64,000 bases of DNA from Natrinema sp. DC36. Its GTDB lineage: Archaea; Halobacteriota; Halobacteria; Halobacteriales; Natrialbaceae. The stretch's first letter is position 1, and every line of letters starts with the position of its first letter. Both the position numbers and the translations under genes were made by a program. This document shows, piece after piece, positions 1 to 64,000 of the stretch. Where the stretch lies: NCBI RefSeq assembly GCF_020405225.1, contig NZ_CP084472.1, positions 1,984,001 through 2,048,000 on the forward strand. Reading direction: 5' to 3'. The notes beneath the pieces are model-generated. The model saw only the letters and a program-made list of their open reading frames with translations. It searched no databases and was not told the DNA's origin.

Positions 1-136
1 CGACTTTCAGGACGTCTACTCGGGCAATCGCGGCGAGGTCCACGTCATCAACGTCGACGGCGAAACCGACGTTGACGCGCTCCGGGAGGAGCATCCGGAC
101 CTCGAGTCGCGGATCGAACGCCGCTGGGAGTACTGA
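1..136 (+). CDS. C-terminal end of an unidentified protein (partial)
   Basis: The window opens inside a gene. Reading from base 2, 44 codons run to a TGA at 134-136 without interruption. The end of the protein is acidic and ends in the residues RRWEY, as expected for a haloarchaeal protein. It contains a stretch with DVYSG followed by VHVINVDGETDVDALREE, which I could not assign to a family. GC content is high compared with the next 1.9 kb, so this gene probably belongs to the stable backbone left of the accessory region. Reading frame confident; function unknown. Confidence 0.6.
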   Translation, partial: DFQDVYSGNRGEVHVINVDGETDVDALREEHPDLESRIERRWEY

Positions 137-220
137 GACGGACACCTGTCAGTACGGTCTCCGGCGTGCGTCGAACTCGCCGAAAACGGATTGCCTCAGC
201 GGGACTTCCGCTGCGCAACC

Positions 221-275
221 TCGTTCAGGGCTCTGACTCGCTTCACGCTGTTTCGTGTACTGTATCGGTTTCACA
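221..275 (+). repeat. Dispersed repeat family 2, copy 1
   Basis: Partial copy with the order GTTCAGG, then CACGCTG, then TTTCGTGTACTGTATCGG. The core TTTCGTGTACT is shared with the copy at 13589-13658. Other members are at 441-510 and 1287-1358. All lie between genes and in the same orientation. Confidence 0.45.
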
Positions 276-440
276 CTCCCTTCGCTCGTCTTTTGACCGA
301 GCGAACGCATTCAATGCGGACGAGTATCCGGTCTACCGGCTGCTCACTGACTCCGACTGAACGAGGAGAACTCCTCAGAAGCGAAAGTGAACCCCTACGT
401 AGGGATAGAACGTCTAAAGCGTGTGTTTTGAACCTTACTT

Positions 441-510
441 GCTCTCACGCTGCTCACTTTGTTCAAGTCTCAAACGGACGTTACAGATTTCGTCTACTTT
501 GCCGCTTTCG
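441..510 (+). repeat. Dispersed repeat family 2, copy 2
   Basis: The segment reads CTCTCACGCTG, then TTGTTCAAGTCT, then CGTTACAGATTTCGTCTACT, then GCCGCTTTCGG. This matches, block by block, the copies at 1287-1358 and 13589-13658. Confidence 0.5.
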
Positions 511-535
511 GAGGAAGAGTCGGCGGAGTGAGTGA

Positions 536-958
536 CTATTCTCCAATCTCGAATTGCGGATTCCAGACTACTTCCCACAGGTGTTCATCCGGGTCTTGGA
601 AGTGACCTGAATACCCGCCCCATTCGCGGTCACGAGGCGAGTCCGTAATCTTCGCACCGGCTTCTTCCGCCGTCTGCATTGCGTCATCGACTTCTTCTTT
701 TGACGCGACGTTGTGGCCGATAGTGAACTCCGCAGGACTCGACGCAGTTTCATCGACGCTTGCGTCTTCCGCGATTTGATGTTTAGGGTAGAGTGCAAGT
801 TGCAAGCCGTTACTCAGAGGGAAGAAGGCGACTGCTCCCCCCTCAAACTCTGTTCCGACGATTCCCTCCGTTGGCCAACCTAGGCCATCACGGTAAAAGG
901 TGAGGGATTTTTCTAAGTCACTGACTCCCAACGTAACGACGGTAATGCGTGGTTCCAT
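536..958 (-). CDS. VOC (glyoxalase/bleomycin-resistance) family protein
   Basis: The 140-residue protein has the vicinal oxygen chelate layout. A first beta-alpha-beta unit begins at VVTLGVSDLEKSLTFYRDGL (residues 7-26) and a second ends with the typical YSGHFQDPDEHLWEV segment near residues 117-131. Such proteins bind a divalent metal between paired units and act as lyases, dioxygenases or resistance proteins; the substrate cannot be read from sequence. The N-terminal unit lacks an obvious His ligand, while the C-terminal one keeps His and Glu. It stands alone on the minus strand between repeat-rich spaces. Family confident, function open. Confidence 0.88.
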   Translation of the reverse strand: MEPRITVVTLGVSDLEKSLTFYRDGLGWPTEGIVGTEFEGGAVAFFPLSNGLQLALYPKHQIAEDASVDETASSPAEFTIGHNVASKEEVDDAMQTAEEAGAKITDSPRDREWGGYSGHFQDPDEHLWEVVWNPQFEIGE

Positions 959-1029
959 AGTTACTGGTCTAGCGTGGGCTGAGAACCACCCGCTGACCAG
1001 TATCTAGATGGGTGGGTGGTGAAATAGGC

Positions 1030-1167
1030 TTTCGTGCCTCTGTTGAAACCCTCTTCACGTCTTGCGATTTTATATAGTGGTCGTTCGCACTGATTCGGCC
1101 ACGGACGTGCAGTAGAATGCCTCTCTGGGATGTCAGCGACGAAGGGTTTCAACAAGGCCACTTTCGT
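1030..1167. mobile_element. Candidate MITE with inverted ends
   Basis: Two inverted 12-base arms, TGTTGAAACCCT at 1041-1052 and AGGGTTTCAACA at 1143-1154, face each other across about 90 bases. The similarity extends outward imperfectly (GTGCC.. on the left against GTGGCC on the complement of the right). The interior has no transposase and contains a TATA-like TTTTATATA. This is the layout of a short non-autonomous element. I could not confirm target-site duplications. Confidence 0.4.
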
Positions 1168-1286
1168 AAAAATTGGAGAGTTGTAACGTGGTTCATCGAC
1201 CGGGAATCACGAAGACAGCTAACGGAAGAGAATATCAAATCTATGCGGCCCAGATACAGCCTAAAGCACCTGTTTTCGACTACCTA

Positions 1287-1358
1287 CTCTCTCGCTGTTC
1301 GACCTTGTTCAGGTCTATAACTCACGTTACACGGTTACGTGTACTTTTCCGGTTTCCG
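1287..1358 (+). repeat. Dispersed repeat family 2, copy 3
   Basis: Reads CTCTCTCGCTGTTC, then TTGTTCAGGTCTATAACTC, then ACGTTACACGGTTACGTGTA, then TTTTCCGGTTTCC. It aligns with 441-510 and, more closely, with 13589-13658. It lies in the gene-free stretch 961-1462, which otherwise holds only the MITE-like element. Confidence 0.5.
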
Positions 1359-1462
1359 AACGGGTGAACCGTAGAAACTCAGCTATCCACTGAATAGTTC
1401 ATTCACTCTCAGACGAAACGGAGATATCTGCACAACAATGCTCTCTGTAGAGGTAGTACTGT

Positions 1463-1675
1463 TTATTTTACGATTCGGAATTCCTCACTACCACAGGAAC
1501 AGGAGCTTCGCCCAATTGGGCGAATTCTCTCGTTCTTGAGAATCCGTGCAGCGTATGCTGATCCACACTCTTCACAGGTAACCAGCAATCGGTCGTTCTC
1601 AGTCAGAATCCACACCCAGCAATAAACACCAGAACATGCATATTCAAACCCTATATTGGCAATCACGAAACTCAT
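1463..1675 (-). CDS. Small zinc-ribbon-like protein
   Basis: The core reads LLVTCEECGSAYAARILKN followed by RIRPIGRSSCSCGSEEF: two cysteine pairs (CxxC and CxC) about 25 residues apart, as in single zinc ribbons. Haloarchaea carry many such one-domain proteins; partner and role are unknown. The annotated start gives 70 residues, but the first 20 look atypical. A GTG at 1615 would give a protein that begins about 10 residues before the first cysteines, as in the remnant at 1908. A broken relative of this family lies downstream at 1908-2003. Confidence 0.55.
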   Translation of the reverse strand: MSFVIANIGFEYACSGVYCWVWILTENDRLLVTCEECGSAYAARILKNERIRPIGRSSCSCGSEEFRIVK

Positions 1676-1780
1676 TTAGCTATCGTAATGTGGCTGGAGT
1701 GCTCACTCGATACGGCTACCGAACATCGGAATCAGTCAAATCTGTGTTAAGTAAAAGACGGTAGCCACGACAATTGCCTC

Positions 1781-1815
1781 ACCTGTACTGAACGGCAACT
1801 ACGCGTGCAAACTGA
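1781..1815 (+). repeat. Dispersed repeat family 1, copy 1
   Basis: Reads CCTGTACTGAACGGCAACT, then ACGCGTGCAAACTGA. The consensus from all copies is CTGTACTGA..CGGTAACTA followed by CGTGTGCGAACTGA. It lies between genes. Confidence 0.5.
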
Positions 1816-1907
1816 ATGTTGATTGATTCTCCCAGTTAATCAAAACACTGTGAGTTGGTGAAAATGTTAGGGACATAAGAGCCGTTGTCTCTTAAGCTTC
1901 AGTAGAG

Positions 1908-2003
1908 ATGGCTGCTAATAATGAACTACAGAAGGCAGTAGCAGTGTGTAATAACTGTGGAACTGCCATTGCAGTATATATAACATTTTCCTGTAGGAGA
2001 TAG
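1908..2003 (+). pseudogene. Truncated zinc-ribbon gene remnant
   Basis: A 31-codon frame starts with ATG and contains VAVCNNCGTAIAVYI, which matches the first half of the zinc ribbon at 1463-1675 (LLVTCEECGSAYAARI). The second cysteine pair is missing: after AVYI the frame runs into AT-rich sequence that resembles the region upstream of the DUF7511-like gene at 15604. It looks like a gene cut short by recombination just before the DUF7511-like gene at 2016. Translation of the remnant is possible but unproven. Confidence 0.4.
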
Positions 2004-2015
2004 AATTAGTGTACT

Positions 2016-2210
2016 ATGACCCAAGAACCCAAAAACGACACCGCAAGCGGTCTTTCGAACAGCTCTAGGCTCAATCAAGTTGTGGTCGAGAACTCACAAG
2101 AAGCGAACGAGTGTATATTATTCCCAGAGGATGTACCGGACGACGAGCTACATACAAAGTGGATTCTTGCGAGGGAAGGTTCGTATCTCCATCTAAAAGA
2201 CGTTCAGTAG
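2016..2210 (+). CDS. DUF7511-like small haloarchaeal protein (paralogue 1)
   Basis: A 64-residue protein whose conserved half reads VVVENSQEANECILFPEDVP, then DDELHTKWILAREGSYLHLK. It is clearly paralogous to the 61-residue protein at 15604-15789 (shared DDEL.TKWILAREGSY). Small proteins ending in TKWI.A.EGS are common in haloarchaea and resemble DUF7511; the function is unknown. The bases upstream also resemble those of the paralogue (TAACATTTTCCTGTAGG against TAATATTTTTCTATAGGG), so the duplication included the promoter region. A family 1 dispersed repeat begins four bases after the stop. Confidence 0.65.
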   Translation: MTQEPKNDTASGLSNSSRLNQVVVENSQEANECILFPEDVPDDELHTKWILAREGSYLHLKDVQ

Positions 2211-2213
2211 CAC

Positions 2214-2335
2214 ACCTGTACTGAGCGGTATGTGCTGTGACTGTACTTACCGCTGATTCACGATCTTTTGTCCGACCCTGGCAAACTCTCGGACACAGTG
2301 TTTCCGGTAACTACGTCTGCGAACTGAGCGTTGAC
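2214..2335 (+). repeat. Dispersed repeat family 1, long copy
   Basis: This 120-base copy begins ACCTGTACTGAGCGGTATGT and ends CGGTAACTACGTCTGCGAAC. Its inner part (CTTACCGCTGATTCACGATC and CTCGGACACAGTG) is nearly identical to 7281-7372. It starts directly after the DUF7511-like gene, and the paralogue at 15604 is likewise followed by CACCTGTATTTACCGC. Confidence 0.6.
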
Positions 2336-2370
2336 TTCTATCCGCGGATACCAAATTGCTTTGTGAAAAG

Positions 2371-2381
2371 ACTACTTATGG
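2371..2381 (+). promoter_or_regulatory. Probable TATA box of the Lrp-type regulator
   Basis: ACTACTTATGG lies about 27 bases before the ATG at 2405, the spacing expected of a leaderless haloarchaeal transcript. This supports choosing 2405 over upstream in-frame starts. Confidence 0.45.
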
Positions 2382-2404
2382 CGGCTCCATTACGGTCTTT
2401 GGCC

Positions 2405-2893
2405 ATGGCCTCGGAAGAACTTGACTCGGTTGACAAAGGTATCCTGTATCTCTTGCAGGAAGATGCCAGAAATAACACGACGAACGCCATCGGGGAACAG
2501 GTCGGCGTCTCGTCCAGCACGGTCGCCAATCGCATCACCAAGCTCGAAGAGAACGGCGTTATCACGGGATATCACCCAACAGTTGACTACGAGCAAACGG
2601 GGATGGGCCATCACTTACTCATCATGGCGACGATTCCAATTGATGACCAAGAGGAGATCGTTGACGATCTCGTTAGCGTCCCTGGTGTGGTGAGTGTCAG
2701 TGAGTTGCTAACGAATAACGCAAACCTCTCGGTTGAGTTGGTCGGGCAGAATAAGCAAGAAATTGAGAAGAGTGTCGGTGAGATGAGCGAGTTGGGCGTC
2801 GATATCGAGCGCATGGATTTGTTGAAGCGGATTCGAGCGTTCCCCTACAATCACTTCGGAAAGGAATTTACGAACGAGGACGACACTGGCTGA
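2405..2893 (+). CDS. Lrp/AsnC family transcriptional regulator
   Basis: A 162-residue protein. Residues 1-60 form the winged helix typical of Lrp/AsnC (LDSVDKGILYLLQEDARNN, then GVSSSTVANRITKLEENGVI). The rest is a ligand-sensing alpha-beta region (LLIMATIPIDDQEEIVDDLV, then VPGVVSVSELLTNNANLSVE). These proteins bind DNA as dimers or higher oligomers and often answer to amino acids; no ligand can be deduced. In-frame starts exist at 2237 and 2378, but the upstream codons read through a dispersed repeat and the TATA box fits 2405. It is a single gene upstream of a HalOD1/response-regulator pair. Confidence 0.85.
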   Translation: MASEELDSVDKGILYLLQEDARNNTTNAIGEQVGVSSSTVANRITKLEENGVITGYHPTVDYEQTGMGHHLLIMATIPIDDQEEIVDDLVSVPGVVSVSELLTNNANLSVELVGQNKQEIEKSVGEMSELGVDIERMDLLKRIRAFPYNHFGKEFTNEDDTG

Positions 2894-2972
2894 TTTCCAT
2901 AGCCTATTTAAGCCCTTCTGGAAACTATCAATTAAGCTATATGTTTAAGGAGGTGGATGGTCTACAGGGGTT

Positions 2973-3245
2973 GTGAACAAAATTCAGACCGAAATACCCG
3001 ACGAGAAGTGTGTTAGTCATGCTGTGGTTGAAGCAGTTGCTGAAGCAGAAGGGGTTCGGCCTGTAGAACTCACGCCCCCATTGTACGATGCCATTGATCC
3101 CGAGGCCTTAGACCGCCTTTTTGACGATGTCCTGACCGTTGGAAAAGTTACATTCAACTACAACGGTTGCGAGGTCAGCGTGTTCTCTGACGGGTATGTG
3201 GCCGTCGAGAAGCAGTATCACGGTCATGGGCGTATCAAGAGTTGA
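2973..3245 (+). CDS. HalOD1 output-domain protein
   Basis: A 90-residue protein consisting of one HalOD1 domain. It has the hallmark PPLYDAIDPEALDRLFDD (residues 30-47), then VTFNYNGCEVSVFSDGYVAV. HalOD1 domains are haloarchaeal output modules linked to two-component signalling; their mechanism is unknown. The start is GTG, with a TTTAAG box about 27 bases upstream. The stop lies 16 bases before the response regulator at 3262, so the two are probably one operon and may act as receiver and output. A decayed copy of the domain's C-terminal third is found at 6045-6125. Confidence 0.8.
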   Translation: MNKIQTEIPDEKCVSHAVVEAVAEAEGVRPVELTPPLYDAIDPEALDRLFDDVLTVGKVTFNYNGCEVSVFSDGYVAVEKQYHGHGRIKS

Positions 3246-3261
3246 TTCTCGGCCATCACCC

Positions 3262-3720
3262 ATGCACAACACTACTGTCCACCAGTCCTCTACTGAGGAC
3301 GAGATCGACATTTTGCTTGTCGAAGATAATCCCGGGGACATTCGGCTCACTCGGGAGGCATTCAAGTCAGCCGAACAAGAGATAGCCCTACAGTCCGTCA
3401 CGAATGGTGACGACGCTGTGAAGTTCTTACGTGAGTCCGCAGATAACGAGCTTCCCGATCTCATCCTGCTGGATTTGAACCTGCCCGGTCGAGATGGGTG
3501 CGAAGTCCTTGAGGTGATTCGGGATGATCCCCGGCTCAAACCACTGCCTGTGCTTATGCTCACGAGTTCAGAGGCTGAGGATGATATTGCGCGGTGCTAT
3601 GATACCCGCGCTAACGCCTATCTGACAAAACCAACAGATCCTGCCGAGTTCAGTTCTCTTGTAGATACTTTTGAGCAGTTTTGGGTTGAGAAGGCACGGC
3701 TCCCACCAATTCCGCCGTAA
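3262..3720 (+). CDS. Response regulator (CheY-like receiver only)
   Basis: A 152-residue single receiver domain. Acidic pair E21/D22 in LLVEDNPGDIRL, phosphoacceptor D71 in LILLDLNLPG, T101 in MLTSSE and K123 in YLTKPTDP are all present, so it should be phosphorylated normally. There is no DNA-binding domain. This haloarchaeal subfamily (ending FEQFW) usually works in phosphotransfer or as a partner of membrane kinases. It follows the HalOD1 gene closely. A frameshifted relative sits at 7431-7890 beside a histidine kinase. The ATG at 3262 gives the standard family N-terminus; longer in-frame extensions run into the HalOD1 gene. Confidence 0.9.
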   Translation: MHNTTVHQSSTEDEIDILLVEDNPGDIRLTREAFKSAEQEIALQSVTNGDDAVKFLRESADNELPDLILLDLNLPGRDGCEVLEVIRDDPRLKPLPVLMLTSSEAEDDIARCYDTRANAYLTKPTDPAEFSSLVDTFEQFWVEKARLPPIPP

Positions 3721-3760
3721 TGTTCACCTTTTGCGGATGTCTGATCTGTGCTGAGTAGTT

Positions 3761-3816
3761 ACCCTGTACTGATCGAATGAAAGGTGACGGATTGCTCACT
3801 ACATGTGCGAACTGAT
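3761..3816 (+). repeat. Dispersed repeat family 1, copy 3
   Basis: Begins ACCCTGTACTGATCGAATGA and ends ACATGTGCGAACTGATCGCG, both ends matching the family consensus. It lies between the response regulator and the convergent HalOD1 gene. Confidence 0.5.
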
Positions 3817-3838
3817 CGCGAGGAGATCGTTAGCTACC

Positions 3839-4138
3839 TCACTGGCGAGTAATCGTCAGCTCCTCACCGTCGATTCGCACCTGATAGTCGTCGACCAGGA
3901 ACGACAGGTCAACACGTTCTTCGCCAGCGACAAGCGTGTCTATCGCTTCGGGATCGATGTGGTCGTACAGTGTGGTACCGAGAACATCGGGGAGTTCCAC
4001 CGGATCGACCTTTTCGAGTGTTCCGAGGGCAGTGAGCGTGGCCATACTCGCTGCTGTATCTGACCAATCGTATGTTCGGCGGAATAATGGCTCGCGTGCA
4101 TCGGTAGATTGATCGGTACCGTCTCGTTCTGCGACCAT
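3839..4138 (-). CDS. HalOD1 output-domain protein
   Basis: A 99-residue HalOD1 protein: VDPVELPDVLGTTLYDHIDP, then EAIDTLVAGE, then VDLSFLVDDYQVRIDGEELT. Starting at the ATG at 4138 gives the usual short polar N-terminus; a longer frame to 4399 reads antisense-like, arginine-rich sequence and is not believable. It is co-oriented with the TrmB-type gene 65 bases upstream and may be cotranscribed with it. Its role as a signalling output module is inferred from the family only. Confidence 0.82.
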   Translation of the reverse strand: MVAERDGTDQSTDAREPLFRRTYDWSDTAASMATLTALGTLEKVDPVELPDVLGTTLYDHIDPEAIDTLVAGEERVDLSFLVDDYQVRIDGEELTITRQ

Positions 4139-4203
4139 ACTCTTCGCACGGGATCGAGAAACAAGAGTGTAGTGTGATTTTCTGAATGAACCATTGGGCA
4201 GCC

Positions 4204-4995
4204 TTACGACGGCTGGTTCCCGTCGAGTCGCCAGGTGAAAATCGCTCGAAGGACGACGACGAGACTGTTTCGGTCGCCGGCACCCCAGATCGCCGTCTCC
4301 TCGATTTCTTCGGCAGTGGAGATATCGTCCACGCGCGCGCTCACGAGCGCCGTCTCTTCGTCCGTGATCAGCAGGCTTCCAGCGGGCGTCTCCTCCCATT
4401 CCCAGAGGGTCTCGAACAGTTCGGCTTCCGGTACCGATTCCTGGATACGTTCCTGGACTTCGTCGGAAATCCCCGCCAAGTGAATCTCGGCGCCACGCTC
4501 CGCGGCAGCCTGAAGCCTGTCGAGGTGTTCGTCGGTGAGCAAGTCGTCGATAGTCATGTAGACGATCTGCTCGTCAGCGTCGACGATGAACTCCTCAATG
4601 CGGGATGCCACCGCCTCCCGTCCAGTGACCGTCCAGACGCCGAACTCTTCGCGTTGTGGCTGGGCGGGGCCGATCTCCTCGAGACACTCCGCGAGTTCGG
4701 TAATCGTGTTCTCGCGTTTGGTGGCGAGCAGTCGGATGATCGTTTCATTAGAGATCACGGTGAACTTTCGTGGCGTCGTGTGCTGGATGTCGATGAATCC
4801 CAATTCGTGGAGTCGCTCTGCCGATTCGTACACGCGAGTCCGAGGGACACCGCCGATTTGCGTGACGTCCTGTGCGGTTCCCGTCCCGAGCCGTATGAGG
4901 TTGATCAGTGTTTGAGCCTCGTACTGGGACAGCCCAAGGTCTTGCAACCGCACCAGCGCCTCGGCTTCGGCCTGCTCCTCCTCAAAACTCACCAT
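4204..4995 (-). CDS. TrmB family transcriptional regulator
   Basis: A 263-residue protein. The N-terminal winged helix (QDLGLSQYEAQTLINLIRLG, then GGVPRTRVYESAERLHELGF) spans residues 18-70. A coiled linker follows, with a phospholipase-D-like effector domain after about residue 115 (EQIVYMTIDDLLT and RGAEIHLAGISD). TrmB proteins control sugar or central metabolic genes, or sense other ligands; the target here is unknown. The neighbours are a HalOD1 protein downstream and a DUF7344 protein upstream, all on the minus strand, suggesting a small regulatory unit. Confidence 0.88.
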   Translation of the reverse strand: MVSFEEEQAEAEALVRLQDLGLSQYEAQTLINLIRLGTGTAQDVTQIGGVPRTRVYESAERLHELGFIDIQHTTPRKFTVISNETIIRLLATKRENTITELAECLEEIGPAQPQREEFGVWTVTGREAVASRIEEFIVDADEQIVYMTIDDLLTDEHLDRLQAAAERGAEIHLAGISDEVQERIQESVPEAELFETLWEWEETPAGSLLITDEETALVSARVDDISTAEEIEETAIWGAGDRNSLVVVLRAIFTWRLDGNQPS

Positions 4996-5045
4996 GATAA
5001 CTAGTGACCTCTCGAGGACAAAAAGTCCCTACCGTCTCAAGTCCC

Positions 5046-5378
5046 CTATTCCAGCTCTTCGGTGACGAATTGGAGCACCCTCCCGACGCGCTCGTTCGAG
5101 GTATACCGAATCGTTTTCGTACGCGGGTCGTACTCGATCAAATTTGCCTCCTCCAGTTTTAGGAGATGTGTATGGTGTACGTCGATAAGAAGGGGGTCGG
5201 CGTGAGTTGTAGTGGTCTCCGGAGGTGGATTCTCGAGATTGATACGATCAACGAGGGTATCCGTCGTAATCACGGTCTCCTCGCCGTCGATCAACTGGGA
5301 GAGGATTGATCGCCGACACGGATCTGCCACTACCCGTAATGCTGTTTCGGTCGAGACTGTTTGGGTTTCCTGGCTCAT
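5046..5378 (-). CDS. DUF7344 winged-helix protein
   Basis: A 110-residue protein with the DUF7344 pattern: an N-terminal helix pair (ALRVVADPCRRSILSQLIDG), a variable linker, then DVHHTHLLKLEEANLIEYDP near residues 66-85. The domain is a haloarchaeal winged-helix type, usually seen alone or behind GAF/PAS domains, and is assumed to bind DNA. Three more members lie in this window (5662, 13807, and the C-terminus of 14578), an unusual local density. The start is the only good ATG. Confidence 0.82.
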   Translation of the reverse strand: MSQETQTVSTETALRVVADPCRRSILSQLIDGEETVITTDTLVDRINLENPPPETTTTHADPLLIDVHHTHLLKLEEANLIEYDPRTKTIRYTSNERVGRVLQFVTEELE

Positions 5379-5500
5379 TGACGGATCTCATAGCAAAAAC
5401 AAGGGGGCTCACAGATAACACTCTCATTCACTCGAAACATCACATTCGGACAGACGCAAGCTCGAATAGTAACACCGGAACAAGCTGGTAATACACGCAT

Positions 5501-5575
5501 CCCTGTACTGACCACTGACCTCGAGGACGGGATTCGCGGACACGCTACTCGGTAAGTACGTGTGCGAACGGAACG
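5501..5575 (+). repeat. Dispersed repeat family 1, copy 4
   Basis: Starts CCCTGTACTGACCACTGACC, contains ATTCGCGGACAC, and ends CGGTAAGTACGTGTGCGAAC. It lies between two divergently oriented DUF7344 genes. Confidence 0.5.
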
Positions 5576-5661
5576 AAAAGCGCATTCACTCACATAATCA
5601 AAACATCTTTTCGGGGTAGTTGGGGGCGAACTTTATACGCATCGATGTCTGTGTCTTGTCC

Positions 5662-6042
5662 ATGGACTACGAGGGGAGTGACGAAACCAGAGAGAATGGG
5701 AAACCTCAGAGCGAGGGCAAAATGCTAGTAGAGGAGGTTTCGGTAGATGAAATCCTTGAATTGCTCTCCCACCAACGTCGTCGTGCAGTTCTTGATTTCC
5801 TTCTTACGCATGACCGACCACTAACTCTCACTGATCTACGTAACGAGGTTGTCGAAAAGGAACAGGGCACAGAAATAACTGAAATCCCCAGTAAACAGGT
5901 GCAGCAGGTTCATATATCATTGCACCACGTTCACATTCCAAAATTGGAGGAGAAAGAAGTCATCAATTATGACTCGAGCCGGAACCTCGTTGAACCGACG
6001 GAGGAGCTTAGCCAACTGGAACCATTCCTCGCTCAGCTATAA
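5662..6042 (+). CDS. DUF7344 winged-helix protein
   Basis: A 126-residue protein. The recognition region reads DEILELLSHQRRRAVLDFLL, then SKQVQQVHISLHHVHIPKLE, then EKEVINYDSSRNLVEPTEEL, the standard DUF7344 layout. CTTTATACGC at 5629-5638 lies about 27 bases before the ATG at 5662, which supports this start over the in-frame 5620 start. The stop is followed at once by a broken HalOD1 fragment in a different frame, as if a former DUF7344-HalOD1 gene pair has decayed. Confidence 0.82.
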   Translation: MDYEGSDETRENGKPQSEGKMLVEEVSVDEILELLSHQRRRAVLDFLLTHDRPLTLTDLRNEVVEKEQGTEITEIPSKQVQQVHISLHHVHIPKLEEKEVINYDSSRNLVEPTEELSQLEPFLAQL

Positions 6043-6044
6043 GC

Positions 6045-6125
6045 GAGGTGGTGTTCAACTACAACAGTTACGAGGTTAGTGTGGAGGCTGATGGCTATGT
6101 GGCCGTCAAGGACTACACTCGATAG
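6045..6125 (+). pseudogene. HalOD1 gene remnant (C-terminal third)
   Basis: In the frame of 6045 the bases encode EVVFNYNSYEVSVEADGYVA followed by VKDYTR and a stop. This matches the end of the HalOD1 protein at 2973 (KVTFNYNGCEVSVFSDGYVA). No start codon or N-terminal part precedes it; the preceding bases belong to the DUF7344 gene in another frame. It is a relic of a duplicated or deleted HalOD1 gene. Confidence 0.65.
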
Positions 6126-6358
6126 CTACTGTCAGCAAGAAACCTACAGCGACCTTCGCGGGCCACTGGATAAGTAAGTTCCATGCACTGAGCGTTGTCA
6201 CCAATTCGTTCTGAGACAATCATTCCTCGAAGGCCCTACTTTCGAATTGGCAACTTCCCTTTTTCCGGAAGTAAAGTTGAAAATGGGTCTGTATTAAGTA
6301 CCTATTCAGTCCCGTATCGTAGTGATAACAAAGACGAATACCACTTCGTGATACAAAC

Positions 6359-6628
6359 ATGCACGATCTGACCGGATTCCAGCGAGACTTGCTCTACGTA
6401 ATTGCAGGTGCAGAAGAACCGTCTGGACAAGACGTGAAAGATGAAGTAGAAATGTACTATAGTTCAGAAATTAACCACGGGCGACTGTATCCGAATCTGG
6501 ATACACTAGTAAACAAGGAACTTGTCGAGAAAGGAGAACTTGATAGACGAACGAACTATTATACCGCCAGTGACGAAGGACTCAACATAATTGAACAACG
6601 CCGTAAATGGGAAGAACAATATCTGTGA
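6359..6628 (+). CDS. PadR-like transcriptional regulator
   Basis: An 89-residue winged helix: TGFQRDLLYVIAGAEEPSGQ, then DVKDEVEMYY, then INHGRLYPNLDTLVNKELVE, then NYYTASDEGLNII. The GRLYPNLDTLV block and the Y-T-x-x-D-x-G wing are the PadR signature. This is the short haloarchaeal form without a dimerising C-terminal domain. The target is unknown. It is AT-richer than the genes to its left. Confidence 0.85.
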   Translation: MHDLTGFQRDLLYVIAGAEEPSGQDVKDEVEMYYSSEINHGRLYPNLDTLVNKELVEKGELDRRTNYYTASDEGLNIIEQRRKWEEQYL

Positions 6629-6679
6629 TTTTTGATATGAGCAACTGTTCACTATAGATACGAACTGACCGCGAGTGAG

Positions 6680-6862
6680 TTAGGAGGGGGGAGGATCACG
6701 TTCTATCTGTAGTCTCTCTAATTCCACACCGCCACACGGACACTGGTTTATCAGGCCCGTTCCGACGAGGTGAAGCGATCTGTCGTTCCTGATTTCAACG
6801 GTGTGGATTTCACCACAACTACTGCACCTCGCAACGGTCTTCTCACGCTCAGTCTGTGACAT
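6680..6862 (-). CDS. Small zinc-ribbon protein
   Basis: A 60-residue protein with RCSSCGEIHTVEI, then LINQCPCGGVELERL: CxxC and CxC pairs 27 residues apart. This is the same architecture as the protein at 1463-1675, although the sequences differ. Likely a metal-binding accessory or DNA/RNA-binding protein; nothing more can be said. It is convergent with the PadR-like gene. Confidence 0.6.
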   Translation of the reverse strand: MSQTEREKTVARCSSCGEIHTVEIRNDRSLHLVGTGLINQCPCGGVELERLQIERDPPPS

Positions 6863-7068
6863 AGTATAGATGTCATCACGGTCAAAGGTGAGTCTGTTCC
6901 CAAAGGATTTTGGAATGAATTATTATATATAAGAGAATACAATCAAAATGAGTGTATGCCTTATCCACTTGGAATAGTGTATATCGAACGAATCGTAGGG
7001 ATAGAGTGGATAATCATCCCGTTACGGATATAGGCTGCCGAAGCACAAGATGGTCGCCACCTTCACTG

Positions 7069-7110
7069 TACACCCTGAACAGAACGGTAACTATGTGTGC
7101 GAACGAAACA
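7069..7110 (+). repeat. Dispersed repeat family 1, copy 5
   Basis: TGTACACCCTGAACAGAACG, then GTAACTATGTGTGCGAACGA, matching both halves of the family consensus. Confidence 0.5.
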
Positions 7111-7253
7111 GTACACTGACTTCAAGAACAAAGTAGAGACCATTGGCCTGCTATTATAAAATGCCGGGAGCGATGGCCTCAGACACTCCCAGAAGCCCCA
7201 ACCGTTTATGGAGACCGCCAGGTGTGTTGTACGATGTCGCACATCATAAACCA

Positions 7254-7372
7254 TCTGTACTGGACGATATGTACACCACCTGTACTTACCGCTGATTCAC
7301 GATCTTTTGTACGACTCTGGCGATCTTCTCGGACACAGTGCTTCCGATAACTACGTCTGCGAACTGATCGCC
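7254..7372 (+). repeat. Dispersed repeat family 1, long copy 2
   Basis: Nearly identical over about 90 bases to 2247-2330: both contain CTTACCGCTGATTCACGATC, CTCGGACACAGTG and TAACTACGTCTGCGAACTGA. The two are about 5 kb apart in direct orientation and could recombine. Confidence 0.6.
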
Positions 7373-7430
7373 GATGATTCTATCAAGTCATAGTAGTATT
7401 CGAGACGGTATGCTGAATGCACGGTGCTCC

Positions 7431-7890
7431 TCAATCGAGATCCGTGTCAGTCGGTAACCGCATGATCGAGAGCCAGAATTGCTCTAACTCCTGTAGCATG
7501 TCGATAAACTCGGCGGGATCAACTGGCTTCGTCAGGAACCCGCTCGCACACAGTTCGTAGGACTTGACGACATCCGTTTCGCTTTCCGAACTCGTGAGGA
7601 TGATTACCGGAATGCGCCTGCGGTTCGAATCCTCGTGAAATTCTGCAAGCACCTCGTCACCATTCTTGCGGGGGAGATTAAGGTCTAACAGCACAAGGTC
7701 GGGGCGCAGTGCGTCAGCGTAGTCATTTCGTTGAAAGAGGAAATTGAGAGGGTCAACACCGTTTTCGACAACGTGGGGTGTGTTCGCTATCTTCCCGTCC
7801 CTGAATGCCTCTCTCGTGAGACGTATGTCGCCAGGATTTCCTCAATGAGAGGATGTCAGCCGGTTCGGCACCCCCATGCTCACCCGTCAT
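7431..7890 (-). pseudogene. Frameshifted response regulator
   Basis: The gene starts with ATG at 7890, overlapping the kinase stop, and reads MTGEHGGAEPADIL before leaving frame. The family sequence resumes two frames away as ENPGDIRLTREAFRDGKIAN and continues through LVLLDLNLPRKNGDEVL to FLTKPVDPAEF. The expected block would be ILLVEDNPGDIRL, as in the protein at 3262. Two single-base losses near 7838-7850 (one on each side of ATTGAGGA) would explain the shift and remove the acidic pocket. An 87-residue piece could still be translated but would lack the first half of the fold. Confidence 0.75.
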
Positions 7891-9007
7891 GCTCATCCTC
7901 CGCTGGAAGAGTAAATGAGAATGTCGCCCCCTCGCCTGGTTTGGAATCGACTCGGATTTCGCCGCCGTGACGTTCGACGATCCGCTCGCATAGTGCCAGG
8001 CCAATACCTGAGCCCCCGTGGTCGTTGCGGGATTGGAGCCGCTGGAATACCTCAAAGATACGATCTTGTTCGTCCGGCTCTATCCCAATCCCCTCGTCCC
8101 GAACCGACACTTCCCACATCGAACCGTTCCGGGTGGCAGAAATATGCACTCGTGGCGGCTCGTTCCCACTATACTCAATCGCGTTGCTCAATACGTTCTG
8201 AAATACCTGACGTAGCTGATGTTCATCTCCCGCCACACGAGGCAGCTCCTCGATGTCTACGTCGGCATCACTTTCAGTTATACGTACCTCGAGGTCATCG
8301 CGCACGTCTTCGACTACTTCGTTGAGGTCGACCGGTTCGAGCGCCTCCCCCTGGGTCTCTACGCGTGAGTACGCCAGTAACCCGTTGATCATGCCACGCA
8401 TACGGTCAGCCCCATCCACGGCAAATTCGAGGAACTCTTCGGTCTCCTCGGTTAGTTCCTCGTCGGCTCGGTTCTCGATCAACCGCAGATAACTCGACAC
8501 CATCCGAAGCGGTTCCTGGAGGTCGTGGGAGGCAGCGTAGGCGAATTGTTCGAGTCGCTCGTTCGAGGTCTCCAGTTGATCGATCGTTTCCTGAAGGTCA
8601 AGTTCCCGTGTTTTGGCCCGCGCGTCATACCTACCTGCGCCGAAGCCCGCGAGACTGCCCAGTGCCGTGAGCAAGAGTATATTTCCGACGACATTTGGAT
8701 CGTCACTGACAAGAACGATAGGGAACGTGATGGCGAGACCGATCACAATGCCGCGAAGGCACCACTTGCCGATGGTAGGATAGAGTTCAGAACGGATGTC
8801 TGTTTGGGGCAACCGATAGCCACCGTATAACAGGACGAGACCGGGGATACCAACTAAAATGCCAAGCACAACCCAGAGTTTGGACGACGCATCGTCAACA
8901 GTGGGGAGGAACGGATAGCTGACTACGAGTACGACGAAAAGCCCTCCGAGGGCTACAATGAATTTTCTCCCAAAAACGTCGGAATCGCTCCGATTCCTAA
9001 AGCCCAT
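7880..9007 (-). CDS. Membrane sensor histidine kinase
   Basis: A 375-residue protein. Four hydrophobic segments lie in residues 14-125. Phosphoacceptor H161 is in AYAASHDLQEPLRM, followed by the dimerisation helix to about 215. The catalytic domain has N271 (FQNVLSNAIEY), D304 in RDEGIGIEPD and the glycine lid HGGSGIGLALCERI at 330-343. All residues needed for ATP binding and phosphotransfer are present. There is no extracytoplasmic sensing domain, so it probably senses through the membrane part. Its natural partner, the overlapping downstream response regulator, is frameshifted; the kinase may now act through another receiver such as the one at 3262. Confidence 0.92.
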   Translation of the reverse strand: MGFRNRSDSDVFGRKFIVALGGLFVVLVVSYPFLPTVDDASSKLWVVLGILVGIPGLVLLYGGYRLPQTDIRSELYPTIGKWCLRGIVIGLAITFPIVLVSDDPNVVGNILLLTALGSLAGFGAGRYDARAKTRELDLQETIDQLETSNERLEQFAYAASHDLQEPLRMVSSYLRLIENRADEELTEETEEFLEFAVDGADRMRGMINGLLAYSRVETQGEALEPVDLNEVVEDVRDDLEVRITESDADVDIEELPRVAGDEHQLRQVFQNVLSNAIEYSGNEPPRVHISATRNGSMWEVSVRDEGIGIEPDEQDRIFEVFQRLQSRNDHGGSGIGLALCERIVERHGGEIRVDSKPGEGATFSFTLPAEDEHDG

Positions 9008-9658
9008 TACCCGTAATCCGTAAGGAGGCTCCTATAACGTTGCTATGCGGAATTCAATGAGAGAGTCTGCGGCAACCTGATTTGTCTCCACCAACAGCAC
9101 CTCAATTGACTCTCCTCTCGCAGATCTCCCCATCTATGGTGAATTCCAGCACGCTGCCCGAACGAATCCACTGGTCACATACTTTGGCATGTGGCGAAAC
9201 GCACGCTCCACGGGTCAATTCTCCAGTGTCACTCTTACTCGTCATCCTCGTCAGTGTCATTGTCGTCGGTGATCGACGCTGCTAGGTTCGAGCCCGCGGC
9301 GACGACGTGGTGGCGCGCCCCATCAAGCGACATTTGTGCTGTTTTGCGACGGCGTAACCCGGAGCGATGGGGACGCAATAGCGTGGTACTCTTTGTAGCA
9401 ATGTGGTCAAAATCACCGACTGTATCATCGTAGTATGAGCGTGTAGTTTGTCACTGTGAAGGTGCGAGAAGAGATGCTCCACTCTCAACGAAGGGTGTCA
9501 GAGAAAAAATCCAGCGCCAAGACCTCTGTCCGGTTCGATACTGACGAGGTAACAGTTACTCTGGGCGCTGCTGGCGTCGTGATTTGGGTTCGTTCTGTAT
9601 ATTCTCTAGCCTCTGTACCATGCCCGAGTTTAAGGGCCTTCGTAAGTAAATAGCGCCA
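9008..9658. other. Gene-free stretch between kinase and MEDS/GAF regulator
   Basis: No supported gene. A minus-strand frame of about 30 codons ending at 9238 (acidic tail TDDNDTDEDDE) could be the end of a lost gene. An ORB-like motif lies at 9479-9499. The last 60 bases before 9659 probably hold the promoter of the large regulator. Confidence 0.4.
9479..9499 (+). repeat. ORB-like motif 1
   Basis: CCACTCTCAACGAAGGGTGT resembles the window consensus CACTCACAACGAGGGGTGTG. It is isolated and one of the less perfect copies. Confidence 0.35.
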
Positions 9659-12600
9659 ATGGATCGAACGACAAAACAGACCCACGAGCCTGAAGTATCT
9701 GGCCTCGAATCTGCTCAAGAGGCCCTTCGTCACGATGATGATTTTCGCGGAGTAGTCGAACCTATCCACGACCATGAAGCCGCAAACGACCATTTTGCAC
9801 TCATCTACGAGAACCGCGAAGACCAGTTTGCGACAGCCATCCCCTTTGTACGTCAGGGGTTAGAACGGGGCGAGCGAGTCCAATACATCGCTGACGAGAA
9901 CTCACGAGAAGTTGTGTTAGAGGCGATGAACGCTCACGGTATTGATGTGGATACCGCCCTCAAATCAGGAGCACTGTCGATCCATACCAAACACGACACC
10001 TATCTCCGCGATGGGACGTTCGATCGCGAGGGGGTGCTTGAATTTCTACACGATACGATCGACGATGCGACCGAAGAGTACGAAGCGTTACGGGTCGTCG
10101 GCGAGATGACGTGGGCTCTCGGGGATGAAACCGATACCGGAGCCCTCATTCAGTATGAGAGCACGGTGAATGATGTCTTTGAGAGTAGAGACTTCATTGG
10201 TCTCTGTCAGTACAACCGCGATCAGTTCCCATCGGAGGTTATCCGGGAGGTTATCAGTACACATCCGCATCTGATCTCCGACAACGAGATATTTCAAAAC
10301 AGCTACTATACACCACCGGAGGAACTCCTCGGCCCGGAGAACCCAGACCGAGAGATCGACCAGATCATAGGGTCACTACGGGAACAAACCGAGGTGAGGT
10401 CGGAATTACAGGAACACAAACGGTACCTCCGCGAATTCTACGAGCTAACCGAAAATCGTGATTTACCGTTCGAGGAGACAGTAGAGAAGTTGTTGGAACT
10501 CGGGTGTGACTATTTCGATCTCAAGGGCGGTCTCCTTTCGTATCTTCCGTCGTGGGATGACGATTTTCGGGCAGAGGTTATGGTGGCCCCCGAGATGCCC
10601 AATGAAACAGACGTTCTTGAGGTACAACCTGGTGAAGACTGTTTTTGCCGACAGGCTATCAGAAAAACTGAACTCACTGCTGTGCCCGATACTGTCGGGG
10701 AGGGATGGGACTCCGACCCGGTGTTTCAGGAACTCGGTGTCAGGACATACTTCGGTCTCAGGGTGACCACTGACGGTGATCCATACGGCACGCTCTGGTT
10801 CTACGATACGTCGCCGCGCAAGGAGTCGTTCACCGACGACGAGCGGACATTTCTGGAACTGATGGGGAAGTGGGTGAGCAACGAACTAGAACGTACCGAA
10901 CGCGACCGCGCTCAGCGCGCCCTCTACGAAATAACCTCTGCCCGAGACCTTACTCTCGAAGACAAGATTGGGAAACTTCTTGACATAGGGTGTGACCGGT
11001 TCGGTTTGGACATGGGATTCCTCCTCAAGGAAGAAGGGGAGAAATTCCGAGTTATCCGCACCCACGGCACCGATCTAGAGGAGGGTAGTACAACGGTTTC
11101 TCCGAACCCTGACCAGTACTGTAATAAGACGATCTCGCTGGACGTTCCAGTCGGAGTCGAGGACGCTGAAGCAAATGGTTGGGACGGTGACCCACTCTAC
11201 CAGGAGTATGGCCTCGGCTGCTATCTCGGGACAAGGGTGACCGACAGCAATGGCGTCTTCGGCTCAGTCTGTTTCGCCGATAGTTCCGCTCGCGAGCGGG
11301 AGTTCACCGACGACGAGTACACCTTCCTCGACCTGATGAGTCAGTGGTTGAGCTACGAACTCGAACGAGAACACCGTGAGGAACAGCTGACGGGCCTCAA
11401 CGAGATAAGTCGCGACCTCATGAATACGGAAACGTGGGCTGACATCGCCCAGAAAGTCATAGACCGTTCGGAGTCAGCATTTGATCTCCCGGTAACTGCC
11501 ATTATGCAATACGATGAATCTGGGAGCCTCTCACTAGCGACACAGACATCTGATGCAGAAACTGCCCTGCCATCGGAAATACTGGGAGAATCTCAAGAGG
11601 GAGCCGTCTGGGAGGCATTCGTTACGAACGAAATGCAGATCATCGAGGGAGGAACAGAGCACGATTCGTTGAACGAAATCGTTATCGTACCACTGGGGAA
11701 TCAGGGCGTGTTACTTACTGCCACGACGGGATCGAGCGAGTTTGCTGAGTCTGAGGTCGAGTTCATCGAGACGATGACGGCAACTGTCGAGGCCGCGTTC
11801 ACTCGTGCTGACCGTGAACGAGAATTAGATGAGCAGAATGCAGAGCTACACCGCCTTAGCCAGATCAATGCGATCATCCGTGGGATCGGTCAGACGTTAG
11901 TGCAAGCCGAGACGCGGGCTGAAATCGACCGGGCTGTCTGTGACCAGTTTGCGGACTCCGACCTGTTCGAGTTCGCATGGATCGGAGAACACGATGCTGG
12001 TACCGACACGATTACGCCCAGTGAATGGGCTGGGGTCGAACCGGACTACTTGGACAGTCTCACAATTACCAGTAACGATGCACCTACAGGACAGGGCCCC
12101 ATCGGGACGGCAGTGAAAACTCGTGATGTCCAAGTCGTCGATGACATCATCTTGGACTCTCAGTTTGATCCATGGCGCGATCAGACACTCGAGCAAGGTG
12201 TTCGAGCGTGTAGTGCCATTCCGTTGACCTACGAGGACTCGTTATACGGCGTCTTAGCAGTCTACGCAGACCACCAACAGAGTCGCGAACGCGATATTGA
12301 ATTACTGGAAGAACTCGGTGAGACGATCGCCTATTCGATCAATACCGTCGAGTCTACGGAGACCCGCCAGACGGACAGCGTGGTCGAACTGACGCTTCAG
12401 ATTTCAGAGCCCGGCACGACGCTCGCAACGCTCGCACAAAACGTCGGCACTCAGATCAGTTTTGAGGGATTGGTTCCCGCAGAAGACGATTCAGCACATG
12501 TGTTTCTCACAGTTAACGGTGCTTCGGCTGAGGCGGTCGATACAGTTGCAAACGATCGTGCTGCCATCGAGGAGGTCGAACAGATCACTGAGAGTGACGA

Positions 12601-13036
12601 TTCACTCTTGCTCAGGGCGACCGTGTCCGGTTCCACACTCGTGCCAACCCTCACTGGGCAGGGAGTCGCAATACACACGCTCACATTCGATGGAGACCGT
12701 GCAACAGCTGTCGTAGATCTTCCGTCGAGTACCGATGTCCGCCCATTCCTCGAGAGCCTTCGCGACACCTATCCGGCGGTCGAACTCACTTCTCGTCGCT
12801 CGTGTAATAGGCCGCTCAAATCAGTTCGGGATATCCAGACGGGAATAAAAGAACCGCTCACCGACCGCCAGACGGAAGTTCTCAAGATGGCCTATCTGAG
12901 CGGGTTTTTCGAGTCCCCCCGGTTGAGCACTGGGCAGGACATCGCTGATTCACTCGGTATTTCCCCGCCGACTTTCACGCAACATCTCCGTGCTGGCCAA
13001 CGGAAGGTGTTCTCCTTGGCTTTCGACGAGGAGTAA
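9659..13036 (+). CDS. MEDS-GAF multidomain regulator with bacterio-opsin-activator-type HTH
   Basis: A 1125-residue protein. Residues 40-205 match the MEDS (DcmR-like) sensory domain (NDHFALIYENREDQFATAIP, then FVRQGLERGERVQYIADENS). Four GAF-type units follow at about 250-405, 410-560, 565-715 and 725-890. The first two are internal repeats (EDCFCRQAIRKTEL and DQYCNKTISLDVPV). A bacterio-opsin-activator-associated domain spans about 905-1050. The C-terminus (DRQTEVLKMAYLSGFFESPR, then SLGISPPTFTQHLRAGQRKV) is the HTH typical of the Bat family. It is probably a cytoplasmic transcription factor sensing small molecules, redox state or light; the ligand is unknown. A HalOD1 gene follows 95 bases later. 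Confidence 0.9.
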   Translation: MDRTTKQTHEPEVSGLESAQEALRHDDDFRGVVEPIHDHEAANDHFALIYENREDQFATAIPFVRQGLERGERVQYIADENSREVVLEAMNAHGIDVDTALKSGALSIHTKHDTYLRDGTFDREGVLEFLHDTIDDATEEYEALRVVGEMTWALGDETDTGALIQYESTVNDVFESRDFIGLCQYNRDQFPSEVIREVISTHPHLISDNEIFQNSYYTPPEELLGPENPDREIDQIIGSLREQTEVRSELQEHKRYLREFYELTENRDLPFEETVEKLLELGCDYFDLKGGLLSYLPSWDDDFRAEVMVAPEMPNETDVLEVQPGEDCFCRQAIRKTELTAVPDTVGEGWDSDPVFQELGVRTYFGLRVTTDGDPYGTLWFYDTSPRKESFTDDERTFLELMGKWVSNELERTERDRAQRALYEITSARDLTLEDKIGKLLDIGCDRFGLDMGFLLKEEGEKFRVIRTHGTDLEEGSTTVSPNPDQYCNKTISLDVPVGVEDAEANGWDGDPLYQEYGLGCYLGTRVTDSNGVFGSVCFADSSAREREFTDDEYTFLDLMSQWLSYELEREHREEQLTGLNEISRDLMNTETWADIAQKVIDRSESAFDLPVTAIMQYDESGSLSLATQTSDAETALPSEILGESQEGAVWEAFVTNEMQIIEGGTEHDSLNEIVIVPLGNQGVLLTATTGSSEFAESEVEFIETMTATVEAAFTRADRERELDEQNAELHRLSQINAIIRGIGQTLVQAETRAEIDRAVCDQFADSDLFEFAWIGEHDAGTDTITPSEWAGVEPDYLDSLTITSNDAPTGQGPIGTAVKTRDVQVVDDIILDSQFDPWRDQTLEQGVRACSAIPLTYEDSLYGVLAVYADHQQSRERDIELLEELGETIAYSINTVESTETRQTDSVVELTLQISEPGTTLATLAQNVGTQISFEGLVPAEDDSAHVFLTVNGASAEAVDTVANDRAAIEEVEQITESDDSLLLRATVSGSTLVPTLTGQGVAIHTLTFDGDRATAVVDLPSSTDVRPFLESLRDTYPAVELTSRRSCNRPLKSVRDIQTGIKEPLTDRQTEVLKMAYLSGFFESPRLSTGQDIADSLGISPPTFTQHLRAGQRKVFSLAFDEE

Positions 13037-13131
13037 CTGTATTCCGGGGTTTGTTATTTAGGTATATCTCTCGCAGGGGTTTTCGTTATTGCGGTACAAC
13101 GCATTAGCGGTTCAACCCCCTCTATAGGGTG

Positions 13132-13506
13132 ATGAGTGAGAACGAGTGTAACGAGGACGCGTCAACCGACTTGAAGAGTTTTCTCCGGCAAGACCGAGCC
13201 GGGTACGATCCGAAAACTGAGTCTTACTACGCCCAATACGATGTGAAAAATTCCGAGACGCTAGTCACCACTGTCGTTCGATCAGTTGCAGCTATTACAG
13301 GTAAAACCCCGGTAGAGTTAGATCCGCTGTACACAACTATCGATCCTGATGCATTGAAACAAGTACTCGACAACTCAAGGAGCGACTCCACCAAGCAAGG
13401 GAGTGTGTCCATCACATTTGATTTTGCGTCCTGTGAGATAACGATCTCCTGTGACGGCACGATGCGTATCGAACCGCCAGATGACGCACCACTCCACAGA
13501 AAGTAG
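13132..13506 (+). CDS. HalOD1 output-domain protein
   Basis: A 124-residue protein with about 40 polar residues before the HalOD1 domain: TVVRSVAAITGKTPVELDPL, then YTTIDPDALKQVL, then VSITFDFASCEITISCDGTM. A GTG lies directly before the ATG at 13132; the ATG is preferred. It is the third HalOD1 gene of the cluster and follows the MEDS/GAF regulator on the same strand, so the two may work together. Confidence 0.8.
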   Translation: MSENECNEDASTDLKSFLRQDRAGYDPKTESYYAQYDVKNSETLVTTVVRSVAAITGKTPVELDPLYTTIDPDALKQVLDNSRSDSTKQGSVSITFDFASCEITISCDGTMRIEPPDDAPLHRK

Positions 13507-13588
13507 ATTTCTGACTCCCTGTAGGAAATAACTAGCGGAATTTTCCGGAGGCACGAACAACGGACTGACAAGCTTGTTTTTGATTACC

Positions 13589-13658
13589 GACTCTCACGCT
13601 GCTTGGTGTTCAGTTTAATAACTCTCATTACACGGTTTCGTGTACTTTACCGGTATCC
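13589..13658 (+). repeat. Dispersed repeat family 2, copy 4
   Basis: Reads CTCTCACGCTGCTTG, then GTTCAGTTTAATAACTCTC, then ATTACACGGTTTCGTGTACT, then TTACCGGTATCC. Closest to the copy at 1287-1358. It sits in the 300-base gap 13507-13806, which has no other recognisable content. Confidence 0.5.
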
Positions 13659-13806
13659 AAGTAATCCCTTTGTAGCAGTCGGGTCGAAATCACCCCTCTG
13701 GAATCACCGACCCCAGAGTGGTGTGTGAGCTGAGGCGATCCCGACGCGTCTCTCGGATGCGATTCCGCGTATTTACGCCAGCATTCTACTCCGTTGAGTA
13801 GCGACG

Positions 13807-14229
13807 CTAGCCGTCAAGCGAGCGCTGGAAGGCGCGGTATGCACTCCAGAGGCGTGCAGGTGTCTCGGTCGGTGTGATGGTTTTCCTATCTCGGTCGTAA
13901 TCAACGATGGTTTCTTCGAGAGTCGTCATGTGCTGCTGACAAAGGGCGATATAGACGCGTTCTCTTTGTTTCGAACTGAGTTCCTGAACTGTGCACTCGT
14001 TTTCCTTGGCTGCGACGTGCTCGGCCAGGTCAGAGACGGTTACTGTGCTGTCCGGTGGGTGGTCGGACAGATACTCGATTGCCCACCTGCGCCGGTCAGA
14101 CGACAAAATGGTCAGTATGTCACTGTGATCGATGTCCGTGACGTGTGACTGTGAGGTGTGGGTGTGACGTGCGCGTGTGATTCTGGTTTTGATGCGACGA
14201 AATAGATTGCGTAGAGATTGTATTTTCAT
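13807..14229 (-). CDS. DUF7344 winged-helix protein
   Basis: A 140-residue protein from the ATG at 14229. A basic N-terminus (SLRNLFRRIKTRITRARHTH) precedes the DUF7344 domain (SDILTILSSDRRRWAIEYLS, then SSKQRERVYIALCQQHMTTL, then EETIVDYDRDRKTITPTETP). The longer frame to 14265 adds only 12 residues and crosses the hairpin, so 14229 is preferred. The His/Thr-rich stretch is encoded by a GTGTGAC-rich tract like those at 20973 and 33001. A long inverted repeat lies just upstream and may regulate it. Confidence 0.8.
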   Translation of the reverse strand: MKIQSLRNLFRRIKTRITRARHTHTSQSHVTDIDHSDILTILSSDRRRWAIEYLSDHPPDSTVTVSDLAEHVAAKENECTVQELSSKQRERVYIALCQQHMTTLEETIVDYDRDRKTITPTETPARLWSAYRAFQRSLDG

Positions 14230-14242
14230 AGTGTGTTCATCC

Positions 14243-14297
14243 CGGGAACAGTCGCCCCGACGCACCTGACCCCATATTGTCGGGGCGACCGCTCCCG
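14243..14297. promoter_or_regulatory. Long inverted repeat upstream of the DUF7344 gene
   Basis: Arms of 19 bases (14243-14261 and 14279-14297) pair at 17 positions. The inner 11 bases, GTCGCCCCGAC against GTCGGGGCGAC, are perfect, with a 17-base loop. It starts 13 bases upstream of the ATG of the minus-strand gene, so it could be an operator, a 5' hairpin, or a terminator for upstream transcription. Confidence 0.55.
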
Positions 14298-14577
14298 TTC
14301 GGCTAGTACTCCTTAGAGAGCTAGGATAAAGGCAAAGACCAGTTCACCTGCTCTCCAGCATTATATGGGGTGTCATAGAATCATTCGCATACCCACGTCG
14401 TAGAGAATTAAACTGTTCAGTTCAGGGTGTTGAATTAGCAGACGGAGCACTCGAAGAGCGGGTCTCTGGGCGCCAGTCCAGGGGCTTCCAGCTATAGTTA
14501 TATGTTACCACGGAACATATTTCTTCATCCAAGCTATCGGAAAAGCTCGCTAGCCGCACGGCCACGTAACTCATTCA

Positions 14578-15441
14578 ATGACACATAGTATCTGCACATC
14601 GGAAGCGGGTGGGGAATTGCCCTATTTCCAGCGCCTGTGGCGAACGCTGTTGGCCCCCAATATCGAACCCAGAACCAAACTCGAACAACTGTTCGAACAG
14701 GAAACCGACAAATTCGAGCTGAATTGCGCGTTTCTGTCGCACATCGATCTAGAAAACGAGACAGAATCCTTCGAAATCGTACATGGTTCCCACGGGAATC
14801 TAAAACCGGATACCACCGTTCCACTCTCCAAAACCTACTGTCGGAAAACCATCGCAGACCCGGAAGGGACAATGGCCGTCAGTGATGCCCTCGCTGAAGG
14901 GTGGGAAGATGATCCAGCATATGCAACACTCGAGTTCGGGAGTTACCTCGGGACGACGGTCTTGGTTGACAACGACCTCTATGGAACGCTCTGTTTTGCG
15001 GACACTGCCGCCCGCGATGAACCATTCATCGACAAAGAGAAAATCCTTGTCGAGATGTACGGCCAGTGGGTAGAGTACATATTGTCCCTCCGGGATGAGC
15101 CGCTGATTCGGGAGACGCGTACCGATACTATCGAGGGACGCGCCGTTTCTTCGGAAGCCATCGACTTGATGATGGACGCACTCACAAGTCGCACAAGACG
15201 CGTTATTCTCATGACGTTGTTAGGAGACACCACCGAGACCAGTATCGTCACCATCGAACGACGGCTAAACCACGAGAACGACCGAATACGGCTGCACCAT
15301 ACGCATTTACCCAAATTAGCCAACGCCGGATACATCAGGTGGGACAATAAGACGGAGATCATCTCCAAGGGGCCGAAGTTCTCCGAGGTGGAACCACTTG
15401 TTCGACTGCTGAAAGAGTATAATACTTCATTCCCCGAGTAG
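14578..15441 (+). CDS. GAF domain protein with DUF7344 output
   Basis: A 287-residue protein. Residues 30-165 form a GAF domain of the same subtype as in the 9659 regulator (SKTYCRKTIADPEGTMAVSD, then GSYLGTTVLVDNDLYGTLCF). Residues 195-285 are a DUF7344 winged helix (DLMMDALTSRTRRVILMTLL, then RIRLHHTHLPKLANAGYIRW). Cys86 in the YCRKTI motif also occurs in the other GAF units (CFCRQAI, QYCNKTI) and may matter for ligand or redox sensing. Likely a one-component cytoplasmic regulator. This gene shows directly how the stand-alone DUF7344 proteins nearby could be fed by GAF sensors. Confidence 0.87.
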   Translation: MTHSICTSEAGGELPYFQRLWRTLLAPNIEPRTKLEQLFEQETDKFELNCAFLSHIDLENETESFEIVHGSHGNLKPDTTVPLSKTYCRKTIADPEGTMAVSDALAEGWEDDPAYATLEFGSYLGTTVLVDNDLYGTLCFADTAARDEPFIDKEKILVEMYGQWVEYILSLRDEPLIRETRTDTIEGRAVSSEAIDLMMDALTSRTRRVILMTLLGDTTETSIVTIERRLNHENDRIRLHHTHLPKLANAGYIRWDNKTEIISKGPKFSEVEPLVRLLKEYNTSFPE

Positions 15442-15545
15442 ACGTTATGCGTTGACCCTTCTATCAGTTCTGACGGAGCTTTTGTTGGTCAGTAAGTATA
15501 CGTATTGACCTATCAGAAGATTCCACTATTGTTGTTTTAAAGAGC

Positions 15546-15563
15546 TATAGTCAATTGACTATA
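15546..15563. promoter_or_regulatory. Perfect 18-base palindrome upstream of the DUF7511-like gene
   Basis: TATAGTCAATTGACTATA is perfectly self-complementary and lies 40 bases before the ATG at 15604, next to an AT-rich promoter region. A dimeric repressor site overlapping the TATA region is the simplest reading. The first DUF7511-like gene at 2016 lacks this palindrome. Confidence 0.55.
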
Positions 15564-15603
15564 TGTAATATTTTTCTATAGGGCGGGTGTCGGGTGGCGT
15601 AAC

Positions 15604-15789
15604 ATGCCTGAATCGGCCTCTTCAAGTGATATTTCGAGCCATCCTGAGCTCATTCAGGTTGTAATTGAAAACTCACCAGAAGCTGATGAATGTGTATTAT
15701 TTCTAGAGAATGCAACAGACGACGAGCTACAGACGAAGTGGATTCTTGCTAGGGAAGGTTCGTATATCCATCCAAAAGATGCTCAGTAG
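15604..15789 (+). CDS. DUF7511-like small haloarchaeal protein (paralogue 2)
   Basis: A 61-residue protein with VVIENSPEADECVLFLENAT, then DDELQTKWILAREGSYIHPK. It is strongly similar to the protein at 2016-2210 over the last 45 residues; the first 15 differ. Function unknown. A perfect palindrome lies upstream and a family 1 repeat start (CACCTGTATTTACCGC) lies just after the stop, as with paralogue 1. Confidence 0.65.
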   Translation: MPESASSSDISSHPELIQVVIENSPEADECVLFLENATDDELQTKWILAREGSYIHPKDAQ

Positions 15790-15800
15790 TCCACCTGTAT

Positions 15801-16133
15801 TTACCGCAGTTTCGAGCCGAGACCCGCCACGCGAACATCGACGTCTGTCTACCCGTTAACTTGGAGGGGCTGTTCGACGTGGATAGTGACGCCTACGCAG
15901 TGGCCAAGCTGTACACGTCACACGACACGCTCGAGGGCGTGCAGTTCCGGACTCAGACCGAAATCGAGAACCAAGAAGACATGGGCATCGCCGTGCGAGA
16001 ACTCGCCGACAAGTTCTACAACAAATTCTCAGACGATCTCGACATTGAGTCTCGAGAAGAGTCCAGTCCCGGACTCTCAATCCCTGACGACTGGCCCGAG
16101 GAAGCGGAACACCGAACACTCGACGAATTCTGA
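15801..16133 (+). pseudogene. 5'-truncated gene of unknown family
   Basis: A frame without an ATG near its beginning reads LPQFRAETRHANIDVCLPVN, then LEGLFDVDSDAYAVAKLYTS, then TEIENQEDMGIAVRELADKF, ending LDEF. Protein-like sequence extends upstream of the first possible start (TTG at 15861) right up to the family 1 repeat after the DUF7511-like gene. This suggests that the 5' part was lost at the repeat. An intact short protein from the TTG remains possible. The family is not recognised. Confidence 0.4.
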
Positions 16134-16499
16134 TCAGTTGTGACGTTCGCTGAAGAACTCTTTCTGGTGCTCAGCGCATAGCCATTCCTCGCCTGGCCCA
16201 GCTACTGCGTCGCGGTCACACCCCTCTCTTTCACACGTCTGCCCTTCCGGTGGCGATTTTGCACCTCTGTCACCCATTTCGGCTGACTCTTCGATGATTT
16301 TCCGAGCTTCCTCGTCAACATCAAAATCTCCATCGTCGGGATGGTTCTTCACCATCGCCGTGCCGACCGCATCAAGCACTTCGTCAGCGCTCATCTCAGC
16401 GAGCTCTTCTTTAGAGATTCCTTCTTCGTCTAGGGCATTCAGGACATCTTCGCGTTTTGCGACGATATAATCGTCGTCAAGAATCGGGTCGTCAGTCAT
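16134..16499 (-). CDS. Small acidic protein with C-terminal zinc-finger-like motif
   Basis: A 121-residue protein from the ATG at 16499. The N-terminal half is helical and acidic (KREDVLNALDEEGISKEELA, then EMSADEVLDAVGTAMVKNHP). The C-terminal part has GQTCEREGCDRDAVAGPGEE followed by WLCAEHQKEFF, i.e. C-x4-C-x13-C-x2-H, a plausible zinc site. The family is not recognised, but a broken copy of exactly this C-terminal part occurs at 30261-30371, so it belongs to a duplicated plasmid gene set. It is convergent with the fragment at 15801 and downstream of a winged-helix gene. Confidence 0.7.
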   Translation of the reverse strand: MTDDPILDDDYIVAKREDVLNALDEEGISKEELAEMSADEVLDAVGTAMVKNHPDDGDFDVDEEARKIIEESAEMGDRGAKSPPEGQTCEREGCDRDAVAGPGEEWLCAEHQKEFFSERHN

Positions 16500-16578
16500 G
16501 GTGTGTGTTTTGTGGGGTTGCTTCAAGATGGTATCGACCAGGAAGACGTGGTAGAAATTCGTATCTGTCTGAGCCGGT

Positions 16579-16866
16579 TCACGAAGTGTTCAGATAATAG
16601 TGTTTGAGAGTGGTTTCAGCGTTGAAGAGACCGGTTCCCGTTAGTTCATCTCGTCCACTGCCGGTTAATCTGTAGTTCGATACAGTGTCTCGGGCATTGG
16701 GTTTCTCCACGATGTTCGCGTCGATGAGCTGTTGCAGATGTTCCTGAATCTCTTCTCGTTCCAGACTGGGGTTCATCTCGTCGAGTTCGAGCAGGGATGG
16801 TGACTCGTTCGGGTGGGCGACAATTCCTTGGAGAATTGTGAACTGTGTTTTCGGGATCTGGGCCAT
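16579..16866 (-). CDS. Winged-helix DNA-binding protein
   Basis: A 95-residue protein: KTQFTILQGIVAHPNESPSL, then EREEIQEHLQQLIDANIVEK, then NYRLTGSGRDELTGTGLFNA. The helix-helix-wing pattern is that of haloarchaeal MarR/ArsR-like one-domain regulators, with an extra C-terminal helix for dimerisation. No ligand-binding residues can be seen. It lies in a minus-strand row of plasmid-type genes and may regulate them. Confidence 0.75.
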   Translation of the reverse strand: MAQIPKTQFTILQGIVAHPNESPSLLELDEMNPSLEREEIQEHLQQLIDANIVEKPNARDTVSNYRLTGSGRDELTGTGLFNAETTLKHYYLNTS

Positions 16867-16967
16867 GTGCTATTGTTGGTGTGTTCGGGGTTAGTTCTTC
16901 TCGTGGTTACTTGAGAACCGGGTAGTACTCTGGTATTCCAACTCTCCAGACTGGATTCATAAGTGGG

Positions 16968-17645
16968 TTAGGCTGTGTGTTGCTCGACGAGTTCTTCTGG
17001 GTTCAGCCGGTCTGTGCTCCAAGTTACTTCAGTTGAGTATTCGACGTTGAAGGGATGCTGGTAGCCGCGGACGTGGTCGCCGACAACAGGGTGCACTGCG
17101 GATGCTGCGTCACGGAAGAGGTCTTTCTCAACACGATCGAGTTCTGGCGCGCCGTGGTACTCGATCGTGGTGGTAGGTGCGGTGAAGTGCATCCGGTTTT
17201 CGCCTCCGATCACTGCCAGGTTGCCATTGATGATCCCGTCACGCCACCAATCGCTGATGGCCATCTGTCGGTTTTCGATTGCAGTAATGGCTTGATCGGT
17301 GTTTGCTGTCCAGTGTTCGGCGTTTTCGAGGATTTCTCGGGCAGCATTGAGGTCAAGTTCTTCGTGTTCGACCGATGGGTTCCCGGCGGTGATGTAGTGG
17401 ATTGTGCGTTCTGGGCCTTGCTGGTTCGTATGTGTCTCGATGAGTAGCCATACTTCGTGTTTGCGGTGCAGGTTGTAAGTGATAGGGAGACTGTTGCGTC
17501 CCCAATTGGCGACTCGAGTGTTACGATCGATGCCGATGGCATCGAGTGCATCTCCGCTGATTTTGACTTTGTCACCCGTTCGCTTGCAGTCATCCAGTGT
17601 TTCGATTGCTTCTTCTGCTATGGAGCGTGGATTTGTTTTGGACAT
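16968..17645 (-). CDS. Conserved-looking protein of unknown function
   Basis: A 225-residue protein from the ATG at 17645, with no recognised domain. It begins SKTNPRSIAEEAIETLDDCK and has two tryptophan-rich segments (WGRNSLPITYN and ISDWWRDGIINGNLAVIGG) and an acidic C-terminus. An in-frame extension to 17870 would cross an ORB-like motif and a duplicated noncoding repeat, so it is rejected. ATATATACATAAATAAT just upstream is a likely promoter. Position next to the partition genes suggests a plasmid maintenance role, but this is only context. Confidence 0.6.
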   Translation of the reverse strand: MSKTNPRSIAEEAIETLDDCKRTGDKVKISGDALDAIGIDRNTRVANWGRNSLPITYNLHRKHEVWLLIETHTNQQGPERTIHYITAGNPSVEHEELDLNAAREILENAEHWTANTDQAITAIENRQMAISDWWRDGIINGNLAVIGGENRMHFTAPTTTIEYHGAPELDRVEKDLFRDAASAVHPVVGDHVRGYQHPFNVEYSTEVTWSTDRLNPEELVEQHTA

Positions 17646-17782
17646 ATTATTTATGTATATATGATCACGTTGTGTTAAGTCTGTGGGGAAAAGAAAGATG
17701 ATTTGCCTATATGTGTTCTTGCCAATGGTGGGGTCTGGGTGAAATGCCCACCAGTCACTGATAAACCTCTGGGAACACCTAA

Positions 17783-17804
17783 CCCACTCACACTGAGGGG
17801 TGTC
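17783..17804 (+). repeat. ORB-like motif 2
   Basis: CCCACTCACACTGAGGGGTG followed by TC; the same variant (CACACTGAGGGG) recurs at 33213-33230. The G-rich end resembles archaeal origin recognition boxes. Confidence 0.4.
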
Positions 17805-17807
17805 GGC

Positions 17808-17870
17808 GAAGGCAGGAAGACGTTGCAGATCCGATTCTAATGCGGTGAAAGGTGGGGTGATTGTACTCAT
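17808..17870 (+). repeat. Duplicated noncoding segment, copy A
   Basis: Begins GAAGGCAGGAAGACGTTGCA and ends with AAGGTGGGGTGATTGTACTC. The copy at 25780-25840 keeps GAAGGCAGGAAG, GTTGCA and GAAGGTGGGGTAATTATGGT with small differences. Confidence 0.5.
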
Positions 17871-18205
17871 AATCCAAGGCCGGTGTCTCTATGTGTCGAT
17901 ATCTCCCTATTTACAGAAAAGACGACAGTTCTGGAGAGGTCGTGCTCGCATCGGCTAGCGCAGGCGTCCTCTTCGAACCAACTTGTGTGTAGGACTTATC
18001 GTGTCTTGAGCACAGATACGGACTCCTCACTGGGCACTTTTTCGATGGAGTTAACGAGGACATCTACGGCCCCAGAGTCATCCATACTCCCGGGGAGAAC
18101 AGATGTCGCTCCCTGATTCTGGTACGGCTTCTGTGGACTTCCAGAACCAGCGTCTGACGCAGCTTTAAACCTATAGCACTCACTATATGAATTACTACAG
18201 TGAAT

Positions 18206-18213
18206 CCTATAGG
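18206..18213. promoter_or_regulatory. CCTATAGG palindrome before parA
   Basis: An 8-base palindrome 9 bases before the parA ATG, with a related half-match CCTATAG at 18170-18176. The same palindrome occurs right after the downstream gene at 19463. Likely operator or centromere site for the partition pair. Confidence 0.45.
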
Positions 18214-18222
18214 TGGCCTTGA

Positions 18223-19071
18223 ATGACTACACGAATCGCCAGCTTCCTCGATAAAGGAGGGACAGGCAAAACCACCAGTATCGCACACCTCGGCGTCGCA
18301 CTCACCCAACAGGGCCATGATGTCCTGCTAATCGATCTCGCTGGCAAGCAGGGCGACCTCGCCAAAGCGTTCGACGTCTGGAGCGACGTCCAGGACGCCA
18401 TTGAGGCCGACGAAGCGTGGCCCAACATTAGCACTGTCTTCGACGACGCTTGGCCGACCATCGCGGGGAAGCTTGGCGACGACGCCGTCCACGACCTCGT
18501 CTACGAGACCGACGAAGACGTCGATCTCATCCCCGCCCACCCGGGCCTCGATACGCTGGACTCCGAGCTGGGAAATATCGATGATGCTGGCGAACGCTAC
18601 GCGCGCCTGGAGGCGTTCCTCGATGACTATGTGGAGGGTCTCCCCTACGACATTGTTCTCATCGATCTTCCCGGGATGTCGAACAACGTCACCTACAATG
18701 GTCTCTGGGCAGCCCGGCGTGTCCTCGCTCCGGTTGAGATGGGGCCGTTTGAAGCCGAGCAGGCTGGCGCACTCCGCGAAGACCTTGAGAAGATTCGGTC
18801 GAGCTTCGGGATCGACGTCGAACTCGTGATGGTACTTCCAAACAAGGTTGACGACCGCACCAACCTCGCCACCGAGTACTTGGAGGCGTTCCACGAGGAA
18901 TACCCCGACACAATTGCACCTGAGTACGTCCCGTACTCACAGGACATCCGTAACGCCACCCAGCAGGGTATGACTGCCTTCGAGCTGGAGAATCCGAGCA
19001 CGACTGCACAGCGCGCGCGTGAGGCGTTCCTCGCTGACGCAGAGGCACTCATCGAACGCGTGGAGGACTAA
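18223..19071 (+). CDS. parA: ParA-family partition ATPase
   Basis: A 282-residue protein. The deviant Walker A with signature lysine, DKGGTGKTTS, is at residues 10-19. Further motifs are the A' region (VLLIDLAGKQGDLA) and Walker B (YDIVLIDLPG). Such ATPases bind DNA when ATP-bound and move plasmids or chromosomes with a ParB-like partner. High GC and strongly acidic composition contrast with the AT-rich flanks. The stop is two bases before the next gene, which is probably the partner. ATG at 18223 is well placed behind the CCTATAGG operator. Confidence 0.9.
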   Translation: MTTRIASFLDKGGTGKTTSIAHLGVALTQQGHDVLLIDLAGKQGDLAKAFDVWSDVQDAIEADEAWPNISTVFDDAWPTIAGKLGDDAVHDLVYETDEDVDLIPAHPGLDTLDSELGNIDDAGERYARLEAFLDDYVEGLPYDIVLIDLPGMSNNVTYNGLWAARRVLAPVEMGPFEAEQAGALREDLEKIRSSFGIDVELVMVLPNKVDDRTNLATEYLEAFHEEYPDTIAPEYVPYSQDIRNATQQGMTAFELENPSTTAQRAREAFLADAEALIERVED

Positions 19072-19073
19072 CC

Positions 19074-19457
19074 ATGGACGAAGACCTCGAACAACTACGC
19101 GAACAGACCAGTTCTGGCGACCGCCTCGACGAGGCGAGTAGTAAACAGGAACAGCACGAACTCCAGGAAGCAATCCTCGATGAACTGGAGGCGATTGACG
19201 CTGGTGGGAAACAGAAGACAGTGAGTGTGTGGGACGGGCCGATGGCTGCGCTACTCGGTGCGCTTGAAGCCCACGAGGATGATTTGGTTGAGACGGGTGA
19301 ACAGTTGCGTGACGCACTGGGAATCGAGGACGAGAGTGAGCCCGACCGGAGCGAGGTGCTCCGGCTGGCCCTTCGCCTCGGCTTCGAGACCGCGGCACCT
19401 GACAAACTCGATGCCACCCGCGGTGCGGTCGAAGAACACGCCAGTCAGCGACTATAG
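19074..19457 (+). CDS. Probable partition partner (small acidic protein)
   Basis: A 127-residue protein starting two bases after parA stops. The first 45 residues are a coiled-coil-like acidic helix (DEDLEQLREQTSSGDRLDEA). The C-terminal half reads SEVLRLALRLGFETAAPDKL, which resembles the short helices of ribbon-helix-helix or plasmid partition adaptor proteins. No ParB nuclease domain is present. Function inferred from coupling to parA; a CCTATAGG palindrome follows the stop. Confidence 0.6.
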   Translation: MDEDLEQLREQTSSGDRLDEASSKQEQHELQEAILDELEAIDAGGKQKTVSVWDGPMAALLGALEAHEDDLVETGEQLRDALGIEDESEPDRSEVLRLALRLGFETAAPDKLDATRGAVEEHASQRL

Positions 19458-19462
19458 CAATT

Positions 19463-19470
19463 CCTATAGG
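19463..19470. promoter_or_regulatory. CCTATAGG palindrome after the partition pair
   Basis: Identical to the site before parA, so the pair is bracketed. CATAGGG follows 8 bases later. Candidate centromere-like site or operator. Confidence 0.4.
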
Positions 19471-19661
19471 GTTTCACATAGGGAATTTGCTCTGGTTCAT
19501 GCAGGGTGAATCTACCTATTCCCAGTTTGGGTGTCTCGGCAGGTTTTCTGTGGCTGTGGTCGGTGCCTGTGGCCCGCGACCTCTAACTGTGTTATGGGGC
19601 TGTTTACTGTTCATGAGGTCAGCAGTCCCTGTTTAGATGTTGTTCTCGCTGAGTGCCGAAA

Positions 19662-20486
19662 TCACTGTTTCAAGATTCCCGCTTTCTGGACTTTGATATC
19701 CGATTGGAAGCTATGCTCCCGGGCGCGATCCAAAACAAGATCGACAACGTCTACAGACTCCCAAGAACTCTCGTCGAAACCTTGGACGGAAATCAAGGGT
19801 CTTTCTGGATGAGCACTTGCAGCAATGCCTGCGTAGCCGTGAACTGTGTACTCTTCACTCCGCAATTGGGTGGCGAGTTTGTGCCCCGCCTTGTGTCCAC
19901 AAGCCTCACAACCTGACTTTGCGAGATTCGTGACAACACCTTTCTTGCGAAGGTCTGCGAATATGTCGTGCACCTGAATGGGATAATCAGTCGCTGGACG
20001 TATATCGCGCCCGTCGCAGTCCATGTCCTCAACAGCATTGATTGCGAACTCGGGACGACGATGACTCAGGTCAATCCCTTCGTTCAATCCGTCCAGAGCT
20101 GGTTCAGGAAATCCTGGCACCGGTTCTAGGCTCCGTGAAGTGCCACTTTCCTGAATCAAACGGTCATAGTATGTCCGAACGAGATCATCAAGCAGTTGAT
20201 CGTGGTGTTCTTCTTTGACAACTTGGCAGACGATGGGGTGCAGCGCGAGCGTATCGTCTTCGCGTACACGCAGATAGTCTGCCACGAGTACTGGATCAAC
20301 ATCAAAACGATTTTGCAGTTCCAAGCTATTCATATTCGCTCGATCGAAGAGTCTGCCAGCTTCCGCAGAATGAACCCCTGAGAGAGAATCAATATTCGTC
20401 TCGATGTGGTGGTTGATTGCTGTACGGTTTTGAGACGGCAGTAGTGGCTCGGCGTTCGGTGGAAGAGTCAGTTGGCCTTTCAACAT
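19662..20486 (-). CDS. Unknown protein with DUF6891-like C-terminal part
   Basis: A 274-residue protein. The first 120 residues are not recognised. The second half reads IFADLRKKGVVTNLAKSGCE, then ACGHKAGHKLATQL, then a GYAGIA segment and ESVDVVDLVLDRAREHSF. This recalls DUF6891 proteins (helix, CxxC-G turn, short strands), although one expected cysteine is missing; the resemblance is by eye only. It is AT-richer than the parA pair and transcribed towards it. Unusual for the window, it has an ordinary rather than strongly acidic composition. Confidence 0.6.
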   Translation of the reverse strand: MLKGQLTLPPNAEPLLPSQNRTAINHHIETNIDSLSGVHSAEAGRLFDRANMNSLELQNRFDVDPVLVADYLRVREDDTLALHPIVCQVVKEEHHDQLLDDLVRTYYDRLIQESGTSRSLEPVPGFPEPALDGLNEGIDLSHRRPEFAINAVEDMDCDGRDIRPATDYPIQVHDIFADLRKKGVVTNLAKSGCEACGHKAGHKLATQLRSEEYTVHGYAGIAASAHPERPLISVQGFDESSWESVDVVDLVLDRAREHSFQSDIKVQKAGILKQ

Positions 20487-20849
20487 ATGGAAATAAGGTC
20501 ATTTATCACTTATAAGGCTCTGGGTTGGATCGAGAATACAGCAGGCAGTAGTTTGCTTCAACCGGGATGTTTCTGTGTTCACGGGGTGGGGGTGGCCGTC
20601 CTTGCTATTTGCTTATGAAGATTCACGGTCACAAACGTACGTGAAACAATACTCCGGTAGGATTGAACTTCCTCAGCCCAAGGAACTCATGACTCGACAA
20701 TTACTAAAATACTCCGTGCAGTTGGTGTAGGAAGTTGGGCTTACCTTCAGACAAGTCGACGTAACTGCTTCAAACACCTATTGATGACCGCATCCATCAC
20801 CATCTGTCCGTCGTCGACGAGGCCCACTGCAATCAAAAAGGGCTGAATC

Positions 20850-20890
20850 CGCCCGGGACTATACCCAAAAAGGCACGAATCCTCTTTTTC
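20850..20890 (+). repeat. 41-base dispersed repeat, copy A
   Basis: Begins CCGCCCGGGACTATACCCAA and ends ACGAATCCTCTTTTT. It matches 32148-32188 at 38 of 41 positions; flanking sequence is unrelated. Confidence 0.65.
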
Positions 20891-20972
20891 GAGGGTGTTA
20901 TTGCCGGGATATGCTGGTGGTGAATTCGGTCTCGAAGTCTCTGTGACGCGCGCGATCGAGTCCCATCTCTGG

Positions 20973-21018
20973 CAAGTGACGTGTGCGTGTGACGCGTCAC
21001 TGTGACGTGTGACTTGTG
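20973..21018 (+). repeat. GTGTGAC-rich tract
   Basis: Overlapping words AAGTGACGTGTGCGTGTGAC, then GCGTCACTGTGACGTGTGAC. Similar tracts are at 33001-33084 (noncoding) and 14141-14185 (inside the DUF7344 gene). Confidence 0.45.
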
Positions 21019-21024
21019 CAATAA

Positions 21025-21033
21025 GTCTATATA
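21025..21033 (+). promoter_or_regulatory. TATA box of the 64-residue acidic protein gene
   Basis: GTCTATATAG is centred about 27 bases before the ATG at 21057, typical of leaderless transcription. Confidence 0.5.
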
Positions 21034-21056
21034 GCGGCGGTACGGGCGTTGTATCG

Positions 21057-21251
21057 ATGTCTGATCAAGATGAAGTGTCCGAGTTTGGTGCGCATGCCGT
21101 TGATCCGGGGATCGGTAGCGACGACGATCAAGAGCACAGTACCAGGCCCAACAACGATGAGGACGGAGACGAATTTGAGCCGGAATTTCGTCGGATGACG
21201 CGTGAGGAAGTGATGGCGGTCGGCAACAGAGACGAGGACGGCGAGGAGTAA
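21057..21251 (+). CDS. Small very acidic protein
   Basis: A 64-residue protein with long runs of Asp and Glu (GIGSDDDQEH, EDGDEFEPEF) and a more helical end, RRMTREEVMAVGNRDEDGEE. Not recognised. The in-frame start at 21009 lies before the TATA box, so 21057 is chosen. Composition and a good promoter support it as a real haloarchaeal gene. An ORB-like motif begins 12 bases after the stop. Confidence 0.6.
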   Translation: MSDQDEVSEFGAHAVDPGIGSDDDQEHSTRPNNDEDGDEFEPEFRRMTREEVMAVGNRDEDGEE

Positions 21252-21262
21252 GGCCCGACCCA

Positions 21263-21287
21263 CCCCACTCACAACGAGGGGTGTGTC
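21263..21287 (+). repeat. ORB-like motif 3
   Basis: Contains the full consensus CACTCACAACGAGGGGTGTG; identical over this core to the copy at 33177. Confidence 0.45.
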
Positions 21288-21403
21288 GATTCCTTCTGAA
21301 CTGCCTGTCGGGCTAGCCGAACCGGCTATCACACGACCGCTACGGGTCAGTATCGGCGCAATCGAATATGTTTAAAGTGGATCAATAAGTACAGAGTGCA
21401 GAC

Positions 21404-22366
21404 CTATCGTTGCGTGTCCTCGTACGTTGACCCCACGCAGACAGTGAGCGACTGTGGATCTGTAAACAACACGAGTTCGTCATGGGTGTTTAGCTCACCG
21501 TCGAGACTGAACGTGATCGGATCACTACCGAGTCCTCGAATCTCTAGTTGGCTCGTCCGGACGTGGTGTACGTGTTCAGTATCGCGGCCAAATACTCGCT
21601 GCGCAGTCGCTTCAGCCAGAGTGTCACTCGGAGGCATCTCCTCGATTAGGACGACGTCGAACAGTCCGTCCTCGACGTTGGCCTGCCCGCCACGATTGAT
21701 GAATCGCCGGACATTCCCAACGAGCATACACAGCGCTTCCCCCGACCAGGTCGTTTCCTCGCCGTCCGAGATAGCAGTGAGATCGATGTGAAGTCCCTGA
21801 AATTCTGCGAATTTCTGTAGACTGGCAACGACGAACGCCAGCGAGCCGAACCGTTCTTTCAGGTCGTCTGATGTCCCCACGCTTACCTCGGCAGGTAATC
21901 CAGCAATACACGACACGACGAATGGTTCCTCTCCAGCGAACCCGACGTCGATTCGTCGTCGCTCACCGTGGTCAAGAAGGTCGAATCCCTCTTCGATGCT
22001 TGCTACCCCGATGTTCGTTGCAAAGATGTTCTCCGTTCCCGTCGGAATCACACCGAGGGTTACCTTCCCGAGAGCAGATGCCTCTACGAGGCCACGGACG
22101 ACCTCGTGGAGCGTCCCGTCGCCACCCGCGACAGCCAGTCGATCAACGTCGTTCACGGTAGCATCCTGCGCGAGCTGCACCGCGTGTTCTTCGTGTGTCG
22201 TTTCCTGGATCGTATAGTTCCGCTCAGCTGCGAACTGGCGAACGTCGTCAACGTGGTCTGCCGTTCCGCTCGTCGGGTTAATGATAATCCACTGGTCGCT
22301 CCCGTCTGAGGGGGTTGAGGAGCGGCTGTTCTGGTCGTCAGATGCTGGGTTTCTATTGTCAGCCAT
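21404..22366 (-). CDS. Diacylglycerol/lipid kinase family protein
   Basis: A 320-residue protein from the ATG at 22366. INPTSG (29-34) and GGDGTLHEV (81-89) form the nucleotide-binding loops, followed by GVIPTGTENIFATNIG, the family's GTxNxxA motif with a Glu insertion. The C-terminal beta domain (SGEALCMLVGNVR, then DGELNTHDELVLF) is complete. These enzymes phosphorylate lipids or sphingoid bases; the haloarchaeal substrate is unknown. The start overlaps the antiporter stop by 8 bases, so it is the last gene of the four-gene membrane operon and may couple lipid signalling or remodelling to ion transport. Confidence 0.85.
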   Translation of the reverse strand: MADNRNPASDDQNSRSSTPSDGSDQWIIINPTSGTADHVDDVRQFAAERNYTIQETTHEEHAVQLAQDATVNDVDRLAVAGGDGTLHEVVRGLVEASALGKVTLGVIPTGTENIFATNIGVASIEEGFDLLDHGERRRIDVGFAGEEPFVVSCIAGLPAEVSVGTSDDLKERFGSLAFVVASLQKFAEFQGLHIDLTAISDGEETTWSGEALCMLVGNVRRFINRGGQANVEDGLFDVVLIEEMPPSDTLAEATAQRVFGRDTEHVHHVRTSQLEIRGLGSDPITFSLDGELNTHDELVLFTDPQSLTVCVGSTYEDTQR

Positions 22367-23624
22367 CGTCGTTCTCACTCTCGTTCCCCGCCTCTGGATC
22401 GCCGTCACGACCACCTTCCATCCTGCGGGAGAACGGCGTGGCCGAGAGGCCGTGTGCAACGAGGGAAGCGCACAACAAGAGCGATGCGACCGGCCAGATA
22501 CTGTCCAGCCCGGTCTGTCGTTCAGCGAGCATCGCGTAGAAGAGCGTCGAAATCCCGATTGGGCCGAACCAGGCAGTGAACACCTGCTCCTTTCGCGTTT
22601 GGAGCGGTCGGAACCACCGAGACAAGCCCATGATGACAGGTGGTCGCCGGAGGAGTAAAATCAGCACCGCGAGGACGAGTCCACGCCACCCAAGTTCCAA
22701 CCATGCCTCCCACGGTATCGCCAGGCCCACGAAGACAAACGCGGGAAGGACGAAAAACTTCGTCATCGCCTGCTGCATCTGTGCCTCTTCAGTCGGCTCC
22801 TTAGTGCCGGGCCCTATCCGGTAGGCAATGCCAGCGACGAACACCGCCAATACGCCGTCAACCCCGAGGAGACGAGCCGCACCCAGAACGACGAAGGTGA
22901 GTGCCAATGTGTACGCGAGGAAGGTTCCCTTCTCGACGATCCCGACAGATTCAGTCCACGTCAGGAGCCTCGACGACCCGTACCCGAGAATCGCGCCAAG
23001 GAGGACAGCGCCACCAATTTGCCAGCCGATCACGTTAACGAGCCACCGCGAAATGACCTCTCCCCGTGGTTGTGTCAGGACGAGTATCGGGAGCAGAACC
23101 AGGGGGTACACGGCTCCGTCGTTGGCACCCGACTCGGCGGAGATGAAGTGACGAACCCGCGCAGGCACGTACTTCTCCGCAATGTCGCCGGTGACGATGG
23201 TCGTCGCGACGATCGGATCGGTTGAGGCGACTGTGGCCCCGATGAGTATCGCCACCCAGAACGAGACGCCGAGGAGCCCCCAGACGAGGAGGCCGCTCAC
23301 CGCCATCATCAGAACCATGCCGAGACCCAGGACAACCGCGAGCGACCGCCAGTTCTTCAGCGGATACCCGCTTGGAAGACGCAACGCGACGCCCATGTCC
23401 GCGACGGCGAGGGTCACCCGCGAGACCTCTTGGAGAAGACGGGTCTGGTCGCCGGCGACAGAGAGACTCAGCAGACCCAATCCTGCTGGGCCGATGAGTG
23501 CACCGAGGACGACGCCAGTCAGTGGTTCGGTCAGATACCACCGTTGCTGGAACCACTTCGTGAACAACCCCAAGAGCAAGACGACCAGGCCGAAGAGAAG
23601 GAGCCAGCTGTAGAGTCCGTTCAT
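22359..23624 (-). CDS. Cation:proton antiporter (CPA family)
   Basis: A 421-residue protein with about 12 hydrophobic segments. Typical motifs are LGALIGPAGLG near residues 40-50, IGATVASTDPIVATTIVTGD at about 128-147, and SAESGANDGAVYPLVLLPIL at about 163-182, where the acidic residues are the presumed ion-binding sites. The length is near the NhaP/CPA minimum, with no large cytoplasmic C-terminal domain. Function: Na+ or K+ against H+ exchange across the membrane. It overlaps the DUF421 gene by 4 bases and the lipid kinase gene by 8. Confidence 0.9.
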   Translation of the reverse strand: MNGLYSWLLLFGLVVLLLGLFTKWFQQRWYLTEPLTGVVLGALIGPAGLGLLSLSVAGDQTRLLQEVSRVTLAVADMGVALRLPSGYPLKNWRSLAVVLGLGMVLMMAVSGLLVWGLLGVSFWVAILIGATVASTDPIVATTIVTGDIAEKYVPARVRHFISAESGANDGAVYPLVLLPILVLTQPRGEVISRWLVNVIGWQIGGAVLLGAILGYGSSRLLTWTESVGIVEKGTFLAYTLALTFVVLGAARLLGVDGVLAVFVAGIAYRIGPGTKEPTEEAQMQQAMTKFFVLPAFVFVGLAIPWEAWLELGWRGLVLAVLILLLRRPPVIMGLSRWFRPLQTRKEQVFTAWFGPIGISTLFYAMLAERQTGLDSIWPVASLLLCASLVAHGLSATPFSRRMEGGRDGDPEAGNESENDDG

Positions 23625-24169
23625 GGCTCACTGGGAGGCTGCATCGGTTGTTCGTCGGGGATGACCGGCCCGAGGGCCGAGCCGTCTTTGACTGACGTAA
23701 TAACCGATACCTTGCCGTCTGGCTCAAGGACGAGCGCTTCGACTTCATCCATCGAACCTACGTTCTCCTTCCGAACGGCCCCCCGTAGCTCGCTCTCGGT
23801 CACGCGCTGATCACCCATTGCATCCCGCAGGAACTCCCCGCGGAAGTAGAGTAGCGCCGGGTCGTTCTTCAGCGCCCGCTCGAAGCGAGGCCACCGGGTC
23901 TGGAGCCACGCCGCAATGTATTGTAGCACAATGAGGAGTGCGAAGGCGGTGAGAGCTTCTGCGAGTGCAACAGAGTTGGCCGTGAGGGCCCGACCGAACA
24001 CCGCCCCAAGCGCGACGGTCACGATGAAGTCGAAGGCGTTCATGCTCGCAATCGTTCGACTCCCCGAGAGGCGTAAGAACACGACGAGAGACGCATACAT
24101 CGCAATGCCAACGACGATGACATGGAGGATCGCCTCCCAGCCGGCAAAGAAGACGTTTGCACTACTCAT
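23621..24169 (-). CDS. DUF421 (YetF-like) membrane protein
   Basis: A 182-residue protein from the ATG at 24169. Three N-terminal membrane segments (residues 15-95), with RLSGSRTIASMNAFDFIVTV between them, are diagnostic of DUF421. A cytoplasmic alpha-beta domain follows (PALLYFRGEFLRDAMGDQRV, then VEALVLEPDGKVSVI). The family occurs in bacteria and archaea; its role is unsettled. Start overlaps the stop of the channel gene and its own stop overlaps the antiporter start, showing tight coupling. Confidence 0.88.
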   Translation of the reverse strand: MSSANVFFAGWEAILHVIVVGIAMYASLVVFLRLSGSRTIASMNAFDFIVTVALGAVFGRALTANSVALAEALTAFALLIVLQYIAAWLQTRWPRFERALKNDPALLYFRGEFLRDAMGDQRVTESELRGAVRKENVGSMDEVEALVLEPDGKVSVITSVKDGSALGPVIPDEQPMQPPSEP

Positions 24170-25175
24170 TGTTTTCGGATGGCCAGTTCCATGCATCGGC
24201 GGTGACGCCCCCGAGCAGTTTCCGCCGACGCTCGCTCAGGTCATCAAGGGCCCGAGCGAACTCTTCTTCCGAGACCGTGGGAACGTCTGCCTCACGGAGA
24301 CGGTCTAACTCAGGTGGTGGCGGGGTATCCTCCGCGGGTTGAATACCGATGGAATTGAGCGTCTGAAGGTAGTCCTGCGCGCTCGACCGTGCCGTATTGA
24401 GGAGAGGAGTATTCGGTCGATGGGTCTCGGGAACGCCGAACCGGAGCGTCGTGAGTGCGTCATCGAAAATAGCGACGGCCCGCGCCGCGGCGTCATCTGC
24501 CTCATCGCTGTGGTAGTAGTGGAGTATCGGGTACGCCTTGTGTTGCTTGGCGAGACGACCCAGATCGGATGCCAACGTGTCGAGTGGGAGGTCAAGTTCG
24601 TTGAAGTCCTCGCCATTCCAGCCGTCTCGGACGAACGCTTCGCTTTGTGTTTCGATTCCGGTCACCGTCGAAGCGAACGAGCGCTTTTCGACGACCGCCC
24701 CAAGCACCGATATGACGTATGAGATGCCCAATGACACGAAGAGCATCCCGCTGGCCGTGGTGAGTGACGTTGCAATCTGCCAGATACCGTCTGTTGGCGT
24801 GAAGTCGCCGTTTCCCATCGTGAACATCGAGTACGCGACGAAGTACGTACGCTCTGCCCAGCTAATGGGGCCGACGTCACGCGTGTCCGCGAGTGCGTTC
24901 TCGCCGCCTGCAAAGACGAACGTCCACCCGCCCCAGATGAGTGCGACCCACATCGTGAGCGTCAACGTGAGAATGATTGGCCCGGCAAGATTGAGTAGTC
25001 GTGACTGTCGGTCGCCAAGCATCCGGAGTCCATGCCAGGCCCCTGATATCAACCGGGTGGAAAGGGGGCCTGCACCGGCGTTTGCCCAGAGCGTCGTCCA
25101 GAGAATGTCGATAAATGCCGAGATCAGCAGGAGACTCCCGAGAGCGAGAAAGAAGAGATTTTCAGCAGTCACCAT
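24162..25175 (-). CDS. Potassium-channel-like ion channel
   Basis: A 337-residue protein from the ATG at 25175. There are about four membrane segments, with a pore loop and filter-like TMGNGD at residues 119-124 (YFVAYSMFTMGNGDFTP). The canonical filter is TVGYGD, so Val and Tyr are replaced by Met and Asn, which may change selectivity. The C-terminal 180 residues are soluble and helical (ALTTLRFGVPETHRPNTPLL), with no RCK domain. First gene of the operon; the longer frame to 25289 has an implausible arginine-rich start. The ion actually passed is uncertain. Confidence 0.8.
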   Translation of the reverse strand: MVTAENLFFLALGSLLLISAFIDILWTTLWANAGAGPLSTRLISGAWHGLRMLGDRQSRLLNLAGPIILTLTLTMWVALIWGGWTFVFAGGENALADTRDVGPISWAERTYFVAYSMFTMGNGDFTPTDGIWQIATSLTTASGMLFVSLGISYVISVLGAVVEKRSFASTVTGIETQSEAFVRDGWNGEDFNELDLPLDTLASDLGRLAKQHKAYPILHYYHSDEADDAAARAVAIFDDALTTLRFGVPETHRPNTPLLNTARSSAQDYLQTLNSIGIQPAEDTPPPPELDRLREADVPTVSEEEFARALDDLSERRRKLLGGVTADAWNWPSENNE

Positions 25176-25530
25176 TCTGAGCGAGTGTCTGCGGAAGAGA
25201 ACCACTCGCCGGTACCGTCGTGGCGAGATGAACGGTCTCCGCTTGTACTGTTGACGGATGCAGTCTCCAGTGGCGACGGATAGGAACACCTACTGAGGCC
25301 CATGGTTGTCTGGATTTACGGTTCGCAGGCATTTTGAGGTTGTGGGAACCCCAACACCAATAGCAGGTCAACTGCCGCAGAAACTGTCGTGTAGCTACGA
25401 ATCTAAGATACTGTGCAGACACTACTACTGATGGTTACCCCGTTCAGTTCCACCTGTAGATAACGCCGGATTCCGTATACACGGCGTCCAAGATCCCCGC
25501 GCTGTATCTTGCACGGCTCTGGAAATGTTG

Positions 25531-25548
25531 TATACGTGTGCGAACTGA
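25531..25548 (+). repeat. Dispersed repeat family 1, right half only
   Basis: TATACGTGTGCGAACTGA matches the end of the family consensus; the CTGTACTGA half is missing. This is the only copy outside the first 16 kb. Confidence 0.4.
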
Positions 25549-25779
25549 ATACAGCAGTTGTACCAAAGCGAAAAGATCGGATCGCTACTGCAACAACGAA
25601 GGAGCGTTGCCCCAACTAACTCCCTTGGCCCCAACCACGTTATGGGGCGGCCACCGTGCTATACTATCTCAGGGCATAAAACCGCGCGTTCGTAAAAGAT
25701 GTGGACGAGTTTGGATCAGATATACTGCGGTAGATATGGTAACTCTACTGCCTGTATGTATCAGTCGAGCCGTGTCGTA

Positions 25780-25840
25780 GAAGGCAGGAAGCTGTTGCAA
25801 AGTCGAGTCTGGAAGTCCCGAAGGTGGGGTAATTATGGTC
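25780..25840 (+). repeat. Duplicated noncoding segment, copy B
   Basis: Shares GAAGGCAGGAAG, GTTGCA and GAAGGTGGGGT in order and spacing with 17808-17870, with small substitutions between. Confidence 0.5.
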
Positions 25841-25942
25841 AGTGACCGGGATAGACACGTCTCTGTGTCGGAAAACTCGCTATGAGGAAGAATAGCCGAC
25901 AGTCTACACCCATTGAGCTCGGGTGATCGTAGTGAAGACGGC

Positions 25943-26536
25943 CTACTCACTCAAGCTGTTCAGTTTCTGCATTATCTCTCTCGCCCTCTCGTTCTGTTCT
26001 TCGTATAATGTCCCCTCACGGAATCTCTCGTACTTTTCCTCAGCCTCGTTCAGTTCTTCACCCTCTAACTCATGCAGAAACTCGATATCTGGCTCTTTCT
26101 CGTACTCGATGAGGTACATCGCAATTAGGCAGAAATCAATAATTGTGTCGTGGCGACTGTCCAAGAATGGCTTGTGTGGATTCGGGGTGTCAACTTCATT
26201 CGCGTACCTGATACACGACAATTGGATGTTCTGAAGCGCGTTGAACAACGGTAAGTCTACCTCGTCTGTGGGGGCATCTGCGAGGTTATTCTCGATCTGC
26301 TCAGAGAACGCCTGGTACAGCTGCGCGTGTTCTTTTAGTTTCGCCTCATCGAGTCCACGGTGGTCAACATCTCTACTGCCGTAGGCCCGAACACACGTGT
26401 TGTGAACTGCTCTGTACCAGTTCTTTTTCTTCTCTTTGGCCTGCCTGTTGAATTCCCACCTAGACACACCAACGGCAACAAGAAGCGCAATTACGCCACC
26501 GAGAATGTTACTGGAAAGAATATTCAGGTCAACCAT
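25943..26536 (-). CDS. Single-pass membrane protein of unknown function
   Basis: A 197-residue protein from the ATG at 26536. One membrane segment near the N-terminus (SNILGGVIALLVAVGVSRWE, residues 8-27) is followed by a long helical cytoplasmic part (KKKNWYRAVHNTCVRAYGSR and EELNEAEEKYERFREGTLYE). Not recognised. AT-rich and less acidic than chromosomal haloarchaeal proteins, so probably recently acquired. It is divergent from the three-gene nuclease cassette, whose promoter lies 130 bases away, and may belong to the same accessory module. Confidence 0.65.
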   Translation of the reverse strand: MVDLNILSSNILGGVIALLVAVGVSRWEFNRQAKEKKKNWYRAVHNTCVRAYGSRDVDHRGLDEAKLKEHAQLYQAFSEQIENNLADAPTDEVDLPLFNALQNIQLSCIRYANEVDTPNPHKPFLDSRHDTIIDFCLIAMYLIEYEKEPDIEFLHELEGEELNEAEEKYERFREGTLYEEQNERAREIMQKLNSLSE

Positions 26537-26663
26537 ACTCGGGGTTGATAGCACGCAGTCTTAATGCTTCGTCCAGATCTGACTGTCCACGGCCATCAAT
26601 GAATGGCTCTCTGTCCGGTGGAATTCAACGATAGAAGGCGGATTTTGGTACGTTTAGGGTTGC

Positions 26664-26672
26664 TTTTATATA
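26664..26672 (+). promoter_or_regulatory. TATA box of the nuclease cassette
   Basis: TTTTATATA lies 25-33 bases before the ATG at 26697, a strong haloarchaeal promoter position with a leaderless start. Confidence 0.55.
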
Positions 26673-26696
26673 CCGTGTCACCCAACAAGTAGGAAA

Positions 26697-27698
26697 ATGG
26701 GCGCCGGTGAGAGTAGCGAAAGCATACCAACGTCTCTGGAGACCGTACAGAAGCGAACACAGTGGATTCGAGACCGAGAAATAGCAAACACGGCGCTCAA
26801 AGATTTCCTCAGAAACCACGACAAAGACCTCCCCACAAGTGACATCGACTTAGAGGAACACGTCGCCAAAGTCCTTGACGAGGACGAATTCGATGACTTC
26901 CGGAAGCAATTCCGGTTTGGAGGAAAGCAAAGTCTGAACTTCTTCGTGTTGACAGGGATCTCGGATGAGTTCGACAACATACCCTCACAGGTTGTTAGCG
27001 AGTTCCCCCGAGCCGAAGAAGTCCAAGATCAGAAAGGTGAGCCGTTCCTCGTAGACACCGAAGAGTTCGATGACCGGCTGTACGTCATCCTTGGGCGGTA
27101 TGTGTCGATGAAGACAGTCGATCCGTCCACGGGCAAGCCACAGCGCGAACTGAAGCCGGACGAGTGTGTGGCCGTGATCAACAAGAACACCGACCTGGTT
27201 CACGTGCGAACTGCCGAGGTTCCGCTAGCACGGCGCATCTGCAAGAAAATCGCATCGTCCGTCGGCATGGATTACCAGAACGAGGACGTGTTCTACAAGC
27301 CGAGCTTCGACCAGGCGTTCGTTGACGAGTTCAGCGACCGAATCGAGAAGTACGTGAACCTGAACGTCGTCGTGAGCGAAGGCAACGGTCGGACGGCTAG
27401 TTCGGTCAGGTACACCTCGAAGAAAGACGAAACCGGGGAGTACATGAACTTGCTCGAGGACGACCAAGTACAGCAAGAGCTGAATGAGGAGGACGGCGAG
27501 ATCTCGAAAGGGTACGTCAAACTCAACGACGGCGACTTCGCGCTGTACCTGAATCGGCCCCAAAGTAAAATTTGGTTCAGAAGCTACGAACGGGAAGGAC
27601 GACTCAACGAAATCGAGGGACTCATCGACGATGTTCTCAGAAAAAGTGGAGGATATCCCCAGCAAAAACTTCAGGGATTTGAAAACGTCCCTGAGTGA
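26697..27698 (+). CDS. Unknown protein, first gene of an overlapping nuclease cassette
   Basis: A 333-residue protein with no recognised domain. The N-terminus is helical (SLETVQKRTQWIRDREIANT). The middle is beta-rich with RLYVILGRYVSMKTVDPSTG, then ECVAVINKNTDLVHVRTAEV. The end reads YLNRPQSKIWFRSYEREGRL. There are no metal, nucleotide or membrane motifs that I can see. Good promoter with leaderless ATG. The next gene starts inside its last 68 bases, so the three proteins are likely made together, suggesting a complex in which this is the large, perhaps sensing, subunit. Confidence 0.7.
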   Translation: MGAGESSESIPTSLETVQKRTQWIRDREIANTALKDFLRNHDKDLPTSDIDLEEHVAKVLDEDEFDDFRKQFRFGGKQSLNFFVLTGISDEFDNIPSQVVSEFPRAEEVQDQKGEPFLVDTEEFDDRLYVILGRYVSMKTVDPSTGKPQRELKPDECVAVINKNTDLVHVRTAEVPLARRICKKIASSVGMDYQNEDVFYKPSFDQAFVDEFSDRIEKYVNLNVVVSEGNGRTASSVRYTSKKDETGEYMNLLEDDQVQQELNEEDGEISKGYVKLNDGDFALYLNRPQSKIWFRSYEREGRLNEIEGLIDDVLRKSGGYPQQKLQGFENVPE

Positions 27699-28017
27699 GA
27701 TTCAAGCTGAACGAGGTCGGTTCACTCGTTCGGCGTTAGCGAAGCGTTCGGGGGTCGATGAGTCACAAGTACTGGTGTTCCTCAGTGAGCTGTGCGATGA
27801 GGGTGCAGTTGAGGCGAAGGTAAGGGTTCGATGCCCGTCTTGCCATCAAGAGCATGGGATGTACGCGTCTCGAAGTAGTGTTCCGAGCGAACCGAAGTAC
27901 TGCTTCTGCGGCAAGGAGTTCAATCCGGGTGAGAAGACGAACTGGTCGGTTGTGTATGAGTTCGTGGAGGACGTCGATTTTTTTCTGACCTCAAGGTGGA
28001 GTTCGAAACCTTCGTAG
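27631..28017 (+). CDS. Helix-turn-helix/zinc-ribbon protein, second gene of the cassette
   Basis: A 128-residue protein. Residues 15-62 look like a winged helix (DLKTSLSEIQAERGRFTRSA, then LAKRSGVDESQVLVFLSELC). Residues 67-97 hold a zinc ribbon (RVRCPSCHQEHGMYA, then PKYCFCGKEF: CxxC and CxC). Probably a DNA-binding or adaptor subunit. It overlaps the first gene by 68 bases and the third by 22, in different frames. Its start could be further inside, but ATG 27631 gives a sensible helix. Confidence 0.65.
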   Translation: MFSEKVEDIPSKNFRDLKTSLSEIQAERGRFTRSALAKRSGVDESQVLVFLSELCDEGAVEAKVRVRCPSCHQEHGMYASRSSVPSEPKYCFCGKEFNPGEKTNWSVVYEFVEDVDFFLTSRWSSKPS

Positions 28018-28517
28018 ACTCTGCAAGGGACTTGCGCCCGGATTACTTCCAGGAGAAGTTCTCCGAGCTGGAGTCAATAGATGACAGTGCGACTCGAGGA
28101 CGGTATTTCGATTACTTCGTTGGACTGCTGTTCAATCAGTTACCGGACGTAGACGTGGTGATTGGCCGGGAAGTCGCAACGGGCGAGATCGACGTCTTCG
28201 TTGCATGCTTAGATGCCCCTGACTGGGTTCATCGCCTGGTAGGCGAAGCGACGTTGCTTGAGAATAAGTGGCGAGAGAGTCCAACGGGGACTGACGATAT
28301 CAGCGTGTTCCACGATAAGGTGTCGATGGCGACGGCGTCGTGCAAGGTGTGTTACTTCGTTAGTATGGGCGGGTTCACGTCTGAACGGAATATGGGTGCG
28401 GAGCAGTTGATTCAGTCGAAGACTGACCCGAAGATGGTCGGGTGGGATCGTGAGGATGTGGAGGAGATGGTTCGTGAGGGGTCGCCGGAGGGGCTGTTGC
28501 GGTCGCATGTGATGTAG
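27996..28517 (+). CDS. PD-(D/E)XK nuclease-like protein, third gene of the cassette
   Basis: A 173-residue protein. A helix with TRGRYFDYFVGLLFNQLPDV is followed by VIGREVATGEIDVFVACLDA and EATLLENKWRESP: conserved Asp in GEIDVF and E-x-K in LLENKW, the order of a PD-(D/E)XK active site of Mrr/restriction type. The small size suggests a stand-alone catalytic subunit. Start is GTG at 27996, inside the preceding gene. The protein ends 149 bases before a tyrosine recombinase. DNA cleavage in defence or mobile-element competition is the likely role, but this is inference. Confidence 0.7.
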   Translation: MEFETFVDSARDLRPDYFQEKFSELESIDDSATRGRYFDYFVGLLFNQLPDVDVVIGREVATGEIDVFVACLDAPDWVHRLVGEATLLENKWRESPTGTDDISVFHDKVSMATASCKVCYFVSMGGFTSERNMGAEQLIQSKTDPKMVGWDREDVEEMVREGSPEGLLRSHVM

Positions 28518-28665
28518 CTGTTCAGTTTGGGTTTCTCCTAACAGAATCCAAAACTGAACGCCGAATTCGGGCCTATATCCAGTCAAACCAGGGGGTCAAA
28601 CACCCCATTTCACGGATTCCAAAGCTGACCCCACTAGTTAAGTTGTTCTAGAGACAACATATCGT

Positions 28666-29304
28666 ATGAGCAAGCAAGAAACAGTACACCGGTACATTGA
28701 CCTCACACAAGTAGACCCACTCCGCGACGCAGCACACGACCGCCCCCTCCGCTACGACAACCTCGGTCGCCGCCTGCGCGACGAACTACTCATCGTCCTC
28801 GGAATCGACCTCGGCGCGCGCGCCAACGAACTGCGTGGACTCAAGAAGTCAATGTTCCGACTCTCTGAAGGAGAGGTGACCATTCCCGGACACGTGCAGA
28901 AAGATTACCCCCACGAAGACCTCTCACCGGGGAGCGTCACGATGCGACTCGATCCGTTCGGCCACTTCGGAACCGTCCGTCTTCTCCGGTCGTACTTCAA
29001 CAGTGAATGGTACCAGGAGCGAGACAGCGACTACATCTTCCCATCACGGCAGTCAGACCAAATGACGACGGAGTCAATGCGCAACGTCGTCGAAGGTCTC
29101 GCAATTCACGCAGACATCACGGTTCACCGAAGCGACGGAGAGCCAGCTGACCCGTCAGAATTCCACCCACATGCACTCAGACACTCGCTGTCGAACTATA
29201 TGTTGGGTGACCCAGAAACTCGGCTTGTGGATGTGAGGAACAGACTCCGCCACCGCAGCGTATCGACGACAGAACGCGTTTACGACCACTTTCAGCGGCG
29301 CTGA
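28666..29304 (+). CDS. Tyrosine recombinase / integrase, catalytic domain
   Basis: A 212-residue protein with the full catalytic set: R52 in LGARANELRGL, H169 and R172 in HPHALRHSLSN, H196 in LRHRSVSTTERVY, and nucleophile Y206. The usual N-terminal SAM-like core-binding domain is absent, so it is about half the length of standard integrases; short haloarchaeal recombinases of this type exist. It could integrate or resolve the element. TAGTTAAG lies about 28 bases before the ATG. It sits between the nuclease cassette and a set of membrane protein genes, a likely module border. Confidence 0.88.
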   Translation: MSKQETVHRYIDLTQVDPLRDAAHDRPLRYDNLGRRLRDELLIVLGIDLGARANELRGLKKSMFRLSEGEVTIPGHVQKDYPHEDLSPGSVTMRLDPFGHFGTVRLLRSYFNSEWYQERDSDYIFPSRQSDQMTTESMRNVVEGLAIHADITVHRSDGEPADPSEFHPHALRHSLSNYMLGDPETRLVDVRNRLRHRSVSTTERVYDHFQRR

Positions 29305-29375
29305 ATTCTACCAGAGGAACCTAACTTCAAGAAGACAGCCATAGATTCTTACCAAAAGACGACATATCAGAATGT

Positions 29376-29816
29376 ATGGCGTCACGAACCACACCAACGC
29401 CACATCCCAGCACCGCAGGAGACCTCGGTGGCCGCGCACTTCAGGGAGCAATTTTCACCGGTCTGATGCTCCCACTGCTTCAGCACATCCTCTGGTTGAT
29501 ACTCATCGACGCTCCATCTACGTCGGAAGTTCTCTCACAACCACCGAATGCCTGGATGTTCATCGCCGATCTTGGAATCCTCCCGCCACTTCTGTTCATC
29601 GCTGGGATAGCACAAGCAGCAGTGGAGGCTGGTGCTGTTGGTGGTGTCGCATACGTTCTAATGGTGATTGCGGGTCAGTCACTATTCGGCCAACCACTCC
29701 TCGCAGTCTTAACGATCGTCGGCCTGGTGCTGGGTCTGTTCGTATTCCTAGCGTTGAAAGTAGCAATAAGCAGTGGGGGCCGCCGACGTAGGGGACGTGG
29801 CGGAATGTATCGCTAA
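29376..29816 (+). CDS. Multi-pass membrane protein of unknown function
   Basis: A 146-residue protein with about four hydrophobic segments (ALQGAIFTGLMLPLLQHILW, then WMFIADLGILPPLLFIAGIA, then GVAYVLMVIAGQSLF, then LTIVGLVLGLFVFLALKVAI) and a basic glycine-arginine tail (GGRRRRGRGG). Similar small membrane proteins are common on haloarchaeal plasmids and viruses; no family assigned. Two ATGs lie close together; 29376 is in the membrane-protein frame. Confidence 0.6.
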   Translation: MASRTTPTPHPSTAGDLGGRALQGAIFTGLMLPLLQHILWLILIDAPSTSEVLSQPPNAWMFIADLGILPPLLFIAGIAQAAVEAGAVGGVAYVLMVIAGQSLFGQPLLAVLTIVGLVLGLFVFLALKVAISSGGRRRRGRGGMYR

Positions 29817-29881
29817 TAGTTGACCGACACTGCCCGTTACCTCTTCAACGGACTCTACCAGGGTAATTCGTCTTCAAGAAG

Positions 29882-30247
29882 GTGAGTGACCACCATTCTG
29901 GCAGTGCACGTTGGAACACTCCGCACCGGACACCAAACCGTTATGATCCGAGCATCAAACAAGCATACGTGACTGATCCTACTCCTGATAAAATCGCAGG
30001 ATACGTTATTGACGCTATTCGGCACAGAGACGATATTACACATGTCTCTCGGTATGATTACGAAAATAGGCGAATTGATGTCATTGTCGAGCCAGATGAC
30101 CTTAAGGACGAAGGAGTAATTATCCCGTCAGAGGTGCTCCACCAGTTATCTGACGCTGGATTTGAACCGGTTAGTGCACACTTCAGCAAACAGAGTAAAC
30201 GTCCCCCCGAAACCCGCGTGATGAGCTTCGACCGCCCTGAAGATTAA
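29882..30247 (+). CDS. Small protein of unknown function
   Basis: A 121-residue protein starting with GTG at 29882. It has a helix-strand pattern (DKIAGYVIDAIRHRDDITHV, then YDYENRRIDVIVEPDDLKDE, then PSEVLHQLSDAGFEPVSAHF). It looks like a compact alpha-beta domain but no family is recognised. AT-rich. The start is uncertain, since no ATG is available upstream of the conserved-looking part. Confidence 0.5.
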   Translation: MSDHHSGSARWNTPHRTPNRYDPSIKQAYVTDPTPDKIAGYVIDAIRHRDDITHVSRYDYENRRIDVIVEPDDLKDEGVIIPSEVLHQLSDAGFEPVSAHFSKQSKRPPETRVMSFDRPED

Positions 30248-30260
30248 ACGAACCACCGAG

Positions 30261-30371
30261 TTAGCCGTGCCACACCGCGAAGAATTCACCTTGAAGTTCC
30301 TCGCATAACCATTCGTCGCTCGGCCCCCTAACTGCGTCCTCGTCGCAACCATCGCGCTCGCACGTCTGTCC
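30261..30371 (-). pseudogene. Remnant of the zinc-finger-like protein gene
   Basis: On the minus strand the frame reads GQTCERDGCDEDAVRGPSDE, then WLCEELQGEFFAVWHG, stop. This matches the C-terminus of the protein at 16134-16499 (GQTCEREGCDRDAVAGPGEE, WLCAEHQKEFF). A TAA at 30372-30374 immediately precedes it and no N-terminal half is present. The final cysteine/histidine ligand has changed (CAEH to CEEL), consistent with decay. Confidence 0.7.
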
Positions 30372-30385
30372 TTACAGTGGAAGGG

Positions 30386-30970
30386 CTATTCCTCGAGTCG
30401 TTGCTGTTGGTGTTCTTCCCATTTCTCATCTATATTTCTCGGGCCATTGAGGTGCATTTCAGACATATGACTCACTTCATACGATCCCTTGTTATCTTCA
30501 ATAATCATCGTATGTTGAACAGTCGCAACATCATGCTCAACGAGCGATCCAACATTCTCCTCGGGCCTGATTTTCAATTGAGGTTTGTACACAATATTCT
30601 GACTCGGTTCGATTTCTTCCGGAAGTCTGCGTCTCTCTCTTGTGATTTCAGCTGGAGGATCACTTGTCTCCTCCCCGTTTTCTTTTCGCAACGAAAGCAA
30701 TTGGTGATCAATCGAGTGAATGTACGCGCCTTTCTCGCCCGTGTTAGAAAGTCGGAGATAATCTCGTCCTTTCCAATATGCTTTATCGTCCAGTGCTACT
30801 CTCCCACCTCCAAACCCACCCTTCTTCGATGGGGCCTCGGCTGATTGCAGTTTGACACTGGATCGGTGTTCCCGTAGATGACCCCACCAAAGAGTGAATG
30901 CGCTAACGATGAGAATGAGAAGACTAATAAAAAGGTTGAGACCGGACGTACCGAACCCTTCGACAGGCAT
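30386..30970 (-). CDS. Single-pass membrane protein of unknown function
   Basis: A 194-residue protein from the ATG at 30970. One membrane helix at residues 9-28 (LNLFISLLILIVSAFTLWWG) anchors a soluble, probably cytoplasmic beta-rich domain (RVALDDKAYWKGRDYLRLSN, then TGEKGAYIHSIDHQLLSL). Not recognised. AT-rich, like the next genes. Part of a run of unknown membrane proteins between the recombinase and the toxin-antitoxin pair. Confidence 0.6.
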   Translation of the reverse strand: MPVEGFGTSGLNLFISLLILIVSAFTLWWGHLREHRSSVKLQSAEAPSKKGGFGGGRVALDDKAYWKGRDYLRLSNTGEKGAYIHSIDHQLLSLRKENGEETSDPPAEITRERRRLPEEIEPSQNIVYKPQLKIRPEENVGSLVEHDVATVQHTMIIEDNKGSYEVSHMSEMHLNGPRNIDEKWEEHQQQRLEE

Positions 30971-31101
30971 TATTGCCACTACAGATTCGTTGAGTCCTAA
31001 ACTGTTCGGTTCTCAAACACTCATTCTAGTCCTACCGTATTAGCACTCGCTGTAACAGTTAGAAAGAAATACTTCTCGTCTAATGTTGGTCGCAACCCAT
31101 C

Positions 31102-32058
31102 ATGTGGCAGCCTTCGCACCCAATCTCAGTACGAATCATTGCCTTCACACGTTTCGCGGGCTCACTCATCGCACAGTTCATCCGTGACGCTCTTGAATAT
31201 CTTGCACCAAAACTCACTCGTTTGCTACCGACACGAAAGACCATCCGGAGCATCCTTGTTCTCTGGTGGCGTCGATACTCAGGGTTCTCCGCGAGCGTTT
31301 TCCTCGCAGTTCTTCCTGCCCTCACGTATATCCTCATCGAGGAATACACCGCTTTCTCTAGAATTCGAACCGAACGATCGTGGTGGGGTAACTTCTTCGT
31401 TGACCTTGCCGAGATCGCTACCGTCATTCTTATTGTAGCGTTTTTCGCAGTGTACTTCCTTCGAACATTGTACTGGTTCCAAGAGACACTCCCGAAATAC
31501 TGGAACCGATATACGCCGCCGCATGTTCATGAGGGAATGACCGAAAAGGCAGAAGATACTGATCGGTCAGTTGTGGACATTTTTGATGATTCAGAGTGGA
31601 GTGCATTGAAATGGTTCAGTTATGGAATCGGGTTCTTTGGTAGTTTCATTCTCTTTCTTCTCGGGCTCGAGAAGGGATTAGACACGACTGGTCTCCTTCC
31701 AGAATTTGAAGAGCATATCGTTCAGGGATTATCCGAAGATGGACTCGTGAGCTCCTTCGCACAAATGCTGAGAATGTTACCGTTGGTTGGAGAGGTCTAC
31801 AGTTTCACCGGAGAACTCCCTGGGGAAACCTTCCTTGGAAAAGTTCTGTTGAACGGCACAGCAGTGTTCTTTGCCGTTGCCGTGCGAAATTGGGCGTACA
31901 TGTTTGAGCACATCGACCATGTTTATCGAGACTTCAATGATGCCAGTCTGTGGCGATCATCCCGATATATTTTATACCTCCTCTTCAACGTGGTCGCGAG
32001 TTTATTCACGAGTGGAATTATTATTTTAGTTGTCGGTACTGAACTTGCGTTCGTGTAG
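31102..32058 (+). CDS. Polytopic membrane protein of unknown function
   Basis: A 318-residue protein with about five or six membrane segments (FSASVFLAVLPALTYILIEE, ATVILIVAFFAVYFLRTLYW, FSYGIGFFGSFILFLLGLEK, VLLNGTAVFFAVAVRN, LLFNVVASLFTSGIIILVVG) and a cytoplasmic loop with DRSVVDIFDDSEWSALKWFS. No family assigned. AT-rich with ordinary composition. A membrane component of an accessory or defence system is possible but cannot be shown. Confidence 0.65.
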   Translation: MWQPSHPISVRIIAFTRFAGSLIAQFIRDALEYLAPKLTRLLPTRKTIRSILVLWWRRYSGFSASVFLAVLPALTYILIEEYTAFSRIRTERSWWGNFFVDLAEIATVILIVAFFAVYFLRTLYWFQETLPKYWNRYTPPHVHEGMTEKAEDTDRSVVDIFDDSEWSALKWFSYGIGFFGSFILFLLGLEKGLDTTGLLPEFEEHIVQGLSEDGLVSSFAQMLRMLPLVGEVYSFTGELPGETFLGKVLLNGTAVFFAVAVRNWAYMFEHIDHVYRDFNDASLWRSSRYILYLLFNVVASLFTSGIIILVVGTELAFV

Positions 32059-32147
32059 TCCACCACAAATGGATTGCGGATCACATGTACAACCCCTGTG
32101 ACCATCGGACAACCACGGTTCATGATGCAAAATTCGGATTGTCAGCC

Positions 32148-32188
32148 CCGCCCGGGACTATAACCAAAAAGGTACGAATCCACTTTTT
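32148..32188 (+). repeat. 41-base dispersed repeat, copy B
   Basis: Begins CCGCCCGGGACTATAACCAA, ends ACGAATCCACTTTTT; 38 of 41 positions match 20850-20890. Directly downstream of the membrane protein gene. Confidence 0.65.
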
Positions 32189-32297
32189 GAGGATTATTTT
32201 ACCGTATTTCGTTGGCCGGCGAGTACTGCGGTTCTGAGGCGATCGTCAAGCGTGCCCGAGGGACAGTGAACAGTACGTGTGTATATGAGCCGCTGGT

Positions 32298-32951
32298 TCA
32301 GTCGGTATTGTAGAATTTTCTGTAATGCATCTCATCTGGATGGATAATCGTACCTAGCTGTAAGTCGTCATCACAGTACTGCCCAATACGGGCATCTGAG
32401 CCCATGTGGTCTTCTATAACCTGGGTGAACCACTGCTTTCCGCGTGGATTCGGAGAGAATACAACATGGACGCCATACCCTGCACGGTGGGCGTTCATGA
32501 CTTTCCGATGGAATCGTGTGGTAAACCCGCCGCACTGATGCTGTACTTCAACAACAATACCTTCTAAATCATTCCATGGAGTTTTCGCAGCAACATCGTA
32601 ATCGCAACTTTTGATCGATGTGTATTCGATTTCTGCATTTTTTGTCTCGAAATTATTGGCGAGCTTAGCAAATACTGTTTGTGCGATTTCAGGATGGTGG
32701 CGGTCGTTATGACGTCCATCTCGCCAGCATGTATGCTCTGCACCTGTCAAGTGACGGTATCTGAGTGAGGTTGTGTCAAGTTTGACAGGCACGTGATTTC
32801 CCTCGTCTTGAAGGCATTTGGGACAATACAGTTTTTTGTTTGAATTGTCACTATTTGCGTGTTCGCGGGCAGTAACCACTAGACCGTCCTCTTCCACAGC
32901 GATATAGAGATCTGATTGGTCATTTGGTGTGTCGGTGTCTGATATGGCCAT
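32298..32951 (-). CDS. CoiA-like competence/nuclease family protein
   Basis: A 217-residue protein. A zinc-ribbon-like KLYCPKCLQDEGNHVPVKLD (residues 40-59) is followed by the Arg/His region LRYRHLTGAEHTCW. The nuclease-like core has SCDYDVAAKT and VVEVQHQCGGFTTRFHRKVM, then AHRAGYGVHVVFSP. This is the CoiA layout (Cys pair, HxxH region, D...E-x-Q with the R-x-x-x-Y/H helix), a PD-(D/E)XK relative where Lys is replaced by Gln. CoiA acts on DNA taken up in bacteria; archaeal homologues are unstudied. AT-rich. Confidence 0.6.
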   Translation of the reverse strand: MAISDTDTPNDQSDLYIAVEEDGLVVTAREHANSDNSNKKLYCPKCLQDEGNHVPVKLDTTSLRYRHLTGAEHTCWRDGRHNDRHHPEIAQTVFAKLANNFETKNAEIEYTSIKSCDYDVAAKTPWNDLEGIVVEVQHQCGGFTTRFHRKVMNAHRAGYGVHVVFSPNPRGKQWFTQVIEDHMGSDARIGQYCDDDLQLGTIIHPDEMHYRKFYNTD

Positions 32952-33000
32952 AGTTGGTGTTCATTAAGTGAGTACAAAAATTGTGGTGTGGATTCGACGT

Positions 33001-33084
33001 GTTACTGTAACTGTGACTGTGATTTGTGATGTGAGCGGTGCGTGTGAGGTCGCTGTGATCGGTGATTGTGACATGTGAATGTGA
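33001..33084 (+). repeat. GTGACTGT-rich tract before the toxin-antitoxin pair
   Basis: An imperfect run of TGTGA words: ACTGTAACTGTGACTGTGAT, then GTGATGTGAGCGGTGCGTGT, then GATTGTGACATGTGAATGTG. Similar in style to 20973-21018. It lies in the 338-base gap 32952-33289 together with two ORB-like motifs. Confidence 0.45.
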
Positions 33085-33176
33085 TTTATAAATGTCTCTT
33101 GTGGATGTGGTCGCTAACTGTGAGCCGAGGATATCACACGGGACTATAGCGTGTATTTGTGATGGTCAGATCTTGA

Positions 33177-33230
33177 CCACTCACAACGAGGGGTGTGCTG
33201 AGGATGATTCAACCACTCACACTGAGGGGA
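33177..33230 (+). repeat. Pair of ORB-like motifs 4 and 5
   Basis: A full consensus copy (CACTCACAACGAGGGGTGTG at 33179-33197 and flank) is followed 15 bases later by the variant CACTCACACTGAGGGG. The two are in direct orientation just upstream of the toxin-antitoxin promoter. Confidence 0.45.
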
Positions 33231-33289
33231 ACTTTCACTTTTAGTGTACACTCCAAAAGGTCTTTATCCTGGGTATCCAACATCCGTCT

Positions 33290-33844
33290 ATGACAGATAC
33301 TGGGCCACGGGTTGAACTCGATCCCGAGGATCAGGAAGAACTCAAGGAGATTATTATCGAGTTCCTTTCCCAGTATGAGGCACTCTACAACTACCGCATC
33401 CAAAAGTTGATCTTTTATGGTGAGATCTACACTGCGCAGCATTTTGGAGAACGTCTGACTGATGCAAGTTTCATGCCTTATCATCATGGGCCTTATTCAT
33501 TCACTGTCGAGAAAGCGCTTGACCAGCTCTTGGAAGAAGGACGTATTTGCTTGAACACACATCGGGAGGGAGAGCAGTATATGACCTCAGAAGAACATGG
33601 AAGGTTGTCCTCCAAAAAACGAACGTGGATTAAAAACATTCACAAAGATACACGACATATGTCTACTCAAGATCTGGTGGACTTTGCGAAAAGCACATGG
33701 CTTTGGAGAAATTTTGAGCGAGAGGAGCGAATTGACTTTGCGAGTTACATTGATGAGGTTGTTCCGGCAAGAAATCTTCACTGGAGTCTTGCAAAAGAAG
33801 AGGAACCAGCATCAGAGGAAGACGTGGAACGTCTTCTGTTGTAA
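33290..33844 (+). CDS. Panacea-domain antitoxin (SocA/DUF4065-like)
   Basis: A 184-residue protein with the Panacea signature: YNYRIQKLIFYGEIYTAQHF (residues 34-53), then FMPYHHGPYSFTVEKALDQL (62-81). Panacea domains neutralise many unrelated toxins in two-gene modules. A C-terminal extension (TRHMSTQDLVDFAKSTWLWR onward) may hold the toxin. TCTTTATCC lies about 27 bases before the ATG. Strongly AT-rich compared with all flanking genes, a sign of transfer from a lower-GC host. The partner follows 78 bases downstream. Confidence 0.78.
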   Translation: MTDTGPRVELDPEDQEELKEIIIEFLSQYEALYNYRIQKLIFYGEIYTAQHFGERLTDASFMPYHHGPYSFTVEKALDQLLEEGRICLNTHREGEQYMTSEEHGRLSSKKRTWIKNIHKDTRHMSTQDLVDFAKSTWLWRNFEREERIDFASYIDEVVPARNLHWSLAKEEEPASEEDVERLLL

Positions 33845-33922
33845 CTACTTGTTTTTCGTTTGTTAGTGGTGTGAGAAGGAACGTTTTATTACCCCATAGG
33901 ATAACGATTTCTCTAGCTCTAT

Positions 33923-34465
33923 ATGACTGACAGGCATTGGACAATTAATGCCGATAAGAAGTTTCTCGACAAATATGAGAGTTTGAAACAATCGAGTGGT
34001 GGTCTATTCGATAATTTGAAGAAGACTGTCGAACGAATTAAGGATAATCCTCTTATTGGTGATCCAAAAACAGGGCAGATGAAGGGAACCCGTACGACTC
34101 ATGTTGAGCATCTTATTGTTCAGTGGAAACTTGATCCAGAAATTTTACGGAAAAAGCATAAGAGTGATCTTGAAGAAGTGTACTTTCTGTCAATTACCCA
34201 CCACGATAAAATGAGAAAGGGGGTAAGACAAAGCCAAAGCGTTGAAATCGAACTTCAGTGCGTTATCACTTTCTTTGAATATGATATCGGGGAGGAACTT
34301 AATTTGCTCTATAATATCGATTGTGTAGCCCTTAATGAACCACATTGGAAAAACGATGGGAAAGTTACTATCAAAGGGAAAGTCACACCAATGGATCGTG
34401 ACATTCTAATGAGTCAGTTACCGGACAAAGCAGAGATTGAGTTCAGCGATTCAGGATTGATTTAG
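33923..34465 (+). CDS. RelE/ParE-like toxin
   Basis: A 180-residue protein. Residues 8-95 show the RelE/YafQ layout: two helices (NADKKFLDKYESLKQSSGGL, then LFDNLKKTVERIKDNPLIGD), the linker PKTGQMKGTRTTHVEHLIVQ, then strands ending EEVYFLSITHHDKM. Such toxins cleave mRNA on ribosomes or hit gyrase. About 80 extra residues follow, beyond the usual 90-100, with further strands. It has its own TTTTATTAC box but probably pairs with the Panacea antitoxin upstream. AT-rich like its partner. Confidence 0.68.
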   Translation: MTDRHWTINADKKFLDKYESLKQSSGGLFDNLKKTVERIKDNPLIGDPKTGQMKGTRTTHVEHLIVQWKLDPEILRKKHKSDLEEVYFLSITHHDKMRKGVRQSQSVEIELQCVITFFEYDIGEELNLLYNIDCVALNEPHWKNDGKVTIKGKVTPMDRDILMSQLPDKAEIEFSDSGLI

Positions 34466-34692
34466 CTGATATTGGGATAGCGGTCAGATTCCGCTGTGTT
34501 GTTTGGATGGTTCTTTATCTTCAAGGGTTCGAGAATGTCCTCAAATATCAGATTGGTAGATACCCCTGTGTGTCGATAACCCTATTATTTGCAGAGGTAA
34601 CCACATAAACACAATCTCTGTGCATTATGAGCACTGTTACAGGCGTTATACATCAACTCTTTCTCCTACCCTGGTAGCGAACGCCCGACGGT

Positions 34693-37611
34693 TTATAGAG
34701 GTAATGTGAGAGAGTAATTCTCGACTTCCGGGGCAATCGAGATGATCTGCTCACGACGTCGAAGTTCTTTACGCCGCATTTCTATTCGATCTTCGAGTTG
34801 TTCGAGACGCTCCTGTTGGCCACGGATCGCGATGTCCATATCGGAGCCAGCATCGGCTTTTCGTTCGTATTCCTCAATGAAGGACTCAATTCGCTCGCGC
34901 TCTGCCTGTGCATATTCGTCTAGGTTCTCGAGTTCGCGGGCGGTCTCCTTGTGCCGCTTGTTCCGAAGAGTATCCTTGATCTCGCCAACCCGCACACTCA
35001 CGTAGCGGTCAGCAGCAGTTCGGAGTTCGTTTTGAGCGTCAAGAATCGTTCGAAGATCGTCTACGTCGGGCTTTGCTGTAACAGTGTCCCCTTCGACGAT
35101 ACGCTCTCCGAGGGCCTGTTGAGCGTCCTTTTGCTCGGCATCTACGAAGACTGGGATCGTTCCCTCTCGAATCACCTCGCCGGTGCCGTCCTCAAATGCC
35201 ACCCGGTAGTTGTAGGTGATGCCCGGTGTGTCTACGAACGGAAGCAGTTTGAGGCCGACCTCACCGCGCTCATCCTCCAACACGCGTGCCATGAGTCGCT
35301 GGAGAACGTCAGTATCTGGAGCGAGGTACGTGATGTCCTCGTGTTCCATCGCAAAATCCCGATCGAACGTGAACGGGCCAAACGTCGCATCTTGGCCGGG
35401 TGAGCTGATCCCCTCTGGTAATTCGGCCTGATAGAGATTGGTGCCACGCTTCTGGAATTCGCCGCCGAAGGCCCCAACTGCCCGTTCAAAGAATTCGCGG
35501 ATATCTCCTTCACTCCCGTAGACGTCTTCTGATTCATCGACCACTTCCTGAATCTGTCGGCGGCTCTCCGCGTCGAACGTGCTCGTGTCGACAAGACTGC
35601 GCTCGTACCACTCCTCAAGCGTCCGCTGACGCTCCTCGATCAGTTCTTCGAGTTCCACTTTGGTCGCACTCGGTGGTTCGTCATTCTCGATTGACTCCAT
35701 AATGATCGAGTCTACGTCGATGTCGTCGAGTATGCCGAGCACGTCCGCCGTGTTTCCGAGCTGAGAGCGAATCTCTTCGACCTTGGTTTGGAGCATCTCG
35801 AAGATCTCGCTTTCGCGAGTGTCGTCGAATAGGAAGTTCCAGACTTTGACTTCCTTGTCCTGTCCGTAGCGGTGGATTCGTCCGATTCGCTGTTCGAGAC
35901 GGTTCGGATTCCACGGCAACTCGTAGTTCGCCATGATGTGGCAGCTGTGCTGGAGGTCGATCCCTTCACTCGCGGCGTCGGTCGCGAACAGAAGGCGCGA
36001 CTGGCCGTGATTGAACTCGTCTTCGATCCGTGCGCGCTCTTCCTTGTCGACATCCCCGTGAATTACGAGAATCTCGTCGGCCCACGGCTCATCCTGTACG
36101 AACTCGAGTAGGTAGTCGAGCGTATCCCGGTACTCCGTGAACAATAGTAGCTTCTCGTCCGGCTGTTCCTCGAGGAGTTGGGAGATGAATCTCCTCACCT
36201 TCTGCGCCTTGGAGTCGACCGGTAAATCCTCTGCCAGTGAGACGAGATTACGAAGTGTATCTATCTCCTCTTGGAGCTGTTCGTCGTTGCTGATGACGGT
36301 TAGACCGGCAATTTCGTCTTCCGCATGTTGCTTGTCATCCTCATCTAAATCCTCTCCCTCGAGGTAGGCCCGTGCCTCCTCTGAAAGTCCATCTGTTGCC
36401 GCCTCTTCGTCAAGGAGGTCGTCCAGTCGTCGACGAAGTGTCGCGTGAATCGCACCGACGCTGCTCACCAGCCGTTTCTGCATGAGCGCCATCGCGAACC
36501 CGACTGCGGGTTCGTTCAACTTTTCCGAGCGGTTATAGATGTTCTTAACGTAGTCGGTAACTGCACGATAGAATTGGCGCTCGTCGTGGGTCATTGACAC
36601 CGAAACTGAGTCGACCTCTCGGTCGGGAAAGACGCGTTCACCGTCGTCGTCGTAGATGTCGGTCTTCCCGCGACGGATCATCACACGGTCGACTGTTTCC
36701 TGGGGGAGTTCGCGATTCTCAGCGACGAGGAAGGGATCGATGTACTCAACAAGTGAGCGGAACGCCTCACCCTTCCCGTCGTGCGGCGTCGCGCTGAGGA
36801 GCAGCAACGAATCTGAGTTCCCTGTGACTGTATCAACCATCTTTGCCGTCTTGCTCGGTGAGTTACCCCGCTTTGCGGTCTTGTGTGCCTCATCAACCAC
36901 GACGACATCCCAGAATGCGTCGCGGAGGGCTGGACGGAACTCGTCCTGTCGCAGGAAGGCCATACTGGTGACGAGCTGTTGCTGGTCTTGGTTCCAGATA
37001 TTGGCCTCCTCACCGAGTCGTCGCCGTTCCCCTTCGACCCACGCTCGGTCTGCGACGGTGAGATCGAGGTCGAAGAACCGATCCATATCCCGAATCCATT
37101 TCTTCTGGAGATGAGCAGGGACGACGAACAGAACACGGTCGGCGCGGTTGCGAGCGGAGAGTTCCTTCAGGATGAGCCCTGCTTCGATCGTTTTCCCGAG
37201 CCCCACGTCGTCACCGATGAGCGCTCGCTGACGGAGCTTCTGCATTACCCAGTTCACGGCGTCAAGTTGATAGGGCTCAAGTCGAACGAGCGAGTTCGAG
37301 ATGCTCAGGAGCTGTCCCTGCTCGTGAGCAAGTTTGAGTTTCGTCGCTTGCGTGTGGAGATCGAACCACTGCGCCGAGACCGCATCGTGGTTGGGATGAA
37401 GGGTGTCGAGTTGGTGATCGACAAGCACGTCCAATCCACTCTGATACGGCTGTACCTCGATGTCGTCGAGACAAACCGTTTTGACGCCCTCTCCGTCGAT
37501 ATACGCTCGCAGGTATTCGATGTCCCCGACAGTCCGAGTCCGAATGACCTCTGCGGGTGTATCATTGAGAATCACTCGCTGTCCCGGAGAAAATTGTGCA
37601 GAGCCCATCAT
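34693..37611 (-). CDS. brxHII: BREX SNF2-type helicase
   Basis: A 972-residue helicase. Walker A GDDVGLGKT at residues 133-141, DEAH box at 240-243, LLLLSATPHDGKGEAFRSLV at about 268-287. The second RecA lobe has LLLFTEYRDTLDYL, then ASEGIDLQHSCHIM and QRIGRIHRYGQ (arginine finger). A coiled-coil C-terminal third (RERIESFIEEYERKADAGSD) follows. SNF2 helicases of this kind accompany pglZ and pglX in BREX types 3 and 5 and also occur in DISARM. Here the neighbours decide for BREX. It may remodel or translocate on DNA. Last gene of the minus-strand BREX block; a second Met is available three bases in. Confidence 0.85.
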   Translation of the reverse strand: MMGSAQFSPGQRVILNDTPAEVIRTRTVGDIEYLRAYIDGEGVKTVCLDDIEVQPYQSGLDVLVDHQLDTLHPNHDAVSAQWFDLHTQATKLKLAHEQGQLLSISNSLVRLEPYQLDAVNWVMQKLRQRALIGDDVGLGKTIEAGLILKELSARNRADRVLFVVPAHLQKKWIRDMDRFFDLDLTVADRAWVEGERRRLGEEANIWNQDQQQLVTSMAFLRQDEFRPALRDAFWDVVVVDEAHKTAKRGNSPSKTAKMVDTVTGNSDSLLLLSATPHDGKGEAFRSLVEYIDPFLVAENRELPQETVDRVMIRRGKTDIYDDDGERVFPDREVDSVSVSMTHDERQFYRAVTDYVKNIYNRSEKLNEPAVGFAMALMQKRLVSSVGAIHATLRRRLDDLLDEEAATDGLSEEARAYLEGEDLDEDDKQHAEDEIAGLTVISNDEQLQEEIDTLRNLVSLAEDLPVDSKAQKVRRFISQLLEEQPDEKLLLFTEYRDTLDYLLEFVQDEPWADEILVIHGDVDKEERARIEDEFNHGQSRLLFATDAASEGIDLQHSCHIMANYELPWNPNRLEQRIGRIHRYGQDKEVKVWNFLFDDTRESEIFEMLQTKVEEIRSQLGNTADVLGILDDIDVDSIIMESIENDEPPSATKVELEELIEERQRTLEEWYERSLVDTSTFDAESRRQIQEVVDESEDVYGSEGDIREFFERAVGAFGGEFQKRGTNLYQAELPEGISSPGQDATFGPFTFDRDFAMEHEDITYLAPDTDVLQRLMARVLEDERGEVGLKLLPFVDTPGITYNYRVAFEDGTGEVIREGTIPVFVDAEQKDAQQALGERIVEGDTVTAKPDVDDLRTILDAQNELRTAADRYVSVRVGEIKDTLRNKRHKETARELENLDEYAQAERERIESFIEEYERKADAGSDMDIAIRGQQERLEQLEDRIEMRRKELRRREQIISIAPEVENYSLTLPL

Positions 37612-37677
37612 TAACAGATAGTGATTGTAACGGTTGACACCGTCTTGAATGTTGTCGAGCAGTACACAGTCGTTCTC

Positions 37678-38946
37678 CTATGGGTTAGCGAACGAGCGGA
37701 GGGTTCGCTCGATCTCGGATTCCACGTAGTCAATTTCCGTCGTGTACGCGTCCACGATGGCCGTATAATGCTGTGGCATCTGTCCGGCCAACTCCCGGCT
37801 CTCAAACTCTTCGGTGTAGGTCTGTAGTAACGAGCCATCAGCCGCCTCGTTGACCAGCGTCCGTTCCTCGCTTTCGACGAACTGGACAAGAATCGGCTTC
37901 ATCGCTTCGTCCGGAACATCGTATGTCCGTTCCTCAGGAAGGATCGGTTCGAATAATCCGCTGGTGAGATGCGGTACCTCAACGAAGGAGTCAGGCAAAT
38001 TCTCCTCGCGCTGGTTCGGCGGTGTGGCCAGTGCGTCGTAGAACAGTGGCTGTAGGTACTGCGAGTAGAAGCTTCCCCGGAACTTGTTGAGTCCACGGTT
38101 GTGCTCGCTCCATTGCTCGTGGAGTGCGACATCATTGAGGACGCCACGATCGATCAGTAGCTTGAGAAACCCAAGCCGATCGGCGAGCAGAGCCGCGAAC
38201 GCGAGTTTATCGCTCTTTTCAGCTCCCGTCGGCGTATCAACTGCCGTCTGGAGGTTCGATTCGAGGCTCTGATACTCTCCATCCCCTGAGATAACCTCGA
38301 GATAGAGATCGTAGAACTCTGTGAGGCCGCCGATAGTTCGTCGAATCCCGTAGTGGTTGAACGTCTGGTAGAACCTTCCCAGAACGCCCTCAACCGTCAT
38401 TTCCGAATGGAGATCTTCGGTATAGTTCACCAGCCCTCGGTCGCGAGCGATCCGCTGGACAGCAGGCGTGAGATTCTGTTCCTCTACCACGGTGGCAAGT
38501 TCCGCTCGTCCGCTGCTATCTGTCTCAATAGCATACACTCCCCAGCAGAGTCCGTCCGTTGCGATTCCGTATTCGTAGCGGCGCGAGTCAAGATACGACT
38601 CGATGTCGTTTTTCGCAGCTTCGTAGCGATTGGCGGATTTATTTTCGCCGATTACGGTCTCAGAGAGGTTGTCAATGCGGAAGTCAGGCTGTTCGTCGCT
38701 GTCGCCGACCGGGTAATACGGACGAGGCGTGTATTCGAACCCGAGCGTTTCCAAGATGGGCCAAATGAGGGCGTCCTCGACGCAGCGTTCAGGAAGTTGG
38801 CCGATGTTGGCACTCTCGAGTGTATCGCCGTGTTCGATTATCTCGTCCAGTCGATCGTCGTCCATCCGTTCGTCGAGCACCTCGAGAAAGTCGACGATAT
38901 GGTCGCGAATCTCGGATATACTTTCTTCGATTTCTCGTGAGGACAT
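37678..38946 (-). CDS. PD-(D/E)XK nuclease-like protein in the BREX locus
   Basis: A 422-residue protein. The nuclease core is in residues 50-110: helix Glu57 in CVEDALIWPILETLGF, Asp88 in QPDFRI, and E101-N-K103 in VIGENKSA. This is the pattern of type I R-subunit and type IIG nuclease domains. The second half (DKLAFAALLADRLGFLKLLI, then DRGVLNDVALHEQWSEHNRG, then SFYSQYLQPLFYDALATPPN) resembles the helical N-terminal region of PglX/type IIG methylases, but no methylase motif follows. It lies between pglZ and the helicase on the same strand. Classical BREX does not need a nuclease, so its role is open. Confidence 0.7.
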   Translation of the reverse strand: MSSREIEESISEIRDHIVDFLEVLDERMDDDRLDEIIEHGDTLESANIGQLPERCVEDALIWPILETLGFEYTPRPYYPVGDSDEQPDFRIDNLSETVIGENKSANRYEAAKNDIESYLDSRRYEYGIATDGLCWGVYAIETDSSGRAELATVVEEQNLTPAVQRIARDRGLVNYTEDLHSEMTVEGVLGRFYQTFNHYGIRRTIGGLTEFYDLYLEVISGDGEYQSLESNLQTAVDTPTGAEKSDKLAFAALLADRLGFLKLLIDRGVLNDVALHEQWSEHNRGLNKFRGSFYSQYLQPLFYDALATPPNQREENLPDSFVEVPHLTSGLFEPILPEERTYDVPDEAMKPILVQFVESEERTLVNEAADGSLLQTYTEEFESRELAGQMPQHYTAIVDAYTTEIDYVESEIERTLRSFANP

Positions 38947-38967
38947 ATGTTGATGAGTTGCTTCTGT

Positions 38968-41160
38968 CTATCCCTGCGTGATGCTGATGAAGTCTAGCAC
39001 GAACTCCTGCGGGAGTAGTCCACCGTGATAGAACCGCGCGTCGCCGAGACCCTGCTTCCTGAACCGTTTGAGCGGACTCGCGAGGACACTGACGTTGGCG
39101 TCTAGATATCCTAGTCGAGTGCTAGCATCAAGCAGTACGCCGGGGGAGTTTTCGTCTACGTCCTTACCGGCAATCCAGCGTCGACCGGAGTCCGACGCTT
39201 CGCTCGGTCGCGAGATCTTTTCTGGGGATGCGTTGTCTGGGAGGAGGACGAAGCCGTGGTCGGTCAGCACGTAGGCCCGATCCCACTCACCCTGTTCGAG
39301 TTTCGTGCCGATGAACTCCGCGAGCGAGTCGACTCGTTGGGCCAGCAGTCCCTCAAGGTCGCTGAGTTCCTTTTCGCCGATGTTGTCGAGATCGTTTTTG
39401 AAGTAGGCGACACGCGTCGACTGCCAACCGTCGTCCTGCTCGCGAGTGACCGTCCAGCCATCACCGTTCAATAGTGACTCGCGCCGGTTGTTCGTCACGC
39501 GGCGATTGTTACGTAACGGTTGTAACTCACCATCAACGAGAGAGACGTCGAACATTTGGATCTCTCCTGGCGTGAGTGCGGCTTTTCCGAACTCGGTCTC
39601 AGAGGGAAGCGTCCCGAGCCAGATGTCCTCATCGATCGCGAACTCTGGAGCATCGGACGGAAGTGTGGCCACGTAGTTGCGCAACTCGTCCGCGAGCCGG
39701 CGGGCGAGGTCGAGCCGAAGGGCGTCGATGACGAACAACGCCACCGTTTGGCCGCTTTCGAGGCCGTCGGATTCCTTCGTGAAGAACTGATAGGCGTGAT
39801 CTTCTTCGACGAAGGGAGCGCCCGCCTCGACAGTCTCCGTGACGAGGTCGCCGAGGTCTTCCAGGTACTCAACGTACTCCGACTGGAGCTGCGTACGAAA
39901 CTCGTCGAGCGTATCCGCCGCGGGGTGGTCGTTGGGAAGGTCGGTCTCGGGCTCGCCGGAAACGACCAGGTTGAGCATCGCGTTGTCGATCTGCCACGTG
40001 CCGTCGTCCGCGTCGGCGTACAGGGAGACGACGTCGTTGGTCGCGCTTTCGTCCCACGTCTCGAGCTGGTGTGCCAGGCGGGCGATCTCCGCGGCTTGTT
40101 TCCACGTCTGCGTCCACGGGCTGTCCGGGCCGTAGGCGCCTCGGTAGTTGCCGCGGAAGTCCTCGCTCCCGAGGAGAGCGTCGTACCGCTCCTCGGCGCG
40201 CTCGAGGCACACCTCGTAGTCACCGGCTTCGAAGGACGCGTGCCACTCCTCCCAGAGGCGACGTTCGAGCGCGTCGTCGACGATACAGTCCGCGAGTTCC
40301 CACGGGTCGTCGACCTGCGCGATCACCTCGGGCCACATCGCCTCGCCGAGGTAGCGGTCGGCGATGAGGCCGGACGAGGTGGTGTTGTTCAGCACCGACT
40401 TGAGTTCGGGAAGGCCGTGAGCGCCGGTTGTCTCGGCACGGAACTCGCTCGGGAAGCGTTCGGCGTCGACACCGGCGTGAATCAGCCACTCCGCGACGGC
40501 CCAGCGCCGCGTCGCCGCGACGATGCCCACTGGTTCGTCTTCCTTGGCGACGGCGTCGACGCCCTCACTGGTGAGCAAGTCCGTCATCTGCTCGATGGTG
40601 TCTGAGCTGTTGTCGATGTCTCCCCAGCCGTTCTCCAGCACGAACGCGACCGGGTCGGTGTAGCCGCCGGTAACGATCCGCGTGCGGAGCTGTTCGAGCG
40701 TCGGGAGTTGGCCGCCGGTGAGTTGGTCGTGGAGAATCCGCGCGATCTCGCGGCGCTTCGCGGGGTCGTCCGACTGCGTCGTGGTTTTCAGTTCCCACGT
40801 ATCGAGTTGTCCGCGCTCGAACGCGTGAACCGTGAGGTCTTCGATGCTCATCTCCACCTCGGCGCCCGTGTGCTCGACGTCGCGGAACCAGTCGTACTCG
40901 CCCTCGGCATCTTCGGGGTCTTTGACGTGTGGGACGTACCAGACCTGTTCGCCGTCGACAGGATTAGCACGGAGTTCCAGCGGCGTCTTCTCGGCGACCT
41001 TCAGCTCGACGCCGAGGTCGGCACAGGCCTGTTCGATGATGTCTTCGAGGTAGTTTCCGTCGTCCCACCAGAGAACGACCGGGTCTGATGACTCGGCCCG
41101 GTCGAACTTGCTTCGAATGGTGTCTTTCGCGGCGTCCGGAAGGGATTTGCTCGCTTGCAT
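38968..41160 (-). CDS. pglZ: BREX PglZ protein
   Basis: A 730-residue protein. The PglZ core has VALFVIDALRLDLARRLADE at about residues 477-496, WLGTLPSETEFGKAALTPG at about 516-534, and AYVLTDHGFVLLPDN at about 635-649. These are alkaline-phosphatase-fold metal-site positions. PglZ is required for BREX defence and methylation; its exact chemistry is not established. It starts 3 bases after pglX ends. GC content changes inside the gene: the first two thirds (39,650-41,160) are clearly GC-richer than the last third and most of the locus. Confidence 0.9.
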   Translation of the reverse strand: MQASKSLPDAAKDTIRSKFDRAESSDPVVLWWDDGNYLEDIIEQACADLGVELKVAEKTPLELRANPVDGEQVWYVPHVKDPEDAEGEYDWFRDVEHTGAEVEMSIEDLTVHAFERGQLDTWELKTTTQSDDPAKRREIARILHDQLTGGQLPTLEQLRTRIVTGGYTDPVAFVLENGWGDIDNSSDTIEQMTDLLTSEGVDAVAKEDEPVGIVAATRRWAVAEWLIHAGVDAERFPSEFRAETTGAHGLPELKSVLNNTTSSGLIADRYLGEAMWPEVIAQVDDPWELADCIVDDALERRLWEEWHASFEAGDYEVCLERAEERYDALLGSEDFRGNYRGAYGPDSPWTQTWKQAAEIARLAHQLETWDESATNDVVSLYADADDGTWQIDNAMLNLVVSGEPETDLPNDHPAADTLDEFRTQLQSEYVEYLEDLGDLVTETVEAGAPFVEEDHAYQFFTKESDGLESGQTVALFVIDALRLDLARRLADELRNYVATLPSDAPEFAIDEDIWLGTLPSETEFGKAALTPGEIQMFDVSLVDGELQPLRNNRRVTNNRRESLLNGDGWTVTREQDDGWQSTRVAYFKNDLDNIGEKELSDLEGLLAQRVDSLAEFIGTKLEQGEWDRAYVLTDHGFVLLPDNASPEKISRPSEASDSGRRWIAGKDVDENSPGVLLDASTRLGYLDANVSVLASPLKRFRKQGLGDARFYHGGLLPQEFVLDFISITQG

Positions 41161-41163
41161 AAT

Positions 41164-44100
41164 TCAGAGCACCTTGTCCTCGACAATTTCGGGGACGACG
41201 TTCTTCTCTGCGAGTGGTGTGATGTTGATCGCGACGCCATGCTTGTGGTTCGGCTGGTAGCCGGCAGTCGTCACCTCTGAGAGCGCACGATCCTCCCAGT
41301 CGGCGGGGATGTCCGTGGCGACCTCGTCGCAGTCTTCAGAGATCCCCTCGGCCAATTCCTTGTACTCGTCAACGTCGGCGGCGAGTTCCGAAAGCAGCCG
41401 CTGGCGTTCAGAGACGCCTGCATCCCCGATCTGGGCTTGGCCGGCGTCTTCAAACTGGTTGAAGTAGTACGTCATGAACAGAACCCCGTTGCTCGCGTAG
41501 TGCGACGAGCCCGTGAGATCGTCGTAGTGCTCGAAGAGGTCGTAGAGATGGGCCTCGACGGGTTCGGTGCCGTCATCGGCGTAGGCCTCGAACGCAGCCT
41601 GTAGATCGTCGAGTGCATCAAGCCACTCGTCTTGGTTCTTCTGAACAGTCTCGTAGAACGAGGGACTGAACAGGTCTTCCATATCCACGTCCTCCAGATC
41701 GGCGAGGGATTCGAGGGTATCCAGCCGAGAGGCCGTCCGATCTCGGAACTCCGCGACGCGCTGGGCTGCCTCTGCGGCGCGTTCTTGCTTCGCCTCGGGC
41801 CAGTCGCGCGGGTTGGCCTGCGCGAGTTCGCCGAGCTGTTCCTCGAAGACGCTGAGCTGTTCGAGGCCGCTCTCGCAGCGTTCGTACTCTTCAGCGGCGT
41901 CGGCTCGCTCCGAGGTAGAGAGCGACTCGTCATTACGGCGGCTGTTCGCGGCTGCGCGCCGCTCGCGGAGGTACGTCCGCCTGGGCTCGAGGTACTGGTT
42001 CTGTAGGCGGTCGAAGATGCTCGCGTCTAACTGGTGGTAGTCCACGAGGCAGCCGAACCCTTCCCCTTCGGGATCGGAGACGAGCCGCTTTGTCGAAATC
42101 CGCCAAAGGATCGGCGTCCGGTCGAACTTCGAGATATGGTACTCGAAAAGGTCGTTTTCGAGCCATGCCCGGAGATTCGGGTAAGCTTCGTCGCCTGCGC
42201 TCCGGTTACCAAGTACCTTGTCGACTTCTGCGAGCCGATCGGTTGCGTGGTCGCCCCAGACACGTTCGAACTGTGCTTCGATGCGAGTGAGGAGATCGTC
42301 CTCACCGTCAATTTTAGAGAGCGGAACAATCCCATCGTTAGCGTTGTGGACAGAACGAAGCGTGAAATGCAATAGGAGGTCTTTGACTTGTTCGGGGAAG
42401 TCGTCGGAAACTCCCGTAACAGCTTCAGGATCGTACTGTACCCGCTTGCGTGGGTTTTCATTCGTCCGGAGAGAAATCTCTTGGAGGACAGTTTCACGCT
42501 GCTTGTCGGTGATGTTGAAGCAGTCAAAGACAGCCTCATCAATATCATCAGTACGCGACTGGAAGTTTTCACCAATTGTTTCGAGCCGGCGTGCAGCTGC
42601 CTCCCCTAATTTTTCTAGTGATGACGATTCATCGACTATGCGATCAGGATCATCAAGATTGAGCTTCTCGCGAAGTTCTCGATGTGGATGCTGATATTGT
42701 GGGAGCTGATCCCTACTACCTAGAACTTGCAGAAGAATAGGGCCAGAATAGTATGGGGAGTTGAACTCGTACTGGCGTCTCTGGATGATGTATCCAACGG
42801 CATCTTTCGGGAGTTGAGCAATTCGTTCGATTCCCTCTAGTTCGCTAGGCCACGGGAGCCTTGAGACATGGCTAACCTCCCAGTGACGATCTGGTGTCTG
42901 TCCAAGCATAAGATAGGTTATTAAGTGGGAATTCGCGTACCCGAGCATTGACCAGCTGTCAACATCGGGAGCGAAAATCTTTCCTGCGTGATCAAATAGA
43001 GATCCCGGGTTGAGGTAACCAAACCGTCGGCCTCCCTCTTTCAGATATGTATATGTGAGTACTTCTTTGAAATAATAGTCTTCATTTCGTGGGTAAGATC
43101 CGGGGTGACGCTTTACTTCAGATCCGTCCTGCCCCCAGTATATAGTCCGATCTATGCGCGGTAGTAACCATGCATCCTTACCGCCTTTTGCGTAGGGGAC
43201 AAACCCGTCTCCACTACTCTCCCAGAATCTACGTACGAACCTGCCATTATTCCCGGTTGTAAGTCCCGCTTTAACAGAGCCAGCGCTTTCCACCTCCATT
43301 CCACCGTTATCCGCATCAAAGACGATGTCTGAGTCAAATAGCGCCCTAATCTCTCTGGGCATCCAGTATGAAAGTGGAGACCCCGGAATCAGCGAAAACT
43401 CCTCCAAATCTCGCACGAAATTTCTCTCAATCTCGCCGTCATACCTGTGGAAGGAGGTTTTCAGAAAGAGACTCTCTTTCTTCTCCTTCGGAATGTCGTG
43501 TAGCCGTATGAACCTCGCAGAAGGCCGCTTACTCGTAGTATTCCCTGCACGAACCACGGTTCCGGCGGTTCTGACGGTAGCGTTGTCAAGTACGTCATTA
43601 CCATACTCGGTCAAGAAATCAAATGTTCCAAGGCGACCGATGAAGTCCTCCCGGAAATCCTCCAAACTCTGTTTAAACATAAATGTCCGAGGAACAATCA
43701 TTCCAATACGACCATTTTCTTGCGTCATCGACATACACCGCTCGAAGAAATTGATGTAGTATTCTGCGGTGTATTGATATTCTTCTTCCAAATACTTCCG
43801 AACATTCGGTGGAATCCGCCCCTGCGATCCGTATGGCGGATTCATTAGCGCTACGTCGTACTCCTGCGTTAGTACCACCAATAGATTCAGGAAGCTCTTG
43901 AGGTTCTGTTCTCCGAACGAATCGCTCGTCCGTTCTTCGACGGCACGCCGAAGTGCCTTCAAGAAGGAGTGTAACGACTGATGAGCCCCCTCGTTGTAGT
44001 CGGAGAGTTCGGACTGCGTCTTGCTGGAGTCGAACACGTCCTCAAGCGTCCCGCTTACGTCGAGTAGACTGCCGAGCGCCTCCGTGTGCTGGAACGTGTC

Positions 44101-45369
44101 GATGACCTCGCCGAGCGCCTCGCGCAGGTCAGTCCCCTCGCCGGTGATTTCGTCTAGCACCTCGGCGCCCTCTTCGACCTCCGCGACGCGAGCGTCCGCA
44201 CAGACGATGTCGACGTTGGGCATCTCGAACTGGCCATCTTCCTCCTCGGTACGCGTTCGAGCCTTCAGGTACAGATTGAACGCCGAAAGCTGACACGAGC
44301 GCAGGTCGATATCGACGCCGTAGAGGTTGTGTTCGAGTACCTTCGCCGGAATCTCGGCACGGTCGAGGTCGGTCTCGGCCCACCAGATGCGCTCCAGCAC
44401 GTCGAACGCGTACAATAGGAAGTGTCCGCTCCCACATGCGGGGTCAATGACTCGCAGTTCAGACGGGTGATCGAACTCGGGGGCGTCGCCGACCTCCTCG
44501 TCCGGGATGAGGTACGTACAGAGTTCGGGAACGGACGGACTGTTTTCCGGCGTGACCAAGCGCTCCTTGCGTTCCTCAGGACTGAGTGCTTCCGGCTCCG
44601 GCACCGTCGACTCCTGTCCGGTTGCTTCGAGATAGAGTTTCCCGAGCGAGTTGTCGGTGAGCATCCGAACGACCCAGTGTGGCGTGTAGAACTGGTTCGC
44701 CGGGCCCACGTCCACCGGTTCGAGCGTGTTCTTCGCGTCGAGAGCTTCGACGACAGGACGATTGTAGTACTCGTACACCCACCCCAACACGTCGTCGCCT
44801 CGCCACACTTCGTCGGGTACCTGATCGAGCATTCCGCAGAGATCTTCGAACGTGTCGTCGTCGGGGTCGATCAGGCTGTAGGTAGTCGAGCGGTCGAAGA
44901 GGATCTCGATCTCCTCAGCTAGGTCGTCGCACGCGTTCCGGTAGGCTTCGAGGACGGCCTCCTCCTCGAGCATAAACTCCTCGGTGACTAGCCGGTCTGC
45001 CGCCGGCGTGAGTCCGTCCTCGCGGAAGGCCGTGACTTCGTTGTCGACGAAGTCCCGAACCTCCATACAGCGGAGCGCGGCCAGTCGGTTGACAATGGTG
45101 TAACCCACGCCCGTAATGTACTCCTCGTAGCTGCTCTCCCAGTTGTCGCCATCGACGGCTTCGAGTTCGATGGCCTCAACGAGGTCGTCCTGCTCCTCGC
45201 TCAGGGACACGTCTTCGTCCGGCTTCTCGTCGAGGTCGTACTCGTCCTCGAGCTGGTAGCGAACGTTCGCCTCGACACGGTCGCGCATCTCGGTGACGAC
45301 GTCCTCGAGATGCTCGCGCTCTTCCTTGTCGAGCTGGGCCTTGCGGGGTTGGGTAGATTGTCCGTCCAT
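41164..45369 (-). CDS. pglX: BREX PglX adenine-specific DNA methyltransferase
   Basis: A 1401-residue protein. S-adenosylmethionine site DPACGSGHFLLYAF at about residue 307 and catalytic NPPY (VALMNPPYGSQGRI) at about 505, followed by a long specificity region and a coiled C-terminus (CESGLEQLSVFEEQLGELAQ). It modifies host DNA at non-palindromic adenine sites and is needed for phage exclusion. The part after NPPY, about residues 500-930 (42,580-43,880), is visibly AT-richer than both ends, as if the recognition domain had been exchanged. It is divergent from the Kiwa-like pair, sharing a 163-base promoter region. Confidence 0.92.
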   Translation of the reverse strand: MDGQSTQPRKAQLDKEEREHLEDVVTEMRDRVEANVRYQLEDEYDLDEKPDEDVSLSEEQDDLVEAIELEAVDGDNWESSYEEYITGVGYTIVNRLAALRCMEVRDFVDNEVTAFREDGLTPAADRLVTEEFMLEEEAVLEAYRNACDDLAEEIEILFDRSTTYSLIDPDDDTFEDLCGMLDQVPDEVWRGDDVLGWVYEYYNRPVVEALDAKNTLEPVDVGPANQFYTPHWVVRMLTDNSLGKLYLEATGQESTVPEPEALSPEERKERLVTPENSPSVPELCTYLIPDEEVGDAPEFDHPSELRVIDPACGSGHFLLYAFDVLERIWWAETDLDRAEIPAKVLEHNLYGVDIDLRSCQLSAFNLYLKARTRTEEEDGQFEMPNVDIVCADARVAEVEEGAEVLDEITGEGTDLREALGEVIDTFQHTEALGSLLDVSGTLEDVFDSSKTQSELSDYNEGAHQSLHSFLKALRRAVEERTSDSFGEQNLKSFLNLLVVLTQEYDVALMNPPYGSQGRIPPNVRKYLEEEYQYTAEYYINFFERCMSMTQENGRIGMIVPRTFMFKQSLEDFREDFIGRLGTFDFLTEYGNDVLDNATVRTAGTVVRAGNTTSKRPSARFIRLHDIPKEKKESLFLKTSFHRYDGEIERNFVRDLEEFSLIPGSPLSYWMPREIRALFDSDIVFDADNGGMEVESAGSVKAGLTTGNNGRFVRRFWESSGDGFVPYAKGGKDAWLLPRIDRTIYWGQDGSEVKRHPGSYPRNEDYYFKEVLTYTYLKEGGRRFGYLNPGSLFDHAGKIFAPDVDSWSMLGYANSHLITYLMLGQTPDRHWEVSHVSRLPWPSELEGIERIAQLPKDAVGYIIQRRQYEFNSPYYSGPILLQVLGSRDQLPQYQHPHRELREKLNLDDPDRIVDESSSLEKLGEAAARRLETIGENFQSRTDDIDEAVFDCFNITDKQRETVLQEISLRTNENPRKRVQYDPEAVTGVSDDFPEQVKDLLLHFTLRSVHNANDGIVPLSKIDGEDDLLTRIEAQFERVWGDHATDRLAEVDKVLGNRSAGDEAYPNLRAWLENDLFEYHISKFDRTPILWRISTKRLVSDPEGEGFGCLVDYHQLDASIFDRLQNQYLEPRRTYLRERRAAANSRRNDESLSTSERADAAEEYERCESGLEQLSVFEEQLGELAQANPRDWPEAKQERAAEAAQRVAEFRDRTASRLDTLESLADLEDVDMEDLFSPSFYETVQKNQDEWLDALDDLQAAFEAYADDGTEPVEAHLYDLFEHYDDLTGSSHYASNGVLFMTYYFNQFEDAGQAQIGDAGVSERQRLLSELAADVDEYKELAEGISEDCDEVATDIPADWEDRALSEVTTAGYQPNHKHGVAINITPLAEKNVVPEIVEDKVL

Positions 45370-45532
45370 GCGAAACTCAGTGATGTTTCAAGCAGAGCCA
45401 TTGAGATGTCTTGAACATTGTCCATCAGTTGCCAGTGCTGATACTCGAATTCTCGTGGTCAATCGCGAGAAAATAGTCTAACAGAGTGATACAAAAGTGA
45501 CTTTGAGCAGGGGATAGAATCTTGCAAACCTA

Positions 45533-46102
45533 ATGGGGCGCATTCCGAGTTGGGCCAAGGTAGTCCTCTTCTTGAGCTCCTATAGCCCGCTCTACATCAT
45601 CATCGCACTTCGCGCCCACAACGCCGAGCTTTCTATTCTGGGACTCCAATTGGAACCAGTTGGTTTCGGGCCGGTCGAATTGTCCTACCTCTCCCTTGGC
45701 TCGCTACTCGTCACAGTCGTTAGCGTGGCGTTCTTGGCCGTAATGATCCGGATGAACCGGACACGACAGGGTCAGATGAGCGAAATCGAACACTATCGGA
45801 ATCGATCGGATATGTTCACGGAGTACCTGCTGGTCTACATCTTTCCCTTCATCGTGTTCGAGTTCTCGAATATGTTCGACGTGGCGGCGTTTCTAGTCCT
45901 ATTCATAACCGTCGCAGCAATCGTAATCCGTTCTAATCGTCTCTTCGTCAATCCCGTACTGATCGCCTTTCGGTATCGGGTGTATGAGGTCGAAACAGAG
46001 CACGATAGACGAATTCTCCTCACCAAAGAGCGGCTTGATGGTAATGACATAACAATCAACACCGCAAGAATAAGTAGCGATGTCTATATTACTACAAGAT
46101 AA
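45533..46102 (+). CDS. KwaA-like membrane protein (Kiwa system)
   Basis: A 189-residue protein with four hydrophobic segments (AKVVLFLSSYSPLYIIIALR; LSLGSLLVTVVSVAFLAVMI; YLLVYIFPFIVFEFSN; AAFLVLFITVAAIVI) and a soluble C-terminus (RVYEVETEHDRRILLTKERL). KwaA in Kiwa is a membrane protein of this size and topology, encoded directly before kwaB. The assignment rests on topology plus the DUF4868-like partner, not on strong motif identity. Its TAA overlaps the partner's ATG (TAATG). It is transcribed against the surrounding BREX genes. Confidence 0.65.
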   Translation: MGRIPSWAKVVLFLSSYSPLYIIIALRAHNAELSILGLQLEPVGFGPVELSYLSLGSLLVTVVSVAFLAVMIRMNRTRQGQMSEIEHYRNRSDMFTEYLLVYIFPFIVFEFSNMFDVAAFLVLFITVAAIVIRSNRLFVNPVLIAFRYRVYEVETEHDRRILLTKERLDGNDITINTARISSDVYITTR

Positions 46103-47112
46103 TGAGTACAGCGAGCGAAGACGAAGCTCGAGACCAGTTTGACGACCTGGTCGATTTTCTCCAACGGATCGAAGCGGTCGACACGAGCGAACTCGGGATC
46201 GATCTGCTGTTGGCTCGGCTTGACAAAGGAAGTGATGAGGAGTACGCCTACAACTTCGAGCGCATCTCGTTAGATCAAGAGATTCCCGAGGAACTGGAAG
46301 GGCTGGTACGCGAGAAGGTCGAGAACAAGCAGTCCGCCCTCGAAAGCGATAAGATCCGCTTTTCTGACTACAGCATAGAAAACCGCGATCGCGATCAGAC
46401 GTTCGTCCAGTACGAACCCGCCGAAAACATCCCGCAGTTCGATAATTTTGAGCGCCTCCTCGAAGGGCAACGATTCAGCCACACCACATATACTGAGCCA
46501 CCGAAGCCGGAGTTTCAAGCGATCCGTATTCAAGACGGCGAGACGGGGGAGATGGCGATCGCCTTCTTGAATTATTCGCGAAGTCAAATCATGGGGCGGA
46601 CGTCGTGGGCTCGGATGAAGGTAGGGAGTGAAAAACATCGGAAGGTGGATGATTCTCTGATCTCCATCCCCGACCGCGTCGACGCCGTGTATTACGACGA
46701 GATGATGTACATCTTCGTCCAATCGAAGTTCGAAAAGGTGTTTGATTATCTAGCCGAGTACGAACGATGCGCTGACAACGTCATCGAGACTATCGAAGAG
46801 ACGGATATTCCGTTCCATGACTTCGAGATGTTTAGCGAGGCCGTCTACGGCAACAACCGCGTCCTGCGGCTGATGTACAAAGTCCACGAGCGCGGAGTGT
46901 ACGAGGACATGGATTCGGCAGATGCGGCGTATATTCGTGAGAACTTCGATAGCGACGTGAAGTTCGAGGAGAACGGGGACGGAGAGATGGCTATCAAGAT
47001 GGACGACAAACGAGACGTCTGGGCAGTCCTTCGGTTCTTCAATGATGACCACCTCGACTCGCCTCTCACAGATGAACAGTACATTTCGCTATCCAAGCAG
47101 GATGCCGGGTGA
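46102..47112 (+). CDS. KwaB-like DUF4868 protein (Kiwa system)
   Basis: A 336-residue protein matching DUF4868 in layout. It has a beta-rich first half (EPPKPEFQAIRIQDGETGEM), then VDAVYYDEMMYIFVQSKFEK at about 192-211, the marked DUF4868 stretch. Next comes the helix VFDYLAEYERCADNVIETIE and an end with DKRDVWAVLRFFNDDHLDSP, then LTDEQYISLSKQ. KwaB is the cytoplasmic DNA-binding effector of Kiwa and works with membrane KwaA. Start overlaps kwaA by one base, so translation is coupled. It is convergent with the nuclease gene at 47177. Family likely, activity inferred. Confidence 0.75.
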   Translation: MSTASEDEARDQFDDLVDFLQRIEAVDTSELGIDLLLARLDKGSDEEYAYNFERISLDQEIPEELEGLVREKVENKQSALESDKIRFSDYSIENRDRDQTFVQYEPAENIPQFDNFERLLEGQRFSHTTYTEPPKPEFQAIRIQDGETGEMAIAFLNYSRSQIMGRTSWARMKVGSEKHRKVDDSLISIPDRVDAVYYDEMMYIFVQSKFEKVFDYLAEYERCADNVIETIEETDIPFHDFEMFSEAVYGNNRVLRLMYKVHERGVYEDMDSADAAYIRENFDSDVKFEENGDGEMAIKMDDKRDVWAVLRFFNDDHLDSPLTDEQYISLSKQDAG

Positions 47113-47176
47113 TTCAGTCAGAGTGGGGTGAGAACGCGTTGTCAGAACCGTTAGTGAACTCCAACGGTTCGAGATT

Positions 47177-48220
47177 CTACGCAGTTTCCTTCTGAAGTAT
47201 TCTCCGGGCTTCTGACTCCAGCGCACCGAAATTCAGATCTTGATCTGATCGACAGGTAATTCGCACGCCGCTTCGACCACTACTCCGCATATCATCTTTA
47301 ACTGCGACTGAATCGACATCAATTCCGAGAGCTTCGGCGATCTCTCCAGCGTTCAGTGCCTCGGTATCGACATCGTACAGGTCGATATGGAACAAGGTGC
47401 GTTTTGTTCGAATTGCGATACGGCGCTTTCGGCCCTTATTGAAGGCGACGTAGTGTTTCTGACCCCATTCTGGCCCGTTGAGGAATTCGAGTTCCTGTAG
47501 TGCAGTCGTGACGTCTTCCAACAGGTCGGCAGTTTGCTCGTTCGAACGCTCGTTGAGGTGCCAACTCTGTCCGTCCTCCTTCCACGGCTCGTCGGAGGTG
47601 TCGGGACTCACATCGGTCACGGTGTGTTCTGGCGTCGGAATTGTCTGTTCTGCATCGAGATACAACCGGTCGTCGTCCTTGAGGAGTTGGAACTCGATAA
47701 CGGAGATGTCGATCGACCTGTCGCTGAGCCACCGAAGCACGATATCCAGCCGCTCGCGGACGGACTCACCGACGAAGACGATCCGCTGATCCTGGTTGAG
47801 CGTGTAGTCCTCGTTGCAGAACTCGTCAAGTACCTCGGTAAACGTGGTTTCTTCCTCGTAGAGCGTCTGCCCCCACGTTGTAGATTTGAACTTTTTAAAT
47901 TGGTCGCGAAGTTTGGAGTAATCCCAGTGTGAGGTGTACGCGGCATACTTGAGGCCCTGAAAATCGACTTTCGGTTTCAACGCGCCTCGTTTGAGTTCGA
48001 TAGCAACCACATTGGCATCTCGGTCGATAGCGAGGAGATCGATCCCATCGCGGATCTGCTTCACGGAGACTTCTCGACCGATGAGCCGAAAGTCCTCGCC
48101 GAGAATACTTTCAGGACTATTTATAATCCACTCCCGGAGATCATCCTCACGAAATCCCTCATCTTTCAGGGAAACTGTTTCTAATGTGGAAACGTCTTCC
48201 TCATCCCCGACTCTGAGCAT
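47177..48220 (-). CDS. NucS-like PD-(D/E)XK nuclease in the BREX locus
   Basis: A 347-residue protein. Helix DLREWIINSPESILGEDFRL (residues 27-46), then RDGIDLLAIDRDANVVAIEL followed by KRG. Asp61 and E75-L-K77 form the PD-(D/E)XK site in the NucS/EndoMS-like arrangement. The rest has strands and a C-terminal domain (HYVAFNKGRKRRIAIRTKRT) like those behind stand-alone NucS-type nucleases in phage-defence islands. It starts 44 bases after the second brxC gene stops on the same strand, so it may be cotranscribed with the BREX operon. Substrate unknown. Confidence 0.75.
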   Translation of the reverse strand: MLRVGDEEDVSTLETVSLKDEGFREDDLREWIINSPESILGEDFRLIGREVSVKQIRDGIDLLAIDRDANVVAIELKRGALKPKVDFQGLKYAAYTSHWDYSKLRDQFKKFKSTTWGQTLYEEETTFTEVLDEFCNEDYTLNQDQRIVFVGESVRERLDIVLRWLSDRSIDISVIEFQLLKDDDRLYLDAEQTIPTPEHTVTDVSPDTSDEPWKEDGQSWHLNERSNEQTADLLEDVTTALQELEFLNGPEWGQKHYVAFNKGRKRRIAIRTKRTLFHIDLYDVDTEALNAGEIAEALGIDVDSVAVKDDMRSSGRSGVRITCRSDQDLNFGALESEARRILQKETA

Positions 48221-48264
48221 GGTGGCGAGATAGAATCACGGGCGCACGATAATGTTTTATAATG

Positions 48265-51200
48265 TCAGTCGAGCGGCTCGATCATCATAACAGAGCCATC
48301 GGGTAGCTCGTCCATAGTTTCTCGAATCCGCTGCAACTGCTCGTCGACACCGCCAAGTAACTGTTCGGCTTCTTCGATCAGTTCACCTACGTGTTCCTCA
48401 CTCGGCGGGCTGGTTCCCTCTACTGCATCAACTACCTTTTCGGTAAGATCGTGACCAGGATACTCGGATTGTAGTTCGCCGGCAAGCTCCTCAAGCCGCT
48501 CGTCGACTTCGAAGGGATTCTCTGCCTCATCGAGGAGATGCTCTACCTCGTTGACGCTCGGGGGCTGTGACCGACTGAGCATCTCGTTCACATCGGTTGT
48601 GATCGGATGGTTCGGGTGTTCCTCCTCAAGTCGTCTTGACGCATCACGAAGTCGCGACCAGAGCGATGCCTCGCTGCCGGATGCGTCGAGGAGCTGCCGT
48701 GAACGTTCGTATCGTTTGGCCTGCTGGACGACCGTCGGGTCGACGAGGTCTTCCTCCGAGAACGAGTCACCGTTCCACGCCGTCTCGAAGAGGTTGTAGA
48801 GATCGTCGATGGTCACGCTGTCGAATTCGACGCCAACGCGGTCGGCGATTTCCTTGCTGCTCCCATCGTGTGCATAGAGCCACGTAACGAGGCTGGAAAC
48901 CACACTCTCTGGTTCCTCTTCGGGCGGCGTTTCTCCCGTGGTGCGTCTGTACTGTTCACGGACGACAGTTCGTCTGTGAGCGTCGGCGTCGTCGATCATC
49001 GCCCGGAGACGGTCAGTACCAGGTACCTCGTCTCCGCCAACGATCGTCTGCATCTCGCCCGTGATGTCCGCTCCGGGGTACAGCCGTTGCATCTCTGTCG
49101 TCCGCTGGCTGAACCGCTCCCAGAGGGTGTCACCGTCTTCACCCGGGCTAAATAGCCCTCTTGCCCGAGCAAAGCGCTCGGTTTGCTGTTCGATCTCGTC
49201 GGATGCGAAATCGTCTGTATCGAGGGATTCGCCACCGAGTGCGGGTTCGAAAGCTGCTTCGAGTTCGTCCAGCGAAGCGCCTTCGCCGAACTCTCTGCTG
49301 ACTCCACGCAGGACGCGTTTCACTAGCACGCTGTTCTCGTCCACCCACTCGGCCAACTCCGAGAGCCATGCGTCGGGATCGGTTCCGTCCGGTTCCTCGC
49401 CGATCAGTGTCTCGACAGTCTCACGAATTTGGTCGGGATCAATACCGTCCAACGACTCGAATCGAATCTGGACTTCGGTGAGGTTCGTCTTGTTTCTGAC
49501 TGCTCGCCCGATCTCGTCCGGTTCGGTGATGTACTCGTCGTCTCGGCGAAGCGCGATCTCGTTAGCTGTTGCGAGTGTGATCAGTAGTGCCGAAATCGAC
49601 TCCTGTGGCGTCCCGCGATATGTACCTCCGCGCTGGACAGTCTGATCAAGCAGATCTTCAGCACGAAGCGATTGGCTGGCTTCGTACTCATCAAGGAACT
49701 CCAGACACCAACCGTCAGCGAGTTCTGCCCTATCGGTGTCCACGCCGAGCGTGACGGCGTCCTCAGCCGAAAGGGGCCAGTCGCCGACGCCGCGGAAGAA
49801 CCGTGCCATCTGCTTGGCGTCGTCGACTTCCGTTATCCCGTTGGTCAGGACGAACCGCGTCCCACTGAACACGGACTGTACCTGCTCAGCCACCACTCGT
49901 TCGAACGCGTCACCGTATCGCCCTCTCGTCCCGCCAGTTCGGACGTAGACATCGGCTTCGTCGAGCTGGTCGCGAACCGTCGACTCGAGTGCACGCTGTT
50001 CATCGCGATGGTCGGACTCTAAGTCCGGGTACGTCTCCGTTTCCTCCGAGAGGACTTCCTGCATTCCCATCACGTCACGCAGGCGATCAACCGTCGATTC
50101 CGGAACGTCAACGGCGATGAGAACGTGTTCGCCACCGTCCCGTCCCTCGTTGGTCGACTGCCACGCCTCTACCTGATCGCTCACCGTGTCTGGTCGATCT
50201 GCGACCAGTCGAACACGAACGGAGTCGAACTCGGGCGTCGGGGCTCGTTCGATGGGATCGAGGACGGAGTAGCCGAATCGGAGCGGCACTCTACGCTCTC
50301 CCTCGAGGTCGACCTCGTGTCGACTCCCTTCCGAAAGCAGATGATCACTCCCCTCCTGAAGGGAACTCTCCAACTTGGCTGAGAGCCGATGCGACGAGAT
50401 CTGCTGTGCACGAGTTTTCGCCCGGGTCAGGATATCCTCCTGCTTTTCCGAGACCAGCAGATACTCCTCGTCACCACGGTCGTTCGTCTCTGTCAGCACC
50501 TTCCGATCCTCAAGGAGATCAGACAGCGCCGACTCCACGTCGTCCCGAACGGACTCGAACGACTCGTCAGTCGACTTGACCATCAACCGAGCGAGGTTCG
50601 CCGGTGTCGACGGCACTTCAGAACGAACTTGATTGAGGAGGTACAGCGCCTTCGCGACACGGACAGAGAACGCATCCTCGTTGCCGCTAGCCGAGGGGAT
50701 GAGTTTGTTCTCGACCATTTCCTGCACCCACAACGGGATATAGGTCGTCTCCTCAACGAGCAGATCGTACAGCTCATCCCACGTGACGAGGGCACCGACT
50801 GGCTTCTCTCCCCACCCGAATCGGGTGAATAGTGACCGGACGAGGATGAGCAACGCCCGGCCCTGTACGTACTCCTCCTCAGTCACACGTCCTCGCGGCA
50901 TCAACTGCTGAATCACCGTTCGTAAGAGCCCGAGATCGTATTCGCGGAAGGGGTACGACTCGACAGCGTCGGGATCGTCACCGGCAATGTCGGAGTATGC
51001 GTCGAGCGTCAAGCCGGGCATTACCCGGAGAGCAGACTCGACATCCTGTTCGCCATCGGTGTCCTTTTGCAGCCATCGTTTACGGACGATGATCTCGGTG
51101 TCCGCCCCCTCTAGCGGCTCTTGTGCTCCGTACCACGGCTGTTCTGTGACTTCCGTATCTTCGAACTCACCGTGGATACGTTCGATCGGGTACTGCCCAG

Positions 51201-52107
51201 TGCCAATTACGGGGGGATTTGGCCCAATTCCCAACTCCGTCAACGCCTCCATCGTCTCTTGGAACTCTCTGTAGCGATGTCGCCCATCGCCGATGAACAG
51301 TGCTACCTCGTCGAGCCCTATCAGCAATTCCGTCTCGGTGTCAGGGGTGCTCAATGCCTCTTGAGCCGTCTTGATCCGATCGACTAGTTCGTCGGGGTTG
51401 AACTCGTCTGGTTCGACATCATCGATGGCGTCGTCGATCGACTGTTTGACTTCCTCGCGGGATGCAAATGGGGAGTTATCGAGTGTCGGAACAACATCGT
51501 AGAGCCAACTTCGTAGCAAGGCCCGCTCGTCATATACCTCCTGAAACGTCTGTCCGTGGTGCTCGACGTCCTGTAATTGCTCCCAACAGCCGTCGTGATT
51601 CATATCGAGCTGCCACGCCCACTCCAGCAGCCAGTTCGGGTCAGTCGGATAGCCCAGTTCGCGACCGATGGCCTCGTAGATGAGGTACGGAAGCGGGGGC
51701 TCCTGCGACGCGTCCCGGTTGAGGAGGTTCAGGAAAACGGGCTTCAACCGGTCGACGTGTGAGTTCGCGACGCTCTGGCGGAACGATTGGAAGCCCGGCC
51801 ATCGACTCGCCAGTTCCTCGCCGAGATCGTCGAACTCTGACCCGGTATCAGCGGCAAACCCGATGAGTTTCAGGAGGTGCGTCTTTCCTGACCCGAACGT
51901 CGCGGAAATGTAGAGGAAGCGCGGTTCCTCGTGTGGGTACTTGTCGACGAGACTCCCAAGTGTGGTGAGCACGTCGCGAGCGCTATCTGTTTCGTAGAAC
52001 TCGCGGACGTCGTTCTCCGCCTGCGCTCTGGAATTAACTTTCTGGACTTCCTCAAGTTCGCGGGTCGGTGACTGCTGGAAGATGTCGTGAATGTACGTAT
52101 CGCTCAT
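48265..52107 (-). CDS. brxC: BREX ATPase, second BrxC/PglY paralogue
   Basis: A 1280-residue protein with an N-terminal AAA-type P-loop: YISATFGSGKTHLLKLIGFA (Walker A FGSGKTH, residues 71-77) and later LLIGLDEVALFIGD (Walker B). Long helical middle and C-terminus (LDEAENPFEVDERLEELAGE). Large P-loop proteins of this kind (DUF499/PglY type) are the ATPase core of BREX. It shares architecture with the 1227-residue protein at 52682 but the sequences differ strongly, so both are old paralogues. Two brxC genes are a feature described for the haloarchaeal type 5 system. Start overlaps the brxB stop by 4 bases. Confidence 0.85.
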   Translation of the reverse strand: MSDTYIHDIFQQSPTRELEEVQKVNSRAQAENDVREFYETDSARDVLTTLGSLVDKYPHEEPRFLYISATFGSGKTHLLKLIGFAADTGSEFDDLGEELASRWPGFQSFRQSVANSHVDRLKPVFLNLLNRDASQEPPLPYLIYEAIGRELGYPTDPNWLLEWAWQLDMNHDGCWEQLQDVEHHGQTFQEVYDERALLRSWLYDVVPTLDNSPFASREEVKQSIDDAIDDVEPDEFNPDELVDRIKTAQEALSTPDTETELLIGLDEVALFIGDGRHRYREFQETMEALTELGIGPNPPVIGTGQYPIERIHGEFEDTEVTEQPWYGAQEPLEGADTEIIVRKRWLQKDTDGEQDVESALRVMPGLTLDAYSDIAGDDPDAVESYPFREYDLGLLRTVIQQLMPRGRVTEEEYVQGRALLILVRSLFTRFGWGEKPVGALVTWDELYDLLVEETTYIPLWVQEMVENKLIPSASGNEDAFSVRVAKALYLLNQVRSEVPSTPANLARLMVKSTDESFESVRDDVESALSDLLEDRKVLTETNDRGDEEYLLVSEKQEDILTRAKTRAQQISSHRLSAKLESSLQEGSDHLLSEGSRHEVDLEGERRVPLRFGYSVLDPIERAPTPEFDSVRVRLVADRPDTVSDQVEAWQSTNEGRDGGEHVLIAVDVPESTVDRLRDVMGMQEVLSEETETYPDLESDHRDEQRALESTVRDQLDEADVYVRTGGTRGRYGDAFERVVAEQVQSVFSGTRFVLTNGITEVDDAKQMARFFRGVGDWPLSAEDAVTLGVDTDRAELADGWCLEFLDEYEASQSLRAEDLLDQTVQRGGTYRGTPQESISALLITLATANEIALRRDDEYITEPDEIGRAVRNKTNLTEVQIRFESLDGIDPDQIRETVETLIGEEPDGTDPDAWLSELAEWVDENSVLVKRVLRGVSREFGEGASLDELEAAFEPALGGESLDTDDFASDEIEQQTERFARARGLFSPGEDGDTLWERFSQRTTEMQRLYPGADITGEMQTIVGGDEVPGTDRLRAMIDDADAHRRTVVREQYRRTTGETPPEEEPESVVSSLVTWLYAHDGSSKEIADRVGVEFDSVTIDDLYNLFETAWNGDSFSEEDLVDPTVVQQAKRYERSRQLLDASGSEASLWSRLRDASRRLEEEHPNHPITTDVNEMLSRSQPPSVNEVEHLLDEAENPFEVDERLEELAGELQSEYPGHDLTEKVVDAVEGTSPPSEEHVGELIEEAEQLLGGVDEQLQRIRETMDELPDGSVMMIEPLD

Positions 52108-52685
52108 TGGAGATGCACCCCTTCGATCCGCCCCTCGATTTGGTGGGCGGGGTAGTAGTTGCGCGATTCCTCACCGAAGAAGCTCAATTTCCCACCGACG
52201 ATGTCTCCGGGGAACGGGATACCGATGGTCGACTGTATGTTACGGCGATCGAGTTCATCGAGCAGTTCCGAGGCACGCGTGAACGGATAGAGACTCCCGA
52301 GATGCGTGAGAAGGACGACGTGCCTCTGCTGAGCTGGTGACTCGATCTCTTCGACCATGACTGCGACGAGTTCCTCTGCTAATCGGTCTTGCATGGTTTC
52401 GGTGATCGTCTCTGGTTCGCTGTTCTTTCCGAGATCGACTGCGAGTTCGAAGACATCGGTTTCGACGAACAGTTCGTCAAGTCGAAGCACTTGGACGGTT
52501 CCATTCTCCGGGAACCCCTCTGTTTGGTTTGGATTTGTGGCCCACTCGGAGAGCCGATCGGCGACACGTTGCTCGTACTTTGGCTGTACGGGGACGATCA
52601 CGAACGGGTTTCGGATACCGCGTCGACCGTCAGCGAACTGTGCGAGTCGCTCCGTGAAATCGTGGAAGGGACGCTTGCTCGTCAT
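52104..52685 (-). CDS. brxB: BREX protein BrxB (DUF1788)
   Basis: A 193-residue protein with the DUF1788 pattern: RNPFVIVPVQPKYEQRVADR (residues 25-44), TVQVLRLDELFVET, RHVVLLTHLGSLYPFTRASE at about 120-139, then GIPFPGDIVGGKLSFFGEES and NYYPAHQI. BrxB is a small core component of several BREX types, of unknown biochemical role, that likely contacts BrxC or PglZ. It overlaps brxC genes on both sides by 4 bases (stop and start share ATGA), indicating coupled translation. Confidence 0.88.
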   Translation of the reverse strand: MTSKRPFHDFTERLAQFADGRRGIRNPFVIVPVQPKYEQRVADRLSEWATNPNQTEGFPENGTVQVLRLDELFVETDVFELAVDLGKNSEPETITETMQDRLAEELVAVMVEEIESPAQQRHVVLLTHLGSLYPFTRASELLDELDRRNIQSTIGIPFPGDIVGGKLSFFGEESRNYYPAHQIEGRIEGVHLQ

Positions 52686-55600
52686 CGGACGATCACCCCC
52701 GTCTCAGTATGCTCGATACTGAGGTCGTATCGCTCGACGAGTCGCTCCAGTTCTGCGTCCAGCGATTCTCTATCTGCCGGGAGAAGTCCGATCGCCGTGA
52801 CGTCCGTGGGTGACTGTTCACCGACGAGCTCCTGTAACTCCTCAAACGTCTCGCGTATTGCATTGACGTCGCTGCCGGCAACTACGGAGAGTGGCTCCCT
52901 GTCGAGAAGCGTGTTCGTGGCCCGGATGAAGTCGTCGGCGTCGGCGTTCGTCGTCCCACCCGTTACCGTGGAAACCGCTCCCGAGACATCATCGTACCAC
53001 GACACAGCTCGACGGAGCGGCATGATGTATTCGCTCTCGAAGGCCGGTCGGACATTCGATTCGAACTCACTCGCGGGCTGAATCCACGGATGCTCCTGTA
53101 ACTCGTGAACGAACGAACCCACTTCGGTCGAGTCCTGGAACGAGTTCCATGCGTCCTCGATCGCGTCGTCGAGCGCCGGTGAGGTGTTTCGGACGTCGTT
53201 GAATCTGTCCCAGCCGTCGTGTGTCCACCACTCGTCGTCGTATCCATCGATACTTTCACCGAGTGTTCTGCTTGCCGTCTCGCACTCGTCGGTTAGCCAG
53301 TTGTATGACTGCTGGACGAGAGTCTGTTGGGCGTCGAGTTGCGTGAGAGCGGGGAGTCGAAGGTTCCACACCTCTTTGGCGTCTTCGAACCACTCCTGAG
53401 CGTCATTGGTCTTTTCGACGACTTCCTCCCAGTCAGTGTCTCGAGATTTAACTGCCTCTCTTCTGTCAATAGCGTTCTGCTGTTCGGCTTCTAGAGCCTC
53501 TACGAACGATTCAAGCAGATCACGAACGACTTGCGTTTGGACGTCACTCTCCGAAACCAGTCTAACGTCTTCAACAAGGCTACCGAGTCGACCGGCGAGC
53601 GTGTCGTTCGCAGACTGAAGCCTGACAATTCCATCAGGAATGGTTTCCGTCGAGTCGATGAATCCGCCCTTCCGAAGAATCCCTCGTACACCCCCGCTCC
53701 CTGCGATCTTGAGACGCGTCGTCGTCAGTTTATTCAGATCGATGACGGCGTCGAGTTCGAGAGAGTCTCCAGTTTCGTCGACAGGTAGAAAGTCTCCCTT
53801 CCGGCAGAGACCCCAGATGATCGTACACAGCGCGGGGCGGGCATTCTCGTAGATCGACTTCTTTTCGATGATCCCATCGAGGATAGTGGCCATCGCGAGG
53901 TTCCCGCCGCGATGCTTCAGTTGCTGACCGGTGAACGCACGGACGTTGTTTTGAATTGAGCCGCCATGCGTCTCTGGATCTTCCGTGGCGACATCGATTT
54001 GCTGAGCCCACGCAGGGAGTGGGTCTTGTGCGGTGAGTCCCCGGAGTTCCTGTAAGTGGTCTTCCCCTACCTGTAGCATTACAGGGTGGAAGTCGTCGGG
54101 GTAGTTGACGTCGAGATACTCCTCGACTGCTGAAACTAACCCTCCAATCTGATCGCCGCGATCCTTGACATCGAATGTTCCGCTCTTGAGTGCCTCGACG
54201 AGTTTACTTCTGACTCGAACTGCTCGGTCGGCAAGATCACGTTCTACAGACTGGGGGAGTGTATGGTCTCCAACAGCAGCTCTGAGCGACCACCATTCGA
54301 TGAGGGTGTCGCGGAGGTCGTCAAGCCCGTCCTGTCCGATCGTCCATTCGAGCGGGTCTCCATCATAATCAATATCTTTCGCTGCGGGTGAAATTCCCTC
54401 AACGGCGACCTCAACATCGAGTGCATCCTCTGCATCGACCGTTGTATCGAGGCTGATCCCGTCGATGCTGAATTCGTAACGGACTGGGTATTGCTCGCCG
54501 GTATCGCCGTACTCCGCGGACGTCGGAAGTGAGAGATCACGAACGACATCGTCCCACAGATACCCGTCAACAGCCTTGATGACGCCTTCCCAGTCCGGAT
54601 CGTTCACGTTCTGCTCGGACGCTTCGATTATCTCGCGCTCTTCGGGATGGGTGAACGCGTACTTCGGGCCAGTTTCGTCGTGCGTCGGGCGGATAAACTT
54701 CCGCAGCCGTTGGAGCGAGTCCTCCACGCGATTTTCCATTTGGAACTGGGTGGGGCCGTCAAGATCGCTCAAAACGGCGACAGCGAGGTTCCGCTCAGAC
54801 ATCGGAATGGTGTCGGGAATGTGTTGAAGGAGCAGTACGGCCTTCGCGACGTCCACGTCTATTTCCTCCAGTTTGCCGGCGTCGTGCTGCCCCTCTATCT
54901 CGTTGATAACCCCCACGTCTTGCGGGGTGATGTCGTGGAGTTCCGGTTCGATGAGATCATAAAAGTCGACAAGCGAAATGACGTCGGCCTCATCGGCGGC
55001 TGCCATCCACTCCTCCAAGAGTCCGTGAACGAGAGCCAGAATCGCTCGTGCAGTTCCCGAGAAGATCGACTTAGCCGGGTCGTGAGCTTCTTGCCGGAGA
55101 TTCGAGAGGATCTCGAGAAATAGCGGTGGCTGATACGGGAGGAACGGGTAGAAGTCGATGAGCTGTTCCCGATCGATGCCGTCGAGCGGTGGCTCGGTGT
55201 TCTGTTCGATGCCTGAATAGACGAGGAGCGTCTCGGGCTCGTTGCTGGTTCGCTCGAGGACGCGTTTCGTATTCGTCCGCCCGGTGTCCGTCTTTTTGAG
55301 CAATCGCTGTGTGGATATTTCGCCGACGTGCCGGCTCGGGAGGCCGAACCGATGTGGGAATCGATCCTTGACGATGCTAAAGTCGGCACCGCGAGCTGCA
55401 AACTGCGGTTGGACGTCTTCGATCTTGGCTTGTGCTGTCGCCACCAATTGGATGTCGCCGTCGCCGATCTCGTCGACGCTCTCGGCGAGCGTCTGTAGCT
55501 CGGTGAGTCGGTCGAAGTCCGTGCCGATGAAGAGGCTGACCTCGTCAAGCAACAACACAAGTTTGACTGGCTGACCGAGTTCCTTCTCGCGGTCGCTCCG

Positions 55601-56365
55601 TATCTGTTCGAGCCGCTTGACCATCGCTTCGGGATCGAGATCGGACGGCGTCAGGTCGTCGATTCCGTCCGCTGTGCCGGTCTCCTGTTCGAAGAGCGCT
55701 GGAAGTACGACATCGGCGAGAGCCTTGTACTGCTGAACGTTCTGCCAGTCGTACTTTTCGGGACTGCCAACCGTATTCTGTAGTGCTGATTGGGTGTTCG
55801 TTGTCCGGTCGCTCCACGCGTCAGTCGTCCGGTACCAATCCTCGAAATACGCGACATTGAGTTGCGATGAGAGCCCCCCTTCGACGCCGGTAAGCCGTGC
55901 AGACGTATGAGCGCTCTGTAGGACGATCTCACTGAAGCTGAGTTCCTTTTGGCCCTGATGCTTCAGGAGATTCACCGAGATCGGGATGACCTCGTACTCC
56001 TCGTGGATCGACGACCACGTCGATTCGAGCGCCTCGAGCTCACGACCATCGGCGAGTTGTGCCCAGACAGCGTCTCGCTCTCGAAGCCACTCGCTGTCCA
56101 TCAGGCCGCGAAGCACGCTGAGGAGGTGGCTCTTTCCGCTGCCGTAGTAGCCGTAGAGCCAGTAGTTCGCGCCCGACCGCATATCCTCGGAGCGCCCCAG
56201 TAGCCGCGAGAAGAAGTCGGACATGAAGTCCTCGGACTCCTCGGTTACGTGGTAGGTGTCGATCGATTCGAGCCGGTGATCCCGCCCATCGTCTTCTCGA
56301 TCGATCCGCACCGACTCCTCGAAGTCGCTCCCGACGTCGGCAGCGAACCAGCTCTCGTCGGTCAT
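52682..56365 (-). CDS. brxC: BREX ATPase, first BrxC/PglY paralogue
   Basis: A 1227-residue protein from the ATG at 56365, which overlaps the brxA-like stop. The beginning matches BrxC: IDTYHVTEESEDFMSDFFSR, then ANYWLYGYYGSGKSHLLSVL with Walker A at residues 72-80 and VKLVLLLDEVSLFIGTDFDR as Walker B. A long region with SRHVGEISTQRLLKKT (arginine-containing AAA part) and helical C-terminal domains follows. It is the closer match of the two paralogues to standard BrxC. Likely forms oligomers on DNA with BrxB and PglX/PglZ. Confidence 0.9.
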   Translation of the reverse strand: MTDESWFAADVGSDFEESVRIDREDDGRDHRLESIDTYHVTEESEDFMSDFFSRLLGRSEDMRSGANYWLYGYYGSGKSHLLSVLRGLMDSEWLRERDAVWAQLADGRELEALESTWSSIHEEYEVIPISVNLLKHQGQKELSFSEIVLQSAHTSARLTGVEGGLSSQLNVAYFEDWYRTTDAWSDRTTNTQSALQNTVGSPEKYDWQNVQQYKALADVVLPALFEQETGTADGIDDLTPSDLDPEAMVKRLEQIRSDREKELGQPVKLVLLLDEVSLFIGTDFDRLTELQTLAESVDEIGDGDIQLVATAQAKIEDVQPQFAARGADFSIVKDRFPHRFGLPSRHVGEISTQRLLKKTDTGRTNTKRVLERTSNEPETLLVYSGIEQNTEPPLDGIDREQLIDFYPFLPYQPPLFLEILSNLRQEAHDPAKSIFSGTARAILALVHGLLEEWMAAADEADVISLVDFYDLIEPELHDITPQDVGVINEIEGQHDAGKLEEIDVDVAKAVLLLQHIPDTIPMSERNLAVAVLSDLDGPTQFQMENRVEDSLQRLRKFIRPTHDETGPKYAFTHPEEREIIEASEQNVNDPDWEGVIKAVDGYLWDDVVRDLSLPTSAEYGDTGEQYPVRYEFSIDGISLDTTVDAEDALDVEVAVEGISPAAKDIDYDGDPLEWTIGQDGLDDLRDTLIEWWSLRAAVGDHTLPQSVERDLADRAVRVRSKLVEALKSGTFDVKDRGDQIGGLVSAVEEYLDVNYPDDFHPVMLQVGEDHLQELRGLTAQDPLPAWAQQIDVATEDPETHGGSIQNNVRAFTGQQLKHRGGNLAMATILDGIIEKKSIYENARPALCTIIWGLCRKGDFLPVDETGDSLELDAVIDLNKLTTTRLKIAGSGGVRGILRKGGFIDSTETIPDGIVRLQSANDTLAGRLGSLVEDVRLVSESDVQTQVVRDLLESFVEALEAEQQNAIDRREAVKSRDTDWEEVVEKTNDAQEWFEDAKEVWNLRLPALTQLDAQQTLVQQSYNWLTDECETASRTLGESIDGYDDEWWTHDGWDRFNDVRNTSPALDDAIEDAWNSFQDSTEVGSFVHELQEHPWIQPASEFESNVRPAFESEYIMPLRRAVSWYDDVSGAVSTVTGGTTNADADDFIRATNTLLDREPLSVVAGSDVNAIRETFEELQELVGEQSPTDVTAIGLLPADRESLDAELERLVERYDLSIEHTETGVIVR

Positions 56366-57204
56366 AGTTCTCCCTCCCACGGTTCAGCCCAGTCGTACGT
56401 GTCGTCGACCGGATGGAGTCTCACTTCACCGTGAATTCCGCTCGCTTCCCAATTCGGATGGTCGCTTACACGTTCGGCCAAGGAGTCCCAGTACTGCTCC
56501 GGCTGGAAGAGGTAGAGCCAGCCGGTCGGCTGGGAAAGCCAGTCATCCCCATGGGCCTCCCACGAGTATCCTGACGCGACCAGCAGCGGTGTCGTTCCGA
56601 TATTGGGAATCTGGCCCTGTAACGCCTGCTGTGTGTCGAGAACGCCGATCTCTCGCATCACGGATCGGAGTCCTTCGCCCCACCGACGCGTCGTCGATTC
56701 TGCGTAGTCGAACTCGCTCCCATCATCGTAATGGAATTCGTTCAGAAGGCGTTCAACTGTGTCCTGCTCGAAGTCCAGCCCGTCGACGCCGGATTCCTGA
56801 AGCCGATTGGCGTATCGGTGGACGATGTACTTCACGAGAGGGTCGTCCTCCACTAAGTAGAAGTATAGTACCTGCGCCTTGTCGCGTTTCGTCTCGCATC
56901 GATCGAATACGGTAGGAAGTTGGACGATCGACGGGAGTTCGCTTCCAGCAGTCTTGAATCGCGAGCTGAGAGCGCGATAGATGCCCTTCGAACTACCGCG
57001 TGTACTACGCTCGTCGAACCGTTCTTCGAGCCACTGCTCTTCGACGACTGTCCAGTCTCTATGTCGGGCGTACAGCCGAGCGAGCATCTCTGCCCGTTCC
57101 ACGAGAAGTCCGCATCTAGTGAGCGCCATCGACACCTCTTCGTGAGCGAATGTAGAGTCGAGCGACGGTAGAGAAATCCCCCTCCCGTCGGTGCGAATAG
57201 TCAT
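56362..57204 (-). CDS. BREX BrxA-like protein (DUF1819-like)
   Basis: A 280-residue protein from the ATG at 57204. The middle, KAQVLYFYLVEDDPLVKYIV followed by HRYANRL, and the block TTRRWGEGLRSVMREIGVLD, then a small winged-helix-like end with PNIGTTPLLVASGYSWEAHG, resemble DUF1819/BrxA, a small DNA-binding BREX core protein of about 200 residues. This one has about 80 more. An in-frame start at 57294 would add 30 residues of atypical sequence. It is the first gene of the minus-strand operon and overlaps the next gene by 4 bases. Assignment by eye and position. Confidence 0.65.
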   Translation of the reverse strand: MTIRTDGRGISLPSLDSTFAHEEVSMALTRCGLLVERAEMLARLYARHRDWTVVEEQWLEERFDERSTRGSSKGIYRALSSRFKTAGSELPSIVQLPTVFDRCETKRDKAQVLYFYLVEDDPLVKYIVHRYANRLQESGVDGLDFEQDTVERLLNEFHYDDGSEFDYAESTTRRWGEGLRSVMREIGVLDTQQALQGQIPNIGTTPLLVASGYSWEAHGDDWLSQPTGWLYLFQPEQYWDSLAERVSDHPNWEASGIHGEVRLHPVDDTYDWAEPWEGEL

Positions 57205-57413
57205 ACTAAATCCCGAACCATCCACACCACTTAGTTGATATGGATGGGATTGGGGAATTGAGGTGGCCGTAGAATGCTTGAGATGGAGCGACAATCAGGG
57301 CCTCGAATATCTCGATGAGAACGCCTCTCGTAAATCCCGTGCGATAGCAATGAAGTACGGATGGCGTATCGAGATCTCCTATGTATAGATGAGGCTCATC
57401 AAGCTCGCAAAAA

Positions 57414-57836
57414 CTACTCAGGATTCAAAGCACGGAGATCTTCAACAAGCTCCTCATGTGCGATCTGCACCGACGGTGCATTCGGATAATGCTTAATCAG
57501 CTTGTACCCAACGATATCACCACCCGCATCAACAATCACCGACCCAAGATGCGATCCGATTTTCGTCGTCCGAAGATCCGTATGCTCCAAAATCGCCGAC
57601 AACACCGCATCCGGGTCGGCGTTGAGATGATTCACAAGCTCGTTCGTCCGATCAATTTCTTCGTTCGGCGAATTCAAGTTCCACTCAGTCACTCGCGTTT
57701 GCGCCTCTCTGTCAAGCGCAATCTTCACCTTATAAGTGTACGCATCACCGTCAAGTGATTTGAAATATCTGCTGATACTATCAAGTGGGGTAACAGAACG
57801 GAATTGCTCACTGCTGAAAGTTTCTTGTTGTGACAT
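57414..57836 (-). CDS. Small protein of unknown function
   Basis: A 140-residue protein, not recognised. It is polar with mixed helix and strand: YKVKIALDREAQTRVTEWNL, then NELVNHLNADPDAVLSAILE, then GSHLGSVIVDAGGDIVGYKL. A short basic-acidic protein of this kind next to a plasmid replication gene could be regulatory, but nothing in the sequence shows it. It lies 209 bases upstream of the BREX operon start on the same strand. Confidence 0.6.
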   Translation of the reverse strand: MSQQETFSSEQFRSVTPLDSISRYFKSLDGDAYTYKVKIALDREAQTRVTEWNLNSPNEEIDRTNELVNHLNADPDAVLSAILEHTDLRTTKIGSHLGSVIVDAGGDIVGYKLIKHYPNAPSVQIAHEELVEDLRALNPE

Positions 57837-57953
57837 GATGTATTAGTTGTCGAACGACCCGAAATCGCCCGACTCCTCGTACATAATCATACGACATACA
57901 CCTTCTTAAACCGTTGGGCGAGCACACGAAAAACCAACCACTACACAAAACAT

Positions 57954-57976
57954 CCACTCACCACGACGGGTGTGTC
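57954..57976 (+). repeat. ORB-like motif 6
   Basis: CCACTCACCACGACGGGTGT followed by GTC; a looser match to the consensus. Together with motif 7 it flanks the small gene at 58001. Confidence 0.35.
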
Positions 57977-58000
57977 ACGAGTAACAGATCCCCCAGTTAT

Positions 58001-58330
58001 TCAATCATCGAGCCACTCCGAAACGCGCCATTCATCCGAATCCTCAATCGGCCCATTCCTCTCCTCCATCTTCACCACCTTCCGCACACGAGCAATACCG
58101 TACGGAGACTGATGCTCAGCAGCGATATGCGCACGTTCTCTCAAAGACCGACCATCCCGATCGCCATCCTGAAGAAAGAGCTTCTCCGACGTGATCCCAC
58201 CACTCTCCGCGTCGAAAATCACTCGAAACAGACACACTGGCGGATCAAGTCGTGACAGACTCGACGAACACGATGGGGTCGGGTTGTGACTCAAAATTTC
58301 TCCATCAAGCGTTTGTTGTTTCAACGGCAT
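58001..58330 (-). CDS. Small protein of unknown function
   Basis: A 109-residue protein from the ATG at 58330. RVIFDAESGGITSEKLFLQD, then GDRDGRSLRERAHIAAEHQS, then YGIARVRKVVKMEERN suggest a small alpha-beta domain. Not recognised. It is flanked by two ORB-like motifs and lies upstream of the origin-like repeats, so it may belong to the replication module. Confidence 0.5.
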   Translation of the reverse strand: MPLKQQTLDGEILSHNPTPSCSSSLSRLDPPVCLFRVIFDAESGGITSEKLFLQDGDRDGRSLRERAHIAAEHQSPYGIARVRKVVKMEERNGPIEDSDEWRVSEWLDD

Positions 58331-58378
58331 ACAGTTGCAGTCCCCATCAGCCACTTAAAAAACTCCGGGAACACCCCA

Positions 58379-58400
58379 CCACTCACAACGAAGGGTGTGA
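58379..58400 (+). repeat. ORB-like motif 7
   Basis: CCACTCACAACGAAGGGTGT followed by GA; differs from the consensus at one base of the G-run. Upstream of the TTTTACG repeat region. Confidence 0.4.
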
Positions 58401-58453
58401 CGACCACGTCCGGTACCGGTATGGGCGGCGCTCGGGAAGTGAAAAGCAGTTGG

Positions 58454-58660
58454 CGGGGCACTACTCCCACCGACGAGAGTACCTCTTGGTTGAAGACGAG
58501 GGGATAGACTCCACCTCTGACTTAAAATACAATCTAGTCATTTATAAGTGTTTGTGCTATGAAGCAATGAGACGCTCGAAAAACAGTACAAATCGTTGCC
58601 TACCAAGAATGGGCAGGGCACTACTCCCGCCCTCGTATGGCCCGCCTCATGGTTGAAGAC
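58454..58660 (+). repeat. Imperfect repeat pair ending in GGTTGAAGAC
   Basis: Units at 58454-58497 and 58614-58660 share GGGCACTACTCCC at the left and GGTTGAAGAC at the right. A third, weaker unit ends at 59170-59179, just before the primase-helicase ATG. Spacing is irregular, so this is not a CRISPR array. Confidence 0.4.
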
Positions 58661-58750
58661 CTTCTTTTCCGTTGTGGCGAGCTGGAACGACGATCGGTCG
58701 TTCCACCAGAACATACTCGGGCAACGAGTTAAGTATCCTTCCCTGAGAGA

Positions 58751-59031
58751 TTTACGAGTTTTACGGCAAATTTCTACAGGTGTAAAACGGGAAATCGCAA
58801 GACTGGAAGATGGCTTTTACGGATTTTACGCATTTTACACCTATTTCTACCCTACCACGAATGTGAGAGCCGAAGAGGTAGAACTGTACTGATTCTCACT
58901 ACTTCTACACACATACGTACTGTATCTCATTTTGCCGTAAAATGCGTAAAATCCGTAAAGACCATGCTACTGTATGTCGATTTCAGAGAACTCGATGAAC
59001 GTAAAACGGTATGTCCCAGCGTAAAATTCGC
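58751..59031. repeat. Origin-like iteron region (TTTTACG / CGTAAAA repeats)
   Basis: At least ten copies of TTTACG or its complement CGTAAA lie in 280 bases. A 23-base perfect inverted repeat is formed by 58816-58838 and 58937-58959, each made of three spaced TTTAC/GTAAA units. A second inverted pair is TTTTACGGCAAA at 58759-58770 against TTTGCCGTAAAA at 58931-58942. Further units are near 58782, 58999 and 59020. The region is AT-rich, gene-free and directly upstream of a replication protein gene, as expected of a plasmid origin bound by its own initiator. Confidence 0.65.
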
Positions 59032-59180
59032 GCTGGTAGAACTACTGTGGTTTGCCGAGGCCAACTAATGTCCCTATAGTTGGTTGGAGTCACCAAACAC
59101 TTTTAACATACTGGGGAATACGTAATGGTAAGTGAGGCGCGGCGCGCACTCGCCGCCCAACTGCCTCGTGGTTGAAGACA

Positions 59181-62100
59181 ATGTCCGCACAACAAACCTC
59201 CCTGGGGGACTTCTCTGTCTCTCAGAACACGACAGACGAATCGCGCAACCCTACTAACAACAGCAGCACCGACGCTTCGACCGAACACCGCCTCGTGACT
59301 GACGGCGGTGAGGTCGATCTCGAATTCAACACTGGCGACTTCCGGTACATCCGTATCGCCTCCGACACCAAGCACCCGATTGACAAATGGGGTGGCTACA
59401 GTCAAGATTTCGACGAGGCCGAGCACGTGTACACGCACGAAGAAGTACAGGAGTCATCCCATGACCGCTGGGGTATCGCCGGTATGGACTCGACTGAAAA
59501 CGTCAATGGCGACTTCCATCTGCTGATTTTCGACCTTGACCTGTACAAGACCGACGAATTTGACGCTGACGACGTGCAAGTCACGAACGCGGAAGGCGTC
59601 CCGATGGTCAAGTCGCAAAACGGCGGCGCACACCTGTACTTTGCGCTGCACGACCCAGTTTTGGAATCTGATATTAACCTGAATCATGACTGGATTGATC
59701 TGCGCGGCTCCGCAGTCAAATCCCACGTCGTCGCCCCTGCCGACATTCCAGGGTGCGAAGACAGCACGTACGAGGTGACGAACGACACCACAGTACCCGT
59801 GTTCCTCTCCGTTGGGGAAGTCCTGGATCGTGTCGAGATTGACGGCGAACCGATTGCCGAGCACGACCCGACCAACCCAGTCGATGTTGATTTCGACCGT
59901 GGGGAAGCCCCGGATGAAATGCCGGACTGCTACCACGCAGCGCTGTCGTTCCGTTCCTCTGAAGCGAGGGAGGAGCATCCGAACGCGTTCAAAATCGACA
60001 CGTACGCTGGCCTACTCGGGCTTGCGGCTGGGTACGACGTTGACACGGTTACTGAGGACTTCGGAGAGTACGCGCCGTTCGGTGACTCGACCGAGTATGA
60101 TGAACATAAGACACGTAAGCACCTGACGCGGCTGGTCGAGAAGATGGAGAATGAGGGCATGTGCCCGCCAGCGCTGTCTACGCTGCGAGAGCACGGCATC
60201 CTCGATGTCGACGAAGCGTGTTCGTGCTCAATCGATTACCACGGTAGCACTCCGGGGGATTCGTTTTCCAGCGATGATTCGGGGTTCCACGTCGAGACCG
60301 ACCTGGAACTCCACTTCGGGAGTTACGGTGAATGGATTGAAACAACAGACCCGGACACTGGTGCGACTGACGTCTGGTTCAAGAAAATCACGAACTTCAC
60401 GATTGACCCGAAATCGTTCCTGTATCAAGACGGGGAGCGCCATATTGAACTGGAAGTCAACCCGTCAACGGGCGAGAAATCGTACGAAGAAATCGTTCCT
60501 GCGACAGTATTTAACGACTCTCGCAAATTCCAAAATCACGTTGTGACCGGGATTAGTACCGACTACACCGGTGGCAACAAATACATCGGTGAGCTTCGGA
60601 AACTGATCGCGTCGCAAGATGTTCCTATCCGTACCGGTGTGGACACGATGGGCCGTCACGGTGACGAATTCGTCGTACCGGACGGGTGCCTGACTGCTGA
60701 TGGCTGGACAGACGACCCAGATAACGTCTATCTTGAACAGGGCAACAGTATCGAACGTGCATGGGAACCCTCCCCTGGAGACGATTACGACGCGCAAGAA
60801 ATCGTGGATATCCTGGAACTGGTGACGTCAATGCGGGTCTCTGAACGCTTCCTGCCTGTTCTCTCCTGGTTCTATACGGCACCGCTGAAGCCGCTCGTAA
60901 TGGACTGGGAAGGAGAGTTCAACGGTGTATCGATCACTGGTGAAACTGGGTCTGGGAAGACGCACGCGTTGAAAGACGTGCTGTGGCCGATGGCCGGTCT
61001 GCCTGAAAGTCCAAAGAAGTGTGACTCGACGCAGTTCACGCTGCTTAGTGCGCTGGCAACGACGAACGCAATGCCGGTATGGTTCGACGAGTACAAGCCT
61101 ACAGACATGGAGGACTGGCAGCTGAACAACCTGCATAATTTCTACCGGCTGTCTTCCTCCGGCGGGGCGGACGAGAAAGGTAATTCGGACATGGCCACCG
61201 ACGACTACGAATTGCAGGCTCCAGTTGTGTTCACGGGTGAGCAAGTGATTCAGGGGCCAGCAGAGCAGCGGCGGACTATCATGACGCGGTTCCTCAAAGA
61301 GCCGGTGCAGGATGGGTCTCCGATGAAGCAGGCGTACTGTGAACTTGCTGGAATTGATTACCAGGACACGAATGATGAATGGGTGTACCCTGATGGGTAC
61401 GACCTCGTACAACACTCCGTTGCGTACAACCAGTTCGTTCTCGGCTGTGACGACGACGAATTGCGGTCGTTGTGGCGGGAATCCCAAGAGTACGTCGGTG
61501 AGATATTCAACAAGTACGGTATTGACGGCGTCGCGAATCTGTCTCGTCAGGGTGTTCAGACGGTGCATTTCGGACAGATGCTGTTCCGTCGGTTTGCCGA
61601 GCAGATGGCCGAAGAAGCTGGGGTTGATAGTGTTGACGTGCCGTCTGAAGACGACATTGAAGAAGCAGTCGTGTATATCGCGGAGCAGTTCGGTGCCGAG
61701 CAGGAACGTAAGTCGCACCTTGACCAGTTCCACGAATTGATGTCACGGGTTGCGATGGTCGGTGAACTCGAGCGTGACACGCACTTCACAGTGATTAACG
61801 AAGGGAAGACGAACGAAGCGCTTGCATACCACGTTGGGCAGACGCTCGACGAAATTTCAGAGTATGTGCACCGGCACGGTGCTGGTGGTGCTGACCTGTT
61901 CGACAATCCGTCTGATTACAAAGACCGCCTTGCTGAAGCAGCAGATGACGATGACTCGTACGTGATTACTGACTCGCAGAATTCAACGCCATTGAATCGG
62001 TGTGCGCGCATCGATCCTGATGCTACTGCGGAGCAACTGGATTTTAATCTGCGTGCGTTCGGTCTCGGTGACGAGGAAGACTCTCCAGCCGAGAATCCTG

Positions 62101-62753
62101 AGTCGCTCGAGGCGGTCGCGACGGCTGTTCATGACCTTTCGAATGAAGGGAATCCGTACGTGACGGTGACGGTGAGGGTGAATAACTGGGATACCGATTC
62201 GGAGCACGGCCCAGAGGCACAGGGCGTGATTTCAGACTCGACCGGCACTATCGATATCGTCGATTGGGTTGGGTGCGACCTTGACGGGAAGGCCCCGCTC
62301 GAGGAAGATGAGCGGTACGTACTGGAAGACGTGCGCGTCAGCCCGTACAATGGGTCGCTCCAGCTGGAAATCGTGAAGGGCACGACGAAGGTCGAGAAGA
62401 TTCAGGAAGGCGTCGGTTACACCGGTCATGCTGATGCTGGTAACAATGTAATCTTGACCGCTGTTGCTGATGGTGGCGACACACCTAATTCTGAAGACAC
62501 AGACACCACTGATGAGGATTCCACCGAATCGCAGGGTGATGATGACGAGAGTGTTGAGGAACTCGCTGAGCGTGCACACAGACAGATCTCTGCCCGCTTC
62601 GATGAGGGCGATGACGTGTCCGTTCCGTCGTTCGCCCCGAAGATCGACGCGCACCCGAAGACGATGCTGTTGGCGATGAACGAACTCGAGAGTGATGGTG
62701 TTGTTGAGAATGTCGGTGGGAACGTGTTCCGCTACCTCGGAGGCGATGAGTGA
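59181..62753 (+). CDS. PrimPol-helicase replication protein with OB-fold and winged helix
   Basis: A 1190-residue protein. Residues 50-215 resemble an archaeo-eukaryotic primase/polymerase domain: LLIFDLDLYK with D-x-D at about 116-118, then NGGAHLYFALHDP and DLRGSAVKSHVVAPADIPG. A superfamily-3/AAA-like helicase follows: GETGSGKTHALKD at about 587-599 (Walker A), MPVWFDEYKP at about 631-640 (Walker B), GPAEQRRTIMTRFL as sensor. Residues about 983-1073 look like an RPA-type OB fold (VTVTVRVNNWDTD, DSTGTIDIVDWVG). The end (KIDAHPKTMLLAMNELESDG) is a winged helix. Likely initiator, primase and helicase of the element. ATG 59181 is preferred to an upstream TTG. Confidence 0.85.
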   Translation: MSAQQTSLGDFSVSQNTTDESRNPTNNSSTDASTEHRLVTDGGEVDLEFNTGDFRYIRIASDTKHPIDKWGGYSQDFDEAEHVYTHEEVQESSHDRWGIAGMDSTENVNGDFHLLIFDLDLYKTDEFDADDVQVTNAEGVPMVKSQNGGAHLYFALHDPVLESDINLNHDWIDLRGSAVKSHVVAPADIPGCEDSTYEVTNDTTVPVFLSVGEVLDRVEIDGEPIAEHDPTNPVDVDFDRGEAPDEMPDCYHAALSFRSSEAREEHPNAFKIDTYAGLLGLAAGYDVDTVTEDFGEYAPFGDSTEYDEHKTRKHLTRLVEKMENEGMCPPALSTLREHGILDVDEACSCSIDYHGSTPGDSFSSDDSGFHVETDLELHFGSYGEWIETTDPDTGATDVWFKKITNFTIDPKSFLYQDGERHIELEVNPSTGEKSYEEIVPATVFNDSRKFQNHVVTGISTDYTGGNKYIGELRKLIASQDVPIRTGVDTMGRHGDEFVVPDGCLTADGWTDDPDNVYLEQGNSIERAWEPSPGDDYDAQEIVDILELVTSMRVSERFLPVLSWFYTAPLKPLVMDWEGEFNGVSITGETGSGKTHALKDVLWPMAGLPESPKKCDSTQFTLLSALATTNAMPVWFDEYKPTDMEDWQLNNLHNFYRLSSSGGADEKGNSDMATDDYELQAPVVFTGEQVIQGPAEQRRTIMTRFLKEPVQDGSPMKQAYCELAGIDYQDTNDEWVYPDGYDLVQHSVAYNQFVLGCDDDELRSLWRESQEYVGEIFNKYGIDGVANLSRQGVQTVHFGQMLFRRFAEQMAEEAGVDSVDVPSEDDIEEAVVYIAEQFGAEQERKSHLDQFHELMSRVAMVGELERDTHFTVINEGKTNEALAYHVGQTLDEISEYVHRHGAGGADLFDNPSDYKDRLAEAADDDDSYVITDSQNSTPLNRCARIDPDATAEQLDFNLRAFGLGDEEDSPAENPESLEAVATAVHDLSNEGNPYVTVTVRVNNWDTDSEHGPEAQGVISDSTGTIDIVDWVGCDLDGKAPLEEDERYVLEDVRVSPYNGSLQLEIVKGTTKVEKIQEGVGYTGHADAGNNVILTAVADGGDTPNSEDTDTTDEDSTESQGDDDESVEELAERAHRQISARFDEGDDVSVPSFAPKIDAHPKTMLLAMNELESDGVVENVGGNVFRYLGGDE

Positions 62754-62977
62754 TGGCGCCAGCTTCCAAAATCAATCCCGCTGAGTTGAGCGAGATCGCA
62801 CACAGCGAGGGAATCCTCCCGATGGAGCTGATGGAACAGGCTGTGAACGACGGGATCATCACTGATGCGAGCGACTTTAATCGGCTTGGACAGCAGGCCC
62901 CAGAGTGCTTGCATTTGGCTGGGACTCGAGAGAAGTTCGAGATCTACGTGCGACGTCTCGTTGTTAGTTCGCGATAG
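62753..62977 (+). CDS. Small protein translationally coupled to the replication gene
   Basis: A 74-residue protein whose ATG overlaps the preceding TGA (TGATG). NPAELSEIAHSEGILPMELM, then EQAVNDGIITDASDFNRLGQ suggests a short helical domain, possibly winged-helix-like. Not recognised. Coupling indicates a role with the replication protein. Confidence 0.6.
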   Translation: MAPASKINPAELSEIAHSEGILPMELMEQAVNDGIITDASDFNRLGQQAPECLHLAGTREKFEIYVRRLVVSSR

Positions 62978-63170
62978 CTATGTGCGGTTGTTTCTTTTTA
63001 TAGTGGTGGTGCGTATTTCTAATTATCCTGTTAGGTAGTGTTACCTGCTGGGCCGGATCGCTTTGGCTGGCACCACCCTTGTTTCAAGCGTGTCGGCATT
63101 TGAGTCAGATATCTTGACATCTTTGGTTTTTGTATGGCCGGTTTTTGTTATTCTCTTACTCTATTTGCAG

Positions 63171-63314
63171 AAGCTGTAACAAGTGAAGGTTCTGCGTTCA
63201 TCCCATTGAAAGTATAGCTGTAACGTAATACATAGCTGTAACAAATCGGGGGTTGTGGCGCTCACCATAACCTGTCTGCTGGATAGTACGAACGATCGAT
63301 CGTATAGCTGTAAC
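63171..63314 (+). repeat. Direct repeats of TATAGCTGTAAC
   Basis: Copies at 63213-63224, 63231-63242 (CATAGCTGTAAC) and 63303-63314, plus the shortened AAGCTGTAAC at 63171-63180; a looser TAATTGTAAC follows. All are in one orientation in the 370-base gap 62978-63347 before the last gene. They are likely operator sites or a second iteron set. Confidence 0.55.
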
Positions 63315-63347
63315 AACACTTAATTGTAACTAATTCCTGTTGTAAGT

Positions 63348-64000
63348 ATGGCTAGCCAGCCTACAAATAATCCCGGGCAGCAGCACAGCGACGGGTCAAC
63401 CAAACACAAGAAACTCTATGAGCATTGCGCAGAAGTGAAGCGTGGTGTCGAGCGTCGATCACGACGCATTGGGGAGGAAGCCAAGGTAAACTACCTGTGG
63501 AAGAAGTACCGCGAGGAATACCCGATCACCGAGGCCGACCTGAAGTTCGTCGCAGGCCTCGGATGGCTCGAGATCGACGGCGAAATCTACTTCAAAGACC
63601 ACGAAACCGGCGAACGAGTCACGCGTACGCACTACATCAGCGAGGGGCATCGATGGTTGGTGGACTGGTTCGATCCGAACCTCGAACTCCTCGAACGTCT
63701 CGACCTGGTTGGCCCTCCATACATCGACTCTGAACCGCGAGAACGCATCATCAACCGCCGATTCTACAATTTGACACCGAGCGGGCGCGACCTCGTCGAC
63801 CGAACATTCAGCGGCGAAAACGTCGGGGATACCGGAGAGAACGTCGTGCACAGACTCGGAATGCATCTCACCAATTGGTGGAGCGAAGAGAAGTGGGACT
63901 GGAACGACCAGATGCTTCCCGAGATGTACCCGACGATCGAGGGTGCCGAGCTGGACTTCTGCATGTGGCAGAAGGGCGGACTACAATTCGTGAACGGCGA
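63348..64000 (+). CDS. Unknown protein, C-terminus beyond the window (partial)
   Basis: An open frame of 217 codons starts at the ATG at 63348 and is still open at the window end. It begins ASQPTNNPGQQHSDGSTKHK, followed by a basic helix (KRGVERRSRRIGEEAKVNYL) and a winged-helix-like part (FYNLTPSGRDLVDRTFSGEN). It then enters NWWSEEKWDWNDQMLPEMYP, with EGAELDFCMW. The last block could be the start of a nuclease or replication domain, but too little is visible. The TATAGCTGTAAC repeats lie directly upstream, ending 33 bases before the ATG, and probably control it. Confidence 0.6.
   Translation, partial: MASQPTNNPGQQHSDGSTKHKKLYEHCAEVKRGVERRSRRIGEEAKVNYLWKKYREEYPITEADLKFVAGLGWLEIDGEIYFKDHETGERVTRTHYISEGHRWLVDWFDPNLELLERLDLVGPPYIDSEPRERIINRRFYNLTPSGRDLVDRTFSGENVGDTGENVVHRLGMHLTNWWSEEKWDWNDQMLPEMYPTIEGAELDFCMWQKGGLQFVNG

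Follow-up and report, generated by a model that had tools for sequence, protein, structure and literature searches.

A rare, mobile haloarchaeal gene module, probably for defence, whose adaptor and nuclease are probably joined by a slip at a conserved T7 run

The DNA analysed here, referred to as the window, is a stretch of 64,000 nucleotides from Natrinema sp. DC36 (contig NZ_CP084472.1, positions 1,984,001 to 2,048,000), and coordinates are counted from its first letter. Three overlapping open reading frames lie on its plus strand, coding for proteins of 333 amino acids (P1, 26697-27698), 128 amino acids (P2, 27631-28017) and 173 amino acids (P3, 27996-28517). P1 and P2 share 68 nt of dual-coding sequence (27631-27698, +) and P2 and P3 share 22 nt (27996-28017, +), each time in different frames, with P3 in the -1 frame relative to P2. 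A TATA box, TTTTATATA, is located on the same strand at 26664-26672, about 29 nt upstream of the P1 start codon (ATG at 26697), and this spacing is compatible with a leaderless transcript of the haloarchaeal kind. Directly after the module follows a gene for a tyrosine recombinase of the Phage_integrase family (28666-29304); its product of 212 amino acids contains little beyond the catalytic domain and may be truncated or an invertase-like remnant. The first-pass annotation had described the three frames, their coordinates and both overlaps exactly as we found them, and it had also correctly named the TATA box, the recombinase and a BREX cluster, which begins at 34.7 kb.

Alignment with related copies defined a conserved unit that extends from the promoter to the stop codon of P3 and contains P1, P2 and P3 only. 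The flank of the TATA box is kept as GTGTCACCCAA among close relatives, with GTATGTCACCCAA in one copy. The P1/P2 overlap measures 68 nt in the window, in five of the six loci with fused P2 and P3 genes (see below) and in locus L053, and 71 nt in L022; the 68-nt overlap thus persists in nearly all relatives, including L053 from another archaeal class. The sequences flanking three aligned copies were unrelated to each other, as expected for a mobile cassette, which they suggest the module to be.

The genes also travel together, as the first-pass annotation had required for its reading as a defence system. P1 was present in 8 of 391 genomes of the class, and P3 was adjacent to it in all of these (8/8), one further genome among the 391 yielding a weak match to P3 only. 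A family search added a ninth haloarchaeal carrier (G400), and the module was also found on a plasmid of Natrinema thermotolerans A29, for which two assembly records exist. Searching genome contigs identified three named carriers, Natrinema limicola, Haloarchaeobius iranensis and Natrialba hulunbeirensis, and a distant but full P1-P2-P3 module (L053) was detected in an AT-rich archaeon of another class. Altogether, the full module occurs in about ten genomes or plasmids, whereas viral contigs contained no relatives of it and no phage record matched P1. The module is real, rare and mobile.

P1 had initially been described as matching nothing recognisable, which held true at the level of families, as we obtained no match in Pfam or PADLOC, and none of 11 members matched the RdgC family of Pfam at E 0.1. 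It did not hold true at the level of structure. An AlphaFold (AF2) model of P1 (pLDDT 82.8, pTM 0.78) matched E. coli RdgC best (Foldseek E 1.8e-7; VIA Z 13.5 over 222-224 residues, rmsd 4.5-4.9), followed by CENP-N (Z 9.9) and CENP-L/Iml3 (Z 9-9.6), with the next group at about 7; RexA was absent among the best 50 structural matches listed. P1 is accordingly modelled as a set of N-terminal helices attached to an RdgC/CENP-N-L-like fold. The N-terminal helical region (residues 11-73) was aligned by CENP-N and not by RdgC, an observation with a possible bearing on the origin of CENP-N/L. Despite the acidic background of halophile proteins, nine positions carry a basic residue in at least 80% of the P1 members. 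The RdgC dimer encircles DNA and inhibits RecA, and P1 is a candidate for a DNA-binding clamp subunit, as predicted from its model. RdgC has been described as a ring-shaped, non-specific DNA-binding dimer, and the phage-exclusion protein RexA of lambda has the same fold (PMC11077077). By its model, P1 shares this fold with RdgC and CENP-N-CENP-L (Iml3-Chl4), but it is set apart by the missing Pfam sequence similarity, by extra N-terminal helices with a counterpart in the alignment to CENP-N only and by being encoded in an operon with a nuclease.

Two other candidate relationships of P1 were discarded. A relationship to KwaB (DUF4868) found no support in PADLOC (no match at E<=1) or in a direct comparison with the KwaB of the window (hhalign probability 0.1), and a weak match within the same genome (C1:207469, E 0.007) is by its sequence an unrelated protein of the FAD/NAD-binding type. 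The Kiwa system (KwaA/KwaB), which is encoded 18 kb away in the window, is a defence system with a DNA-binding partner similar in size to P1, but apart from the missing P1-KwaB match, the module contains no ORF for a membrane protein like KwaA. It also codes for a nuclease, while KwaB leaves DNA uncut (PMC12904381).

Distant relatives of P1 of about 300 amino acids were observed without P2 or P3 in about twelve haloarchaeal genomes (L081-L092, L096). Several of them are located in cassettes together with a DUF1156 methyltransferase, DUF499, a McrC family protein, an AAA ATPase and a TATA-binding protein paralogue. On a plasmid of Halorussus pelagicus (L095, 5890-6744), a P1-like protein adjoins an N-6 DNA methylase and a restriction endonuclease of the XamI family. 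A decayed P1 relative in G506 (L065, contig C53, 170-1150), which is ended early by a stop codon and lacks P2 and P3, adjoins a gene similar to B-family DNA polymerases.

For P2 and P3, the domains proposed by the first-pass annotation were recovered. P2 yielded weak winged-helix matches and contains a CxxC..CxC zinc ribbon, and P3 carries the motif GE(I/V)DV...ENKW, of which GE(x)D and ENKW are invariant across the alignment of fused relatives and represent the catalytic D...E-x-K. The Mrr_cat family (PF04471) was matched by five of the six fused relatives with a best E value of 4.8e-5, the match of the first member reaching 17.6 bits, which is below the curated cut-off of 21 bits. L023, one of the fused relatives, was modelled (pLDDT 85.7) with a PD-(D/E)XK domain in addition to a winged helix and zinc ribbon, and the structures closest to its nuclease domain were the small subunit of R.BspD6I (VIA Z 12.9) and AF1548 (Z 11.1), with PD-(D/E)XK folds leading the listing. 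P3 is thus predicted from motif and model to be an Mrr-like PD-(D/E)XK nuclease. It resembles the Mrr-type restriction endonucleases (PF04471) of type IV restriction in its Mrr_cat domain and D...E-x-K site, but the module differs from these in its adaptor of winged helix and zinc ribbon, its constant partner of the RdgC fold and its Mrr_cat scores near or below the cut-off. Some further matches were set aside: those of the fused model to RPB5 and EndoMS in Foldseek reflect a common nuclease-like fold only, a Sinorhizobium plasmid protein annotated as restriction endonuclease matched P3 over 51 residues only and occurs without P1, and weak nuclease matches in other archaea (G476, G570, G637, G701, G500, G404 and G392) belong to other architectures without P1.

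The first-pass annotation had treated P1, P2 and P3 as three independent genes, and here its description had to be revised. All six more distant haloarchaeal relatives (L022-L027) contain P2 and P3 as one ORF of 292-302 amino acids, whereas split genes occur among the haloarchaeal copies only in the window, G211 (L021), N. thermotolerans (L030/L031) and G400 (L062). The split point is located after an invariant Asp-Phe-Phe within an otherwise variable linker, which in all four split copies is encoded by GAT TTT TTT and followed by CTGA(C/T)CTC. The resulting T7 heptamer (27978-27984, +) reads T-TTT-TTT and fits the X-XXY-YYZ pattern of slippery sites. A slip by -1 at this run leads into the frame of P3 and yields, by in-silico translation, a protein of 295 amino acids (27631-28517, +), which aligns colinearly with the fused relatives; the zero-frame product is the short isoform, P2. 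Of the six fused genes, all but L022 (GATTTCTTT) also have GAT TTT TTT at exactly this place (nt 356 from the start of gene 2). Because the fused relatives keep the run, it must predate the split. Going by these alignments, a frameshift at T7 probably links P2 and P3 in the window.

As the split might also be an artefact or a defect, we considered whether the window copy is decaying and its frameshift a disabling mutation or a sequencing error. Decay does occur in this family, as illustrated by the P1 remnant without P2 and P3 in G506, but frame arrangement and T7 agree in four copies, one of them, from N. thermotolerans A29, carrying this T7 in both assembly records, which led us to reject a sequencing error. 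Moreover, pN/pS among the four split copies was 0.094 for P3 and 0.149 for P2, with the limitation that these copies are related and the pairwise sums are not independent. Decay is therefore very improbable. Phase variation by changes of the T run was rejected as well, its length being 7 in both the split and the fused arrangement.

The conservation of T7 exceeds what codon usage predicts. Calculated from the Asp and Phe codon usage of each gene pair, 0.96 sites were expected in the fused set and five were seen (P(>=5/6)=4.5e-4), a value to be read with the fact that the T7 hypothesis was formed on the same sequences; further genome searches found no unseen family members for checking it. TTT is a rare codon in the lineage of the window (2 of 36 other Phe codons), giving a chance of about 1e-3 for the run, and across all 64 kb of the window there is no T7 or A7 besides the one at 27978-27984, compared to an average of 3.8 in shuffled sequences. 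Because T7 is kept beyond codon expectation in the fused genes, a short product is a plausible second isoform there, too. We also looked for selection for such a short form in an early stop codon in the -1 or +1 frame after T7 of the fused genes, but the next out-of-frame stop was not nearer than by chance (P about 0.2) and this idea was dropped. The fused genes are therefore evidence that the site is conserved, but not for any particular product. In the fused gene of L024 (8780-9676), a second 7-base run (A7, position 430) was noticed in the nuclease part.

The run might instead work inside the gene as a pause site or as a weak intrinsic terminator of transcription, setting the ratio of P2-only to full transcripts without any shift of frame. 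Archaeal RNA polymerase terminates at oligo-T sequences, and oligo-T terminators are established for archaea. Such a role would also fit the T7 runs of fused genes, which need no shift for their long form, but termination offers no way of bringing the four split copies back into frame, and the fused genes have T7 at an exact codon pair. We regard this explanation as quite improbable.

Another alternative concerns the start of P3, which could be a separate subunit initiated at its own codon, either the one at 27996, which is GTG in the window but CTG in its three closest relatives, or a TTG further on, leaving no fusion and an incidental T7. The split copies agree in the position of this GTG or CTG, and the public annotation lets P3 of N. 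thermotolerans begin at a later TTG. However, there is no Shine-Dalgarno sequence 5-9 nt upstream of codon 27996, P2 and P3 form a single ORF in six relatives, the frame of P3 is conserved right up to T7, and an independent start would leave the conservation of T7 in the fused genes unexplained. Codons 3-17 after T7 showed 21 synonymous versus 8 nonsynonymous differences in the P3 frame among the four split copies (pN/pS 0.112), subject to the same relatedness of the copies, and within this stretch no ATG, GTG or TTG is present in G211, G400 and N. thermotolerans, where the first one appears at codons 18, 18 and 30, respectively; G400 alone contains a TTG further upstream in the P3 frame. In the 12 nt before the codon-6 GTG/CTG, all differences in the P3 frame are synonymous, but they are few. 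The simplest account of these patterns is that the stretch after T7 is translated within a P2-P3 fusion, although the codon-6 GTG/CTG might be a non-standard start. A separate P3 subunit thus appears unlikely.

With regard to the probable slip at T7, the surrounding sequence contains one candidate stimulator. A GGAGG element resembling a Shine-Dalgarno sequence (27966-27970, +) lies 7 nt upstream of the run and is kept in the split copies, whereas of the fused genes only L023 and L026 have a GAGG at this distance; downstream, we found no consistent or common RNA fold that could serve as stimulatory structure (z-scores from +0.8 to -2.5). Ribosomal -1 frameshifting and slippage of RNA polymerase are not separable from the sequence. 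In the distant locus L053 (G651:C234, 1072-2924), P2 and P3 are split at a Phe-Phe T6 run with the partner in the +1/-2 frame instead of -1. We do not build on this case, which could stem from an assembly artefact, from decay or from transcriptional slippage in both directions. The closest known archaeal example is the -1 frameshift of fucA1 of Saccharolobus solfataricus, which likewise involves two ORFs overlapping by tens of nt and a heptamer of the homopolymer type (PMC8211752); the module differs by its U7 instead of A-AAA-AAT, the lack of an evident hairpin, the conservation across fused and split homologues and the location in a defence-type operon. Recoding of the dnaX type in bacteria similarly yields a short and a long product from one gene at a slippery run, whereas in the module the isoform that serves as the default can differ between lineages.

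The proposal of an undescribed defence system was further assessed by the genomic context. Between 34.7 and 57.3 kb, the window contains a BREX cluster (BrxHII, PglZ, PglX, two BrxC, BrxB and BrxA) with an embedded Kiwa system (KwaA, KwaB). GmrSD and Mrr are neighbours of L021, a type IIG restriction-modification enzyme and a PLD-SNF2 helicase follow directly downstream in L023, an HSDR_N protein adjoins L024, LmuA-like (Lamassu-like) and RT-PDDEXK-like proteins adjoin L025, and a McrBC component adjoins L062. Of the six fused loci, the scan of neighbours for defence families covered L023, L024 and L025, and inspection of L027 showed no recognisable defence gene nearby. Going by their neighbours, most copies of the module adjoin restriction or other defence genes and not mainly housekeeping genes, in line with the expectation of the first-pass annotation and with L027 as the exception. 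The module itself lacks a methyltransferase as would belong to a restriction-modification system, and the one beside L023 is not common to the other loci. Within the BREX cluster of the window, the KwaA/KwaB genes (45533-47112) are located on the opposite strand beside a gene for a PDC-S11 candidate defence protein (47177-48220), and at the edge of the cluster (33290-34465) a SocA/Panacea-domain antitoxin-like gene is followed by a ParE/RelE-like toxin gene.

A real module could still serve a purpose other than defence, namely recombination and repair or the maintenance of mobile replicons, in analogy to the role of RdgC in recombination. RdgC acts in recombination as a housekeeping protein (PMC11077077), the copy of N. 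thermotolerans resides on a plasmid and that of the window beside an integrase, and L027 lacks a recognisable defence neighbour. Against this stand the patchy distribution (8/391), the nuclease partner, the defence genes beside most copies and the presence of distant P1 relatives in DUF1156/DUF499/McrC or restriction-modification cassettes, and we consider a non-defence role rather unlikely. The module is probably one for defence with a programmed slip, as far as its sequence allows this conclusion. The earlier proposal of an undescribed defence system thus stands insofar as the genes travel together and are absent as a system from Pfam and PADLOC, but not in its three-gene composition.

Our proposed model is a mobile DNA-targeting module of two proteins, with P2 and P3 joined by a slip at T7 and made in two isoforms, most likely acting against viruses or plasmids, and we consider this model likely. 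Dimers of P1 would bind or encircle DNA, and the P2 part would either link P1 to the nuclease or act alone as a non-cutting subunit. In the window, standard decoding would end after the adaptor (P2, 128 amino acids), whereas a -1 slip at T-TTT-TTT, either by the ribosome or by an insertion by RNA polymerase at T7, would give the adaptor-nuclease of 295 amino acids; in the fused relatives, a slip at T7 would give the short form instead. The resulting complex of P1 and adaptor would contain a set minority of nuclease-bearing subunits and might cut DNA where P1 has assembled. A more far-reaching version sees in the module an undescribed archaeal immune operon, consisting of an RdgC-fold clamp and an adaptor-nuclease, in which a T7 slip older than the divergence of split and fused genes programmes two isoforms of the nuclease subunit; T7 would then be the first recoding element to be conserved phylogenetically within a defence gene of archaea. 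We judge the chances of this version to be slightly better than even.

As the combination of an RdgC/RexA/CENP-N fold with a nuclease, the module is a candidate defence system that PADLOC does not contain. It also widens the range of a DNA-clamp fold whose known settings are phage exclusion, recombination and kinetochores. If the model is true, the stoichiometry of an immune subunit would be set by recoding. According to a review from 2021, only one case of programmed -1 frameshifting had been reported in archaea, with further cases only suggested, e.g., in haloviruses (PMC8211752). Because archaeal -1 frameshifting was based on a single reported case in that review, T7 deserves experimental study more than any other feature of the module. 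Carried by a gene that occurs on chromosomes as well as on a plasmid of haloarchaea that can be cultured (Natrinema, Haloarchaeobius and Natrialba), a conserved slip site would make archaeal recoding or RNA polymerase slippage directly testable.

Follow-up and report, generated by a model that had tools for sequence, protein, structure and literature searches.

A Kiwa gene pair is probably exchangeable defense cargo in a fixed slot of haloarchaeal type 5 BREX loci

Introduction

A type 5 BREX locus of the haloarchaeon Natrinema sp. DC36 carries among its genes, on the opposite strand, two genes with the layout of the Kiwa defense system. The question raised by this locus is whether the pair works with BREX as one composite system or is an independent system that occupies a place inside it. 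According to the available part of PMC12904381, the membrane protein KwaA forms tetramers in bacterial Kiwa, which build a lattice with KwaB dimers; infection is sensed by KwaA, whereas KwaB attaches to DNA as it is injected and, leaving that DNA uncut, halts replication and late transcription. We analyzed the window, a stretch of 64,000 nucleotides of contig NZ_CP084472.1, together with related loci from haloarchaeal genomes.

Results

Identity of the gene pair

The two open reading frames lie where the original prediction had placed them (Table 1), with a 1-base overlap within TAATG. This overlap is common to six of the seven Kiwa-in-BREX loci compared here, the exception being G002, in which the open reading frames overlap by 4 bases. 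In all seven loci, kwaA is adjacent to kwaB, directly 5' of it and on one strand.

The first protein matched PADLOC KwaA (E = 3.6e-26) and the PDB KwaA chain 9mrg_A (E = 3.1e-7 as a single sequence and 3.3e-14 as a family profile). The second protein matched Pfam PF16162 KwaB (E = 1.9e-16, 61.1 bits; gathering score, 26.3) and PADLOC KwaB (E = 2.3e-20). The single KwaB sequence found no match among the PDB chains, and the KwaB family profile matched the solved KwaB chain 9mrx_K (E = 1.6e-8). The NCBIfam matches reached 75.2 bits for KwaA and 59.4 bits for KwaB, under the equivalog cut-offs of 100 and 200, which are naming thresholds and not mechanistic features; both proteins are therefore family members, yet distant from the NCBI naming models. 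A search of a phage collection for KwaB gave no match.

KwaA is hydrophobic, with Kyte-Doolittle peaks at residues 8-28, 54-72, and 99-132. The last peak possibly comprises two segments, and the four segments of the earlier description are a plausible, unproven count.

At the level of sequence, these results confirm that 45533-47112 encodes a complete KwaA-KwaB pair within a type 5 BREX locus, and the earlier reading of a DUF4868-like protein with a membrane partner as Kiwa was borne out by PADLOC, by Pfam KwaB, and by the profile matches to solved chains. The pair and its placement are not due to chance, because the E-values are low and other genera and families show the same arrangement. That the genes are instead an unrelated membrane/DUF4868-like pair with a mere resemblance to Kiwa, as the scores under the equivalog cut-offs, the single KwaB sequence without a PDB match, and the unusable AlphaFold models of the two proteins (mean pLDDT 39.6 and 35.7, probably owing to the shallow 2-sequence alignments) might suggest, is scarcely credible, since the Pfam KwaB gathering score is passed, PADLOC matches both proteins, the family profiles of both match solved chains, the genes are adjacent in the right order, and a plasmid copy is annotated as KwaB-like.

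Table 1. Features of the BREX locus and of the Kiwa pair in the window
Feature	Position	Strand	Description or match
brxHII helicase	34693..37611	-	PADLOC PDLC02504, 2056 bits
DUF7814 gene; variable cargo of the pglZ/brxHII junction	37678..38946	-	Pfam PF25120, E 6e-7
pglZ, BREX-5	38968..41160	-	NCBIfam NF033444, 1174 bits, cut-off 250
pglX, BREX-5 adenine methyltransferase	41164..45369	-	NCBIfam NF033454, 2433 bits, cut-off 900
pglX leader; probable promoter and 5' untranslated region of pglX	45370..45425	-	about 56 bp, kept whatever the cargo
KwaAB allele of the cargo slot	45426..47195	.	no blastn match in Kiwa-less G090, G035, G225; shared DNA on either side
kwaA upstream block; probable kwaA promoter region	45488..45532	+	GATACAAAA-TGACTTTGA...ATAGAA
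kwaA	45533..46102	+	189 aa; membrane protein of the Kiwa system
kwaB	46102..47112	+	336 aa; DUF4868/KwaB effector of the Kiwa system
NucS_C / PD-(D/E)XK-like gene, second cargo gene	47177..48220	-	347 aa; PADLOC PDC-S11, E 2.4e-32
brxC2	48265..52107	-	PADLOC BrxC, 2531 bits
brxB	52104..52685	-	PADLOC BrxB, E 7.4e-118
brxC1	52682..56380	-	PADLOC BrxC, 2396 bits
brxA	56362..57294	-	PADLOC BrxA, E 4.2e-172

The BREX locus and a nuclease-like neighbor

The type 5 BREX genes of the window encode BREX-5 PglX and PglZ and include brxA, brxB, two brxC genes, and brxHII. The predicted blocks brxA-brxC-brxB-brxC and pglX-pglZ-helicase were found in that order on the minus strand, as brxA-brxC1-brxB-brxC2 and pglX-pglZ-(DUF7814)-brxHII, with the Kiwa pair between them on the opposite strand. 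The DUF7814 gene was found in only some of the surveyed loci.

A further gene between kwaB and brxC2 was absent from the original prediction. Its protein scored 22.7 bits against Pfam NucS_C, just under the cut-off of 24, and its homolog on a Halobacterium plasmid is annotated as a NucS-domain protein. The protein contains a stretch, GIDLLAID...AIELKRG, which resembles a D-ExK active-site pattern.

Survey of Kiwa and type 5 BREX in haloarchaea

In a survey of 322 genomes of the class, we searched for type 5 PglX (E <= 1e-100) and KwaB (E <= 0.001). PglX was found in 47 genomes (66 matches) and KwaB in 22 genomes (23 matches). Up to 40 kb were taken around 47 PglX places and around the other half of the split locus G254. 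One of the 66 PglX matches is the window, another 13 (additional copies or fragments close to a place taken) lie wholly or partly inside the region around it, and four (G048:C38, G268:C24, G170:C21, and G018:C12) were left out, which places genomes G170 and G018 outside the survey. The genes of the window were then mapped onto 49 stretches, the window included, of which 36 have the canonical pglX-brxC2 pair and 13 do not.

In this mapping, KwaAB occupied the brxC2/pglX interval, in opposite orientation to the BREX genes, in 6 of the 36 canonical loci, which belong to three families: the window, G254 (Natronosalvus hydrolyticus AArc-curdl1), G031, G242, G291, and G002. A seventh copy lies in the same slot on plasmid pBOL4-2_105.9 of Halobacterium sp. 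BOL4-2, with the order kwaA-kwaB-NucS-like gene as in the window. The insertion point is therefore not peculiar to this genome. When the loci were divided by brxC2 identity, slot KwaAB was present in 6 of 18 loci of the close subgroup (at least 71% identity to the window) versus 0 of 18 more distant canonical loci. The pair is not fixed with BREX, as 12 of the 18 close-clade survey loci have no KwaAB in the slot.

In the samples searched, the close KwaAB clade, 83-88% identical to the window, was found only inside the BREX slot, in all six genome copies (window included) and in the plasmid copy. A family sample of 125 genomes and an order sample of 392 genomes, partly overlapping, yielded no further close copy. 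A distant Kiwa lineage (KwaB 25%) was located downstream of brxHII on plasmid NZ_CP100450.1 of Halomarina sp. BCD28 and in G142, and the tree placed this brxHII-adjacent lineage far from the KwaAB clade of the window.

The class survey contributed 16 further KwaB places and the family sample 2; at these 18, no match to type 5 brxA, brxB, brxC, or pglZ was found within about 10 kb or up to the contig end, a search that could miss other BREX types. KwaB has a KwaA match beside it at 14 of these places and none at L155, L164, L167, and L168; L167 and L168 carry only part of KwaB. Nearby, L162 has pglX-like and helicase-like genes with 24-35% identity, and L161 has a DUF7814-like gene and a weak pglX-like match. 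Among the 22 genomes with KwaB, nine also have type 5 PglX versus 3.2 expected (hypergeometric P = 0.0016, uncorrected for phylogeny, from hand counts of genomes that are not independent).

The brxC2/pglX junction as a cargo slot

We compared the gaps between neighboring BREX genes in 33 of the 36 canonical loci (G254, G069, and G114 were left out by coverage). Gaps longer than 300 bp occurred in 0 of 31, 0 of 31, and 0 of 32 loci at the three junctions inside brxA-brxC1-brxB-brxC2, which carried no cargo in these loci. Such gaps were found in 30 of 33 loci at brxC2/pglX, in 15 of 31 at pglZ/pglX, and in 23 of 31 at brxHII/pglZ, where six loci owe part of the added length to another pglX copy. 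The brxC2/pglX gap ranges from 20 bp (G213), 79 bp, and 90 bp in three near-empty loci up to 7.7 kb. Two loci, G065 and G079, have pglX in two pieces; their gaps are 2937 and 7237 bp from the larger piece and otherwise 1019 and 5039 bp, all above 300 bp.

Of 30 representatives selected to classify the contents of the slot, 29 were searched in PADLOC, the other one crossing the edge of a region taken, and 20 of the 29 in Pfam. The NucS-like gene is in the slot of 8 of the 36 loci, and a DUF6036 nucleotidyltransferase cluster (one member tested) in that of five. Single slots hold a CBASS-like set with a 2TM effector, a cyclase, and TGT-like and CARF proteins (G224, with homologs in G114), an OLD/AriA/GajA-like ATPase (G050), a dGTPase-like protein (G069), HEPN (G027), and a sub-threshold PIN match (G048). 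Many slot genes had no family match in these PADLOC and Pfam searches of representatives, and the slot is thus worth searching for new archaeal defense genes. The brxC2/pglX junction is a cargo slot with exchangeable contents, several of them defense genes.

The boundaries of the exchange were located with blastn. Against the Kiwa-less loci G090, G035, and G225, the breakpoints in the window are 45425 and 47196; against G084, they are 45423/45426 and 47252. The Halobacterium plasmid is 94-97% identical to G090 and G035 across the brxC2-brxA block. Aligned with G035, it matches through pglZ, pglX, and 82 bp beyond pglX (87%), and the alignment resumes at the 3' end of the NucS-like gene and continues through brxA (94%). 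The DNA between these flanks is 1651 bp long in the plasmid, where it carries kwaA-kwaB, and 437 bp long in G035, where it carries a gene for an 83-aa hydrophobic protein. This is a clean swap between related loci, with KwaAB in place of the hydrophobic protein gene.

Intergenic blocks between kwaA and pglX

The 163-bp gap between kwaA and pglX had been described as a promoter shared divergently with pglX. It holds two separate blocks instead, one tied to pglX and one tied to kwaA. In 18 close loci, with or without Kiwa, the pglX leader shares 67-95% identity with that of the window, whereas a control 56-bp stretch starting 60 bp out from pglX is 32-57% identical. In the majority of the more distant loci, the leader next to pglX is of the CAACATTAAAG type. 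For the kwaA block, a 19-base core was found upstream of kwaA with 0-1 mismatches in all seven Kiwa loci. Scans for this block gave a single match with 3 mismatches, outside the slot, in the 12 Kiwa-less close loci, another single match with 3 mismatches among 31 other stretches, and no second block in the window at up to 3 mismatches.

Since two separate conserved blocks occupy the gap, it looks like two back-to-back promoters, one per gene. The original prediction also held that the pair splits the BREX genes, which does not fit the leader: it is kept in 19 of 19 aligned loci whatever lies upstream of it. The position of the pair is therefore probably one between two transcription units, with no operon split. 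We also considered whether the leader could be an overlapping gene for a short peptide in another frame (MDN...). The ATG of such a gene is missing from the majority of the more distant loci, which do have the CAACATTAAAG-type element, and a promoter or leader is therefore the likelier reading.

Inheritance and selection

Mean pairwise identity among the seven Kiwa loci is 87% for KwaA, 86% for KwaB, and 84% for BrxC2; in six of the Kiwa loci, it is 65% for PglX and 93% for BrxHII. The median dN/dS over seven loci is 0.07 for KwaA, 0.05 for KwaB, 0.12 for brxC2, 0.23 for pglX, and 0.05 for brxHII, ratios that are rough because dS is high (mean 1.0 for kwaA and 1.6 for kwaB). Both kwaA and kwaB are under purifying selection. 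The brxHII ratio is as low as that of KwaB.

Joint inheritance with BREX, proposed in the original prediction, held in part. KwaAB distances follow those of the adjacent nuclease gene (Spearman 0.83), brxB (0.72), and brxC2 (0.52), and more weakly those of pglZ (0.37) and brxC1 (0.34), in pairs that are not independent. They show no correlation with pglX (0.02) or brxHII (-0.06). When the KwaAB tree was compared with the core tree of the same seven loci, two splits agreed, and G254 and BOL4-2 were placed differently.

The core tree of the 18 close loci comprises 17 survey loci and BOL4-2, with G027 left out and some nodes weak; one stop in 10 of 18 BrxA and in 1 of 18 BrxC1 translations was read as X. 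On this tree, the presence of Kiwa requires 6 changes, compared with a mean of 5.8 for shuffled labels (P(<=6) = 0.74), and is thus as patchy as shuffled labels. Purifying selection combined with patchy presence indicates that the pair is maintained by selection, yet is gained and lost by individual BREX loci.

Discussion

Most probably, the complete Kiwa system of the window is an exchangeable, independent cargo for defense at the entry stage, carried in a fixed slot of the haloarchaeal type 5 BREX locus. The slot would separate a brxA-brxC1-brxB-brxC2 unit from a pglX-pglZ-...-brxHII unit, with kwaAB transcribed from its own putative promoter, and it would tolerate insertions because it lies between two predicted transcription units. 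KwaAB may move among BREX loci by recombination in shared flanks, with the pglX leader on one side and the nuclease gene or brxC2 on the other. By analogy with the published bacterial Kiwa, KwaA would sense virus entry at the membrane, and KwaB would bind the incoming DNA and block replication and late transcription. Kiwa would act at entry, independent of methylation, and BREX would target unmodified motifs in DNA lacking the BREX methyl mark. The two systems would then back each other up additively and be passed on as a package, without forming a single machine.

Several observations count against independent cargo. One is the exclusive presence of the close KwaAB clade in the BREX slot together with a second Kiwa lineage beside brxHII, a repeated association that could mean a functional tie; another is the excess co-occurrence of KwaB and type 5 PglX. 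In addition, the dN/dS values are rough, and that of brxHII is equally low.

The same association could arise by neutral hitchhiking, in which a useful KwaAB is held in the slot by recombination between BREX loci and the pairing brings no benefit. This account, possible though unlikely in our view, overlaps with the independent-cargo reading, and the two are not mutually exclusive. It agrees with the diverse, exchangeable contents of the slot and with flanks made of shared DNA, and purifying selection on the pair carries no information on BREX. However, it does not predict a co-occurrence of KwaB and type 5 PglX above expectation, in genomes that are not independent, nor a second Kiwa lineage that is likewise BREX-adjacent.

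We consider it improbable that KwaAB and BREX form a composite system, with the Kiwa lattice capturing entering DNA and handing it to BREX or being gated by it. The restriction of the close clade to BREX in the samples searched, the BREX-adjacent distant lineage, and the purifying selection on kwaAB would fit such a system. However, the distribution of Kiwa over the BREX core tree is patchy, the slot is without KwaAB in two-thirds of the close-clade survey loci, KwaAB has been cleanly swapped for another gene, its distances do not track those of PglX, and other Kiwa pairs are located away from type 5 BREX. The joint action with BREX suggested in the original prediction found no support, as nothing in the analysis shows it. 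A more specific form, in which KwaAB is a functional front end of haloarchaeal BREX whose lattice brings entering viral DNA to it or stands in if BREX is blocked, is a long shot; it would explain both the close clade found only inside BREX and the distant lineage beside brxHII, and because of these two findings joint action keeps a small probability.

The locus presents a complete, putatively entry-sensing defense system at a defined and exchangeable slot inside an archaeal BREX locus. The natural Kiwa-positive and Kiwa-negative alleles in closely related backgrounds, as in the Halobacterium plasmid compared with G090 and G035, make the cooperation of co-encoded defenses directly testable in archaea.

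Comparison with known systems

Among the titles of the literature on Kiwa, BREX, and haloarchaea, none announces this arrangement, a search of titles that could miss a mention in the text. The word Kiwa is absent from the available main text of PMC11341690, and that of PMC12839542, as far as available, contains no mention of Kiwa, KwaB, or DUF4868.

Compared with bacterial Kiwa, the window has the same adjacent membrane KwaA followed by a DUF4868 KwaB, with profile matches to 9mrg_A and 9mrx_K. It differs in that the pair is archaeal, distant, under the NCBI equivalog cut-offs, and inside a BREX locus.

Nested defense is known from bacterial BREX. The available part of PMC11341690 describes PARIS embedded in Salmonella BREX and BrxU in E. 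fergusonii BREX, and so resembles the window in having a second defense system encoded among BREX genes. It counts about 9000 genomes with co-localized pglZ and pglX, about 7000 of them with one or more genes in between, of which about 5000 have no known defense system there. Those loci are bacterial type I, the interval surveyed is pglZ-pglX, and the systems named are BrxU and PARIS, whereas the window is an archaeal type 5 locus with Kiwa in the brxC2/pglX slot on the opposite strand.

Cargo nucleases, PD-(D/E)XK enzymes included, occur within or next to BREX loci across BREX types, according to the available part of PMC12839542. The NucS-like gene of the window is such a PD-(D/E)XK-like cargo, and OLD-ABC and HEPN are also found in the slot here; that account, in the part available, treats nucleases and not Kiwa.

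Finally, the window shares pglX, pglZ, two brxC genes, brxA, brxB, and brxHII with the haloarchaeal type 5 BREX represented by the NCBIfam BREX-5 models, and differs by the addition of KwaAB and the NucS-like gene in the brxC2/pglX slot. We therefore rate the nesting of defense systems in bacterial BREX as known, and Kiwa as cargo of the brxC2/pglX slot in archaeal type 5 BREX as a new form of such nesting.

Cargo of the slot between brxC2 and pglX

The position held by KwaAB in the window is taken by an 83-aa hydrophobic protein (beginning MVDDFAGPRK... in G090) in the slots of four haloarchaeal genomes of the survey, namely G090, G035, G225, and G079, and its gene adjoins a NucS-like gene in the first three. 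G084 contains similar DNA, yet an intact 83-aa frame was not found there. A CBASS-like set occupies the slot in the DNA stretch fetched from G224; in G114, the homologous slot likewise carries such a set.

Table. Features in and around the BREX and Kiwa loci
Feature	Location	Strand	Remarks
CBASS-like set: 2TM effector, cyclase, TGT-like protein, CARF protein	L081 (G224) 16282-19905		brxC2-pglX slot, type 5 BREX
DUF7814 protein	window 37678-38946	-	Type IIG restriction-methyltransferases matched weakly, E 0.006-0.04
Panacea-domain antitoxin-like gene, then ParE-like toxin match	window 33290-34465	+	PF13274 E 1.2e-9; ParE-like sub-threshold
Large ORF, 1193 aa, past brxA	window 59172-62753	+	DUF927 match, sub-threshold
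KwaAB, with pglX-like and brxHII-like genes downstream of it	L162 (G216) 3621-12737		pglX-like/brxHII-like at 24-35% identity

Genes between brxHII and pglZ and at the BREX edges

When the window genes were mapped on the survey loci, a second pglX was found between brxHII and pglZ in G016, G084, G115, G169, G097, G136, and G299; therefore, two motifs may be methylated in these loci. Some other loci have DUF7814 instead, and the DUF7814 protein of the window might assist in specificity or methylation. Beyond the core, the Panacea-domain gene and the sub-threshold ParE-like match that follows it are convergent with brxHII and probably form a toxin-antitoxin pair at the edge of the BREX locus.

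Other Kiwa pairs near BREX-like genes

Distant KwaAB pairs that are closely alike lie 3' of brxHII in G142 (L093) and on a Halomarina plasmid (L152). Despite this similarity, the gene layout differs: brxA is divergent from pglX in G142, whereas the Halomarina locus has the order pglX-pglZ-brxHII. The G216 cluster with KwaAB is possibly a candidate of the DISARM type.

Follow-up and report, generated by a model that had tools for sequence, protein, structure and literature searches.

Haloarchaeal origins of the ORB type, which are used by Orc1/Cdc6 proteins, consist of inverted elements flanking a spacer. In SaPI and PICI origins, two sets of iterons flank a melting region and lie beside the rep gene (PMC6092414, PMC7581432). 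The SaPI Rep protein binds the iterons located directly downstream of rep with its C-terminal domain, and DUF927 is the helicase type of SaPIbov1 Rep (PMC7581432). For the plasmid pRN1 an element of 100 bp was described as necessary and sufficient in cis together with the replication operon (PMC4234260). Its authors interpreted this element as a stem-loop and stated that pRN1 lacks iterons; the purified pRN1 protein reportedly did not bind the element specifically (PMC4234260). The counterpart of the phage BPP-1 element in BIP-1 is likewise described there only as a stem-loop (PMC4234260).

We analyzed a stretch of 64,000 nucleotides from Natrinema sp. DC36 (the window), in which an initial annotation, made from the letters alone, had proposed a block of iterons as an origin candidate. 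The centre of this block consists of two arms of 23 bases each, which are exact reverse complements and are separated by 98 bases (Table 1). Each arm contains three TTTAC/GTAAA units 9 bp apart, located at 58816, 58825 and 58834 on the plus strand and at 58937, 58946 and 58955 on the minus strand. The coordinates given in the initial annotation all hold. Further units had been noticed around the arms, and five were found there, giving 11 units in 281 bp compared to 0.2 expected from the window-wide rate. The best non-overlapping 281-bp bin of the window contains two. The order of the units is a pair, 22 bp, an inverted unit, 34 bp, a triple, the 98-bp spacer, an inverted triple and two further inverted units. 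A second inverted pair, also part of the initial annotation, is present as 12 exact bases (TTTTACGGCAAA, 58759-58770 versus 58931-58942). The eleven units form a dyad converging on the spacer, with the perfect arms at its core. The symmetry is more extensive than had been noticed and covers 48 bases (58791-58838 versus 58937-58984, 81% complementary). The tandem pattern TTTTACGNNTTTTAC has three matches in the 5.1-Mb genome, all of them inside the block, and the reversed control has none. The A+T content of the stretch 58835-58939 is 58% versus 50% in the surroundings; this is no general rule, as only 10 of the 18 loci have a spacer exceeding its surroundings in A+T.

Table 1. Features of the repeat block and the adjoining gene (positions in the window).
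Feature	Position	Strand	Basis
Outer left iteron pair (TTTAC at 58751 and 58760, 9 bp apart)	58751..58764	+	unit count
Single inverted iteron (GTAAA)	58782..58786	-	unit count and spacing
Box A, GAAATCGCAAGACTGG	58791..58806	+	matrix score 20.3; copy is among the 12 training sequences
Inner left iteron triple in 9-bp steps, includes the left 23-bp arm (58816-58838)	58815..58838	+	arms, 6-mer scan, unit count
98-bp spacer, candidate melting region	58839..58936	none	arm geometry, A+T content
Inner right iteron triple, identical with the right 23-bp arm	58937..58959	-	arms, 6-mer scan, unit count
Mirrored box A, degenerate, GAAATCGACATACAGT on the - strand	58969..58984	-	pair score 28.8; inside the 48-bp imperfect dyad
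Outer right iterons (GTAAA at 59001 and 59021)	59001..59025	-	unit count
Gene for the 1190-aa replication protein	59181..62753	+	Pfam and profile searches, covariation, structure model

A 17-base repeat of the GCCTCATGGTTGAAGAC type occurs three times (58481-58497, 58644-58660 and 59163-59179), and its last copy directly precedes the start codon of the PrimPol gene. In Natrinema mahii, a comparable block containing a TGGAACGAC..GTCGTTCCA palindrome precedes the PrimPol gene by about 500 bp.

The block had been reported to precede a PrimPol-helicase gene directly, which is correct: the gene starts 221 bp after the right arm. The encoded protein consists, in this order, of an N-terminal NrS-1-like PrimPol, a DUF927-type ATPase/helicase, a segment at aa 841-963, an RPA-like OB fold (~976-1078) and a C-terminal tail. 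A profile built from 24 homologues matches primase-polymerase structures of phage NrS-1 (6k9a, E 1.8e-31), and the Pfam NrS-1 domain is found in 9 of the 24. The same profile matches an archaeal SSB/RPA-like OB fold (2kbn, E 1.6e-6); with the window protein alone, replication factor A is matched at E 1.9e-9. The DUF927 match of the window protein is weak (E 0.0012, below the curated cut-off), and seven of the 24 homologues match this domain, the best at E 6.5e-9. An archaeal MCM winged helix is matched in the C-terminal tail of three homologues. For the small downstream protein (a 73-aa reading of the 74-residue ORF) no Pfam match was obtained, and its binding to the repeats, suggested in the initial annotation, is without support. 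Homologues of the replication protein are encoded in 33 of 391 genomes of the class, on a plasmid of N. occultus and in the halovirus CGphi46. No pRN plasmid was detected by tblastn with the window protein as query, and single-protein scans of the genome-contig and viral-contig collections found no homologue. A profile scan of the viral-contig collection detected ten distant relatives, none of which has a tandem-inverted site.

The initial annotation had held that its proposal would fall if the repeats were not conserved next to homologous genes. This check was run with a motif-free search on 31 loci (647 kb) comprising the window, 28 fetched stretches, CGphi46 and a short contig; periods of 6 to 14 were compared, a site was counted as near if it lay no more than 2.2 kb from the gene, and three dinucleotide shuffles per locus were included. 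Sites with a 9-bp period were found 15 times near the gene and never farther away. All other periods pooled gave two sites near the gene and two far from it. Tandem-inverted 6-mer sites were absent from the shuffles (three per locus, 31 loci), and a looser spacing rule yielded one weak site in one of 31 shuffles. The exact-arm search and the 6-mer scan agree on a place beside the gene, which is upstream in some loci and downstream in others. By scan, the layout is present in 14 of the 31 loci, in one more with an 8-bp period (L041), and by exact arms in another three (L034, L039, L053). Six loci have a weaker array that was recognized only by eye (L045, L047, L049, L050, L056, L062); among these, L050 is without a clear 9-bp tandem and the tandem of L049 is 8 bp. 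Arrays of other spacing are found in L054 and L055, one contig is too short (L007), and no such array was found in L043, L059, L060 and L061.

The recurring plan is one of 9-bp tandem units in inverted halves, with a spacer of 48-105 bp, adjoining the gene. Distances outside the arms also recur: the 22 bp from the second outer unit to the inverted unit are the same in L036 and L037, and the 34 bp from there to the first inner unit are the same in L034, L036, L037 and L052. The array of CGphi46 lies 81 bp after the primase gene, and that of the 12.9-kb plasmid of N. occultus (Natronococcus) is located upstream of the gene. The unit itself is TTTTAC in the window, TTTAAC in L034 and L035, TTTGAC in L036, TGTTAC in L037 and CGphi46, GTTCAC in L046, GTACAC in L051, ATTCCC in L057, TTTGGAC in L048, ACGTCCAAT in L058 and GTGTAGTAA in L044. 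DNA searches of 28 further genomes of the genus and of the plasmid collection gave nothing that matches the block. What is conserved beside homologous genes is the layout, while the sequence of the unit changes.

A second, separate site, box A (AAATCGCNNGACGGC), is constant in sequence and lies between the outer and the inner units; its reader has not been identified. The consensus AAAATCGCAAGACGGC is kept at this place in many loci and mirrored on the other side. For the scoring matrix, 12 left copies served as the training set; the right copies were not part of it and score 14.0-20.9 in L035, L037, L048, L052, L053 and L057. Scans with box-dyad patterns gave 92 loci among the matches listed. 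For the genome-contig part of the degenerate box scan, 80 of at least 120 stretches were made into loci, and these are mostly chance matches. A homologue is encoded in four of the 92 loci among the matches listed, namely L065 (IMG/VR), L086, which is L035 again, L096 (Candidatus Nanosalinarum) and L125 (Halovenus rubra). Three of these four contain iteron dyads versus none of the 88 others among the matches listed; one of the three is L035, and the dyad of L065 has a period of 10.

Three further observations concern box A and the loci found with it. At positions 1099-1279 of L096, Candidatus Nanosalinarum, a lineage of the Nanohaloarchaeota, has the same origin layout together with a 65%-identical homologue, which suggests transfer of the element between Nanohaloarchaeota and haloarchaea. 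L057 contains a second inverted pair of 17 bp (7635-7803 in gene orientation) with a box A copy at 7766, approximately 2.3 kb upstream of its main array. In the window, a lone copy (AAAATCGCAAGACGTG, 1056-1071 on the minus strand, score 19.5) lies close to where the element begins on the left and is not accompanied by iterons.

Which part of the protein might read the units was investigated by a covariation scan of about 35 segments in 20 of the 31 loci; the remaining 11 were dropped (no clear unit, a split or short gene, or absence from alignment A1). The covariation with iteron similarity is highest at aa 860-949, with rho 0.49-0.52. A rho of 0.51-0.53 (p 0.0004-0.0014) was obtained for aa 846-950, and it is still 0.48-0.49 once the signal of the ATPase is removed; the ATPase segment, after removal of the aa 846-950 signal, drops to -0.04 to -0.07. 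These p values are too good, because the segment was picked after a scan of about 35, and with this taken into account the covariation in the alignments is suggestive only. Shorter homologues, which stop at this point, still contain the segment. Of five models computed for aa 841-963, the best (pLDDT 66) has the helix-helix-helix-strand-strand order of a winged helix. A Foldseek comparison of this model with the PDB gave no match at E 0.001, and the predicted winged-helix fold remains unproven. A model of aa 380-1190 was unusable (pLDDT 43). The C-terminal tail had been the first candidate for the iteron reader and was rejected (rho -0.02 in 16 loci, -0.10 in the segment scan).

The pRN1 origin and the proposed equivalent in BPP-1 share the build of the block. 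The pRN1 arms (TTATGTCCATAGTGTCCAACT, units TGTCCATAG-TGTCCAACT) contain TGTCCA twice, 9 bp apart, and are inverted over a spacer, with 21-bp arms around 58 bp compared to 23 and 98 bp in the block. As in the pRN1 family (pRN1, pRN2, pHEN7, pDL10; ORF904-type initiator), the block directly adjoins a PrimPol-helicase gene and has two or three units per arm, 9 bp apart, the units differing between plasmids. The 9-bp tandems of pHEN7, pRN2 and pDL10 were recognized by eye; pIT3 has TGTCCA arrays on one strand. In contrast to the block, no box A or outer units were seen in pRN1. ORF904 combines an AEP PrimPol with a helicase of the SF3 type and a winged helix, whereas the neighbour of the block is of the DUF927 type. 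Judged by the tblastn search and by the profile matches to NrS-1 PrimPol and DUF927, the putative initiator falls outside the ORF904 family. The BPP-1 element follows the primase gene bbp29 and again has inverted arms (22 bp, TTGCCTCGTTTGCCTCGTTTCT), a 9-bp period and a spacer (60 bp); it differs from the block in that BPP-1 is a bacterial phage and no box A was seen. Altogether 22 replicons were scanned: six Sulfolobales plasmids, BPP-1, pHTUR06 and 14 sampled phages and plasmids, the latter hand-picked from two ranked lists and the pRN1 list with their sequence unseen beforehand. Eight of them have a 9-bp period near the gene and none has one at a distance; other periods gave three sites near and one far, and the shuffles gave none. 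Of 15 primase-helicase phages and plasmids fetched beyond the family loci, six have a 9-bp site and nine lack one.

Like the SaPI and PICI origins, the block has two iteron sets around a central region and adjoins the initiator gene, and the DUF927-type match of its protein has a parallel in the DUF927 or D5 helicase of their Rep proteins. The block differs from them in being archaeal, in having an initiator with fused PrimPol and OB fold, in its strict 9-bp period and box A, and in a spacer that is not reliably rich in A+T; we do not file it as a PICI. By analogy, the block would work like the SaPI/PICI and pRN1 origins, replication being untested, and its resemblance to these, not to ORB/Orc1 origins, is our best reading. 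In a literature search, with subscription journals mostly outside its scope, no account of such an origin in haloarchaea came up.

We are confident, without data on replication or binding, that the block (~58751-59031) is the replication origin of a 72.6-kb integrated element and that the adjacent PrimPol-helicase is its initiator. The earlier proposal of an iteron origin with an initiator of its own is supported to this extent by the layout beside homologues. The four loci without an array, the nine primase-helicase phages and plasmids without a 9-bp site and the lack of specific binding reported for pRN1 (PMC4234260) speak against the origin reading. The best reading is an origin of the theta type that the element's own PrimPol-helicase binds and melts; replication, binding and melting are all inferred. 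Copies of the protein would occupy the 9-bp units in each half, two facing helicase rings would assemble around the spacer and melt it, and the fused PrimPol would prime both strands, leading to theta replication. The block could also be a relic, a former origin that is now inactive in an element replicated passively within the chromosome. This is compatible with the origin reading, and the integrated state of the element and the degenerate right copy of box A would fit; we consider it unlikely, as the 1190-aa gene is open, and the eleven units and both perfect 23-bp arms are intact.

A stem-loop or cruciform, as proposed for pRN1, would mean that the initiator sees the DNA structure of the arms and not the sequence of the units. 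A single strand of the block indeed folds far better than shuffles (z -7.1), and mutation 13 of pRN1 was rescued by the symmetric mutation 19, which restored symmetry (PMC4234260). This double mutation fits arm pairing as well and counts against the iteron reading. The linkers between the units match to 93% in mirrored order (17 pairs); however, since non-mirrored linkers also match to 81% (8 pairs), this test does not separate pairing from iterons. Pairing requires neither a fixed 9-bp period nor extra unit copies outside the stem at fixed distances of 22 and 34 bp on both strands, and in L036 the arms differ in their linkers while the cores are kept. We consider recognition of the structure alone improbable. 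Still less probable is an operator or promoter array that controls the PrimPol gene and is not an origin. The block does lie directly upstream of this gene here, and small DNA-binding repressors of such operons are known, for example ORF56 of pRN1, a transcriptional repressor (PMC4234260). But the array is found downstream of the gene in L037, L039, L040, L041, L044, CGphi46, pRN1 and BPP-1, a position that rules it out as the promoter of that gene.

A chromosomal or plasmid Orc1/Cdc6 origin can be practically dismissed: inverted elements around a spacer are typical of ORB origins too, but these have another initiator and other element sequences and spacing than the TTTTAC unit with its 9-bp tandem period, and the layout tracks the PrimPol-helicase gene. 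The initial annotation had excluded the ORB type and had seen no orc1/cdc6 gene, and both statements stand: such a gene is absent from the 64-kb window and so from the neighbourhood of the block, and the nine Cdc6_C matches of the genome lie elsewhere, the nearest about 117 kb past the window end.

With the iteron origin as the preferred reading, a broader conjecture can be put forward, to which we give not quite even chances. The 9-bp iteron dyad around a spacer of 50-105 bp may be a common origin plan of PrimPol and primase-helicase replicons in Archaea and Bacteria, with the period fixed and the unit free; the haloarchaeal unit would be read by aa ~841-963 and box A by something else, and the stem-loop of pRN1 would be an overlooked iteron origin. 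The block offers a testable origin for a family of plasmids, viruses and integrated elements of haloarchaea; the literature searched does not describe how their replication is initiated. It also provides an alternative reading of the published pRN1 origin that links pRN1 to PICI-type origins, and it singles out a segment of the protein whose exchange could alter origin specificity. If true, sequence alone could reveal compact pairs of origin and initiator that differ in specificity, and these could be used for compatible haloarchaeal vectors.

The element that carries the block extends from about position 466 of the window to the equivalent of window position 73051 (C1:2057051); from C1:2057052 onward, four genomes of the genus are again syntenic. 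Genome G393 has the empty site, in which the sequence corresponding to window 303-465 is joined directly to that of C1:2057052; TTGTTCA is common to both ends of the element and the empty site. The G+C content of the element is 0.539 versus 0.611 in the 20-kb flank. A tyrosine integrase gene is located at its end, and a TFB-like gene is also aboard. The GC-skew minimum of the element is at 59810 and is confounded by gene orientation; in four small contigs no clear agreement between GC-skew extremes and array position was found. An exact 18-bp repeat, CGGTACGTACTGGAAGAC, occurs at 62313-62330 in the PrimPol gene and at 10749 of L032 in the integrase gene, and may be due to chance. Beside the replicon, at 34696-57294, the element carries BREX cargo with full-length matches to the models of BrxHII, PglZ, PglX, two BrxC, BrxB and BrxA.
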